A stretch of 64,000 bases of DNA, from assembly GCF_021134715.1 (NCBI RefSeq), contig NC_060027.1:5084001-5148000 (forward strand), read 5' to 3'. This document shows, in pieces, positions 1 to 64,000 of this stretch; position 1 is the first letter of the stretch; every line of letters begins with the position of its first letter. The stretch comes from Daphnia pulex (Eukaryota > Arthropoda > Branchiopoda > Diplostraca > Daphniidae). The notes below the pieces were generated by a model. The model was not told the DNA's origin. It ran no database searches and worked only from the letters and a program-made list of their open reading frames with translations. Both the position numbers and the translations under genes were made by a program.

Positions 1-705
1 GATTTCGCTGTAGAATTCTGTCGCCCACAAAATTTAATTGTCTTGATTTTTTTTTATCACGAATTTTTTAGTTAATTAATAAGAATGACATCCTATTTTA
101 TCAATCCTTTCGAATTTTCAAACCGCATACGATTTTGGATTTTCAATTAAAAATCGGGAAAAATATAAAATTATATCCACTCAAAAATAATATAGGCTAG
201 TCTTTTGCGATCCTCGCCCCATCTTTTAACATATTCCTCCCCCTAATTTATTTTTAAATTGATGGATTAACCATGATATTCGTGATGGATTTTCATAGAA
301 TGAATATTGAATACGGTGATATTTTTCTTAAAGTTCCCTGGATTAAATAAGTTACGAGAATACGGAGAGTCCCGATGCATTAATTTTCCGTAATATGTTG
401 ATATTGCTATAAAATAAGACGAAGAATTCTTTGTTGTTGCTTGAATATATATTTTTCATTGAGAGTAAGTGTTTTATTTTTTTTTTTATTATTAAAAAAA
501 AATCAAATTTAAACTAGATAAAAACATAATTAATGTGTTTATTTTCTGAGAGGATTATGGCTAGTGATTCTTCCAATTACAAAATACAAAGTTCATGTAA
601 AATATTTGTTTTTGCAATTATGTGGAGGTTATAAACTACTTGAATTTACTACAATTATGAACAATTCACAACTAGGGTTTTCTAGGTCGAATCGAATCTT
701 ACCCA
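1..705. other. AT-rich intergenic DNA upstream of MCM8
   Basis: AT-rich DNA with long T and A runs. I see no convincing coding region; the short open frame near 564-824 has no recognisable similarity and no splice context. It probably holds the distal promoter of MCM8. Confidence 0.5.
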
Positions 706-861
706 TCCTTCAGAATGGGCTTCACTTTCTGTCGTCTGCAATGTTAGCGGCGGTTTTTTATCCTTGGAAAAATCAAAACTTTGAACCACATCATAGCTAT
801 TGCAGTCTTTTTTGTTCTAGTTAATTCCATGTTCACCCCAAAAAGTTAAGTTTGTTTAGCT
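706..861 (+). promoter_or_regulatory. MCM8 5' region (source of the copied fragments)
   Basis: The stretch just before the MCM8 start codon, likely 5'UTR and proximal promoter. It contains the segment GAATGGGCTTCACT...TGTTAGCGGCGG, which recurs in three other places in the window (about 14508-14545, 48660-48715 and 50150-50205), in each case beside other MCM8 sequence. Because those copies also carry MCM8 exons, this locus is the source and the others are derived. Confidence 0.6.
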
Positions 862-3800
862 ATGGCAGATTCAGGAAATAATTCTAGAGGTAAAGAAAGA
901 GGTGGGTTTCGTGGTAGAGGCAATAACAACTGGAGGTCTAATAGATGGAGAGGACGTGGATATCAAAGAGGCCGAGGATCAACAAGAAACAATGACAACA
1001 ATAACGGTAATGAGAAACTTTAATTTGTTTCTGATTTATTCTAAAAATGTTTATAAAGATATTAGAGATCCTCCTTCAAACCAAAATATTCAGTCTTCTG
1101 ACAGCGAGACACCAGCAAGGCAGAGGAATCGTATAAATCAGCATTTCCCACCAGTATCTTGTCCATATAAAGGGTGGAAACATTACTTCCCATCAGAAGG
1201 TATCAACACACTTAGAGAATTGAAAGATTTATCTAATAAAACTTATAAATTTCCATAATTTTCACAGATTTTGTTCCAACTACGAGAACAGTTCAAAAAA
1301 TTAATTGGTCAATTGAGTTATTTTCCAATCAAGAAGACTTGTGTGACTTCAGTGCTGCAGTAGAGAATGGCGGATTTCCCCTAGATTATAAATTCTTGAT
1401 TGAAGATCAATACTTTTGTGAAGTATGGCCTCAGTTCAAAGATGATCTAATTAATACCCCTACAAATACATTAGCAGTGCTGAGTCTAGCAATGTACCAG
1501 GTAAATAAATTGAAATATAACCTGAAAATAGCATGTTTCATGTAACTACAGCATGTATTCCACAGCTGCTTGTGGAAAATGCCGAAAAAGATGGGAACGC
1601 TGACGCGGAGGATGACCTCTCTCAGAGAAGCAAACTAGCAAATGACGTACCTTATATTCGTGCTCGATTGATCAACTACAGAAAAATTACTCCTCTCAAG
1701 AATCTTCGTGCTGCCCTTTTCGGAAAGTTGGTCGCCGTGTCTGGAACCTGTGTGCGGGCATCCAACACCACTCCTCTGTGCCTATCTCTAGCATTCCAAT
1801 GCCGCACATGTTCGGGCGTAATGACTTACCCTCAAACTGATGGGAAATATGAATCACCACCTCGCTGCATCTTAGATAGGGATAGCTTGCAGTGCACTGG
1901 AACCAACTTCGACCCTCTCAGAAGTTCGACCAAAAACGTAACGATAGAATGGCAGTCGATCCGCATTCAAGAAAACAGTTCCGAAAATCTCGTAATTATC
2001 TTACCATAATATCTCATTAGGTTACGACATGATTTATGATGGACTTTGGTTGCTCATGCTTTTAAAAATTCAGGAAATAGGCAGGATTCCACGGTCAGTC
2101 GATTGCGAATTAATGGAAGATCTGGTGGGCACTTGCACTCCGGGAGAAGTGATCACGGTGATTGGCATTGTTAAGGTATATACTTTAACTGTCCACAAAA
2201 TAACTTGAGCATAACATTGCTTTGTTCGAAGGCTGTTAACGTGACAGACTCCGATCGTGGATCTAAAGATAACAGCATGTTCACCTACTACATTGAAGCG
2301 GTTTCCATTCATAACCAAGACCGGGGAAGCAAGGCTGAAGCCGAAACCGAGCCGTTAAGTGAAACAACGTCTTCATGTACTGGACTTCTGACGTTTAACA
2401 TGAAAGATTACCACGCAATTCGGGTTAGTCTTATTTCCTTACAAGAATACGGTCTTGAATGTATTAGAATTCAATTTATTTTCGTCTTTGATTTCCATAA
2501 TTATCTTTTTAAATATTCCTGAACATTGTTCCAAGCGTTTGAACAACATTTTTTCGCCCATGAAAAAAACTGTTTATTAACTGATAATGATTATAAAAAA
2601 CAAACAAACCAAAGCAAACAACAGCTTAAAATTAAATAATTTTTTTGTATTACAATTACAGAAAATTCACGAAGAACCAAATCTATTTGCCTTTCTAGTG
2701 GCTTCGCTATGTCCTTCCATATATGGCAACAATTTAGTTAAAGCAGGTAGCCTATTTGCAATCTTTTGTATCTTACGAATATGACATGGTATGTATGATC
2801 TCATCCTTCTAGGACTGCTTCTTGGTCTCTTCGGCGGTAACAATTCCCCGATATATGCTTCGAAAGGTCCGTTTTCGAAAAGAGCCGACATTCATGTTTT
2901 GATCGTTGGTGATCCTGGTCTCGGGAAATCCCAAATGCTCCATGCCTGCTCTATGGTTTCTCCACGAGGTTCATTAAACACCTATCTTTGTTTCCTTTTT
3001 TTAAAAAATGTTGGCCTTTTTTTTAAAAATGCAATGATACTTATTTTTACAGGTGTTTTCGTGTGTGGTAACTCAACGACGAATTCCGGCTTGACAGTTA
3101 CTCTAACAAAGGATGGAAAAACAAATGGTAACGAGTACACTCTAGAAGCTGGCGCTCTGGTATTGGGAGATCAAGGAACGTGTTGTATCGATGAATTTGA
3201 TAAAATGAGTGGACAGCATCAAGTAAGTATTCTGTCTAAAAATTATTTGAAATTTCGTCCCAGTAACGTTTAGTTATTGTTTTCATTCGTTTAAGGCTTT
3301 ATTGGAAGCTATGGAACAACAAAGCATAAGGTACAGTACATGTCAACACTATAAAAACCCAGAGCAGTTCACGTTTTTATGAGACAACTAAATTTACTTT
3401 TATCAGTTTGGCTAAAGCTGGCGTTGTTTGCACTTTGCCTGCACGCACGTCCATTCTTGCTGCCGCCAATCCGGTGGGAGGTCATTATAACCGAGCTAAA
3501 ACAGTATCGGAAAATATTAAACTTGGACCAGCGCTTCTCTCCCGTTTTGACTTGGTTTTCCTCTTACTAGATCGACCGGACATGGTACATATTGACATAA
3601 AATCAATTTATATAAAATTAAAAAAAATTAATATTCTATTAGACCGTAGATGTGATGTTGACTGAACACATTATGGCGTTGCATGCCGGAAAAAAATCTA
3701 TTAATTCCAATGCGTCTAGGTCCGCCGACTGGAGAAATTCGTCCTTGGTCAGTAGTTCAGAGGAAAATGAAAACACTCTCAAGTAATCACAATGATGTTA

Positions 3801-4584
3801 TTTTAGGGTAAAATTTTGTTGTAGTTTAGCGTTAAGCCTATTCTGAATTTATTCACAGAGCTCGACTTGTTTTGGATGATGCCAACGCAGATCTTCTACC
3901 AGCGCCTTTGCTTAGGAAGTATATTGCTTACGCTCGGGAATACGTTCATCCTGTATTGAGTGAAGAAGCTAAAAAGGAAATCAACGATTTTTATTTACAC
4001 TTGCGCATGTCGCAATACTCCAGTGATTCGACTCCAATCACTCCTAGACAGTTGGAATCCCTTGTGCGACTTTCTCAGGTACAGACACAAGAGCCAAGTT
4101 TTTTCTTCATAATCGTTCTACAAAATTAATGAAACCAAATTGTGAAAATGTAAGGCGCGTGCTAAAGCAGAGCTACGCATAGAAGTGTCAGGGCAAGACG
4201 CCCGCGACGTCATAGAGTTGGTGAAAACTAGCTTTGACGACGTATTCAAGAACGAATTTGGTGCACTGGATTTCAGCCGCTCACTAAATGGTTCGGGTAT
4301 GAGTTCCCGCAATAAAGTAAGATACAACATTCTAAGCTTCTACACCTGTTGTAATGTGCTACAAATATATTTGGTAATACCTTCAGGGCAAGCGATTCGT
4401 CGAATTCCTTCAATCCTATGCCAGCAAGAATGATAAAACAACTTTCAAACTTGACGAACTGAAAACGCTGGCAGATCAATGTGGAGTGGGCCAAAAAGGA
4501 AACTTTAAGCAATTCATCGAAACACTAAATAATCAAAATTATTTGCTGCACAAGGGAGGTTGCGTTTATAAGTTGGTAACTTAA
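862..4584 (+). CDS. MCM8: DNA helicase MCM8 (15 exons)
   Basis: MCM8 is an AAA+ helicase that works with MCM9 in homologous-recombination repair. Exons from splice signals and phase: 862-1006, 1068-1199, 1268-1500, 1566-1991, 2074-2175, 2232-2423, 2662-2746, 2813-2968, 3053-3222, 3296-3330, 3407-3584, 3643-3782, 3859-4078, 4155-4316, 4387-4584, giving 857 codons, close to the vertebrate length. Visible features are an Arg/Gly-rich N-terminus ([17 protein letters not shown]) typical of MCM8, Walker A GDPGLGKS (about 2910), Walker B CIDEFDKM (about 3185), the sensor-region stretch ANPVGGHYN and the arginine-finger motif LLSRFD (about 3535). The start is the first ATG ahead of the RG-rich segment. 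All phases agree and no break is seen. AATAAA lies at 4669-4674. Fragments of its 5' end are copied elsewhere in this window. Confidence 0.95.
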
Positions 4585-5019
4585 ATTGAGTTCTTGAAAT
4601 GGTCGGTTGGTTGATGTGTGTACTGTGAACAAGACGTGCACGATTACAAAAGGTTGCCAAGAAATTGAAATAAACACTGAAGATTTGAAAGTAGTACATA
4701 TGAATGAGGTGAGAGTTCTTAGTAATGCCCTATATAGAAGAAAGTTACACATGTAAAAATTGAACAGCTTTTCTGAGGAGGTAAAAACGGAGATGATATT
4801 ACTTCCGATTTAAAAATAACGGATGACTGTGCGGATGCCTACAGACCGTCAATCACTTTTTTTTTGGCAGAATAATTCGCCAACGACTACTAGTATCTTA
4901 CCGTCGACAGTTAGAAATAGTTAGTAAACATGAAAAAAGTTCCCCAAATGACAGATGTTCCGACCCCGAGATACGACGCCCCGTCCTACACCTCCTTAGT
5001 TAATGCACATCCCATCAGA
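4585..5019. other. Convergent intergenic spacer MCM8 / ADSS
   Basis: Short spacer between two genes whose 3' ends face each other. AATAAA at 4669-4674 is a likely polyadenylation signal for MCM8. Nothing else is recognised. Confidence 0.5.
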
Positions 5020-7241
<2,222 letters not shown>

Positions 7242-9165
7242 TTTTGTCTACCCACGTGTTGCTGGTCGTGGTGGAAATGGGCAGTGCAAGCCACTCACTT
7301 CTTGTCGAACGCCGTTGCCGGGATACTACCATAAAACCATGTAGTGTATAAGTCGTCGTATAGAGTGACCTTGGTGGCGAAAACTGTAGTCGGCTGAAAA
7401 TATTGAAAATCAATGAGATTTGTAAACTAATTACTAATCTCTAACATATTTTCTAACTTCTAAATCTGTTCTATCAATCAAAATGTATTGTTAATTTTTT
7501 GTTTGACATAAGATATAGTTATAATTATACTATTTATTATTCTTTATATTTTTTTTTAAAGGAGCTTGTTAATATACTCGAGAATAGATGGCGGTGTTCG
7601 ACAGTGCACAACAATGCACAACATACAACACCATGGAAAAAAAATAAAATAAAAAATCAGATGAAGACATCAAAATGAAATAGAAACTTTTGTTTAACAA
7701 TTAACAATAAAAACCAGAAAGAAGAGGAACTTTATATAAATAATCGATAGGGGGTGCAGTACGATAGATGATGATAACGTGCGCAGAATACATTTTCAAG
7801 TGATTGCGGCGCCCTTCGAACGAGGGATCTCAACTTAGATATTATATCAATAATTAAACTATATACTACTGTGAGGAAAATTGTGCAACGTCACTTTTAA
7901 TCTACAAGGTAATAGCACTTGGGAACAGTAGAGATAAGATTTAAAACAATTATTTTAATATCAAACACATTGTAACTTTGTAAGTAAAAAATTGTTAATA
8001 ATGCCCGTATAATAAATTCGGAACAAAAAATTTAAATGATTTCTCTTTGATTAACGAAATGGGACTTAGGTGTAATATTCAAGAAAGTTTTAAAATTGTT
8101 CCTTACTTATATGTGTCTTAATCTGGACGCTGTGGTGTTTCGCGGCCTTTGCTGCGTCGGTTTAAATAAAACACAGTGGCTACTCCTTACTCCCTAGTCA
8201 AATCCGAACAGGAATAACTTTCGTAAAAGCCCGAAACCGTGGTTTCTCTCGTACCTTTATATGTTTAAGGTGAGCGACGGTGGAGACGACTGGCGAGGAA
8301 CACGGAGTCGAATAAATCTCGCGGGGATCTGGTTCAAAGAAGAAAGATGATGGAATATTCGTTAAGATGGTGAAAACTTGTTCTTATCATGTGGTGCAAT
8401 TTGAAATAGCTTAGTTTATGAGTTATATTATTAAATACAGTAATGGATTCGGCACGTAAGTCTATAATCTAAATTAACTAATGACATATAATCACAGATG
8501 ATACAAAAATTCATCATGCGTGACGGAGACTCAGGTGATCGGAACTGACATACTGGATGCAGGTTATTTCCAGTCGGCTCTTGTTGGCAGGATGTTTTCA
8601 TCATGATAAGAGGTAGTAATGTGAAGCTCATGTCACGCGAGAAAATCAGAAGCTCCTTGATCTCACGTACTTTCAATTTTGGCACAAACCGTGGCCTCAA
8701 TTTTGTCGCATGACGTCACCGTTCAAACTTTAAACAACCCCTTAACACCAACAGCACGTAATAGCACAATGCAGCAAAATAACACTAGCGCAGCCTTGCG
8801 TTGACTTTAGAAGTCTCCGGCTACAACGTGCTCGAGACGGAAATAAACACTTTTGTGTACATCTATGTTATGGAACATTGCCATCAAATAACTGTAGCAT
8901 ATCTATTTCCGCAAGTGTTCTGCTGACAAACCCATTTCACTTGATGCAACAAATGTATAGCAGGCCTACTTCTACACTTCAATAAGTTATAAGAACACTA
9001 ATTAAGCAAAAACTAAATGTTAGCCGGAGTTTGATATTGGTATATATGTGTTCCGCTATTGATGTTATGATGATGGGATGGATTGGGTGAAAAAAAAAAC
9101 ACGGTTAAGAACTTTTTAGTTGGTAAAAAAATGATCAACTTTTATACACATGTGACCTGGTCATG
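7242..9165. other. Intergenic region upstream of ADSS, downstream of NAA40
   Basis: About 1.9 kb without a supportable gene. The part next to 7242 must hold the ADSS promoter and 5'UTR. Short open frames here (for example near 8431-8700) look random, without splice context or recognisable protein. Nothing else recognised. Confidence 0.45.
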
Positions 9166-10112
9166 TTAATTTTTTGTTGTACTTTTTCTACATTTACTCA
9201 AAATTTCATAATCAAATTGTTCTTCAAGTGTGTTTTCTGGGCTGGTTTCATCAACAGAATATCTATAAGGGAATTTGAAGTAAAATAACAAAACATTTTC
9301 AAATCCTGAAATTAAAAACTTAATGATGGATTGACTGATTTGAGGTTGGTGAGTGCATACCCAAGGTTTTTGAAAAATCCAACTGCATTAAAATTGTGCA
9401 CAAATACAGTAAGCACAACTTTCTTCAAGTTGGCAGTAAAGGCCATCAGCTCCAAAATTTGAAGCATGAATCGACCAAGTCCCTTCTTTCTGCATTCCAT
9501 TTCCAATTGCAATTCATAGCTGTAAAATTCATGCAATGCTGAGCATCATTACGGTTTAAAATGTGATTAGTCAAGTTAAGATAATACCAATATAAAACAG
9601 GAAAGCCGTAGTCCATGTCAAACCGGAAATGAGAAAAAGCTATTGGATTACCCTCTTTTGTAAAGGCAACCAAATACCAAGCAGAATCTTCAGTCATTTC
9701 TAATAACTTCTCTTTCTCATTCCAGCCCCAAGCACTATCTTCATACCTGCACATTTAAGTTACCACAAATGTTAATCAACTTCAGAAAATTTGTTATCAA
9801 GCTTATGAAATGAATCATACATTTGTTTCATGTTCCTTTTCAACAGGTCAAATGACCAATCAATTGTAGCTTGGTCAAGTTGGGAGACTTTACAACATTT
9901 AAATTGAACCTCTAACCCATTTCGCGAAAAAGACTGAAACGCTATCAAATGTCCAAGAGGATTTTCCTATATTTTAAAAAGAATGTCAATAATGTATTGG
10001 TTGGAATGTCAATTGATGAGGAACTCACTTGATTATTCGCCTTCTTCACGACTGTTTCGTCTTCAGTTAACGCTTTTGATTTTTTCTTCAACCTTTTCTT
10101 TCTAGAGAACAT
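9166..10112 (-). CDS. NAA40: N-alpha-acetyltransferase 40 (histone H4/H2A NatD; 5 exons)
   Basis: GNAT-family enzyme that acetylates the N-terminus of histones H4 and H2A. Exons in transcript order: 10029-10112, 9821-9966, 9588-9746, 9361-9519, 9166-9262, giving 214 codons with consistent phase. Supporting features are a basic N-terminus (RKKRLKKKSK), the stretch EDSAWGWNEKEK, the acetyl-CoA loop RKKGLGRFML (R/Q-x-x-G-x-G/A) and the C-terminal SYEIL-like segment DYEILSK. The true donor of the fourth exon is at 9359-9360 (GGGTATGC). Reading on past it gives an intronic tail that lacks the YSVDETSPEN...DYEILSK terminus. The gene faces FCSK, and its promoter side has been interrupted by a transposon 190 bp upstream of the ATG. 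Confidence 0.93.
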
Positions 10113-10301
10113 TTTTAGCCAAAAAATTATTTGCCTATTTGGCGTCTATATTCTATAATTCAAGATGTGTCAAATGGACTCAAATCAACGTGAAATAAAA
10201 ATTGGAGAAGCTAAAGCAACGGCGGGAACTGGAATCGTCTACCACTGTTGCCATTGCTTACAATTAGCCTGTTTTAATTATTTCCATGATTTCCATTTAT
10301 C

Positions 10302-12108
10302 CAGAGCCATAGATACCTGGTCAGTTCATGGCTGTGTTGGCTTCCCTATCCCGGTTTCAGGGTAAACGTATCCCCGATTTTCAGACATTTTAGGGCGGAG
10401 CTTGTCAGAAGTTGTGAAGTGGAAGAATGAATCAGCGCCATCTAGTGATAAGACGTTGAATACTTTCGGCGGCCATTTTTGTGTAATATGTGAATACGGC
10501 GGCCATCATCGTGTATTACGTGAATGAAGCCTAACCATAATTTCTGTAAAAATGGTTGGCAGGTGTGCTGTTCCTGGTTGTAAAACAACATATTACAAAG
10601 GAAATCAAAAAGAAAACGAGGTTACCCTGTTTACAATTCCTAAAACTTCATTATCAAAATGGCAAGAACTAATTCCATGTAGCAATTTGACGAGCACCTC
10701 ACTTATTTGCTACCGTCATTTTGACGAAAGTGACTTTAAATCAGGGATTGAAATTTTTAACGTGTTCCATCCTTTCCAACGTAGGCATCTTAATGCTGGA
10801 GCAATTCCCAAACATTTTCTCATAAATGGTATGTATTTCCTTTCATGTAAAATCTTTAATGTCACACAGAAACTAAACCATTTTCATTTTAGATACATCT
10901 AGCCGACAAGCAATGCAAAATGTTGATTGTTTTAAATGGAGAAATAACCTTAATGGTATTTTTACATATGTTTATTTTGTTTAATATTAAATAACGCAAT
11001 TCTTAAATATATTTTGTAGTGGAAGCAAATGCTAGCAATGCATCAGTAAGGAAACGACCAAAAGTAGACAAAATACCTACTACGACAAAGAGAAAAAAAT
11101 TGGACAGTACAGGTATTGATAATAGTTCTCTTTATATTATATTTTGAAGAGCAATTGCTTTAAATTTAATCTTATAGCACCCTCCATGGAAGTTACCTCT
11201 ACTATTCAAGAAACAATCGACATTCACCAGGCTGCTGAAGAAGCTATTTTTGATCCACTTCCTGGTGTAAACGAAAACGTTGCTGTTGTCATTGAAGATT
11301 CGACAGTTACATCACCTTCTATGGAAGCAAGCTCTACTAATTTCAAGTCTAATTTTGTGACATTTCAGTCACTAGTAACTTTATCAATGATACCAAAGAA
11401 TTGGATATGGTCTTTTGATCAAATCAAACAAATGATTTATTGCATTTCGATGGATCAACTACCAAATGGAAATTATAATGTGAAAAGTGTACATTTTCAA
11501 AACAAACAAGAAGTAATGTATTATGTCAACGGAAAGAACATTCCATCAAGCACTACTGCTTTGTCAAACCATTTCAGAACAGTTGAAAATATAACGCAAT
11601 TGATAAAGGATTTCAACGATCGAAAAATTTGTTCATGCATTCCTCATTAAAGGTTCATAAATATTAACTTTTAATCTCGTCTTTCTGGTATATTGGACTC
11701 AGCTGGCGTGTTAAGATCGAAATATTGCAGAAAGAGAATACATTTCAAAGTAACTGAGAATAAAACGTACCATGTATTTACACCACATATTTTTTTTACA
11801 CAACCAAACAATAAAATGTAAAAATGTGAGGACACTTAAAAAGATAGGACACTTAGAAGTTAGATAAAACTTAGAGGTTTGACAGTTGGATACTTCTCCT
11901 TTTTATTATTGTTCACTTCTTGTAGAAAAGTAAGCTGTGATTGGCCAATGAGTTTTTCATAGACCCTTCCTGATTGGCTGGCTTCACGTAGTAGCTGACA
12001 CACTCACTAGAGGCGCTCATTCATTCTTCCAAATCGGACCACGTTTACCCTGAAACCGGGATAGGGAAGCCAACACAGCCATGAACTGACCAGGTATCTA
12101 TGGCTCTG
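10302..12108 (+). mobile_element. 1807-bp TIR element carrying a THAP-domain gene
   Basis: Begins CAGAGCCATAGATACC at 10302 and ends with the exact reverse complement at 12108. The terminal inverted repeats are 68 bp (10302-10369 and 12041-12108) with no mismatch that I can see. The flanks are ATTTATC at 10295-10301 and again at 12109-12115, a 7-bp target-site duplication. The paralogous segment at about 15056-15075 reads CATTTATCTTATGTCC with no insertion, an empty site. The only gene inside is a THAP-domain protein with no recognisable transposase catalytic domain, so the element may be non-autonomous or its transposase is unrecognised. P-like elements use THAP domains for binding their ends; the CAGAG terminus also recalls hAT elements, so the class is open. 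Confidence 0.93.
10552..11650 (+). CDS. THAP-domain protein inside the TIR element (4 exons)
   Basis: Exons 10552-10828, 10893-10955, 11020-11112 and 11178-11650 join in phase to 301 codons. Residues 1-90 form a THAP zinc finger (C2CH): C5 and C10 in MVGRCAVPGC, Cys and His of ICYRHF about residue 55, a Trp in SKWQEL, and the AVPTIF-box equivalent AIPKHFL. A basic stretch (KRKK, RKRPK) in exon 3 could be a nuclear-localisation signal. The C-terminal 150 residues (KNWIWSFDQIKQMIYC...) are not recognised and show no RNase H-fold triad I could point to. The open frame has no stops or frameshifts and all introns have consensus borders, so the gene is young or selected. It may act as the end-binding factor of the element or be a domesticated DNA-binding protein. 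Confidence 0.85.
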
Positions 12109-12515
12109 ATTTATCTTACCCTTACGTCCATTTATTTAGTAATTTATATGAGCTATCCAATAGGTGTGGAGAACTAAAAAATTTGCATACACAGCTATAC
12201 AATATCTATTTACTAGTTTCAATATTAAATTGCTTACCGCATTTTAATTTATTTATATCCCGAAGCGCAAGCCAGAGTACTCTAATTTGCCGCTAGACGG
12301 TGCTAGTGTTTGTTTATATACTCTTATCTTGTACACAACTACCAATACCACAACTACAGACTACACAGACAGATGTAACTTCACAACAAACTTTAAGAGC
12401 TTAGTCGTTATTAGTTGATCAATTTATACAGTAAAACAAAAAAGTGCGTTCAATTAAACACGCATCGAAAATTAAATAGCATTAAAAAAAAATTAATTTT
12501 TATGATTAGTAAAAA

Positions 12516-12540
12516 ATGTGGACTTGCATTGCTATTTCCT
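12516..12540 (+). pseudogene. Orphan FCSK start (first codons only)
   Basis: The copy-A remnant of FCSK exon 1: an ATG followed by codons for WTCIAI, identical to the real FCSK start at 15460, after which the sequence runs into unrelated DNA of the inserted block. If transcribed from the duplicated promoter it would make a short out-of-context peptide. Confidence 0.85.
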
Positions 12541-12611
12541 CAGCATCTGCACAAACAGGTATTCGTCTAAGTGTAAATTATATTTCTAATAAATAAAATT
12601 TTGTATATGGA

Positions 12612-13190
12612 TTGATGTTTTGAGCCAGTTTGTTGGCGGTTCGTTGGCGTCACTCTCTACTTCCAGGATTGGTACATGGGTCTCAAACTCCTGCTCAAAC
12701 TCCTCTCCAAACTGTTGCTCGCTGCCACAAGTGCCTTCCTCCAAGAGTTCCTCAGAATCTGCACAAGCGCCTTCCTCCAAGAGTTCTTCAGCATATGCAC
12801 AAACAGGTATTCGTCTAAATGTAAATTATATTTCTAATAAATACAATTTTGTATTTACCACTTTCAGATGGATTGACGTTTTGAGCATCCACTTCCAGGA
12901 TTGCTACATGAGAATTAGGTAAAATGTCATCCGAGAAATATTGGATTCCATAAGCCAAACGTTCATTATCTAATTAAGGTTAATAATTTAATTTAATAGA
13001 AGGTAAAATGTTTTAATAATTCGTGTAAAGTTAACTTACCGAAACAGAACGGTCCAAGTTCATGGTGGATGCTATCACAACTGAAAAACATTGCCTTTTT
13101 TAGAATGATTTTACATATAATGTTCAGTAATCAAATCACTTACAGGTGACACCAATATTCTCCCTTTTCAAGATATACATACTCCTGATC
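12612..13190 (-). CDS. Unrecognised multi-exon protein, partial
   Basis: Minus-strand exons with plausible splice borders. One near 13145-13190 reads MDQEYVYLEKGEYWCHL, one near 13046-13085 reads SCDSIHHELGPFCFG, one near 12885-12972 reads LAYGIQYFSDDILPNSHVA and on. An acidic one near 12612-12800 has a repeated EELLEEG motif and ends near WLKTSIH. The pieces HVAILEV (third exon) and HVPILEV (fourth) look like an internal exon duplication. About 70 bp of flanking sequence is also directly repeated (around 12538-12610 and 12790-12860). I do not recognise the protein. Its limits and completeness are uncertain. Confidence 0.4.
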
Positions 13191-13291
13191 CATGATAAGT
13201 TAAAGAAAAAGTGAAATAATTTTTTTTATAATAATATTTTATTTTGTTATTCGTCAGTTTAATGGTCTTCATTTATTTTCCCTTATACTAC

Positions 13292-13640
13292 AGACTGCTG
13301 GGCGATCCAGAACTCATCAAGGTGAAGAAAGGTGACCTAATTCAGCTCCAGAGACATGGTTTTTCTTTTGGGTAAAGGTTCGAGATTTGAAAGCAAACAA
13401 GGCAGATAAGGTATTCTAAAAAAAAACTTTGTTAAAACTTCATACTTCAAACAACTTTGTTTTAGACTCAAATTGACACTGCTGTCAAGGAGTTACTTGC
13501 ATTGAAAAGCAAGTTTAAGTTGGCAACCGTCATGGAGTGGAAGGCAGATAGTGCAATCCCAAGTCAAGTGGAGAAACAAGACGAAGATTCAACATTAAAT
13601 GTGGAGATGAAATGATTTATTGGAAAGTAAAGAAAGCTGA
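13292..13640 (+). pseudogene. Captured fragment of glutamyl-prolyl-tRNA synthetase
   Basis: Two exon-like pieces encode the end of the Glu-tRNA synthetase part (LLGDPELIKVKKGDLIQLQR) and a WHEP helix-turn-helix linker repeat (KVRDLKANKADK, then after an intron TQIDTAVKELLALKSKFK). This order is that of animal EPRS. The frame breaks at a TAA between the two pieces and ends after VEKQDEDSTLN, so it is not functional. An intron of about 48 bp ending TTTTAG is kept, so the copy came from genomic DNA rather than mRNA. Related fragments lie antisense near 49590-49735 and 51060-51175. Confidence 0.82.
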
Positions 13641-13774
13641 CAAGGTACGATAGATGGAAAAAGAGAGAAGGTAAGAAAGACACAGACATTTTTTAACACA
13701 AACACACATATGAAGACACTTTACTCTGAATTTTTTTACTCTTGTTTTTCTTCTCCTTTTCTCCTCATAGCCAT

Positions 13775-14348
13775 TTACTCTTCATCCTCGTCGAGGCTGC
13801 AATCTGAAAAGGATCTCGACAGATCGCTGTCCTCGTCCGAGGTGCTGCTTTCCACCAAATTCAACCTGGCCTTTTTGGCTTTCTTTTTGCGTAGGGCCTT
13901 TTTCCTCTTACGCTCTCCTTCTCCTAGGTTTTTAATTTAAAAATTTTTATTTTTTAATTTGTGATTAATTATGATGTCTTACCTTCAGATATGTCAGAAT
14001 CATTTGTGATGTTGTATTGTTGTTTCCAGAATTGAGGTCTCCAGAAGAATCCGATTCCCCCTGAGAGGATTCAACACAGGGGGAACATCTTCCTTGTCGG
14101 AACTTTCATCATCAGAGGCTGTAAGTTCAAATCAAATCAGTAAGTTATACATTTATCTTAATAGTCATAAAGGTGAAACTTACTTTCTCGATACTTGAGG
14201 TGTTTCTCATAGATCTTGCACCAACTGAAATGTGAACTCAGACACCTAGAAATAATAAGATACAAGACAAATTAAAGTACAACCTACAACCTGACAAACT
14301 TTAAATTGTCTTTTACTTACTTTGTACAAAAGTAGAGTAGACATCCAT
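13775..14348 (-). CDS. Small acidic/basic low-complexity protein, copy 1
   Basis: Starts at the ATG of 14348 (MDVYSTFVQ), then exons separated by short introns: one with HFSWCKIYEKHLKYRE, one acidic Ser/Asp/Glu-rich, and a last exon with a Lys/Arg block (GERKRKKALRKKKAKKA) followed by TSDEDSDLSRSFSDCSLDEDEE and the stop at 13775. The phase between the first two exons is not clean in my reading, so the model may be imperfect. The acidic tail and basic block suggest a nuclear or nucleolar protein, but the family is not recognised. Copies lie at 48860-49438 and 50349-50919, with a partial copy at about 51765-51980. Confidence 0.5.
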
Positions 14349-14450
14349 TGTGTAATAATTGTAAACAGAAAGCAAATTCAGCAGGAAGCAAATTTAGAAA
14401 TGTTTTGAGAGAAGTTTTCAATTTCAAGGTCTTTTCGATTTTTTCTATTT

Positions 14451-14483
14451 GACGGACTCCCCCAACGTCAAGTTGGAGTCCGT
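14451..14483. repeat. Hairpin of the composite unit (copy 1)
   Basis: ACGGACTCC...GGAGTCCGT imperfect hairpin with a 3-base bulge and a loop around TTGAC, followed on the plus strand by AAATCTAG. It recurs at 48728-48760 and 50214-50246. A hairpin a few bases before CTAG resembles the 3' end of a Helitron, but the base after CTAG and the copy junctions have not been tested. Confidence 0.6.
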
Positions 14484-14507
14484 AAATCTAGATGGCTCTA
14501 GGGTACG

Positions 14508-14687
14508 AATGGGCTTCACTCTCTGTCGTCTGCAATGTTAGCGGCGGAAGGCAGAGGTTCAACAAGAAATAATGATAACAATAATAATGTGCAACTTAAA
14601 TTTGTTTCTTATTTATTCTAAAATGTTTACAAATAAGATATTAGAGATAAAGAATAAAGAAACTAAAATGTTCAATCTTCTGACATC
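14508..14687 (+). pseudogene. Captured MCM8 5' fragment (unit 1)
   Basis: Matches the MCM8 5' region (about 710-755), then jumps to the end of exon 1 (about 965-1006), intron 1 and the start of exon 2, stopping in CTTCTGACA. The MCM8 start codon and most of the RG-rich exon are missing. The same internal deletion is seen in the unit at 49.87-50.2 kb, so those two share a history. Intron 1 is retained, showing DNA-level copying. Confidence 0.85.
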
Positions 14688-14864
14688 GAAACGCTATCAA
14701 ATGTCCAAGAGGATTTTCCTATATTTTAAAAAGAATGTCAATAATGTATTGGTTGGAATGTCAATTGATGAGGAACTCACTTGATTATTCGCCTTCTTCA
14801 CGACTGTTTCGTCTTCAGTTAACGCTTTTGATTTTTTCTTCAACCTTTTCTTTCTAGAGAACAT
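14688..14864 (-). pseudogene. Orphan 5' end of NAA40
   Basis: Second copy of NAA40 exon 1 (start codon at 14862-14864), intron 1 and the beginning of exon 2, cut off at 14688 where MCM8-derived sequence begins. It lacks the whole acetyltransferase domain. If transcribed it would run into the composite unit. Confidence 0.88.
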
Positions 14865-15480
14865 TTTTAGCCAAAAAATTATTTGCCTATTTGGCGTCTA
14901 TATTCTATAATTCAAGATGTGTCAAATGGACTCAAATGAGTCAAATCAACGTGAAATAAAAATTGGAGAAGCTTTAAAGCAAAGGCGGGAATTGGAATCG
15001 TCTACCACTGTTGCCACTGCTTACAATTAGCCTGTTTTAATAATTTCCATGATTTCCATTTATCTTATGTCCATTTATTTAGTAATTTATATGAGCTATC
15101 CAATAGGTGTGGAGAACTAAAAAATTTGCATACACAGCTATATAATATCTATTTACTAGTTTCAATATTAAATTGCTTACCGCATTTTAATTTATTTATA
15201 TCCCGAAGCGCAACCCAGAGTACTCTTATTTGCCGCTAGACGGTGCTAGTGTTTGTTGATATACTGTTATCTTGTATACACAACTACCACAACTACAGAC
15301 TACACAGACAAATGTAACTTCACAACAAACTTTAAGAGCTTAGTCGTTATTAGTTGATCAATTTATGCAGTAAAATAAAAAAAGTGCGTTCCATTAAACA
15401 CGCATCGAAAATTAAATAGCTTTTTTTCCAAAAAAATTAATGTTTATGATTAGTAAAAAATGTGGACTTGCATTGCTATA
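14688..15480. repeat. Duplicated NAA40/FCSK 5' region, copy B (empty site)
   Basis: Direct repeat of 9936-12535 without the THAP element. It supplies the promoter and start of the functional FCSK gene and carries an orphan NAA40 5' end. Around 15056-15075 it shows the uninterrupted target CATTTATCTTATGTCC. It differs from copy A by short indels, such as an extra ATGAGTCAA-like step near 14936. Confidence 0.92.
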
Positions 15481-18400
15481 GCCTGTTCAGATCCTAAATG
15501 GGCTAATGCTATCACAGAAGAGTTATCTATTCTTAACAACAAAGGCCTTTTAAATTCTCAGTTGTCTTGTGTTGTACTAAAAGATACTGGTGGATTGAGT
15601 GACGTTGAGGAAACTCTGAATACTTTGCTGGTTACAGCGGAAAAACTCTGTAACAATGATGGGTTTGAAAATGTACTTACTAGCTTAATTAGAGAAATTT
15701 ATCTTTTGTAGTTGATTAAGTTACACTATTTTGTTGTTTTCTTGAAATATAGGAAACATTCGATGTCCAGAATAATTCACATATTTTGATTATTCATCAT
15801 GATAAGTTTTCTGGAAATTATCCATGTTATTGGCCTAATGGCATTGCTTTTCTACCTACTCAAAATAAGAACAGAAATGGTTCTGGATTGGAAACATATC
15901 TTGAATTCATTATAAATTTATGCTGCCAGGTAAATATAAGAGACCATTCTATAAAAGGAAAATTAAGTTGTTAAGTTCTTGACATATAGCTGAAGCAAGG
16001 AGCACCACCTGGAATTTGGATTGTTTCCAGTGGTTTTGTCCTTTCTGGGCGCATGAACGAGCCGTTTGAATGGCCTCTTCCTACACCAGACGCTCTTGCG
16101 TTTATTCTGGGGAGTCAAAGCGGAAGTGCAACCCATTGTGATGTAGGGAAATTCTTGCATCCTGGAGAAGCAGTAAATTCCTTAACACGTTTTTCGCTAG
16201 ATCAACTTTCCGAAGAATTTGTAGAGAATTTCAACAGTGGAATTATTTATCTGAAATCAACAGTTGCTGCAAGTTTGATTTGTTTAAGTCGGAAATTTCC
16301 TTTGAATCGTTGCACGTATATCGGGGAAGATAATGGTGCCAAAACCATGCAGGTAACGAATTGCGCTTTTGAGATGGCATTGGCACAACATTAATCCATC
16401 TCACAATAATTTTTATTTTTAGTTGTCTTTGTTCTATGATTTGCTTGGGCCTCTTTGGATTAAGGATAGACAAATTTTTTTGTCTGGTGATAGCACCCAA
16501 TCACAGGATAAAATTAGTTGCATTGACAATGACGGAGATAAAGTTAAAGCTAGGTGCATTCAATTCATAATGTTTGTTTGATCATGAACACCTTAAGAAA
16601 CGATTCAAATTTTTCCAGAATGATGCTTTGGGAGGAGCTTCGTGAGTTTGAATTCCGTGCGATTCCTATTAATGGAATAAAACATGTTAATTGGACTGCT
16701 CTTCCTCTGGAAAAAATCTTCCATCATTCAGATTCTTCATTATTTCCTTCCGCAAATCTTCCATCAATTTTACACAGCTTATCTAAGCAGCAGAAACCAT
16801 CAACGATGCTTGTGAACAGCTTAATTGAAACCACCCTGAAAGACAACGCCGAGTTGTTTATGGTTTCTTCTTCCATTCAAACTAGCCAACCCGACCGAGT
16901 GTTGCAATTGGCAGGCAGAGCTTACTTCATCAATGTTAAAGTCGATTTGGATGAGGTTCGAGATATACTGTCTAATTTAAATCTCAAATTATAAGAATCT
17001 TTTATTATTTTTTATATAGATTCCCGAGTTTTATTTGAGTGACAACGTCTGTATGGTTGGTTATTGGATACGCGTAGAAAAAGAATTGAGATTAGGACGA
17101 TCCCTTTTCTCTGCTACGGACATCCCAGTATTAGAATACAGCCATTCCCGTGCAACGATTTTTGGTCTCAACTGGTCAACCTACTTTATGCTTAAAGGAA
17201 TTGAGCCAGAAGACATATGGACGTCTGATGGTGTTGCCCATTCACTTATGACTGCGCGCCTGTTTCCATTAGCTTTGGACGCTAATAGCTGGAGAGATCT
17301 GCTCTGGCTTCAAGATATTAAAGGATCTACAGATTCTCGCCTGGAGAGTTGGCGTCAAAGTAAAAGATATTCCATTGACGATTTTCGTCGCTTGAGTGAT
17401 CCGGTTGCTGCGCTTCAAAATCTTCGATGGCTCAACTCTTCAGTTATCTTGCAGTCTATTTCGCATTGGCCAGGGGCATTAGCCCCATATTTTCACCGAG
17501 CCTGTGCTGGTAAGTTACAGCAACCAAGCTGCTGTGTTGATTACTAATGACGTTCATCTTGCAGTATCTACGAAAATATTTGAAATTTTTTTGTTTCTAC
17601 AAGAAATTGTACACATTGTTTAAAATGTCGACTGGGGTTAGAATCCACTTTGTAAATTCGACAAGAGTAGTTAAAGGTAGAGGTAGGGGAGGTAGACAAT
17701 GTAAAGTAGAAAGTAACGTTTTTGTAATAATCCGTAAATAGCCTCTTCTTTTAGAATAGTTATATACATTATCAATAACTATAATCTCTTGTGATATGCA
17801 ATCTTAATTCTTTAGAAAATTGGAGTGACTCGTTACTCAGTGCTCTGGACGAGGCAGTAATAGAAGGCGACATGCGCAGTTGTTCGCGGATATTGGCCGC
17901 TATTGCTGAGCTACTGGCTTGCAAAGCTGGTTCTCAGAATGGTTTGCGTAGCGGTCCTGCTTCCAATAGTGCATGGAAACCAGCCTTTGAAATGCTAAAG
18001 GTTAGGAATTTTGAAACAAATATTCTTTTAACCCACATTTTTTAACTTTCTTTATTTGAATAGCACTCGTTGCGTGATGGTGTTCTCGCTCTGGCTGATC
18101 AACGATTGAAATGGATGTGGACTCCGGATCTTTTGCTGCGTGCTGCCCGTCATTACGAACGCGCAGTCCACATTCTCATCCATGAAACTGTTAAAAGTGT
18201 TCAAAACCATATGATAAAGAACTGCGTAGTTTCAAACATTAGCCGCCCTCCCATTGGTATTAATTTTGACTAATCAAAACGGCAATATCCGTGTTAATAT
18301 TGAAAATGTGATACTTGATAGGTGAGTGGATTGAAGCGGAATGTCCTGCTAGACTCGATCTCTCTGGTGGATGGTATGTAAACATTTTATATAGGATCGT

Positions 18401-20237
18401 AACTCATAGCCTACATAATAAATACCAGAAAACCTATTATGTAATCGAATTCAAAATCCGTTAAGGTCGGATACTCCCCCTATTTGCTACGAAATGGGCG
18501 GAAGCGTCGTCAATATTGGAATCCTGGTTGATGGAGAAGTAATTTGATCTCATAAACAACTATACTTTTCTTTATATTTTACTAACCTGCAATCCTTTTG
18601 CAACAGAAACCAATTGGAGCTCGAGGTAGAAGACTTGAAAAGCTTCACCTTGTTTTGATTTGTGAGGGTCAGACAGAACCGCTTGTGATTTCATCGATCG
18701 ACGATGTGATGGACTATAGTGATCCAACCATTCATGGGGCACTTTTAAAAGCAGCTTTGGTATGCGCTGGTGTGGTGCAAGGAAATTGTCGGCAAGATTT
18801 ATCAGAGCAACTTGAAAAAGTATGGGTTATTCTTCTTTGGTTTTAGCTAATTATGTCGTAACGAGTTTTGCGCATTCTCATTTATTTTCTACTCATTTAC
18901 GTCATTTTTCCAACTATAGACCTTGGGCAGCGGGCTGGAATTGCATGGCTGGTCAAAACTGCCACAAGGATCTGGATTGGGAACCAGCAGTATTTTAGCG
19001 TCAGCCTTACTAGCCGTTATTTATAGTGCCATGGGATATGAATTCAGTCGATCCCATCTTATTCATGGGGTATGCTTGAAAATAGACTTTATATTACATC
19101 ATTTGTTAAAGATGCGTTGGGTTCTATTCCAAGTAATTCATTTTTTTTTTTTTTTCTGGCATTGCTACAGGTGTTACATATTGAGCAACTGTTAACAACG
19201 GGAGGTGGATGGCAGGATCAAGTATGTTAATGCAGTGGCGCAATCAACTTTTTGTTTCTCGGAGGAGGGGGATGCTGATTGCGTCACTTGGTATATTTTT
19301 TTTTAATGAAAAAATATTTTCGTCTATGTGTGGCTTTATATAGGTAGGTGGAGTAATGGGCGGTTGCAATCGAGGCCATTCCTTTGCCGATTCCAATGTG
19401 CAGGTGCATATCGAAAATATTAAACTTTCAGAAAGGTATATCCATGTCACGTAATTCATTGCATGCTTTGGAAAACAACAGTCAATTAACAATTTTATTT
19501 ATTACACCTCACGCAAAATGAACAGGACTATCAGTTTGATTAATCAGAGGTTACTCCTGATACATACGGGAAAGGTGCGACTTGCCCGGAATTTACTGCA
19601 GAATGTTATCCGAATGTGGTATGCTCGTGATGTGGAGACAGTTGACTGCTTCAATCGACTTATTGAAAATGCTGATGAATGTAAAAATGCCATTTTACAA
19701 GGTATATTGTCTGAAATTCGTTAAAAATGGTGTAAAGACTCTTTAATGTATTTCGATTTGAGCAGGTGATATCGACCAGTTATGTCATGCCGTGGATGTG
19801 TATTGGCGCCAGAAGAAGGCAATTGCACCAGGATGCGAACCACAAATGGTAACAAATGTAATGGACGCATTGTCTCACTTAGTTCATGGACAGAGCCTAG
19901 CAGGCGCAGGAGGTTTGTCATTTTATTTCATTAATTCCTTTTTTTAAATAAGTTACTGAAATTAATTTCTGTCTGCGTGCGGTTAAAGGTGGGGGGTTCT
20001 ATTACGGCTTCCTGAAACGCTCTGAAGACAGGGATGCAGTTGAAGAAATCATAAAATCTATCGAGGTAAAATTAATTACATTTGAACTGTGACGACCACC
20101 AATCAAGAAATCAGAATTGTTAATTGAGATATTTCATTTTCAAACAGGGATGCGAAACAATGATAATTCATAGAGCGACTATTGATCAGACTGGAATTAG
20201 TCTGAAGATTGGTGGAACACAGGTTAACATTCCGTAA
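15460..20237 (+). CDS. FCSK: L-fucose kinase (18 exons)
   Basis: Cytosolic kinase making L-fucose 1-phosphate from free fucose in the GDP-fucose salvage pathway. Exons: 15460-15672, 15753-15929, 15990-16352, 16423-16553, 16619-16955, 17020-17509, 17816-18000, 18064-18256, 18322-18373, 18466-18538, 18607-18819, 18920-19069, 19171-19221, 19344-19435, 19526-19701, 19766-19912, 19989-20065, 20148-20237. Together they give 1069 codons, all in phase and close to the animal enzyme length. The N-terminal half is the fucokinase/pyrophosphorylase-like domain. The C-terminal third is a GHMP kinase: motif GGWSDTPP (split by an intron at 18374), the phosphate-binding loop LPQGSGLGTSS (about 18960) and the C-terminal GAGGGGFYYG. 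AATAAA lies at 20316-20321. The gene now uses duplicate promoter copy B. Confidence 0.95.
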
Positions 20238-20783
20238 AATCACATTTTGACCAGAGATGAGTGCAGAATATATGTTGGGCTATACATTATAATTTTAAAT
20301 TTTTAAAGGGAAAGGAATAAACAAATTTTATCGTTTGTCTGAATCTATTTTTCATTTTACGCTGGAGTGGCTGTGCTTGAAATATAAGTGTATTCTCTCC
20401 ATATATCATTCGTTACCGTTTATAAGTAGGCCGTTTATCTAGACGCAATGATTTTTTTAAAATACACTTATTGAAATAAGTCGAACGATAAAGACGAAAC
20501 ATGAACATGCGCAAATATCAAATCGGTCAGTCGAATAAGTATTTCAATTTCTCAGATATACATGTACAGATTAATGTTATACAGTCAAAAAGTCTTACGA
20601 TATTATCAACGGTGTATCAATATCACAACAAGCGGGAGAGGGTTACTTTCAAAACATGGGATGCGAGGTTTCTCGATCCTTGTGGACGTTGACAAGAACA
20701 CAACATTAAATTGACAAGAAGACCCTCAAATTCAAAAAACAAAATAAATTTGAAAACAAAACAAAAAAAATATTCTGTTATCT
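20238..20783. other. Convergent spacer FCSK / RSPRY1
   Basis: Contains AATAAA at 20316-20321 for FCSK. The rest is AT-rich. A short open frame near 20501-20692 has no support and is opposite the 3' side of RSPRY1. Confidence 0.5.
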
Positions 20784-22997
<2,214 letters not shown>

Positions 22998-23691
22998 TTT
23001 TAACTGCTTCAGTGGAAATTAAATTTGAACATGTTATTTGAGAGAGATCGTCACTATTCAAACGTGCAATTTGATCTCCATCTTAGTTAAGTTTATAAGT
23101 GGGTGTATATGGATTGACCAGGAATGGATTTGACGTTGTTCAACAATTAATTTCAGTAGCACTATTTAACCATGTTATAAATATGGATGGTAATCTAGTA
23201 TTGAGAAATTCGATGAAAAAGGTATCGTCTGCTGCTTATAACGCGAACATAGATATCCGCTAGGGGCGCTTATAGGAGAGCCATCCTTTCACCGGACATC
23301 TAATAGTATCTAATGCCTAATGAGGAGTAACACAATTTGGAGTTTTCTTTTTCTTCCGTCAGATGTCGAAGTCCACAAGTTTGTTTATTAAAATAAGTCA
23401 TACTGATACTGTAAAGTCTAATTAGTAATTACACGTTGTGGAATTCGCGTATTGCATATTCTTTTTAAAATAAGGCTTATCTTTTTTTGTCGAAGACAAA
23501 GAGTTATTTGATTGAATGGAAAAATAACATATAGTGTCCAATTTCAATTTTCGCTAGCGGGGTACGAGGTGATTGGCGACAGTTGACTTTGAATGTTTTC
23601 GAACTACTCCTTTGAGTTGTTGCTGATTATGCATTGAATTTATATCAACTGCTTCCTTTATTTTATCCTTTTTATTTATTTCAGTTACAGA
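22998..23691. promoter_or_regulatory. Divergent promoter region RSPRY1 / TOR
   Basis: About 0.7 kb separates the two start codons, so both promoters must lie here. The TOR start at 23692 is immediately preceded by TTTCAGTTACAGA, which could be the acceptor of a 5'UTR intron. I do not see a clear TATA box. Confidence 0.55.
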
Positions 23692-26600
23692 ATGGCAACC
23701 GGAATGATGCAAACATTCATCACTGGGCTTAGATCCAGAAGTGAAGATTTGAGACTAAAGGCTGCCCGAGATTTACACCATTATGTAAGAGAAGGATAAA
23801 GAGCTAAATGTTTAAGAAGGAAATAATATAGAATTGTTTTAATGTTGTCTTAATTTGTTTAGGTGACATCTGAGTTAAGAGAGGCATTGCAGGAAGATGT
23901 AATTTCATTTGTTGATGATTTGAATCACCATATATTTGACATGGTGTCCAGCTCAGATGTCAATGAAAAGAAAGGTGGCATTCTAGCCATAGTTAGTTTA
24001 TTGCAAGTAGATGTTGGAAATACCAATGCCAGAATGACTAGATTTGCCAACTATTTGAAAAACTTACTTCCATCTCAGGATGTAGTTGTAATGGAGTTAA
24101 CTGCAAGGGCACTTGGAAAATTGACACTGGCAAGTTAAACAAAAATCTAAATAGCCTCTACACATAATTAAAACAGATGATAAATATAGATATGCAATTT
24201 TTAATAAAACAGGTATCAGGAAGCTACACCGCGGAGTATGTGGAATTTGAAGTAAAACGAGCCTTTGAGTGGCTCAGTGGCGAGAGAAATGAAGGTCGTA
24301 GGCATGCAGCGGTAAGTTAAAAATAACATCATTAACGATATGTTGATACCATAAGTTTTAACTCAATTTCTCACAGGTGCTGGTTTTGCGAGAATTGGCT
24401 TTATCCATGCCAACTTTCTTTTTCCAGCAAGTCCAGACTTTTTTTGACGTTATTTTTTATGCTGTTCGGGACTCCAAACCAATGATTCGAGAAGGCGCAG
24501 TTGCTGCTTTACGCTCTGCTTTAGTCGTCACATCTCAGCGAGAAACTAAAGAAGCTCAAAAGCCTACTTGGTAATAAACAAGCTTGTACAAGTTTAACAC
24601 ATAAAGATATAGTATTAACCATTAATTAGGTATAAACAATGCTTTGACGAGGCCCAACAAGGTTTTGAGGAACCGTTAGCCAAAGATAAAGGACTAACAA
24701 AGGACGACAGAGCTCATGGATCTCTTTTGGTTCTTCAAGAGCTTCTACGTTGTTCGAATGCAGAGGGTGAACGACTTCTCGCTGAACTAGAGCAATTAAA
24801 TTTACTACATTCACAGACTGTTCAGGTTGAATATGCCGATCTTTGTATGACCTGAGCAAATGCGATAATTCTCAATGATTTTTTACCAAAGGATTCTCTA
24901 ATTTCTACAACTTCCCGAGTGTTGCCGAACGGTGCTGTTGAATTAATCAACACTCCTACACTTTACAATAATCTCCGGCTTTTGCCAGGGCATGTCGCTC
25001 AATCAAGGATAGCCAGCGCCGTGTCACCACTATCGATAGTTGCGCCCCAGCAGGTGATTTATAAAATTGATCGCAATACTTCCACTTACCTGAACGAATT
25101 TTCTATACAAACAGTACCCTATAGTTGAAAGCGCTGCATGCCGCCAATTGACTGCTGATCATTTTGATGAAATTTGTGCCAACACTCTTCGACATAGCAT
25201 CTCAAAAAGCAGCCATGTACAAGCAGCTTTGATGGGAATTCTGCCTAGACTGGCTGCCTATGATCGAACCCGATTTTCTGATAGGTATTAAATTTTTGGA
25301 AAATTTCTTAAAATGACAAATGACCATACATACTTAATTTCCCCAGGTATTTGGGCCCTTCGATGAGCTACTTGATGGCGTGTTTGACCCGCAAAGAAAA
25401 AAATCCTCACCTTGCAATGATAACTATAGGTTATATAGCAGTGTGTATTGAAGGGGATATTGCCACACATCTCCCTGGCATTATTAGTTTTGTTCGGACT
25501 TCTCTACCTCAAAATAAAGTAGAGAAACTAAAGAGTGTAAAGAAGAAAAATTCTTTAATTTTCGAAACTTCTCCAAACTAGGACCCATCTTCTACCAAAA
25601 AACGCTCCAGTCCCCCTGATATTGCTGTTTTCGTCTGTCTAAGTCTGCTTGGCCGAGCCGTTGGTCGTTCTCATCTAACTAGTGAGTTCAAGGATCTACT
25701 GGATCCCATGCTGTCCGTTGGACTTAGTCCTGCCCTGACAACTTGTCTTCGTGAACTGGCCTTGAGAATTCCTCATCTTAAAAAAGACATTGCCGAAGGA
25801 CTCTTGCGGATGCTTTCACTAGTTTTGATGCACCAACCACTTCGTCATCCAGGCATGGTTTTATTTTAAACAACGAATTTGGAAAAGTACATTCTACTTG
25901 AATTAATTTATCCATTCTATTTTAGGAATGCCAAAACATCATATGGCGCTCACTCCAGTGGCACTTCAACCACTACCATCGAATGGGGATGACGTCAATA
26001 GCATCGTTTTAGCTCTAAGAACGTTGGGGAGTTTTGATTTTCAAGGTTAAAAAACCAATTTATTTAAAATTCAATGAACGAGAGACGCAGATTTTTCAAC
26101 ATAATTTTGTTTGTGTCGCTAGGTCAACCACTACTTTTACAATTTGTTCGCCATTGTGCCGACAACTTTTTGTGCAGTGAGCAAAGGGCCATACGTCTTG
26201 AAGCTGTGCGAACATGCAGTCAGTTATTGAAATGTGCACTTCAGGAGTCAGTGAAATTAAAGAAAAAGCCATTGAGAAGCAGTGGAGTTCGCCTAGTTTC
26301 TGCTACGGTAGCTGAAGTCTTGAGTAAACTGCTCACCGCTGCCATCACGGATCCTGACGCTAGTGTCCGATACTGTGTTTTCGCGAGTCTCGATCCCCAT
26401 TTCTTTTCGTATCTGGCGCTTGCGGAAAATCTTGGCTCTATCACTGTGGCGCTAAACGATGAAGTCTTTGAGATTCGAGAAATGGCTGTGTGTATCATTG
26501 GCCACTTGTCTTCCATGAATCCGGCTTATATTATGCCTGCTCTGCGTAAGCTTTTAATACAGTTGCTCACCGAATTGGAGCACAGTGGCATGGGTCGGAA

Positions 26601-29600
26601 TAAAGAGCAAAGTTCGAGGTTATTAGGACGCTTGGTTTCTTCCGCACCAAGGCTAATCAAACCTTATATGGAACCCATCCTAAAAAGTAAGAACTGCCAG
26701 TCAAAATTTGAGGAATAATATTTTGATGTGTGTTACAAAAATTGTTTTATTTCAGTTTTAGTTCCGAAATTGAAAGAAAACGACCCTAATCCTGGAGTCA
26801 CAATCGCCGTTCTCACTGCTATCGGAGATTTAGCTCAGGTGTCTGAGAGTGAAATGAGGCTGTGGAGCCCTGAGCTACTCCCTTTGTTATTGGATATGTT
26901 AGCTGATTCTAGTCTTCCAGCTAAAAGAGAAGTTGCCTTATGGACCTTGGCACAGTTGATCGAAAGTACAGGGTAAGGATTCTCACTACTTGTTTCTTGC
27001 TTTCTTATTGAAATTATTATTTCCCACCAAATATCTAGATGTGTGATTCAACCTTATCAAGAATTTCCGTCACTGCTTGAGCTGCTACTGAGCTTTTTAA
27101 AAACCGAACAACTTGTTTCCATTCGCCGAGAAACGCTCAGAGTATTGGGATTGCTTGGAGCGCTGGACCCTTATAAACATAAAATGAACTTGGGTCATAT
27201 TGATAGCCAAGTAAGTAGAAAACTTTGCGAATTTCCAAATATCGCCCGATATCTAATCACTTCTTGTTAACAGGGTGACTCCAGTGCTGTAATGTCAATG
27301 TCTGATGCTCGAGATGCTGACTCTTTTATGGATTCGTCGGCAAGCGAAATGCTAGTCAACATGAACTACTCATCGTTGGAAGAATTTTATCCTGCTGTGG
27401 CAATCGCTACTTTGATGCGTGTAGTGAAAGACCAAACGCTTTCTCAGCATCACAACACCGTCGTAACTGCAGTGATGTTCATCTTCAAATCCTTGGGAGT
27501 TCGATGTGTACCTTACATTAAACAAGTAAATGAGCCTAGTGACGTCTGCGTATTGGACTGCCGGTTTCATATGTGTTTTGATTTGCAGGTCGTCCCTAGT
27601 TTTGTGAACGTGGTTCGCTTCACCCCACTAACGGAGGTTTCCCTGAAAGAATTCTTGTTCCAGCAGCTGGGATTTCTAATCGCGATTGTCAAGCAGCACA
27701 TTCGTCCTTATTTGGACCAAATTTTGGATCTTGTGAAAGAGCATTGGACTGTAAATAGTCCGTTCCAAATAACAATTATCTTTCTCATCGAACACGTAGC
27801 TATGGCATTGGGGGCCGAATTTAAGATGTATCTACCTCATTTAGTTCCATTAATACTGCGTGTTTTAACTCACGACACCAGCAAGGATCGTAGCGTTACT
27901 GGTATTATCAAAAGTTTCCGTTAGTGAAGCTTTTACACTTCACGTTTTCTTCCCCCTAGGTAAACTTCTTCAAGCGGTCCAGAAATTTGGCAGCAATTTG
28001 GAGGATTATCTTCATCTTCTCTTACCACCAATCGTTAAACTGTTCGATGCCATTGACGTCAATATTAACGTTCGGCGAACCGCATTAGAAACTGTGGACC
28101 TCATCAGCGACACTCTGGACTTGAGTGACTTTGCTTCACGTATTATTCAACCTCTTGTTCGCTGTATTGAGAACACAAGCGAATTGCGTCCGGTTGCTAT
28201 GGAAACGTTAGCCTCCTTAGTTGCTCAGTTGGGAAAGAAATTTCTTATTTTCATACCTATGGTCCAGAAAGTCCTGAATCGCAATAGAATCCAGCATCAG
28301 CGATATGACGTGTTGGTGGCGAAAATTTTACATGTAAGCAAAAGCCTTTTGTTGATGATTCGCAATCGGATTTCTTATTTTCTCATTTTTTTCTTTCGAT
28401 ACTAGGGTGGTGGTTCAGCCGACGAAGAAGATTTATCCGCGGCTCGTCAGCGGAGGGGAAATTCTAAAACCAAAGAAGGATTGATTTCTTCGGATACCAC
28501 AACAGTAAAACGAGTAAGTTATTACAAACGTACCGAAGATGACCGATTTGGCGTAATATGAATATGTTCCATTTTCATCTTCTAGTTACATGTAGCCGCC
28601 AATAATTTGCAACGAGCTTGGACAGCAACACGACGTGTCTCGAAAGATGATTGGCTTGAATGGCTGCGTAAATTAAGTTCTGAAATGCTCAAGGAATCGC
28701 CTTCTCCGCCGCTGAGGTATATTGAGTTAATTTCATGGGCAATATAATTCCTACCTTCACTGACATATTGGGGGATAGATCTTGTTGGGCATTAGGTCAA
28801 AGCTACATTCAACTACCTCGTGACCTCTTCAATGCCGCGTTTGTATCATGCTGGACAGAGTTAAGCCAGCAGCATCAAAACGAGCTGGTTAAAAGCTTAG
28901 AACAAGCGCTCCGGGTTCCTGACCTGCCTGAAATTACACAGACCATTCTCAATCTGGCAGAATTTATGGAACATTGTGAAAAGGGTCCCTTACCATTGGA
29001 TGCCAAGTTACTTGGTCAAAGAGCTATGCAATGCAGAGCTTATGCCAAAGCACTTCATTACAAAGAAGCCGAGTTCCATGAGTCTCCCACTGCTCAGGCA
29101 AGATAGAGATTATTTACAAATTTTAAGGCCGGTCCATTAGTTTTTTTTTTTTAATAAATGAAATTTTTAGGTTTTGGAATCGCTGATATCGATCAACAAT
29201 AAACTTCAACAAAAAGAAGCGGCTGCTGGGCTATTAGAGTATGCAATGAAAAAGCACGAAGGAGAAATCCGAGTCCAGGAGAGATGGCACGAAAAGTTGC
29301 ATGATTGGGAGAGAGCTTTAGAAGCTTACAGAAAGAAGGAAAGTAACCAACAGCAACAGGAACCGGAATTAGTACTCGGTCAGATGCGTTGTCTCGAAGC
29401 GCTGTGTGAATGGGGACAATTACACACTTTGGCTGAAACGAATTGGAAACAGGTATATGCGCTTTTTGTACTATTTATTTAATTATTTTTTTATGATCAT
29501 TTTTCTAATATTTCTTTTTAAAGGTCAATGTAGATGTTAAAAACCGATTTGCTCGCATGGCAGCCGCGGCTGCTTGGGGACTCGGGAAATGGACTGCCAT

Positions 29601-32600
29601 GGAGGAATATGTTAATTTTATCCCGAAGGAAACACAAGATGGTGCTTTTTACCGTTCTGTCTTGGCAATTCACAGGTAACAAAATAAGATTTAGTGAAGA
29701 CTCCATTATCTGTTAGTCTCACAATGTTTAATATTCCATTACAGGGAGCAATACGGTCAAGCGCAAACGCTCATTGACTCGGCTCGTGACCTCTTAGACA
29801 CCGAACTAACTGCACTTTCGGGCGAAAGCTATCAGCGGGCATATGGAGCAATGGTCTTGGTTCAAATGCTCGCCGAGCTTGAAGAAGTTATCCAATATAA
29901 AATACTTCCTGAAAGAAGGGCTCCCATCCGAAAGATGTGGTGGCAACGCCTTCAAGTATTCATTATTATTATTTCAATTCATGTAATTGTTTAGTTTACA
30001 CGCAAATTTTTCGTTTCAGGGATGCCAGAGAATAGTGGAAGATTGGCAAAAAATCATCCAAGTGCATTCCTTAGTCATATCGCCCGAAGAAGATATGAGA
30101 ACTTGGTTAAAATATTCATCGCTTTGTCGAAAATCTGGTCGTTTGGTAAAATATTTAAAATGTGTTCTTAGTGTTTGTTTTCCCTTAAGAGAAACTTAAC
30201 ACCCTTTGAATTATGAATTCCGACAGGCACTCTCACATAAAACCCTCGTAACTTTACTGGGTACTGATCCTTCATTGAACCCTGACCACCCACTGCCAAC
30301 GTTGCATCCCCATGTAACCTATGCTTACTCAAAACATCTTTGGATGTCAAATCAAAAAGAACAGGCTTTCAGGTAATTTACACATGGTTCCTTAACCCTA
30401 GACAAGTAATTCTTTCATCCCAGTACTTGTAGACAATTGCACCATTTTGTTCAAGCTTCCCTACAACCGCAATCGCTGTCATCGATTTCAACTACACCCG
30501 TATCTACGCCAGAGGAGCCAGACAGACACGTCGAGTTAGGGAAACTATTAGCTAGGTATAGCGTTTTGCATTATAATTATTTAAAAACGTTTTAAACTAA
30601 TTCTTTATGGTCCAGATGTTACCTAAGACTTGGACAGTGGCAAGAGTGCCTTCAGGGTATTAATGAACTATCAATTCCTGCTGTCCTCCAGTATTATGCT
30701 GCAGCAACAGAACATGATGCCACTTGGTAAATTGTTGATTCTTAGTTGATTAAAATAGTTTTTAAAAATCTCATTTATCACTTATCAGGTACAAGGCATG
30801 GCATTCCTGGGCGTACATGAATTTTGAAGCTGTTTTATTTTACAAACATCAAGGACAAAATACTTCCGCAAATCAAACCCTGATTGGAGAAAATACGAAT
30901 AAAGGATTGGTGAGGATAAAACCAGTTTAAAGTCCTTCTTGTTGTCCGTTCTCAAATTGATTTATTTCAGACCGCTCAGCATGTGTCTTCTTACACTGTA
31001 CCTGCCGTGCAAGGATTTTTCCGTTCGATTGCACTGTCACATGGAAGCTCCCTGCAAGATACTCTTCGTCTTTTGACATTGTGGTTTGATTATGGGCATT
31101 GGCCTGAAGTGTATGAAGCGCTGGTAGAGGGTGTAAGGACAATTGATGTCAATACTTGGTTGCAAGTGATTCCACAGCTGATAGCTCGAATTGATACGCA
31201 ACGTCAGCTAGTCGGCAGACTCATTCACCAACTTTTGATGGATATTGGAAAAGCTCATCCTCAAGTATATAATTTTTCGCTTTAATAATGTTGCCTTCTC
31301 CTTTACCCTTTAAATTTTTGACAGGCCCTGATCTATCCGTTAACTGTAGCTTCTAAATCTGCCTTACAAGCTAGACATAATGCTGCCAACAAAATCTTGA
31401 AGAATATGTGCGAGCATAGTCCCGTGCTCGTCCAACAAGCTGTGATGGTGTGTACAATGTTGTATAGCATAAAAATTCCGCTACTTAAACATTCATGTAC
31501 ACAACGCATAGGTCAGTGAAGAGTTGATTCGAGTGGCCATATTATGGCATGAATTATGGCACGAAGGACTAGAAGAAGCGTCTCGGCTGTACTTTGGCGA
31601 AAGAAACGTCACAGGCATGTTTGCAACGTTGGAACCGCTTCACGCAATGTTAGAGCGAGGACCACAAACCCTTAAAGAAACGTCATTTCACCAGGTTAAT
31701 ATTCGTCACAAAAAGTTTTGAATTACCCCCATTTAAAATAATTTTCTTATTATGCTTCAGGCTTATGGGCGAGAATTGCTGGAAGCCCAAGATTGGTGTC
31801 GACGGTACAAAACTTCGTTGAACGTTCGAGATCTAAACCAAGCTTGGGATTTATATTATCATGTTTTCCGACGCATTTCACGACAACTGCCTCAACTTAC
31901 GAGTTTGGAACTTCAATATGTTTCACCAAAATTACTTCTATGCCGGTATTTATCTTCGTCTTATAAATGCTCATGCATATAGTCTAATCTACCTTTTTTG
32001 TTCTTCCTTTTTCCTAGCGATCTTGAACTAGCAATTCCCGGCAGTTATGTACCTAATCAACCTGTAATCAGGATATCGCAAGTCAACAGTTCACTGCAAG
32101 TTATTACGTCAAAGCAGAGACCTAGAAAACTATGCATAACTGGTAGCAACGGCAAGGAATACATGTTTTTATTGAAAGGGCACGAAGACCTCCGACAAGA
32201 TGAGAGGGTCATGCAGCTGTTCAGTTTAGTTAATACGTTATTGATCCATGATCCAGAAACTTTCCGTCGAAATCTCACTATCCAGGTTCGTATTCCAAAA
32301 GTTTAATGCTCACAATTGATTTTCCATTCTAACTGATTCTTCTTCAATTTGGCTGAAATGCAGAGATATGCGGTTATTCCCTTGTCAACAAACAGCGGTT
32401 TGATTGGTTGGGTCCCCCATTGTGACACTTTGCATTCGTTGATTCGTGATTACAGGGAGAAGAAAAAAATCCTGCTTAATATCGAGCACCGAATCATGCT
32501 TCGAGTGAGTTGCTTGAAGTGATAAGTGCTACATGGTGAATCGTTAACTTTAACTCTACTTACTTATTTCATAGATGGCTCCCGACTACGATCATTTGTC

Positions 32601-33887
32601 ACTAATGCAAAAAGTGGAAGTATTTGAGCATGCACTTGAGCACACACAAGGTGATGACTTGGCCAAGATTCTCTGGCTGCGATCTCCTTCATCGGAAGTC
32701 TGGTTTGATAGAAGAACAAACTATACAAGGCATGGATTATTTTTTACCTAATTAATTTATACAGTGCAAAAACTAAATCTTATGAACTGAATTCCTCTTC
32801 AATAGATCCCTAGCTGTTATGTCTATGGTTGGATACATTCTTGGACTGGGAGATCGCCACCCGTCCAATCTCATGTTAGACCGGTTGAGTGGCAAAATAC
32901 TTCACATTGATTTTGGCGACTGCTTCGAAGTCGCTATGACTAGAGAGAAATTTCCTGAAAAGATCCCTTTTAGATTGACTCGCATGCTTGTCAACGCTAT
33001 GGAGGTAGTTCAGGATTAATGGGCAAAGTTGTTGCATTTTTATAGAATAAGTTGAGTTAATTTTTCGTGCGACTGCATTTCAGGTAACCGGGATTGAAGG
33101 AACGTATCGCAGCACATGCGAATCCGTTATGTCTGTACTTCGCGGAAATAAAGACAGTTTAATGGCTGTTTTAGAAGCCTTCGTCTACGATCCACTTTTG
33201 AATTGGAGATTGGTATTTCCCTCCATCCTTATTCTTAAAAACAGTATTTAATCTCGTAATTTGTTTTGTGTTCAACAGGTCGTAGATAATGTAGCAAATA
33301 CCAAAACCACCCGACGGTCGAAAAGCAGGCATGAATCCTCTTCAAATAATAGCGGTCAGGTAAGGTGTTTGTTGGTAGCATAATTACGCCCTCAGCCAAT
33401 TATTTAACTATATTATTATTATAAAATCCAGGGTGATGTTGGAGATAGCATGGAAATAACTGCAAATGCAGCAGCAAATTCTAGCAGCGTACTGAACGCT
33501 GCAGTTAGCAGAAGCAAAAATGAGACAGTTGAAGGTATGATTCGGAATTAATTTATACGATAGTTGATGCCAACATATTTTCTATGATTCTTTCAGCCGT
33601 TGTCAATGACGGACCTCAACCTGAAATACTAAACAAACGAGCTTTGACTATCGTGAGCCGTGTGCGAGACAAGTTAACCGGTAGGGACTTCCCTAATGAA
33701 ACGGAAGGAACACTGAGTATTGACCGACAGGTGGAACTCCTGATTCAACAAGCGACTTCTCACGAAAATTTGTGCCAGTGTTACATAGGCTGGTAAGAAT
33801 CCCTTGACTTAATAACTAAGTGGAAGCGTTGTTTATCAGTTATCATCATAAAAATTTATTTATATTTTCAGGTGCCCTTTTTGGTGA
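23692..33887 (+). CDS. Tor: Serine/threonine kinase TOR (mTOR)
   Basis: Catalytic subunit of TORC1 and TORC2, the nutrient and growth-factor regulated PIKK kinase. The start [21 protein letters not shown] matches the conserved TOR N-terminus. HEAT repeats fill about 23.7-28.4 kb, and the FAT domain spans about 28.4-31.4 kb. The FRB domain at about 31.5-31.9 kb carries [25 protein letters not shown] and [13 protein letters not shown], so the residues equivalent to human Ser2035, Phe2039 and Trp2101 are present and rapamycin-FKBP12 binding is predicted. The kinase domain has the ATP-site Lys in [14 protein letters not shown] (about 32.17 kb), the catalytic loop [12 protein letters not shown] (about 32.85 kb) and HIDFGDCFE (about 32.9 kb). 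The FATC ends CYIGWCPFW at 33887. Many short introns; no break found. AATAAA at 34026-34031. Confidence 0.96.
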
Positions 33888-34427
33888 AAACTGCAATCAA
33901 ATAGAAACATCCACCTCAACCAGCAATTTAATGCTGTTGAGGAAGTTTTTGATTTCATTTAGATTCCCAGTTTTCACAATTCCTTTTATTAGTTAATTGT
34001 TGAAGTTGTAAAAAGTATAAGGGAAAATAAAATTGCTCACTCCTAATTTTTAATTCTGTATATCTACCATTCTATCTAAATAAGTAGTAAGAAGTAATAA
34101 AAGCTTTGGTAAATTAACTGTGCCATTTAATAAAAAAATATTAAAGACTGAATAAAAGTAAACTAAAGAAAATACTTATATTTTAGTAAAAAAAAGAAAT
34201 TACTTTATATAAAATAATAAAAAAACTAGAATAAAATTTTGCAAGGTATTTAAGTTAACATAGCTTTTTCTTATAAAAATTTATATTTTAAAGAATTTCG
34301 AAAATAATTACTGATTTTGGTTAATAGTGCTTTAATTCTGAAGACGAACGTTATTCACACAAATTGAATACATCATACCTTTAATTACTATAGAACATCC
34401 TATTGGCAGTGATATGCTGTGTTTTTC
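33888..34427. other. AT-rich spacer between TOR and CDA 3' ends
   Basis: Very AT-rich. Contains the TOR polyadenylation signal AATAAA at 34026-34031. No gene is seen. Confidence 0.5.
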
Positions 34428-35041
34428 TTAGGAGGAAAATGAAACCCAGTTTGGGGTAAAAGAAAGTGGTAGCAATTTTGCCATAGAAGTCTTCAGGATT
34501 TCATTATTTGGCTTGCACAAATAAACATCCAAATTCACATTGAATTCAGCCAGTACCTTAAGAGAGAAAAGAGCAACTGCAATATATGTAATACAAACTA
34601 TTGACAATAAAAGATCTGATAAAAATCTTTTTTGCCCAATTAATGATTTTAGATTACCTGCCTACAAGCACCACAAGGACCAACAAATGTGTCTTTCATT
34701 TCAGCACAAATTGCAATGCTTTTAAATACTTTCTGTCCTTCTGACATAGCTTTACAAATAGCAGATCTTTCTGCACATATTGTTAGACCATATGAAACAT
34801 TTTCAACATTGCAACCATCAATTATAGCTCCATCATCACACAACAAGGCAGCACCTACTGCAAATTTACTGTAAGGGCAATATGCCTTTTCTCTAACTGC
34901 TTTGGCTTTGTTGATAATTTTTTGGATTGCTGGATCTAAGTGGGACAAACAAATTTATCACATTTATAATAAAACATAAATATTATGGATTGGTTTACCT
35001 AGAAGATCAAAATCCACTTCTTCATCAGCACAATCTCCCAT
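34428..35041 (-). CDS. CDA: Cytidine deaminase (3 exons)
   Basis: Zinc enzyme of pyrimidine salvage converting cytidine and deoxycytidine to uridine forms. Exons in transcript order 34999-35041, 34658-34935 and 34428-34556 give 149 codons, the normal size for the homotetrameric class. Motifs are intact: YCPYSKFAVGAAL, the substrate-binding NVENVSYGLTICAERSA (catalytic Glu and first zinc Cys) and GPCGACRQ (the other two zinc Cys residues), then VLAEF. The start is the ATG at 35041, preceding the short acidic first exon MGDCADEEVDFDLL. The last exon is small and begins after an unusual AAG acceptor at 34557-34558. Confidence 0.95.
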
Positions 35042-35438
35042 TTTAATTCAATTAGAAAACTGAAACAAAATAGTTTTTTCTGGGATTTAAAGTCTGCTTA
35101 TCCAAATCCAACCAAAAAAGTAGAAAGGCAGAAAATGTGCTTTTTTGCAAAATTTTAAAAAGTAGATTTTTGCAAAATGTTTGCACTCCAAATATAATAG
35201 CAAAGGGCCCAAAGGCTATTTGACATTGACTCAACCTTGACAAAACGCTCAACTAACAAATTATTTCCGGTTGGCATCTAATGAGATTCCCAACTTGTTA
35301 TTAGTTTTAAAATATTTAAAGCAACCCTCGAAAGAATATAAAATCCGGATTAAAGTATTATCGAGTCAATTCGCAATAAATAAAAGCGAATACGAAACTC
35401 GAATCACAATATTGTGACGTTTCAAGGATTTTGTGCGT
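35042..35438. other. Upstream region of CDA
   Basis: Likely holds the CDA promoter and 5'UTR. No coding sequence is recognised. Confidence 0.45.
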
Positions 35439-35575
35439 CTGCTACCATGGCCTACTGAACCCTAGGCCGGTGGTCGAGCTATACGAGGCTGTAGTGTAGC
35501 TTTTTCAACCCATCCCCTTCCGTTCAACCTTTCGGGGAGGTGGCGCCATGACGGTTCAGTAGGCCATGACAGCAG
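35439..35575. mobile_element. Short inverted-repeat element (about 137 bp)
   Basis: Ends form an inverted repeat. CTGCTACCATGGCCTACTGA on the left matches, with two or three mismatches, the reverse complement of TCAGTAGGCCATGACAGCAG on the right. The interior is GC-richer than the surroundings and non-coding. This looks like a miniature inverted-repeat element; a target duplication is not obvious. Confidence 0.6.
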
Positions 35576-36500
35576 TAATTTACTCGAAAAATAACGTAGT
35601 TGGCGATCTGAGCGCTAGATGCGCCACGAAGGTATTTGGTCGGTATTTTTTACATGGGTTGCCTAGATGGTTTTTTTTTTAAAACAGGTTTGAGCGGGTT
35701 GGGCCAATAGCGTAAATGGGTCCGCCCCGGGTCGCCACACGGGTCACAAAAAACTTACCGTTTGGGTCACGGCCCGGACAAAAAACGGGTAAAACACACT
35801 TTTTTGGACAAACCACGATATAAAATTAAAGGTATACACTCTCGCGCTATCCCAGTCTCTCGGAAGAAACGGCGGGTGTTAAGTAAAGGGTCCCAGGATT
35901 CCCCGCCAGGTTCGCTAGTGTTTCAGGCTTATCGCCTCTCGGGGGTATAGTAAAAAAAGGTTTTTTCGTTCTTAATCATATAAAATTATTAATCAATGAG
36001 GCCAGAAATTGATTTCATTTAAGCTTTATTTCATTCCCTATCCTTTAATACCTAATTTATGTAGATTAGGCAATAATTTATATGTTTAATTTGTGATTGA
36101 AAATCACAATTTTTTTAAATTTGCGCCAAAAAAATCAAATCAAATGTATTTTTTATTACTTATTTTTGTTTATTCTATTTAAATGAATTTTAAAATTCAT
36201 ATTAAATATTTTCAAATAGAATAAACCATTTTCTCCGTGTGGGTGCAAATCTTTTGCAAGGGGACAGAGCACATTCAGGCATACGTCCTCTCAAGACTGC
36301 TAGGAAACACCGACGAAACGCATTCGGTTATGCGCAGTTGGGCATAAACGGGACTTATGGCATCGGTAACAAACCACATAGCGTGATGCCCTATCTGGTC
36401 CCGGTTGTGTCTTACGCGGATCCACTGTCAAGCCGAGATTGTCAGCTTTCCTCGACAGCTTCAGCCGTTTGACTTGAGAGAAGTAAATAAAAATCGAAGG
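35576..36500. other. Unclassified region with GC-rich patches
   Basis: Two GC-richer patches (about 35690-35950 and 36230-36475) lie in AT-rich DNA and contain short open frames (one of 77 codons at 36239-36472) that I cannot assign. They may be remnants of mobile elements. Confidence 0.3.
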
Positions 36501-36640
36501 TAATCACATCATCTCACTCTACGTTCAAGCAACCAACGGAAACATGCCACTTACCAGTAAAATGGCCGCCAACAATTTGGAAGTTAAGAGGTTAAGTCAC
36601 CTTGGTTGGGCGTGACAAAGTGAGATGATGTAGCGGTGTC
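36501..36640. repeat. Small inverted repeat (ACATCATCTCACT)
   Basis: ACATCATCTCACT at about 36506-36518 is matched by its reverse complement AGTGAGATGATGT at about 36618-36630, and weaker matching continues inward (CAACCAA). Possibly a miniature element. Confidence 0.45.
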
Positions 36641-36908
36641 GTGACCTATTGAGAACGTAGTAACGCTTTTTCAGAAGTGCACCGGTTACAAGTTACATAC
36701 CCAAGAAAAGATGAAAAGTGATGGCACTTTAATGAGAGACGGTGTAGAAGGCCTCGGCTTCTTTTTCACAAAAATTTATTCTTGGCACAATTAGGGCTAT
36801 TACACGTTTAGGGTGGGGGTAAATAGTGACAAAGGAGCCACTTAACAAGGGCCAAAAATCCATTTAATCTTCGAGATGACGGGGTGTTCGAATACAGTAC
36901 GATTCGGC

Positions 36909-37709
36909 CAGAGTTGCCGTTCGATCACCATTTGGTGATCGCCCGATCTCGATCTCGATCAGTCAAAAAAACTGATCAATCGATCGCATCGATCAGTAAA
37001 TGAAAAAGTGATCGATTGATGATCGACGTCGATCAAATCGATCGTCTGAATTTTTCAAATTTTTTTTCATGCTGGCAACTATGCCAATAATATCGCCATC
37101 CTGACACTGGACATGCCCGTGATTTTTTCCAAGACTGTTGGGCCAGTTTGTTTGCCACTGGCCAGTACTGATCCCGACCAATACGCCGACGTAGATGCTG
37201 TTACTTTGGGATGGGGTACAACTGCGGGAGGGGTTCAAGAATGAAGTAGCGTGAACGCCCTTCAACAAGCCACGGTTGACTTGATATTCAACTCCTTGTG
37301 CAGGGAAGAAGATTACTTTGGAAAATATATTTCGGAGTTGAATATCTGCGTCAAGTCTAAAGAAGAACAACCATGCGTAAGTGACGTCGGCAGCCCATTA
37401 GTCGTCCAATCGTCGCCAGGGACTTGGACTGTAATTGGAATCCACGGCTACGGGCAGGGTTGCGGCGTTGGTGGTCTTAAAACCAGTGTATCGGCGTTCA
37501 GGATATGTGACCAATATTTATAAATTAAAAATATACCACGGTGAACCTAGGTGGCGCAAAATTCGTCTTGATCGAGAAATATCTCGATCATGTGACCCTT
37601 TCGATCTCGATCTCGATAACTGCTGTGATGAATTCGATCGCCTCGATCAGAGAAAATGGATCGATCGATCGTTCGATCTCAATCATTTCCATCGATCGCG
37701 GCAACTCTG
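36909..37709. mobile_element. 801-bp hAT-like non-autonomous element with a captured protease fragment
   Basis: Ends are CAGAGTTGCCG at 36909 and its reverse complement CGGCAACTCTG ending at 37709. The flanks GATTCGGC (36901-36908) and CATTCGGC (37710-37717) agree in 7 of 8 bases, as expected for an aged 8-bp hAT target duplication. Both subterminal regions are packed with GATC/TCGATC repeats, which also occur at the 3' end of the hAT transposase remnant near 47170-47310. In the middle is a serine-protease fragment (37068-37523). Confidence 0.8.
37068..37523 (+). pseudogene. Trypsin-like serine protease fragment, inactive
   Basis: Encodes the C-terminal half of a chymotrypsin-fold protease: NNIAILTLDMPV (segment holding the catalytic-Asp region), VGPVCLP, TLGWGTT, LNICVKSK, and TWTVIGIHGYGQGCG. 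The frame is broken by TGA at 37242-37244. The catalytic-serine motif GDSGGP reads SDVGSP, so the serine codon (37386-37388) is GTC (Val). No His-containing half is present. It looks like a host exon carried by the surrounding element. Confidence 0.85.
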
Positions 37710-37717
37710 CATTCGGC

Positions 37718-39555
37718 CAAAAACAATTTTGAACTTTAGGCCGAATGATCTTTTGACGATATAGACAAGTTCGGGATGCTGAGTTGCACAACCGCTAAAT
37801 TAGGATCGTGCGCCAACGTGTCCTTTTAACGTTGTGGGGATAGTAGAAAGCGGGTTTTTTATTATTTAAGCATAGAATTACTTATCTAATCTTAGAAATG
37901 TTCAGGATTATCGTTGTTTAGAACATTCTGCTTTTTATAGAGTAATTTGAAATGTATAATTCAGCTTAGTTTACCCATTAAAATTAAAGAAAGTCCAAGC
38001 CTGGGATGCTGTTTAGTCTTTTCTTGTGTGTTTGAGCTTGTCACTTGTCAGCAGATCTGTCAAAAAACACCATGATCTGTCAACATATCACCCTGCAATG
38101 TAACAATCTCGAATTGGTAATCGGTCGAGAAATCGACGCCATATCTTGCAAGGCAGCCACAATGTTGCTGCACAAATTATTCGACGCGCAGAATCTGTTG
38201 ATGCACGTTCCTCGACTCCAAAACTAAAAACAGATTTTTGGGTGCAGGGCCGGGTCGGTGGCGCGGCACCTTCAGTAACTTTGTCGACGCCTGCAAAACG
38301 GACGTGTTGTTACCGAAATGTGTTTGGCAGAGTTCCTCAACATTATCCATACCTGCAAAGACGTTGTAGTCCTTGTTGAAAATAATTAAATCATCATCGT
38401 CCTTCATTTCGAATACGGCAACGTTACTAGAAGAAAACACATCACATATTAATCCTTGACTAAATCAACCAATACGTCACCAAATGGACAGTGGAATCAA
38501 AAAAGGGAATGTGAGGTAATCAACCATTTCGCGAGAACTAACCAAACCTATCCTAACCGAAAATGTTCAACGACAAACGAGCGGGAGGCAGTCGAGTGGC
38601 CGAGGGCCTAGTATACCATTTCCGACACAATTCGGCCGACTGCACACCAATCAACCTTGGAAAATGCCAAACGCTCTCCACCACACACCTGCTTTCTATC
38701 TTTCGCCATAGGCATGCCACACACGAACTGTGTTGTGGGGTGATTGGAAAAAACATTTAGGTACATGCAAAAAACTCGACGCTTGAAACGCAATTGGATA
38801 ATCCTGTGTTCAGCTTGAACGGATTTCCCGGTTAGGCAAGTCAAGACGAACTTTGATCTTGCGTAATCAAACCCGATACTGTCTAACACAAAAAACCGTC
38901 TGGAAACGAAACTAGACAGTGTGCTGGTTGCTGATGCTGCACCAATTTCACACAAAAAAGCAATTGCACCAATTGTCACTTTGACAATGTCATCGACGTT
39001 TGGGGTTGCCACACGAAAACATCCTCCTCCAACTCCTCTGCCAGAATAATTTGAGTATTTCCAGTTTGACAAATGAAAAACCAATTTAAACGGCACAGTG
39101 TTCTTAATCGAATCAATTAGCGGCCAAGAAAGAAAGCTTCCTGTAATTCGTATGTTAATAAGTAAACCGGTCAATTATTTGTCCATGAACGTAACCACAT
39201 CCACTGATTGCCAACCAATTCCCAGTTTTTTCGGCCTCCCCAAACTTCTTCGAGATGCCATGGCGTAAAGCCTAAAGATAAAACAGCAAAAATTATAGTA
39301 GAGCCACTTCTCTATAACATTTTTAGTTAAAACAATAAAAATTTGCTCTCCAAAATTGAAAACTGTTGTTGGACTATAAAGAAATGTAGTGTGATTCTTT
39401 CCTCGAAGTATTTTTCTTTAAAAACAAGTCTTGCGACTTTAGTAAGATGGGGAAAAAGGATGACTCCCCCATCTTCCAACATCTTATTAAGTGTCATACA
39501 CACACCAGGTGTACGTTTTACTTACACGATAGGTTTCACGAGAAGGGGCGATCCA
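37718..39555. other. Unclassified region with unassigned open frames
   Basis: Minus-strand open frames at 38177-38440 and 38608-39174 (188 codons) have no recognisable domain and no clear splice structure; they overlap plus-strand frames of similar quality. I do not assign a function. The region may contain a decayed gene or element. Confidence 0.3.
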
Positions 39556-39559
39556 CTGA

Positions 39560-40450
39560 CAGGATAGAAGTCAAGAAGATAGATGAGAGAGGGATTGATC
39601 GGCAACACTCTCGCTCAATCTCATAATTGGCAAATCTGTCACTATACTCCTACTATCCACTATTCTTCTATTCATCTCAACGAATATCGGTCTTTGAAGT
39701 GCTTTCGTGAATATATCGGCCAATTTATCATATGTGTTCTTACAATTTTACTGCTAGTAGTCCGTCTGCTACTTGTTCTCTTATCCAGTGCCATTTTAGT
39801 GGAATGTGTTTTGTTCTTTGGTGGAATTCATGGTTATATGCATCAGTCTCACTGCACCTTCATTATCACAATACATCGGTAGGCCTACATTCATAACATA
39901 TTTTTTCCTAGTAGATCTTCTATCAGGTAACCAAGCCACGCAGCTGTTTTCCCTCCTTGGCACACTGCTATATACTATGCTTCTGTTGTTGATAAAGCTG
40001 TAGTCAGTTGTTTCTTGGTAGACCACGCCACTTGTTCGTCATTGATAAACATTATACTGCATGATGTTGACTTGCAATCCTCTATATCACCAGCAAGCTG
40101 CTATATCAAGTCTTCATCAACGTAGCAAGCAAGTTCTTTCTTCTGTCCGTCGACCCAGATTCCATATTCTTTCGTTGCTTTCAAATAGCAAAAAAATTGG
40201 TCGAGGGCTTTTCAATGTTCGTTCATTGGGCTTTGGTATAATTCGTAATTCTACACACTGCATAGGCTAAGTTTGGATGTATTTGTAGTGCTATGTTCAG
40301 CAGAGCGCCCCTCTCTCCTATCCCTATCTCTACCTCACTCTGTTGTCCTTTACACGCACTAAGATTCACTTTTGGTTCCAAGGGAGTCACTCTAGGAAAT
40401 CTTGGATCTGAGGTAGTCACTCTAGGGAGTACTTCATTCATTCCGATACT
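39560..40450 (-). mobile_element. Decayed copia-type retrotransposon fragment
   Basis: The minus strand encodes the end of a Ty1/copia polyprotein: LLNIALQIHPNLAYAV-like sequence from the connection after reverse transcriptase, VAWSTKKQLTTALSTTEAEY-like and GLPMYCDNEGAVRL from RNase H, and the typical LADIFTKAL near the C-terminus. Several stops and frameshifts interrupt it. Long terminal repeats are not identified; a purine-rich tract near 39455-39480 could be the polypurine tract. Confidence 0.8.
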
Positions 40451-40560
40451 TGTTAATAACTCTATTAGATGTTATTGTGATAGAAAGTATCGGCTGTTTG
40501 AAGAAATAAATTCTTATCCTTCAAGACATCGGGTTGTTTAAATAATATTAGTTGATAACA

Positions 40561-41544
40561 TTTAACAAGCGATCCACGAATCAAGTAGACCAAAATCCCG
40601 GAGCGGCTTTCCTGATCTAAATCCGGAAAAGGCATTAAAAATCTAAAAAAAATATAGCCATGTTCGTCTTCGCACGCCGGATTTACCTGCGTTTGCAGAA
40701 TGACGATTTTCCGCCCCGTTTAGGAGTTATTTAGCTCTAAAGTTTGGTTTTTTTGAATTTTGTCAGAAAGTGGGGGGGCTTTGACATCCATTTTCGAAAA
40801 AGTAGGGGAGCTAGGGAAAAAACTAATTTTTTGAAAAGGTTTATTGCAATCTCAACCACCAAAATCCAAAAGGAATTTCCTTTCCGGATTTTATTGGTTG
40901 AGATATTACCAATTTAGTGAAAGGATTATTTAGCTAGTTTCCCTCCCTGGCTTGCAGCCATTTTTTCGTACGGTCCGCTGCGCTCCTGGCGGAAGCCAGC
41001 AGAAGGTCTTATATATCGGCCTTCACATTAGACCCATTGCATTTATACAGGCCTTCATATATAGTGAACCCAGATTTCTTATTGGCCGATGTATAAGACC
41101 TTCTGCTGGCTTCCGCCAGGAGCGCAGCGGACCGTACGAAAAAATGGCTGCAAGCCAGGGAGGGAAACTAGCTAAATAATCCTTTCACTAAATTGGTAAT
41201 ATCTCAACCAATAAAATCCGGAAAGGAAATTCCTTTTGGATTTTGGTGGTTGAGATTGCAATAAACCTTTTCAAAAAATTAGTTTTTTCCCTAGCTCCCC
41301 TACTTTTTCGAAAATGGATGTCAAAGCCCCCCCACTTTCTGACAAAATTCAAAAAAACCAAACTTTAGAGCTAAATAACTCCTAAACGGGGCGGAAAATC
41401 GTCATTCTGCAAACGCAGGTAAATCCGGCGTGCGAAGACGAACATGGCTATATTTTTTTTAGATTTTTAATGCCTTTTCCGGATTTAGATCAGGAAAGCC
41501 GCTCCGGGATTTTGGTCTACTTGATTCGTGGATCGCTTGTTAAA
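40561..41544. repeat. 984-bp near-perfect palindrome (461-bp arms)
   Basis: Left arm 40561-41021 and right arm 41084-41544 are reverse complements with, by eye, a single mismatch near the inner end (TATATATCGG against CCGATGTATA). Even homopolymer runs of seven and eight bases match. The 62-bp centre (41022-41083) is not palindromic. The outer ends read TTTAACAAGCGATCC and its complement. No open frame spans an arm with a recognisable protein. A foldback element or a recent inverted duplication are both possible, and an assembly artefact must be excluded. Confidence 0.93.
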
Positions 41545-42230
41545 ACGTGCAGTTATTATTCTCACTCGTTTGTTTATTCAAAACTTTTGTATGGATAGGT
41601 TTCTAATAAGAAAATATCAGGATCAAAATTACAAACTTTGACAACATAAATGTCACAACAGTTGCCGAGCTGAGAGTGGCTAAGATTAATGCAGAACTCA
41701 ATTTTTTGCATTAAAAGAAAACCGGCCTTTCATGCCAATTGCTGTGTATCCAATATAATTAGTCAATCATCAATCGAACGTGATCTCCAAAGAAACCAAG
41801 ATTCTGGATCACTCAAAGTGAAATAATTAAAAAAATTCATTATTGGATTCTGAGAAAACGACGAAAAAGCTAAATTTTCTATGAATTAGTTTTTTTATAA
41901 GCCGATCCGGCGAAAAGCGATCTGGTTATACACCCTCCATCCAGATGAAAGGAGTGGTTGTATGGATCTGGTTATACGCCCTCCATCCAGATGGAAGGAG
42001 TAACTTTGGATTTTGGTGATATTTCAGGATTTTCAATCCCAAATAATTCGGGGACTAAAATAGTTAAGATAAAAATTCTGAATTTGGGTCGACCTGATCT
42101 GGATTTTCACAGTTCCCTTCCGGATTCCTTTGCCAAAACAGCTTCACCAATTTTGGCCCCGTTGAGATCGATTTTGTTAATAGTAAAATCTGTTCAGTAC
42201 ACTTATTTGTTTTTTTCCCTCCAGAGTGGA
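41545..42230. repeat. Region with a 46-bp tandem repeat
   Basis: ATCTGGTTATACACCCTCCA at about 41920 is repeated at about 41966 with few changes (period about 46 bp, two units). The rest of the stretch is not recognised. Confidence 0.5.
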
Positions 42231-42234
42231 TTGG

Positions 42235-42330
42235 TTCTCCTGGTATTTCTGCAAGGGATGAAAATGGATATCATAATCAAGGGAGAAATTGGAGTTGGAG
42301 ACACCGGAAGGAGAATTGAGGGAATTGGGT
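42235..42330 (+). pseudogene. Collagen-like fragment
   Basis: A short run encodes KGEIGVGDTG-type Gly-X-Y sequence after a TTCCCTCCAG-like acceptor, and the same KGEIGVGDTG string reappears near 43620. It ends at a consensus donor (GGGTAAGTA, about 42328). Probably an exon of a decayed collagen-domain gene continuing at 43477-43900. Confidence 0.45.
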
Positions 42331-43476
42331 AAGTAATATTAATTAAAGTTTCTGCTGCTTGGTTTTTAATTTCTATAGGACATCGTTTTTGTATATTTTA
42401 GCTTCAATGTGATACCATTTTTTGATGTACTCAAAAATTAAGAAAGTTATTGTTTTTTTTTGTGCTGGTAGCAGCAAATATTGGGTAAGCCACCGATCTC
42501 ATTTTCCACTACTGCGGATATTATCAAGAGAATCCCGGAAGTATTAGGCGTTTCCTGATTGGAAGTGAAGCTGCAAAAGCCTTTCTACAATGCAAAAAGT
42601 GTTATACATAGGAAAGATGCGAAGCGCAGGTAACCCAAGGTTTTCATGCTTGTGATAAACGCTGCATAAAAATCACTGGGTAGCTCGTTTTCCTCTTGTC
42701 AGTAGGAAGCTAGGCAAGAAATGCATCTGTGGTGCTCTTGTATTCACAATGTATCCACACAAGTAGTAGGTGGAATTGGCTTGCAAAAGATCCAGCTCGA
42801 GTGAACACAATGCAAATCGAAATGAAATCTATGTTTTCTGTATGTTTGATGAAATTTGTATTTGGGACATTCCACGCCAAAAAAACCAATCGATGGCCCG
42901 TCAAAATTTATATTTGGATAAAAATTGGAGTTAGTATTGAAAAAAAAACAAAGATGTATTGTCTAATTTTGTATTTTTTATTTAATTAGTTAAGGAGTTA
43001 TTGCGAATTAAAAAACGCATTTTTTTTATTTTCAGTGAAGTCAGAAAATTTTTTAATTTTTATTTTCTCGAATTCTTATAATCTATTTTTCACCCGATTG
43101 CATTTTTTAAAAACGTCAATCGATTTCTTATTAGTTCCTTTAAAAAGCTCACGAATTTATTTTATTTTTAGAAAAAAATCAAATTTTTTTCAACTAAAGT
43201 CGGCACTGTAGTTGCAAAGGCTTGCGATGAAACAAATGACAAACGACAGCCACCCACGACATTTCTAAACAAGCCTAAATTTAAAATTTAAAAACAAACC
43301 TTTCAACTAAAAAAAATACCTTAAACAATACACTTTTACATGAAACACCTGTGATATTGGACCTAAATGAGATTTCGAGACGCTGGACCTAAGGGTGAAT
43401 TGGGTTATTATAAATAGTATTTTCTTATTTATTAGTCCACTTCTTAAATTTTACGCGTTATTTTGATCATTTACTA
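42331..43476. other. AT-rich DNA without recognised genes
   Basis: Long A and T runs and no supportable reading frame. It may be an intron or intergenic DNA between the collagen-like fragments. Confidence 0.35.
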
Positions 43477-43900
43477 GGGTCAAAGGAAGATACAGGTTTA
43501 ACTGGTGACTGCGGAGTAAAGGGTGATAGTTGGCCCAAATAGGATAAGGGAGATATCGGAGTTGAAAACACTGGTGATATTGGACCTAAGGGAGATATAA
43601 GGGGGATATGGGTATCAAGGGTGAAATTGGAGTTGGAGACACCGGACCTTATTGTGATAAGGCAAACTTGGGTTACTATAAAAGCATATTTTAGCATTTC
43701 AATATTTGGAATGAAATACATTAGTATGTTTAAAAATTTGAAAATGGATTTTGAAAAATAGGAATAAAGGGAGTTACGGGTTCATCTAGTGAAATCGAAA
43801 ATAAGGGTGGCAGTGCATCCAAAGGTAACAAGAGAGAAATTGGATTTGGAAACACTGCTGCTGATATTGGACGTAAGGGGATTTGACAAAAATTTAATGC
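43477..43900 (+). pseudogene. Decayed collagen-like Gly-X-Y gene
   Basis: Exon-like pieces encode degenerate Gly-X-Y repeats: TGLTGDCGVKGD, NTGDIGPKGDI, KGEIGVGDTG and, after an AAAAATAG acceptor near 43760, IKGVTGSS and DIGRKG. Stop codons and at least one frameshift interrupt the series (for example TAG near 43542), so it is not a working collagen. Arthropod collagen-domain genes are often multi-copy, which fits a dead duplicate. Confidence 0.6.
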
Positions 43901-45240
43901 TGACATTATATTTTTCCGACATAAAATTTTTTTCAAAGCGTTTTCTGACGACCCTCTTTACAAGAACAAAGAGCTCTGTATCGTTAAATCGGCGAAGACC
44001 AACCTTATTGAACTTTTTCTCCCTTCCAGTCCAACAGAACTTCCTAGCAATTGAAATAGTCAAGCAATAATTTAAAATATTACTTAGAAGTTTATCTTCG
44101 TTTAAACCTCCAATCAGCATACTGAAAAAAAAAACAATTTTTTTTGAAATATTTTTAACAACAAAAAAGTAAGTAGTAAAAAGTAAAAAGTAAGTTCTTT
44201 TAAACCTTCTTTCAAAATTTTCTAAGTCGGCTAAATCGTTCATAGGGAACTTTTCGATTAGGTTATCCACGGCAATGAAACTTTGTTTTTTGTCGCTCGA
44301 TTCATCTACGTCAAACCTTAGCTTCGAAACGAATTCAGTAAGGGCATTAAGTTTGATTGCCATATCCTCTTGACGTCTCAGCGTTTTTTGACTGTTTTTA
44401 TATGTTGCAGCTATCATTCTGTAGTATTAGTTCTGATTCAATAGTTCGGATGCTGCTGATGTAGTTCTTGATTGATTGTTTTCTTGCAACTTTAATGATT
44501 GCACCTCTTCATCAACACGAGGTCTGTTACTTGATACTTCTTTTGAAAAAAACAATTGTAATTAAATAAAAACAGCTAAATTTTTTTCGTTACTTGGTGT
44601 GTTAGGTGTAACCTGCGAATCCCCCACAGCTTTTTCATCAGTTTCGGCTTCTTCTACGATCAGTAGCATTGAAGAAGGTTGAACTGGAATTTGAAAAAGT
44701 GTTATTATTCGTTAATGTGTAAATTTATATTGACAATGTATAAATAAAAATAGAATTCTAAAAACCTACTTTTTTCCCAACAACTACTGTGTCTGTTCTT
44801 TTTACGTGCTGGCTTGCACTCCCAGATGGAATTATTGGACGAGTTTGGCTATCAATTCTTCCGGTTTAAGGGTTTAGGGGTCTCTTGTAATGGCCTTCTT
44901 CTTCTTCAGGCAAATCTTCTTCCCGTTGTCTCAATCGAACATGGTAAGTATGAAGATGAAGTCAAAGTTTCTTGGCTGCTGCTAGATGATAAGGACGAAT
45001 CTTTCAGGAGGGACTCTTTGGCGCCACTGTCACTGCTCTGTGACTCGCCTGAATCAGGAGAATTTCCCGAATCATTCATGATATCTAGATTGAATGTAAA
45101 ATGTAACTAATTATTGAAAGATTTTCAGCAAATACCGGTTTACCTTTTGTGTACACTGGATCTTCTAGAATTGATTTTCCTGGTCGACGGCTTTCCGTAG
45201 AAGTAGGAACTTCTGGAGTAAACATAAAAAAATCTACATT
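43782..45240 (-). pseudogene. DUF4806-like gene, probably decayed
   Basis: The minus strand contains a region with the layout of the DUF4806 domain. A piece with NLIEKFPMNDLADLENFERR (about 44210-44270) and, after a short intron-like gap, LIGGLNEDKLLSNILNYC and FCWTGREKKFNKVGL (about 43970-44125). Upstream exon-like blocks are Ser/Glu-rich (MLLIVEEAETDEKAVGDSQV near 44592-44683, GNSPDSGESQSSDSGAKES near 45000-45090) with plausible splice borders. An in-frame TAA lies between two blocks near 44430, and another stop interrupts the block near 44865, so I call it broken. DUF4806 function is unknown. The match is from memory of the domain's pattern and should be tested. Confidence 0.5.
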
Positions 45241-45666
45241 ACAGTGAAGGTAAGAAAAATGTTAATAAGTGTAGGGAAATAACTAAATTAATTAATTCAC
45301 AGAGGTTTTTTTTCTGACAATCACGTCATAGAATTATGAGGGATCGAACAAACCAAATTGAAAGAATTAGGTACAAGTCGTAAAGATGTGTTATATAATG
45401 AATCATGGTGATATAAAAGATGAAGTCAAACAGAAAATTTCTATACGGATAAAAACATGCAGAGGAAAAAAATATCAAGCAAGCCAAGAAAATGGAGCAA
45501 CAAGAGAGAAAGAACAAGAAGAAGAAGAAAATGAGGTAATTGCACATTATAAAGAACTAGAAAAAACAAATTTTGCGAGAAAATGAATGAATCTTGCTCT
45601 GCCTCAGAATGAAAAATCACCAATCTAATATGAAATGTAAACAAGAAAGTTTTTAAAATTATTGAA

Positions 45667-45882
45667 TAGGGGAGAGCGGGGTTGGATGAGACAGGGGTTG
45701 GATGGGGCAGAGGAGTTATCCCATAGAAGTAATGATTGGAAATTAAAAAAAAAAATTTGAGCATATGCATCACACACTTATTAATACGGGGCTAAAAGAA
45801 ATTTTTCCTGCCATTAGAGGGACTTACATAAGACCCCACTTTCCCATCCAACCCCTGTCCCATCCAACCCCGCTCTCCCCTA
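45667..45882. mobile_element. Miniature TA-flanked inverted-repeat element
   Basis: TA followed by GGGGAGAGCGGGGTTGGATG at 45669, ending with CATCCAACCCCGCTCTCCCC then TA at 45882. The arms match for about 40 bp with one or two mismatches, and each arm has an internal repeat of GGGTTGGATG. TA target duplications and small size fit a Tc1/mariner-type miniature element. Confidence 0.85.
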
Positions 45883-46103
45883 CATTTTTCGTACACAAAC
45901 AAAGCTGAATCAACGTTTTGAAGAAAGGGCTCAGCTAAGCCCATCAGCAATGGACAAATCTGGTCAGTGTTCACCAGATCTCTTCACCAGCGGAACCCCC
46001 AACCATGCGAAAAATTTAAAAAGATGGGGAGGGCACATCAGAGGATAAAATCTAAAAAAAAATCACAGAAGACGAAGTCAATTCAAATAGCAGTAAAAAT
46101 GAT

Positions 46104-46140
46104 GATGAGGAGAATACCCTCTGCCAGAGGGTATCCTCAT
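46104..46140. repeat. Short hairpin
   Basis: ATGAGGAGAATACCCTCTG followed by CAGAGGGTATCCTCAT forms a near-perfect stem with almost no loop. It lies just upstream of the hAT transposase remnant, and could be a fused end of an element or a secondary-structure relic. Confidence 0.55.
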
Positions 46141-46179
46141 TAAGAAAGAACTTGGGAAGCTTTTTGTTAGACCAAATGA

Positions 46180-47090
46180 CACTTGATGGAATTCTTATTA
46201 CCGTGCAATCAAAAGAGAGAAGAACTTTCTTTTAAAAAAACACCAGAAACTAACAGACATCTTCAAGCACTTCAATGTTACACCTTTAAGACCTGTGGAA
46301 GAAGCATTTTTTTTAGAATATGTCAAAATTATGACACCTATGGCCAACGCTCTCGACATTCTGCAAGGAGATAACAATATTTCCATTGGATATCTCCTCC
46401 CTTCTCTAACTGCATTACAGAATCAGTTAGAGAAGTTAAAAAAAAAGCGGAATAAAGCACTCGAAAGCATTAATAAATGCCCTTTGCAATGGACTTACTA
46501 AACGGTTCAGCCATATATGTTCCTGGATCGAGAACTGCGTTTAGCAAGTATGTTGCATACCCGTTTTAAACTCTCTTGGATTAAGGGTGAAGATCAAGAA
46601 GAAGCCATCATGCTATTAAAAGATGATTTTCAAGATGAGTGCGACCGGGTTGGAACTGACAGGCCTTCATCTATTTTTAAGTAATTATATTTTTATGAAA
46701 TTAAAATAATATTGGATTTTATTTGAATTTTTTGATCGTAGCTCAAAAGCAATAACACCGGAAAGCAATAGTGATGACAGCGATGATGAGAACCCACCCA
46801 AAAAGAAGCCAAAGAAGGATTTCTTTAAATCTTTATGACCAAAAACGGCCGTAGAAACTGAGGAACTTGACAGATTTTCAAACGAAGGAATTGCATCTAC
46901 TGAATCAATTTTAAATTTTCCAATTTTAAGCCACTTGTTCTTGCGTTACAACACTGCTCTCCCTTCATCCGCATCAGTCGAAAGGCTTTTTAGTGTAGCT
47001 GGAAGCATTTTTAAGCCAACGAGATCAAGGTGAAGGACAGGAATTTTGAAATGCTTCTTTTCCTCAAAGTCAAGGGGTACTAAAAATATA
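46180..47090 (+). pseudogene. hAT-family transposase remnant
   Basis: Frames encode the C-terminal part of a hAT transposase: FFLEYVKIMTPMANALDILQG, then YMFLDRELRLASMLHTRFKL, then after an intron-like gap the dimerisation region [20 protein letters not shown] with [13 protein letters not shown]. Several stops and frame changes (for example near 46500 and 46838) break it, and the DDE core is missing or scrambled. A GATCGCGATC-rich region and a terminus ending CACAACACTG lie downstream at 47170-47320. Confidence 0.82.
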
Positions 47091-47159
47091 ATGCCTTGTA
47101 AATTCTAGCTTAAAAAAAAAATGTATTTTGCGTAAGTGGTTTTGTGTTGAAAACGTATG

Positions 47160-47320
47160 TTCTTTCCCCCTTTGCCATCTAGCGGCGATCGCAAAAGAGA
47201 TCGCGACCGCGATCGCGATCGTTAGGTGAAATCACGATCGCGATCGCGACCTCGATTGTTTTTTTTTCTGTTGATCGGGACCGGGATCGCGATCCAAAAA
47301 AAAGATCGGTCACAACACTG
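47160..47320. repeat. GATCGCGATC-rich subterminal region of the hAT remnant
   Basis: Repeats of GATCGCGATCGCGATCG in both orientations, then GGTCACAACACTG ending near 47320; read from the other side this begins CAGTGTTGTGACC, a hAT-like terminus. I did not find the matching left terminus. Similar GATCGATC repeats flank the protease-carrying element at 36.9-37.7 kb. Confidence 0.6.
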
Positions 47321-48472
47321 CCCTCTGCAAACTCACGTGCGACTCTCACACAAGAGTCGGAACACGAACATAAAAATGTGATTTATAAAGCTATCAACGG
47401 AATAGATGCAATAATTATTTTTTAAAGATGAATTGCATTAACATTTTTGCCCTATCGACCCTATCGATGAATATGATTCGATAGAATCTTTGCAAGAGAA
47501 TAGAAAACTTATTTTTGGGCTTATAACCTCCAGAAAGTATAGCCAATACCCAGGCTTAACACCAAAGCCTTCTACAGAGCTCCCAGAGAAAATTTAAGTT
47601 TATTTTTCATTTTTTTTAAATATTACATTGTTATAATTGAATATTACACCATTCAATCATTACCTTTTCTTACAACTCTAAGCAGGGAATTTTGGTTAAC
47701 ATAAGTCATGATACTGAATTGGAGTAGCGACCATTTCCCCTTTGACAAATTACTACCTCCCTCCTAATATTTTCTTCAGTAGCCTGATTAATAAATTAGT
47801 AATAACAGAATTTGTCAATTTATTATAAATTTATTGTCAATCCTATATAATTATAATTGTGGGAGCTTATTTAGCCATAAAAAATTACAGGAGAGACCAT
47901 CCATAAATGACGTAACCCAAATTTTTTTACCCCCCCACCCTCCTGTAACCCCTTTTCACAAAAGACAAACCCCTTACATTCCATAGCATTTGTAGACCCT
48001 GAAACAAATTTGGGTTAGCTGTTTGTTGATTCATTAATCAAAATAAAAACTAATTAGAGTTAATGGCCATTAAATCTCAAATCAAATTCCTCCTGCCATA
48101 TATCAGAAAAAATGATCGTCTACGGGAATTAACGGGTTTGTTTCATACTTTCCATCGTATCGCGACCAGATAAAATTTTCTTTATCCATTCATTTTTCAT
48201 CTTTTGTCCGGTTCAAGCCAACATCATCCATTGACGAATTTCTGCGATTCTGACTGGTCTGACTCGAGGGAGAATTTCGAAAAAGTAATCACAATTATTT
48301 AGAACCATCATTTTTTAACAGAATTTTAAGAAATAAATAAATTGAACGAGACATTTGTTCACTACTTGGCAGAAGGAAGCTATTGCCACTACTAAAAATA
48401 AAACAATAAAATTATTCAATTAAAACAATGTAGTACCTTTACAGAGTTTGTACAGAGTGTATGATGTGATAC
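47321..48472. other. AT-rich DNA with one repeat-like motif
   Basis: No gene is seen. The stretch near 47893-47985 (CATCCATAAATGACGTAACC then a C-rich tract) resembles a motif that I recall as widespread in arthropod repeats; this is from memory and not tested. Confidence 0.4.
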
Positions 48473-48715
48473 GTGACCAGTTGTTATTGCCTCTACCATG
48501 AAACCCACCTCTTTCTTTACCTCTAGAATTATTTCCTCAATCTGCCATAGCTGAACAATTTAACTTTTTCAGGTGGACATGGAACTAACTAGAACCTAAG
48601 TCTGTGCTAGAACACAAACAATGTATGACGTTCAGATTTTTTTATTTTTCCAAGGATAAAAACCCGCCGCTAACATTGCAGACGACAGAGAGTGAAGCTC
48701 ATTCGTACCCCAGAG
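48473..48715 (-). pseudogene. Captured MCM8 5'UTR and exon 1 fragment (unit 2)
   Basis: The minus strand matches MCM8 from about 706 to 935: the 5' region, the start codon context CTATGGCAGATT, and the RG-rich coding part up to GGCAATAACAACTGG. A point change turns the fourth codon into a stop (GATTGAGG against GATTCAGG), so it cannot encode MCM8. Confidence 0.87.
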
Positions 48716-48727
48716 CCATCTAGATTT

Positions 48728-48760
48728 ACGGACTCCAACTTGACGTTGGGGGAGTCCGTC
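48728..48760. repeat. Hairpin of the composite unit (copy 2)
   Basis: ACGGACTCCAACTTGACGTT followed by GGGGGAGTCCGTC, the same structure as at 14451-14483 and 50214-50246. Confidence 0.6.
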
Positions 48761-48859
48761 AAATAGACAAATCGGAAAAAGCCTTGATACTTCTTACTTC
48801 TCTCTTCAAACCAAATCATCAACTTCTCAACTTGCTTCCTGAATTTGCTTTCCTGACAA

Positions 48860-49438
48860 ATGGATTACATAGGCTACAAATATGGAAAGTAAGTAAAAGA
48901 CAATTTAAAGTTTGTCAGGTTGTAGGCCTACTTTAATTTGTCTTTTTTCTTCTTATTTCTAGATGTCAAAGCACACACTATACAGTTTTTCCTCATTTAT
49001 GAAAAGAACTTAAAGTATCGAGAGGGTAAGTCATTCATTCTTTCATTTAGAACTATTAAGATTGATTGTGTAACTTACTGATTTGATTTTATTTGAACTT
49101 ACAGCCTCAGATGATGAAGATTCTGACAAGGAAGATACCCCCGTTGTGGAATCCTGTATTCTTGTGGAGACCCTGATGTTGAGTCTGGAAACGACACCAG
49201 TGATGTTTCTGGAGAATCTGAAGGTAACATATCATAAATAATCACAAGTTAAAAAATTTAAATTATTTAAATTAAAAACCCAGAAGGAGAGCGCAAGAGA
49301 AAGAAGGCCCTACGTACCAAGGAAGCCAAAAAGGCCAAGTTGGCTTTGGAGGCAAACTTGGAGGCAAACTCGGACGAGGACAGCGACCTGTCGAGCGCTT
49401 TTTCGGATTGCAGCCTCGACGAGGATGACGACGAGTAA
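48860..49438 (+). CDS. Small acidic/basic low-complexity protein, copy 2
   Basis: Begins MDYIGYKYGK at 48860, followed by short introns with GTAAGT donors, an acidic exon (SDDEDSDKEDTP) and a last exon with a basic block (GERKRKKALRTKEAKKAK) and an acidic tail (SDEDSDLSSAFSDCSLDED) ending at TAA 49438. The acidic exon seems frameshifted relative to copy 3, so this copy may be broken. The function is not recognised. Confidence 0.45.
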
Positions 49439-49589
49439 ATGGCTATGGGAAAGAGAAAAGGAGGAGAAATTCTAGAAAAGAGAGTCGAAAAATTCAGATT
49501 ACAGTGCCTATATATGTGTGTGTTTGTGTATGTGTTTAAAAAATGTCTGTGTCTTTCTGTTACCTTCTCTCTTTTTCCATGTATCGTAC

Positions 49590-49735
49590 CTTGTCAGCTT
49601 TCTTTACTTTCAAATAAATCACTTGATCTCCACATGCTTTAATGGCAGCATCAAGTTTATCTACATTTAATGTTGAATCTTTGTCTTGTTTCTCCACTTG
49701 ACTTGGGATTTCTAAACTTGCTTCCTGAATTTGCT
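49590..49735 (-). pseudogene. Captured glutamyl-prolyl-tRNA synthetase fragment (unit 2)
   Basis: The minus strand reads IPSQVEKQDKDSTLNVDKLD then AAIKACGDQVIYLKVKKADK, a WHEP-type linker repeat of EPRS. A single short piece without the rest of the gene. Unit 1 has a deletion in this segment (its version jumps from LNV to GDE). Confidence 0.75.
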
Positions 49736-49869
49736 TTCAATTGGATTGTTTGCAATTTCACAATGGATTACTACACATGTGGAAAGTAAGTAAAAGACAA
49801 TTTAAAGTTTGTCAGGTAAATATTTCTCGGATTGTTGTTACATTGTTTCTCGGTTGTTGTTACATGTAT

Positions 49870-50205
49870 GTGTCAATTCTCTAAGGTTGTTGATACCTTC
49901 AGATGGGAAGTAATGTTTCCACCCTTTATATGGACAAGATAGGAATGCTGATTTATGAGATTCCTCTGCCTTGATGTCTCGCTGTCAGAAGATTGAACAT
50001 TTTAGTTTCTTTATTCTTTATCTCTAATATCTTATTTGTAAATTCTTTATCTCTAATATCTTATTTGTAAACATTTTAGAATAAATAAGAAACAAATTTA
50101 AGTTGCACATTATTATTGTTATCATTATTTCTTGTTGAACCTCTGCCTTCCGCCGCTAACATTGCAGACGACAGAGAGTGAAGCCCATTCGTACCCTAGA
50201 GCCAT
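49870..50205 (-). pseudogene. Captured MCM8 exon 1/intron 1/exon 2 fragment (unit 3)
   Basis: On the minus strand this matches MCM8 5' region, the end of exon 1, intron 1 (TTTGTTTCTTATTTATTCTA) and all of exon 2 up to GGTATCAACA just past its donor. The start codon and RG-rich exon are deleted. A short duplication (TTCTTTATCTCTAATATCTT twice, about 50008-50070) is local to this copy. Confidence 0.85.
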
Positions 50206-50213
50206 CTAGATTT

Positions 50214-50246
50214 ACGGACTCCAACTTGACGTTGGGGGAGTCCGTC
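50214..50246. repeat. Hairpin of the composite unit (copy 3)
   Basis: Same ACGGACTCC...GGAGTCCGT hairpin as in the other units. Confidence 0.6.
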
Positions 50247-50348
50247 AAATAGAAAAAATCGAAAAGACCTTGAAATTGAAAACTTCTCTCAAAACATTTC
50301 TAAATTTGCTTCCTGCTGAATTTGCTTTCTGTTTACAATTATTACACA

Positions 50349-50919
50349 ATGGATGTCTACTCTACTTTTGTACAAAGTAAGTAAAAGACAATTTTAAGTT
50401 TGTCAGGTTGTAGGTTGTACTTTAATTTGTCTTGTATCTTATTATTTCTAGGTGTCTGAGTTCACATTTCAGTTGGTGCAAGATCTATGAGAAACACCTC
50501 AAGTATCGAGAAAGTAAGTTTCACCTTTATGACTATTAAGATAAATGTATAACTTCCTGATTTGATTTGAACTTACAGCCTCTGATGATGAAAGTTCCGA
50601 CAAGGAAGATGTTCCCCCTGATGTTGAATCCTCTCAGGGGGAATCGGATACTTCTGGAGACCTTAATTCTGGAAACAACACCCAAAATGATTCTGAAAGT
50701 TCTGAAGGTAAGACATCATAATCAATCACAAATTATAAAATAAAAATTTTTAAATTATGAACCTAGGAGAAGGAGAGCGTAAAAGGAAGAAGGCCGAACG
50801 TAAAAAGAAAGCCAAAAAGGCCAGGTTGGAAATTGAAGGAAACAGTACCTCGGACGAGGACAGCGATCTGTCGAGCGCCTTTTCCGACTGCAGCCTCGAC
50901 GAGAATGACGAAGAGTAAA
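50349..50919 (+). CDS. Small acidic/basic low-complexity protein, copy 3 (best preserved)
   Basis: Starts MDVYSTFVQ at 50349, donor GTAAGT, an exon with HFSWCKIYEKHLKYRE, an acidic exon (SDDESSDKEDVPPDVESS and on to ESSEG) and a last exon with GERKRKKAERKKKAKKAR followed by STSDEDSDLSSAFSDCSLDE and TAA at 50917-50919. Intron borders are consensus and phases 1-1 fit for the last three exons, whereas the joint between the first and second exon gives a stop in my reading, so the real start may lie elsewhere. Nuclear localisation is suggested by the basic block. Family not recognised. Confidence 0.5.
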
Positions 50920-51059
50920 TGGCTATGGGGAAGAGAAAAGGAGGAGAAATTCAAGAGTCGAAAAATTCAGATTAAAGTGCCTTCATATGTGTGTGTTTGT
51001 GTTTAAAAAATATCTGTGTCTTTCTGTTACCTTCTCTCTTTTTCCATGTATCGTACCTT

Positions 51060-51175
51060 GTCAGCTTTCTTTACTTTCAAATAAATCACTTCATCTCCAC
51101 ATGCTTTAATGGCAGCATCAAGTTTATCTACATTTAATGTTGAATCTTTGTCTTGTTTCTCCACTTGACTTGGGA
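51060..51175 (-). pseudogene. Captured glutamyl-prolyl-tRNA synthetase fragment (unit 3)
   Basis: Almost identical to the piece at 49590-49735 on the minus strand, encoding the same WHEP repeat fragment (KLDAAIKACGDQVIYLKVKK) with one or two substitutions. Confidence 0.72.
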
Positions 51176-51251
51176 TTTCTAAACTTGCTTCCTGAATTTG
51201 CTTTCAATTTGATTGTTTGCAATTACACAATGGATTACTACACATGTGGAA

Positions 51252-51450
51252 CTAGTAGTTTGTCCAGTAAGTGTTATCTTAAACTGGGTCGAAGAGTTGA
51301 AACTAAGGCTCCCGACACGTATTAAAGTGTTCGACATGTTAAGCACCACGGCTAAAACCCGCCAGCACAGTCTACAGAAATGGCTGAATGAGGAAGGGGT
51401 CATGGTAATTGGCTCCGACATGTTAAAGAACCTTATCAATGACGATATCA
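51252..51450 (+). pseudogene. Captured SNF2 helicase fragment (ATRX/ARIP4-like)
   Basis: Encodes LVVCPVSVILNWVEELKLRL and, further on, RQHSLQKWLNEEGVMVIGSD followed by MLKNL. This is the order in ATRX-type SNF2 ATPases of the motif Ia region (VCP.S.VLNW..EF) and the later LQ.W.E.GGVMIIGY.M..NL stretch. The Walker and DEGH boxes are absent, so only a few dozen residues of the enzyme are present. The downstream acidic frame (TAEEEEENLKNLAMSS) is not clearly part of it. Confidence 0.7.
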
Positions 51451-51764
51451 AGCCTAACCTGCTGGAACCAAAACTGAACAAACCCCTCCATCCGAGTCAG
51501 AGCCAGAGCTCATACTCACGGCGGAAGAGGAAGAAGAGAACCTGAAAAATCTGGCCATGAGTTCGATTTAGCAAGACAAGGCGGTCGAAACGCTCGAAGA
51601 GGCGGCTAAGAAACTCGATCTGGTTTCGGAGCCGATGACTCATTGAGTCTTAAAAATTGTATCAATTCCTGTGTTTTGTCGATAATAAAAACACTTGTAA
51701 AAAATTAAAATGTGTCTGTCTTTCATTGTACGGTTAACAAATTAAAATTTGTACAAAAAAAAAA

Positions 51765-52080
51765 CACAGTTGAACGGGAACACAAACGAAGGAAGAGTCT
51801 TCGAAAGAAGAAAGCCAAAAAGGCCAAGTTGGCATTGGAGGCGAAGAACAACAACACCTCGGACGAAGATCTTTCGAACGCTTTCTCCGATTGTAGCATC
51901 AGCGAGGATGAGGATTATAATGGCAATGGAGCAAAATTTGAATGCCGAAAGAAAAGGAGAAAAGTCGAAAAAAAGTTAAAAGTCGAAGAAATGTCAAAAA
52001 TTGCTGTGTCTCTTTCTGTTTGTCAAAAACTGCTGTGTCTCTTTCTGTTTCCTTCTCTCTTTTTCTATTGATCTGTAAAT
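51765..52080 (+). pseudogene. Diverged last exon of the small acidic/basic gene
   Basis: Encodes KRRKSLRKKKAKKAK followed by NTSDEDLSNAFSDCSISEDED and a further basic stretch, clearly related to the last exon of the copies at 48860 and 50349 but extended and without the upstream exons. A repeat of about 30 bp (GTGTCTCTTTCTGTTTGTC type) sits at its 3' side. Confidence 0.55.
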
Positions 52081-52085
52081 CAAAA

Positions 52086-52599
52086 ATAAATGTAATTTAA
52101 CCACGACCTCGACCACGACCTTCTCAGATATCCTCTCAGCTGGGCATATTGGAAAGAAATGGACTCTGCTTTACTTGGCGAGTTTCCCTGCCTCAACCTC
52201 AACCCTCTATCGGCTGGTATAAAAATTAAAAAAACAAAACATATCGTGGCATCTAGTGGTCGTGATTGAATATAGGTTAAGGGAATCCAAGTCTTCGCGA
52301 ACAAACGCAGTTTTCTTTCAAATTTTGAAAGAATGAAAATGAAAATTAAAAAAAAAAATGAATGGAGGATTCAGCTAGAAATCTCGAGGGGGGCCTTGTC
52401 AGCAGGGGCACCACTTTTATTATAATTTTTTGTTCGCTATTGAGGGATTTAGCAATTTTATTTGATTCCTTGTCAGTAAAATAACATTTAATTTTTAAAC
52501 GTTTAAGAATTATGTTTAAAACCTTGTTTAATTCTTATTATTTTAGCCATTCTAACAAAAAATTTACACTAAAAAAATTTGAGTTCTGCTTAGTAGGAC
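52086..52599. other. AT-rich DNA without recognised genes
   Basis: No gene recognised. It contains a short CCACGACCTCGACCACGACC repeat. Confidence 0.35.
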
Positions 52600-53164
52600 C
52601 ATGGACTACTTAAGCTAGAGGACGGGACACTTCGTCAATTCCTATGTCGGCTACCATTTTTTTTTGTTACAGTAATCAATAGAGCTTTAGAAATGAGCTA
52701 TAGTTTATTAAATTATCCTTATGCGGCAAATATTTAATTTCGATGATATTCTAATTAGAAATTGACGGAGGTGCTCGTTAGTTGTCGCCGCCTAGCGGTG
52801 ATTGTTGGTTTACCACTCTATGATTCTCTGGTTTTGTTTTGTTTTGGTTTGATTAGGTGCGTCTGCTATCTGTGATTCTCTGGTGATTCTCTGAATTCTG
52901 TATGTTTCTAAAAACCATAGTTTAGAATTCTTAGCGCTAGGTGGAGACAACCAACGAGCACCTCTCCCGTTCCCCTCAAAATTTAAGCGCAAATATCTTT
53001 TTTTTTAATATCTTCACAAGAAAGGAGCTTTGGAGACTTAGAATAGCTTTTTAAATCTCTATCGATTGACCCTTCTTAAAAATATATGATTAAAAATCCA
53101 CCCGACAAGCTATAACACGGCGGGATAGGACGAGAGTCCCGTCCTCTAGCTTAAGTAGTCCATG
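52600..53164. mobile_element. 565-bp TIR element with nested inverted repeats
   Basis: Begins CATGGACTACTTAAGCTAGA and ends with its reverse complement; 29 bp match perfectly, then partly for another 8. GTAGGAC flanks both sides (52593-52599 and 53165-53171), a 7-bp target duplication. Inside, GAGGTGCTCGTTAGTTGTC and CTAGCG near 52770-52798 are inverted again near 52934-52970. There is no coding sequence, so it is non-autonomous. Confidence 0.88.
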
Positions 53165-53342
53165 GTAGGACTTGCTAAAATTTTGATCACCTCATCTGTA
53201 CTTGGTGATTGGTAATTCTCTTGGTGATTCTATACCACTCCAGGCCACCACTTGTTCTTTTAATAATTCTTAAGTGATAAGGTATGCATAAAAATATAAT
53301 AATTAATGTTAGTTAAGACTAGTCTTGTGATTAGAGCGGAAG

Positions 53343-53400
53343 ATTATGATGCGGAATATGGATATGATATGGATTATGATATGGATTATGATATGGATCC
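53343..53400 (+). repeat. 15-bp tandem repeat (GATTATGATATGGAT)
   Basis: Three to four units of a 15-bp repeat encoding DYDMD-type sequence in the plus frame. No gene around it is recognised. Confidence 0.7.
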
Positions 53401-54100
53401 TGACAAAGTCAAGTCTGTTCCATCGTAGAAAAACTTTCGTGTAATTTACGTTAGTTTTGAAGTCCAATTTCTTCCGGTCCTATTTCCGGTCCTATTTCGT
53501 CGGGGCCTTTTTGATCGTCTCCACCAATCAGAACAGTTGGTCGAGTGGTGATCAGAGAAGTTAACTAGAGGTCAGTATTTCGGTCCTGGGGGAAACCGAA
53601 CTTGGATTTTGAATGGATTTTGACACCCCCCTTTCGTGCCCCGTCTTTTCATGGACTGGAAGCTTTCGCACTGTGAGATCGGCTGCTGCAGAACAACCTG
53701 TTGACTTTAGATAAGCAATATCCGACAGTATAATTACCAGGATATAATAGATATGTAAGAGAAAGACAATCACAGTAGTGTATCGTACCGTCAGTGGAAA
53801 AAGACTAAGCAAGCATAAATCATCCATAAATAGGATGAATTTTTGAACATCAATCGTCGGTTTAAGACATAGAATACTGAGAAAACAAAAGGGTGGGAAA
53901 AATTAGGTTTTACTATGAAAGCAACACCTCCGCTAAACCAATGATCTTATCAAATTGAATCTTTTTTTATTCTTCTTTGACTTGAGTTGGGAAATAGCAG
54001 CTAGTCAAACGATACTGAAAATTCTTCGCGATTTCCATCCGACTTTTCCTGCTCAGCTCTAAGTATTTTAAAACAGTCCTTAGACTCATGATAATAAAAA
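53401..54100. other. Unclassified DNA
   Basis: No supportable gene. TTCCGGTCCTATTTC is directly repeated near 53474-53500. Confidence 0.3.
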
Positions 54101-54379
54101 CTAGGGCTTAACGCCTTTTAAAGGTCGACGGAGATAGGACCCAGCGTTGTCCACCTTTGTTTTTGAGCAATCAGTGGTATTATGATTGGATAAACTGTAG
54201 ATATCACATGATGTATTATTTAAGGTTTTCTCTGTTTGCTGTCGACAATCATCGATCTTGTGGTTAAATTGACTGCTGGCCTGACAGTAAACATAATTGC
54301 TTAGTAGAGCAGATTCATTCAAGTTTCGTTTCTTCTGTTTTTCAGTTTGGGCAGCAAGCATGGATTCGTGAAGTAGCAC
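54101..54379 (-). pseudogene. Possible gag zinc-knuckle remnant
   Basis: The minus-strand frame contains two consecutive patterns spaced like CCHC zinc knuckles but with the second Cys replaced: CQASSQFNHKIDDC and CDIYSLSNHNTTDC (C-x2-S/Y-x4-H-x4-C). This layout suggests a decayed gag protein of an LTR retrotransposon. No reverse transcriptase is seen beside it, so the call is tentative. Confidence 0.4.
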
Positions 54380-55019
54380 CTTATTCGTTATTAGAATAAC
54401 AATTTTTATCGATTTCAGGTAGAGCGTTCCATGTCAGTAGAAAATCATCAAATTGCTCAGAAAGAGTCACTTAGATCTTGTCCACCAAATTGTGCCGGTT
54501 GAGGTAGTTAGTAAAGTGCCTGTAGCATGCAAAAAAATACCTTCTAGTGCAATTTCATGTACTGCATTAAGGTGTGGCCGACGAGGAACAAGTAATGGCC
54601 AAATTTGTTAAAGAGAATGCTTTTGATTCAAGAGCGCAGTCTGCTGCTCATAAAAGATAACAAATTTTGTCCACATTTTGGCTCCTGTTTTGCATTGCTG
54701 CAAATTCATGGCAATTTAGAATTTAAGAGTGCTAAGCAGAGTGATTTTGAAAATAGAATCCCTGTCACTCCAACTCCTGATGGCTCCGGTATTGTTGTTT
54801 TCAATGTCGACCAAAGGGTGTGCAATTTTCAATTTTTTCATTAGTAATGCCAACAACCGGTGTTTTTGAAACACGGTTCAAATATTAAGCTTCCAAAATA
54901 AAAAATCATAGCCATTGAATTTGCTTATGTGGCTTTCGTCTTTCGCGCTGAGCAAAGGCATCTTGTATTTATCTGATTGGGGTTGGGAAGAATTAGTATT
55001 GTGGGCCCATAACCTGTTT
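54380..55019. other. Unclassified DNA
   Basis: A 79-codon frame at 54605-54844 (containing NRIPVTPTPDGSGIVVFNVD) is not recognised. Nothing else is seen. Confidence 0.3.
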
Positions 55020-57010
55020 ACTTTATTATTATTATTATTATTACATTTGTAGAGCACCTATTACAAAATATGACACGAAGTACATACATCATGATCAAAG
55101 GTGCTGGACTTGGGTCCGGGTACAAATTCGGGATATTCAAGTCTGAAGAAGTGGGATTTTAATCTGGATCTGAAAGAAAGGACGGAATCAGATGTCTGAA
55201 TCACTGGGGGGAGTTCATTCCATAGAAGGGGGGCAATCCTACTGAAGGTGAGGTTTCCACAGCCTTTCTTCTTGGTGACAGGAACATGAGAAAGCAAGAC
55301 AGACCGGCTGGATCTTAAGTTGACGGAGTGTCAACGAATGGTGATTAGTTCCTTCAGGTAGGTGGGGGCTAAACTATTGATGCATTTGTAGACCAAAAGG
55401 ATCTAAAATTAATTCGGAGTCTGACAGGATGCCAGTGGAACTTAGCTAGGTGTGGTGTGATGTGGTCACACGCCTCTTCACTCTCTTGGGCATCCGCGTT
55501 GCCGCATTTTGCACTCTCTGAAGACGATTAATAAGTTCTTCAGGCAGGCCAGCAAACAGAGCATTGCAGTAATCGAATCTTGATAGTACAAAGGCATGCA
55601 CACGTACTTTGGTCGCAGTGCGGTTGAGAAGCCGACGGATACGCCCGATAGATCTAAGATGAAAACTGGCCGTTTTTCAAACACCTCGCACATGCCTCTC
55701 CATCGTGAGCTGAAGGTCGAGGGTGACTCCAAGATTCCGTACCGAGTCAGATGGAGTAAGACAGCAGCTTTCATTGGGCAGCTTGAGGTCTAAGCTGGGC
55801 TTCCTCTTCGCTCTGGTGGAGTAAACAAGCAGCAAATCAGCCTTGTCATCGTTGAGTTTCAGCCGATTCCTAGTCATCCAGTCCCTTGTTTCATCCAAGC
55901 ACCCACAGAGCCGGCAATACGCAGCCGATTGACCATCAGACGGGAATTCAACTGAGAATTGAGTGTCATCCACGTAGAAGTGAGAGCGTACACCATGGCG
56001 ACATGCAATGTTGTTTACAGGAGCCGTGTATGATGTGAAAAGAAGAGGTCGAAGAACAGAACTCTGGGGCACACCGGTCTTGACAGACGCACTCATTGAT
56101 GAAACACCATTGACGAAGACAGACTGGAATTGGTCAGAAAAATAATTCCAGTCCAGAGCCCCATCAATGACTCCAAACTGGTTGGAAAGCCAGCCAAGAA
56201 GTATTTGGTGATCAACGGTGTCGAAAGTAGCACTCAGATCCAACAAAACAAGAGCAGAACAGTTGTCACGATCGACAGACAGTAGAAGATCATTGAAGAC
56301 CCGAACCAGTGCAGTCTCGGTCGAATGACCAGAGTGATACGCAGATTGGACGGGCATAAAGAGATAATTGTCAGTGAAATGGGTTACAGTCTGCGTGGCA
56401 ACAGTGCGCTCGATGAGCTTGGAAATAAGAGGAGGAAGATTGGAAATTGGACAGTAATTCGAGATACAGTCCGGATCAAGGCCAGTTTTCTTCAGTAAAG
56501 GGGTTATCTTAGCACTTTTAAGGACAGTAGGCATATGACTAGAAGACAGTGACAAGTTAAAAATGTGACTAATTGGAGAGGCAAGAACAGGGATTACTTG
56601 CTTGAGTAGAAAAGTCAGAATTGGATCCAAGCAACAAGGTTTAGAGGGGAAGTTATTTATCATTGATGGCAGTAAAAGAAACAGGGCGAAAGGAACAGAA
56701 CTTTTCACCAACAAAAGAAAGCGGGATGTCCTCGGAGTCACCAACAGGGATAGAATCCAGTCCACTCCAAATATCCAGAATCTTTGCCTGGAAGTAGGAG
56801 CCCAGGATATTCAAAATCTTTTCAAGCGATTTGTGCTGAGGCAGCGTGATACGTCCTGCTTCCGCGAAAGGAACTGGTTGAGGAGAAACAACAACGCCCT
56901 TCGATCATTTCAAGATTCTGAGATCTTGGTACGAAGATATGAATTCTTTGCCATTCGGATCATTGTTGAGAGGGTATCCCGAACCTCCAGCAGTATTTCC
57001 TTGTAGAAAG
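55020..57010 (-). mobile_element. Non-LTR retrotransposon, CR1/L2-like, broken
   Basis: Minus-strand reverse transcriptase at 55677-56765 with motifs LLDLSATFDTVDH, GVPQSSVLRPLLF and YVDDTQ, then (after a frameshift) SRFDYCNALFAGLP and LINRLQRVQNAATR, and a C-terminal LWNELPPVIQ...FRSRLKSHFF stretch typical of CR1/L2 elements. The 3' end is a TAA-type microsatellite (ATT repeats on the plus strand near 55023-55043), as these elements have instead of poly(A). Frameshifts and the changes GVPQSS (usually GVPQGS) and VLRP (usually VLGP) indicate an inactive copy. The 5' limit and endonuclease are unclear; residues continue with interruptions to about 57000. Confidence 0.88.
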
Positions 57011-57389
57011 TCAGCTTACGCAGTCTCTATCTTCTTTCTGCTCGTCGGCAAACGTTTCTCGCCTCTCGCCAGCGATCTCATAATTGAACCAGCAGACACA
57101 GGCGAAGAACCACTGACTGTGAAGCAGAGCCTCACATGTCGAAGCTGGTTCGGTTTTACAGTGAGAAAACACCATAGCTGTGGCTGATCTTCAGGAAGAC
57201 ATTGATTTACTAAAAGGATTTGTCTGTGATCGGTAGTTTTTTAACGTTAATTAAGTTAAAATCGTTTATAATAAAGTTTTTTTTACAGGAAATGAGAGAC
57301 AACAGAGCAAACGTTAGTTTACTGGTCGGATAAGCGACTAATACGTCAATGAAAATTTTGCTAAAATTTTTATCTACCACCGATACCGG

Positions 57390-57865
57390 TTAATAAGAGT
57401 TGTTTACCATCACGTCATGTACATGAATTCTAAACTTGATTTGTGTTATTTCAGCTATTATCGATTTCTGGAGTTGGGCGTTTCTTCGATCAATACCTTT
57501 AACTTCCATCATAACGCCTATTGATTCGCCAACAAACAATTTTACATTTGTCAATGTAGGATCGGTACTGGCAGCCGAATCATCCAATGAAAAGAGTAAC
57601 AGACAAACACTCATACAATCCTTGACGAATCTAGTTTGTAGAGGTAAGACGGCCCAAGTGCTATGCACTTTCAGCAAGAAGTAGTGCTCTTCCGCTGGAA
57701 AATTTTCCTGCGTGTAGTTTGCAGAGGTCAGATGGCCCACAATTTTTAAACGATTATAGTCTTCCTTCACCTCCTCCGCCAAAAAAATTTGATCATTACC
57801 CAGACTGGGATTTGCCACTGCAGCCTCTGCCGAAACGAAATTAGCTGCTGAAAAGTTAAGGCTAG
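57390..57865 (-). CDS. Unrecognised open frame, possible exon
   Basis: About 155 codons open on the minus strand, without an ATG at its head; the frame continues up from GTGGCAAAT to near a TTTTCAG acceptor (about 57850), so it could be an internal or last exon. Contains EVKEDYNRLKIVGHL and LFVGESIGVMMEVKGIDR. Function unknown; may be a chance frame. Confidence 0.35.
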
Positions 57866-60178
57866 TTCTTAAGGGCCTGCTGCTGTGTTATGGTGTTTGT
57901 TTATTTGGCGAAAGACTATGCGTCGAATTCTTCACAATCCGGCGTTAACGTTGATCGAAAAAGCCCAGAAAAAATTGTGGGCTGCGGTTGCCCATTAGGG
58001 AACTTCTTATACAACTCGTTTCGTTTGACCTTCTCTGCCTCGTCGACCAGTGCGGCTCACGCCATTCCTAACTGCGTCTCGTGCACCGTCTCACGGGGAG
58101 TAGGGTGACAAAGACTTTCTCGACATACCAACGGAGACTCCAGACACTTTCGGTGTTTGGGGCCTGACCTTCAAGGACTCTAAATTTCGAACTTCTCTTA
58201 TCCTACAATTGCGCTTTGTCATTGCTTATACGATCTTTCCATGTATCTGGAAATCGTGTGACCAATCCAGATGTTAAATGGTGGAACCAGAACAATTCAA
58301 AATCTTTGAACAAGTACTTCTTTTCAATTTTATTGTTTTCATTTTCAACATTGGCGACGACGAACAGCCCTTTTTAAAATGAGGTGTGTATTCGCCGAAG
58401 GCGAATGTTACCAATACCGTTTAGTAATTAAAAAAAAAACATTTGCAAAAAATGTATTACATTGGGCAGAAGAAAAGTTGTTTACAATAGCGTTGACACC
58501 TTCTTCCGGGGCTCAACAACTCAAATGAAACGAGTTTACGAAAACCCGTGCAGTTGTGGAGCGACGAAAAGAAAATTGATATAGGGTGCACTGTTTCAAT
58601 GAGGTCAATTACAAATGGGCTTTTGAAACCTCCGTCTTCTCTGGTTGATGACGAAAACTCTCAGTGAACTCCATACAATCCGAACGACAGCTCGGTTACA
58701 ACGACCACGTATACAACTGGGAAGGAACCGAAGTCACGAGTTGGAAGCCATGTCGACGTTTTAATCATGGGGATGGGAGAAAACCCTTTGGTAACTAGAG
58801 TTTGGATGTACAGAAAGCGAGGAAACTGCAATCTGCCTAACAAAATAAACTTCTTATCGTCGTCTTTCATACCGTCATTTAAAACTGATCGACCCCAAGG
58901 TATCGTCTGGTACATTTCTTATAAATGTAGCTCGGTATTAATTTCATTTAAATTGCTATTCTTATTGCAGTTTTCACCATCGCCATCGCTTCAACATCAG
59001 TAGCCGCGGGTTTTTCTTGAACTGCTGTTAGCGTAGTCGCTTCAGCATCGGTTGCCGCGGACCTGGCTACAACTGCTGTCAGTGCCGTCGCCTCAACACA
59101 CAGTGGGAAATCCGAGCACTTTTGTGTCAAGAAGGGTTGTCATACCTGAAGAAATTAGGTCTTATCAAAAAGTTAGTCAGGAAAGAGTGCCAACAGCACC
59201 TAGAAGAAACACTGGTAGAACGTGCATCCTCACTAGCACACCATAGAACAATTCTTTAGAGCAGGATTGTCCCAGAAGTAACGCTAAGGATTCTGCTTCT
59301 CGTTGCAAATAACTAGAAGAACGCTAAGTACAAAGAGAATATTGGATCTGTGACTGGGTCCGCCGACAACTTTGACTTAGATATCAACCTATTCTATCGG
59401 ATAGCAGCAATTCCGTCACCAAAGAGGACTCGCACAAGAAGAGTTGTAAAAGGAGTCAATACGACCGATCTTTAATTGTTCTTTATTTTTTTATACTATT
59501 AAGTTTCCTAGTTTCTTAAATTTGGTCTGTCTAGTTTTTTTATCCTATTTCAGCGTAGATTTTGCATGAAGAATAAAACTTTTTGTCTAAACATACTTAA
59601 ACTATACTTTTTCTTAAAGATCACATAAAATGAACAAACTAACAATTTAAAAAATTTAAACTGGTTATTCATAGCATTTATAGGGTTACACCGTGTAACA
59701 CGCACACTGTCTGGTCTTAAATCACGTTTTTTGTCCAGTCAAAAATTTACGAAATTTCAAATTCATATTACTCATCTTTCTTGTCAGATATACCAGTTAC
59801 AGCGCACATTACGATAATTCTGCTCTTGAAAAAAATCTAAAAAATTCGTAACCGTTAAAAAGTTATGGCCTAACAGCGAATTTCGTCCGAACTATCAACA
59901 GTCTCCCCTTTACGATTTCTTATATTACAATATGATTTCTTATTCTCAGGATTATTTTTTTTAAGATTCACTCAGCTCGTCATTGGATACATTATAACAT
60001 TCCATGTGTAACCCCGTTGGGAATCGATTAAGTTCCAGTAAATGAGGCTACAATTTACTGTATTTTAAAAGTCATCCATTAATAATTAACTTGCTTTATA
60101 TCAATAGTTTTTACGTGACCGTTCAATTAACAGCCCACCTGTCATCTCATCTAACAGTTAACGGGAACAGCTAAGTGC
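57866..60178. other. Unclassified region with a 57-60 bp imperfect repeat
   Basis: No gene is supported. At about 58985-59095 a GC-richer unit (TCAACATCAGTAGCCGCGGG... and TCAGCATCGGTTGCCGCGGA...) is tandemly repeated; on the minus strand it encodes Ala/Thr-rich sequence (AATDAEATTLTAV). It may be part of a decayed repetitive protein. Confidence 0.35.
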
Positions 60179-60485
60179 TTTTAACCACAGAAATCTCAAT
60201 AATTGTGAGTTTGAATTTCACTCGCTTGAATCATACACTTGCTTATGGTATATTTTATTCCTGGAATGTAGATCATGTCTTACCAAACAGCTCACATAAG
60301 AGTTTACGTCAGCATTCTCAACAGCAAACTAGTTTTAACAATAGAGACATCAACAATTGTGATTTTAAATTTTATAATTGCTCGAATCATGCACTTTCTA
60401 ACTGTTTATTTTCTTTAATATAGATCATGTCTCACTAGGGAGATCACCAATCAGTTCAAATCAGCATTCTCAACAGCAAACTAGT
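60179..60485 (+). repeat. Tandem duplication containing an exon-like unit
   Basis: Two units of about 154 bp (60179-60332 and 60333-60485). Each has a pyrimidine-rich tract, TAG acceptor-like site followed by ATCATGTCT, and ends CAGCATTCTCAACAGCAAAC. After each acceptor a frame reads DHV...QHSQQQTS; the second continues to a CCCGGTAATT donor near 60588. This looks like a tandem exon duplication in an unrecognised gene or gene remnant. Confidence 0.55.
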
Positions 60486-62496
60486 TTGGCACCCATTTCG
60501 AGCACATCGATCCATAAACGAAATTTAATTGAGGAGACAAGATCGGATAATAATTCCTTGTGTGTTTCTACCATCATAAAGCACCCGGTAATTATTTTAA
60601 GATGTAATTATAAAATGTATCCAGAAAATGATTATTTTTTATAATATGCTGAACCATCCGCTTCGAATATTCAACTACCGAATGAGATTTTGGACTACCT
60701 AAAAGTCCATGATCCGAAAGGACGAGTTTTTTCGAGAAGTTCAGTCACCGGTTACTAGTAGACCATCACGTCTGAGAAAGAAAACGGGGATTTTGTAGAA
60801 TAACTTCCAGATTTACCTATTTCTTCTATGGAAGACTCTATGGAAGACTTTCTTTCATTGGAAAGGAAGCTGCTTCAAAAAAATTTCAAGATATTTGTTG
60901 TAAGATTATTTCCATTTTCAGATTATTTCACAGTGTTCTGTTTTTGTGTTAAAATAACTAAATGTTAAAATAGAAGAATAACCCACGCCTTAGTCTTTTG
61001 TGTAATAATTAAGGATTTAAATAACATAAAAAATTTAATACAGAAATTGGTAGGATAAGGCCATGAGCTCCCTATCGACGCGATTTCGGTCGAGATATTG
61101 GGCCCAATCAGATCGGTACGCCAAACTGAGCTCCAGCCGATATCGGTTTAGGTCGGCACGGTATATCGACTAGGTACCAATGCCAACATAGTCCGATATC
61201 GGACCGACAACATATGTTACTTGGGTAAAGATGTCACCAATGATGAAACACGAGAGATTGATAGGTGTTCCCAACTATACCGAGGGCATGACGTTTTAAG
61301 CGATAACTGTAATATATAGTGGTATCCTCACATTATCAAACACAAATTAGAATAATTCTAACATGAAGTTCTTGTGCATTTTGAACTTCAAGCCTGGTAT
61401 GTATAAAGATGTCATATATAGTGTAAGTAACTGTGGGTGCACACAATTTTCAAAAAGATTCTTTTTGAATTTGTTTCATTTTGAAAATTCAAGAATTCTA
61501 GAGTTATGAAATCGAAAAAGAGAATATTAAGCATTGTGAACTAACTTGTTGATTAAACTTAATAAACTTGATTATTCTTTTATAGAAGGCCTCCATAGAA
61601 CTCCTTAGATTCTAAAATTTTAATCAGTTGCACCTAATCTCATGGAGAAATAACAAAGAATTTTACATTTAAATGGTGTATTTTGGTAATTATTGAATAA
61701 GGGTTTTTCTCGTAGCTTTTCTAGTTTTTTAGGAGGAGGCAATTTATCAGACACGTTGAAAAGGTAAACTGAGGAAATACAATAAACAGCTATAAAAAGC
61801 GATAGATGTTACGCTAATGTTCAGATGTGGAACTGTATCGCTCGGAAATTTACTTGTAGTTCATTATTTGTGCAACTGGTGTATTTATCGATTGCTATTA
61901 TTCGTCGGCCATAAAATGAACCTTCCCAACTCTGTTGCAAGAGCCCCAAATTACTTCGTATATATGGCTTAGTCAGGGAGCATCAACTATGATAGGACTT
62001 CACAGCTGTTCTAATTATCGTACATCAACCGTCATAACAACCTACAAAATATGAGTGATGTTTGGGGGGGGGGTCTAGAGGCATTGGTGTTACTCCTTTT
62101 TCTTATCTTATTTCCCTTTGTGTATGTATTACCTGGTTGCCTGGTTTTATTTGAGAAAATAGCATATCATTCAATAGAAGAGACTTTTGTCCATATTTTG
62201 TTTTAAAAATATATTGCTTACAGCTTACAGGCAGCTGATCAATCAATATCATATCTGTGTACTGCTATCGCTTGTTTAGGAAAATGCCAGCTATAGATGC
62301 GAAATAGTGATAAAAGGGTGTTATTGTTGTAAAGCGTATGTCAGCAACCCCAACCAGCAATCTTATTGGACCAAAGGTTGAAAACCTCGCGTAGTAATGT
62401 GAGAAAAAAATGTCATAATTATGAGTGAACCATTATTATGATTATGAGATTATGATGAATTATGAGCGCCATTTATATATTATGCAGATGCATGGC
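60486..62496. other. Mostly unclassified; possible exon near 60655-60760
   Basis: After 60655 a frame reads SASNIQLPNEILDYLKVHDP followed by RVFSRSSVTGY and two stops, possibly the next exon of the gene hinted at 60.2-60.6 kb. The rest is AT-rich with GATATCGG-type short repeats (about 61070-61210). No other gene recognised. Confidence 0.3.
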
Positions 62497-62521
62497 TATA
62501 TAAACAAAGACAAAACTCAGT
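62497..62521 (+). promoter_or_regulatory. TATA box and initiator of the secreted-peptide gene
   Basis: TATATAAA at 62497-62504 is followed by CTCAGTG with the arthropod initiator TCAGT at 62517-62521. The spacing (22 bases from TATA to the initiator A) is short for a typical promoter; a second TCAGT lies at 62546-62550. The arrangement supports transcription just before the ATG at 62570. Confidence 0.55.
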
Positions 62522-62569
62522 GAGGCTCATAAATCTACTGTAGTGTCAGTAACACTAAACTTTTCTAAC

Positions 62570-62838
62570 ATGAAAAGCACCTCTTTGGTAAATTTGAAAT
62601 TGTTAATTTTGGCGTTGTCAACCTGTTTGATTGTTGGCATGCCTTTTGAAGAAGATAAACAAAGGGTAGTATTTTTCAAAAAATTACTAAAAGATTCCTT
62701 TTAGTGGTATTTATTTTTTGCTATTAGAATGACGTGTTGGCAACCGAAAGGCTTTTGGAGAATTTCCCTCAAAAGAATACGCCCGTTTTTCATCCAACCA
62801 CTTCTACTCCCCAGCCTCGATTGGATGTGTTATTTTAA
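62570..62838 (+). CDS. Small secreted peptide (2 exons, 68 residues)
   Basis: Exon 1 62570-62665 and exon 2 62728-62838 join in phase 0 with a GTAGTA donor and a TGCTATTAG acceptor. The product starts MKSTSLVNLKLLILALSTCL and has a clear signal peptide (basic start, Leu-rich core, cleavage likely after VGM or nearby). The mature part has EEDKQR, an amphipathic-looking LATERLLENFPQ segment and a Pro/Thr-rich tail ending RLDVLF. There are no mature cysteines and no dibasic site apart from KQR. A TATA box and initiator precede it. Too short for routine gene calls; family not recognised. It could be a neuropeptide-like, cuticular or antimicrobial-type peptide, but I do not assign a role. Confidence 0.65.
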
Positions 62839-63155
62839 TTAGAGAAGGCATGTTGAAATATATTTTTCTCGCAATATGTATATTCTGACAGACACTTTTA
62901 ATACTGACTTTAATTTTATAAATATAAATTAATTAGAAACTGAAAGATCTGGTTATTGAATCTAAATTTAATAACATTAACAGTAGACCGGATCTGTCAA
63001 CTATTAGACCTAAACTAGCCTTTGGAAATAACAGGCAGGGTTGATATCATCATATCATCAAATCATCAGTTTGAACTGAACTATCCATTAGCTTACGTCA
63101 ACACTTTGGTGAGAAGGAGATGATATTGAAAAAACTCATACACCATGATGTCTAA
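62839..63155. other. AT-rich DNA downstream of the peptide gene
   Basis: No gene is seen. ATCATATCATCAAATCATCA near 63049-63068 is a simple repeat. Confidence 0.35.
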
Positions 63156-64000
63156 ATGTTGGTAAGACCAACCAACTCTACCAATCTCATCTTCTATACA
63201 CTATTCTGCTATAATACCAGCCTCATCAATTATCCAGCTTTAAACTCAACTGTTTTTAAGAAGACCAGAACCAATGGAGTCTTATCCTGGACTGAATTTT
63301 CAAGTACATACTCTTCAAAATTTGAGAACCTGGTTCGCTGTGAATCTACAATGCTCATCATGACCTCTTGTTGGATGGAGTTCTTCAGAATTAAATTTTT
63401 GAATCAATGAGTCAAGCACAATCTAATAGAAGTCTTCCCAAGTTCTTGTTCTGGTGAATGGAACAAGATGCTGGCACTATCTTGCTTAATTTATATGAAT
63501 GATAAAACCAAAGTAGAGGAAGTAATAACTAATAGCATATTCATATTCATGGAGGGGTTTGTCACCTGCCCAGCTTTAGCAAAGCCTCACAAGATGATCG
63601 AGAAGTTCCCAACTGTCATTAGGAGTCGATTGCAAGCATGGGGAATCAACAAACAACTTGAAGCAATGGCAAGAATTGTTGCACAAGGCGAATTCAATCT
63701 TCAAACAATGGATGGTTAGGTTGTTTTGCGAACTATCTTCAATCCTTACACTGGAGCCTTGCTGGACAATCCCTTCCAACTAACATCATTATTCTACTTA
63801 GGTTACCTCAAAAATAAGAATGAATCTCCTGAGAAAAATTGAACCACTGCCTTTATGAGAAGATACTTGGCAGGCAAGAAAAATGACCCTCACGAGATGA
63901 GTTTTTAGGATCAGGAGATCCTCATCCCTCTGATGTCCAAACTCATAAATTTTCTGTTTCTTGGATCAAGTACCTAGCAGATCACACAAAATCCTATCTT
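63156..64000 (+). pseudogene. Decayed unrecognised coding sequence, continues past the window
   Basis: One plus frame stays nearly open for over 800 bp but has isolated stops (near 63408, 63717, 63840 and later). Pieces include TNGVLSWTEFSSTYSSKFEN, ALAKPHKMIEKFPTVIRSRL and ARIVAQGEFNLQTMDG. The even spacing of stops in a long frame suggests a once-coding region, perhaps a mobile-element protein. I do not recognise it. Confidence 0.4.

Follow-up and report, generated by a model that had tools for sequence, protein, structure and literature searches.

A local family of mosaic duplications, probably built around a small gene, on one contig of Daphnia pulex

Family organization and genomic distribution

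As judged from sequence comparison, the chimeric units described here most probably form a local mosaic segmental-duplication family that is built around a small gene, S, and lies on one contig of Daphnia pulex (NC_060027.1, hereafter C11). In our best reading, S is a small "core duplicon" that would have spread through short-range copying, tandem amplification and ectopic exchange, and a mobile family is, taken overall, very unlikely. The analysed stretch of 64,000 nucleotides, referred to as the window, corresponds to C11:5084001-5148000 of an assembly of 133.19 Mb in 13 contigs, of which C11 makes up 6.6 of 133.2 Mb (5%). A full unit contains, in order, a 5' piece of MCM8, a GGACTCC hairpin (H), the four-exon gene S and an antisense piece of EPRS, and five such units were identified, three in the window and two elsewhere on C11:

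Window 13213-14700: unit c, full MCM8-H-S-EPRS order
Window 48477-49710: unit b, full MCM8-H-S-EPRS order
Window 49846-51177: unit a, full MCM8-H-S-EPRS order
C11:5283254-5284365: unit e, full MCM8-H-S-EPRS order
C11:5285180-5286414: unit f, full MCM8-H-S-EPRS order

The first-pass annotation of this DNA had described the same order at 12.5-14.7 kb and in a tandem array at 48.47-52.08 kb, and the order is borne out at the three window sites as well as at the two further ones; the 12.5-14.7 kb unit aligns to the one at 50 kb over 1138 of 1170 query bases with 90% identity, far beyond chance. Within the array, two full tandem units are confirmed, whereas 51.73-52.08 kb holds a lone exon 4 of an S relative. 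The annotation's view of a repeatedly copied chimera of host-gene pieces also stands, but not its attribution to a Helitron- or Pack-type mobile family, since the order is confined, among the matches listed, to one ~0.9-Mb stretch of C11. No account of the locus was found among the titles listed in searches on Daphnia chimeric genes, segmental or large-scale duplication and MCM8, which is no proof of the locus being unpublished.

Genome-wide DNA and protein searches score best candidates only, so that the match counts are lower bounds; the copies in the window itself are counted in, and one locus may contribute several matches. The 1170-bp unit returned at least 27 matches, 26 on C11 (4.967-5.841 Mb) and one of 55 bp on C10, the latter being a relative of hairpin H. 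With the S protein and exons at least 23 matches were obtained, 23/23 on C11, which speaks against a mobile family, and all of the at least 12 matches of MCM8 5' DNA and the at least 11 of stretch F (described below with unit c) plus the EPRS part were on C11 too. Among the matches listed for this 133-Mb genome, the unit is found solely on C11, at 4.97-5.84 Mb, and the EPRS pieces recovered by DNA search are likewise on C11 only. MCM8 and EPRS, the two distant donors, are themselves located on C11, ~750 kb from each other; by arithmetic, the chance that 2/2 donors fall there would be ~0.0025 if drawn at random over the genome. Matches and donors restricted to C11 are unlike the expectation for genome-wide capture and transposition, and hence disfavour the mobile reading. 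S or its exon 4 occurs in 15 places with differing flanking pieces, giving mosaic blocks with one core, and, as in core duplicons, the copies among the matches listed lie on one chromosome, both in tandem and dispersed.

Donor genes and junctions

Both donors had been named correctly: window 1560-2006 has MCM8 chains as best matches (E 2.1e-30), and the EPRS gene, at C11:5837505-5843045, matches Glu-tRNA synthetase (E 4.4e-103) with WHEP repeats present. The WHEP family search returned as well another WHEP gene at C11:3415 kb and a sub-cut-off match on C6. The MCM8 source does lie inside the window, as had been proposed. In the passages of PMC2680839 that concern it, MCM8 is described as single-copy in D. 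pulex, which agrees with the MCM8 pieces found here being fragments only. The donor and the pieces in the window are:

713..4584 (+): MCM8 gene, donor; copied stretches 713-933 and 969-1249; start codon ~865
13213..13370 (+): EPRS piece E1, unit c; source C11:5839005-5839175, 82%
13371..13652 (+): EPRS piece E2 with intron, unit c; source C11:5840399-5840713, 85%; AATAAA on the minus strand at 13616-13621
14507..14700 (+): MCM8 5' pieces, unit c; 41-bp core 14507-14547 plus the 969-1118 stretch with intron 1
48477..48704 (-): MCM8 5' piece, unit b; exon 1, TGA at codon 4
49582..49710 (-): EPRS piece, unit b; AATAAA (plus strand) at 49613
49846..50190 (-): MCM8 pieces, unit a; 969-1249 stretch plus 41-bp core
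51049..51177 (-): EPRS piece, unit a; 94.6% to C11:5840585-5840713; AATAAA (plus strand) at 51080

Alignment to the source genes shows that MCM8 and EPRS pieces retain introns (intron edges read by eye), hence they were copied from DNA, as the first-pass annotation had stated. EPRS is represented in unit c by two pieces that are 1.2 kb apart in the source gene. The junction between H and MCM8, at position 713 of the latter, is common to seven units, namely a, b, c, e, f, h (C11:5282691) and one at C11:5236704 that has no adjoining S. The S/EPRS join, with an exact overlap of 1 bp, or of five bases with one mismatch allowed (by eye), is identical in a, b, c, e and f. The sixth S copy with an EPRS piece beside it is d (C11:4967 kb), in which the join is shortened and MCM8 and H are lacking. 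Alignment of the copies revealed the common ends expected of a mobile unit only in part: units a, b, e and f have both EPRS-piece edges in common, the outer edge is different in c and d, and the flanks are homologous.

Copies i and j (C11:5234394-5235922) carry EPRS instead of MCM8 beyond H, in EPRS stretches other than those of the window units. As far as alignment tells, several distinct EPRS parts are used in the family.

Among the alternatives, the one that fares best is that S was once the divergent neighbour of MCM8, the units being plain duplications of this pair to which EPRS was joined later. It would account for S and the MCM8 piece diverging from H with the same junction in six units, but it is unlikely given that no S match lies beside the present MCM8, among the matches listed, and that H adjoins EPRS rather than MCM8 in copies i and j.

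The small gene S

The S copies of the three window units are the following:

13775..14344 (-): S copy c; four exons, exon 3 with a 1-base frameshift
48860..49438 (+): S copy b; broken
50349..50918 (+): S copy a; reads through all four exons (124 aa) provided that intron 1 uses the GTAAAA donor

S has four exons, the last of which encodes a KKAKKA...DEDSDLSSAFSDCSLDED tail. The reading-frame check covered nine of the 15 copies, those with four exons, to the exclusion of j, k, l, m and n, which have exon 4 alone, and of h, which has lost exon 2. Copy d is open with ordinary splice sites and copy a through the alternative GTAAAA donor; the other seven (b, c, e, f, g, i and o) are broken under the gene model used. 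For exon 4 all 15 copies were kept, although n and o are frame-shifted at the start, l is without a stop and f and o hold one, and these damaged copies (f, l, n, o) inflate the nonsynonymous counts; over the 105 pairs the pooled pN/pS is 0.37, with pairwise ratios of 0.08-0.80 and four near-identical pairs without synonymous change. On these values, S appears to be a genuine protein family that was constrained in the past. A Pfam search with S gave nothing convincing (best E 0.13).

Copies also switch partners along their length. Copy d is 100% identical to e over alignment columns 60-220 and 99-100% identical to a and c over columns 240-400, where e shows 79-90%, a pattern that has the look of ectopic conversion between copies more than 100 kb apart.

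Segmental duplications and order of events

The tandem units a and b lie in a larger block with two relatives on the same contig:

43451..57155 (unstranded): segmental duplication A, carrying tandem units a and b
C11:5229390-5241574: segmental copy B, inverted
C11:5278258-5287909: segmental copy C, inverted, with a rearranged extra piece to 5288358
51735..52100 (+): isolated exon 4 plus 3' end of a distant relative of S, without MCM8, H or EPRS

The three blocks each span ~10-14 kb, B and C sharing orientation and A being opposite; in C, the piece 5288085-5288358 has the opposite orientation, so that C was rearranged at that point. On both sides of the arrays the A, B and C flanks are mostly 92-96% identical in pieces of 0.5-3.4 kb, with one gapped stretch of 607 columns at 80% between A and B. 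Older relatives of the flanks are found at C11:4927-4932 kb (79-84%) and around C11:4965-4968 kb (67-75%). Unit b of A is 98% identical over 1351 bp to unit f of C, and 81% over 1147 to its neighbour a; since b is closer to f than to the adjacent a, the tandem step preceded the segmental step. H-bearing S copies number two in A (a, b) and three in C (e, f, h), where g is present without H, a difference in copy number that fits unequal exchange.

Three other repeats were observed in or near A. Window 40561-41545 is a nearly palindromic ~985-bp repeat, both strands of which match the same places on many contigs. The ~567-bp repeat with inverted ends at window 52599-53166 occurs in more than 30 places genome-wide; present in copy A, it is absent from the counterpart in C, where the flanks of the repeat overlap by 7 bp. 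Window 55680-56765, within A, encodes a retroelement reverse transcriptase (Pfam RVT_1), with related stretches on C7 and C8.

Mechanistically, the joins of MCM8, EPRS and S would have been made by template switching or end joining in repair or replication (FoSTeS/MMBIR-like), and unequal crossing-over and ectopic gene conversion would have followed. We infer the polymerase step rather than see it directly, and the short overlap at the S/EPRS join would fit end joining equally well. That a, b, e and f have both EPRS edges in common, as expected of a mobile unit, weakens the local-duplication reading, although the arrays concerned are related to each other.

Unit c and its surroundings

Unit c is placed between D1 and N2, in a neighbourhood composed of:

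9936..10301 (-): N1, NAA40 5' exon and upstream DNA, first tandem copy; 96.0% to 14688-15064
10302..12108 (unstranded): X, a THAP-domain DNA transposon separating N1 from D1; does not belong to the unit
12107..12540 (unstranded): D1, first copy of intergenic stretch D; 92% to 15050-15484
12541..13212 (unstranded): F, a stretch of no traced origin; sole outside relative found, 58 bp at C11:4930503
14688..15064 (-): N2, second NAA40 5' copy; 96.0% to N1
15050..15484 (unstranded): D2, second D copy, running towards the downstream fucokinase-like gene

NAA40, which was identified through window 9315-9545, is thus a third host gene next to unit c, its piece at 14688-15064 lying within a local tandem duplication: intergenic DNA on the NAA40 side is duplicated in tandem as N1-D1, which X interrupts, and N2-D2 (96% and 92%). 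Other host genes in the window are an adenylosuccinate synthetase and the downstream gene, which falls below the curated cut-off and which we take to be fucokinase-like. The D repeats were considered as LTRs and set aside, as they fit the tandem N-D duplication instead.

X has 79-bp inverted ends, 7-bp ATTTATC direct repeats on both sides and many matches genome-wide. Since its insertion site is uninterrupted in the second copy (N2-D2) and flanked by direct repeats in the first, X was most simply inserted after the N-D duplication. A 1772-bp stretch of X is 100% identical to a copy on C7, its genome-wide matches being at least those listed, and X probably moved recently.

Unit c could have formed in one event, if replication copied N-D, moved on to a distant S unit and then copied N-D a second time; insertion into an existing N-D duplication would also be possible. 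An immediate donor with the series F-E1-E2-S-H-MCM8 was not found in the genome searches, among the matches listed. An Rfam scan (gathering score) and a tRNA scan of the window were empty.

The hairpin and mobile element readings

H has one copy in each window unit:

14453..14506 (unstranded): H, unit c; GGACTCC hairpin, dispersed-repeat fragment
48705..48758 (unstranded): H, unit b
50191..50244 (unstranded): H, unit a

Searched across the genome, half of H with its adjoining bases matches on C2, C4, C7, C8 and C10, so that H belongs to a separate, dispersed repeat, and as a terminus of the unit it was set aside. In four of the five relatives (C2, C7, C8, C10) inverted ends TTGGAGTCCG...CGGACTCCAA lie ~415-495 bp apart and are TA-flanked, except for one end on C8; the relative on C4 has one end only. 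These four also have longer flanking DNA in common (79-92%). The source repeat appears MITE-like but may be part of a larger repeat, and by itself is no more than a candidate mobile element. The five copies outside C11 read AAATCC and the nine on C11 read AAATCT, a split which suggests that H entered the family once.

The resemblance of H to one end of an element with inverted ends means that a transposon end may be present, which is the point in favour of a Pack-type DNA transposon holding captured pieces between terminal inverted repeats. However, each unit has a single H, in an internal position, the array units sit in homologous flanks, and copies are on one contig only, among the matches listed. 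Terminal inverted repeats with a target site duplication were not found, either at the edges of unit c, which were read directly and are bracketed by D1 and N2, or in the segment table for the other units. We therefore consider a Pack-type origin highly improbable.

A non-autonomous rolling-circle element of Helitron type, with its hairpin near the 3' end, is no more credible. Helitrons are marked by 5'-TC and CTRR-3' ends, a palindrome just inside the 3' end and AT insertion sites, as set out in the relevant passages of PMC4778049. In the present units there is a hairpin at one junction with CTAG 4 nt after it in all seven MCM8-bearing units, the captured pieces retain introns, and both EPRS edges recur in a, b, e and f; but in 7/7 of these units the sequence is continuous through H and CTAG into MCM8, H comes from a dispersed repeat on five other contigs, c and d depart from the shared outer EPRS edge, and no unit lies outside C11, among the matches listed. 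TC and CTRR ends common to the units were not found in the seven MCM8-bearing units or at the EPRS edges, nor was dispersal at AT sites without flanking homology, the units being on C11 and A, B and C sharing flanks. The gene pieces and the short palindrome are also a likeness to Helitrons with captured genes such as Helraiser and Helibat, as these are presented in parts of PMC4778049, from which the units differ in having no TC...CTRR ends, no signs of AT-site insertion and no spread across chromosomes.

Finally, tandem near-repeats are hard to assemble, but an artefact of assembly in a repetitive region can be all but dismissed, as divergence between copies is mostly 2-25% or more, with indels of their own, the copies extend over 0.9 Mb and the same junctions recur.

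Conserved ends and the polyadenylation signal

Within the local mosaic family, the ends of the units are more alike than their middles. The comparison covered a, b, c, e and f (5/7 MCM8-bearing units) in 6/10 pairs. Between a, c, e and b, f, the first 100 columns (41-bp MCM8 core plus H) are 92-100% identical, against whole-unit averages of 73-77%, and the last stretch (S 3' end plus EPRS piece) is 98-100% identical for a and e and 78-94% for c, the best-matching windows being the first block for c pairs and the 3' end for a and e pairs. Either conversion that spread them recently or constraint could account for such ends. The contrast between similar ends and a divergent middle would be compatible with a mobile unit too, against which speak the homologous flanks and the restriction to one contig.

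A stretch GCAATAAATG, taken here as the native poly(A) signal of S, is retained in S copies h and i. In the EPRS-joined units this stretch has been removed, and AATAAA follows the join at a distance of ~28 nt in a, b, e and f, and at close to this distance in c and d, that is, in 6/6 EPRS-bearing units. The EPRS gene reads GTGAGAGAYTTG or GTTCGAGATTTG at that position in 4/4 WHEP repeats (found by motif) and AATAAA in 0/4, hence an AATAAA native to the EPRS strand was rejected; AATAAA is present at eight other antisense-strand places in the fetched EPRS DNA. In units a, b, e and f the sequence is GTGATTTATTTG, which departs from the EPRS gene by three adjacent changes; the pieces show seven to nine changes in 129 bp in all, of which the one nearest to the join may belong to S. 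In simulations, AATAAA appeared in the first 80 nt in 0.02% of 200,000 trials with seven random changes and in 0.12% with 15, the true chance being higher since multi-base mutation is omitted. The change was probably inherited by all units, and so is one event.

These data suggest that S rebuilt its 3' end via the AATAAA in the EPRS piece, which would have arisen through three adjacent substitutions once the native AATAAA was cut off. The S promoter, in turn, would derive from the MCM8 core promoter, read on its divergent side, together with a transposon fragment. A functional chimera with borrowed ends, in which MCM8 core plus H serve as promoter of S and antisense EPRS as poly(A) signal, is possible but doubtful; equally tentative is the proposal that S is a young regulatory chimera in which selection on the two ends, not transposition, shaped the family. 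The functional reading is weakened by the fact that only d, which lacks MCM8 and H, is cleanly open, in addition to a through the alternative donor, and selection as the cause of conserved ends is weakened by possible recent conversion and by the lower likeness of the EPRS end in c pairs (78-94%).

Comparison with known systems

Human core-duplicon families (e.g. NPIP/LCR16a) consist, in the review passages of PMC6920530, of mosaic blocks around one shared core, an arrangement to which the S family is alike; the S units are smaller (~1-2 kb, in blocks of ~10-14 kb), and whereas positive selection on the core gene is reported there for at least half of the human families, S exon 4 is on average without sign of it (pooled pN/pS 0.37). 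The review also asks why such mosaics stay on one chromosome (PMC6920530).

Drosophila Sdic, as portrayed in parts of PMC7475035, is a two-gene chimera on one chromosome that underwent tandem expansion and gene conversion, and the S family is likewise a one-chromosome chimera with tandem expansion. Sdic, however, fused adjacent genes and all 31 annotated copies keep coding potential, according to the same passages, whereas the S-family donors lie ~750 kb apart, their pieces flank the gene and are non-coding for it, and most copies are broken.

For unit c, the nearest described mechanism would be the templated insertion of MMBIR, in which, in the passages concerned of PMC8421209, a stretch is copied from elsewhere and return to the original template is one outcome. 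Those passages deal with short insertions in yeast, the human germline and tumours, whereas the event behind unit c would be old and kilobase-sized, and is only inferred.

Implications

To our knowledge, core-duplicon mosaics have been described mainly in primates. Here, in a genome of 133 Mb, a compact mosaic allows the donors, the junctions and both the tandem and the segmental steps to be read, and it would be a tractable system for the question of why such mosaics remain on one chromosome. If the promoter and poly(A) reading were true, S would moreover be a gene that rebuilt both of its ends from bits of housekeeping genes.
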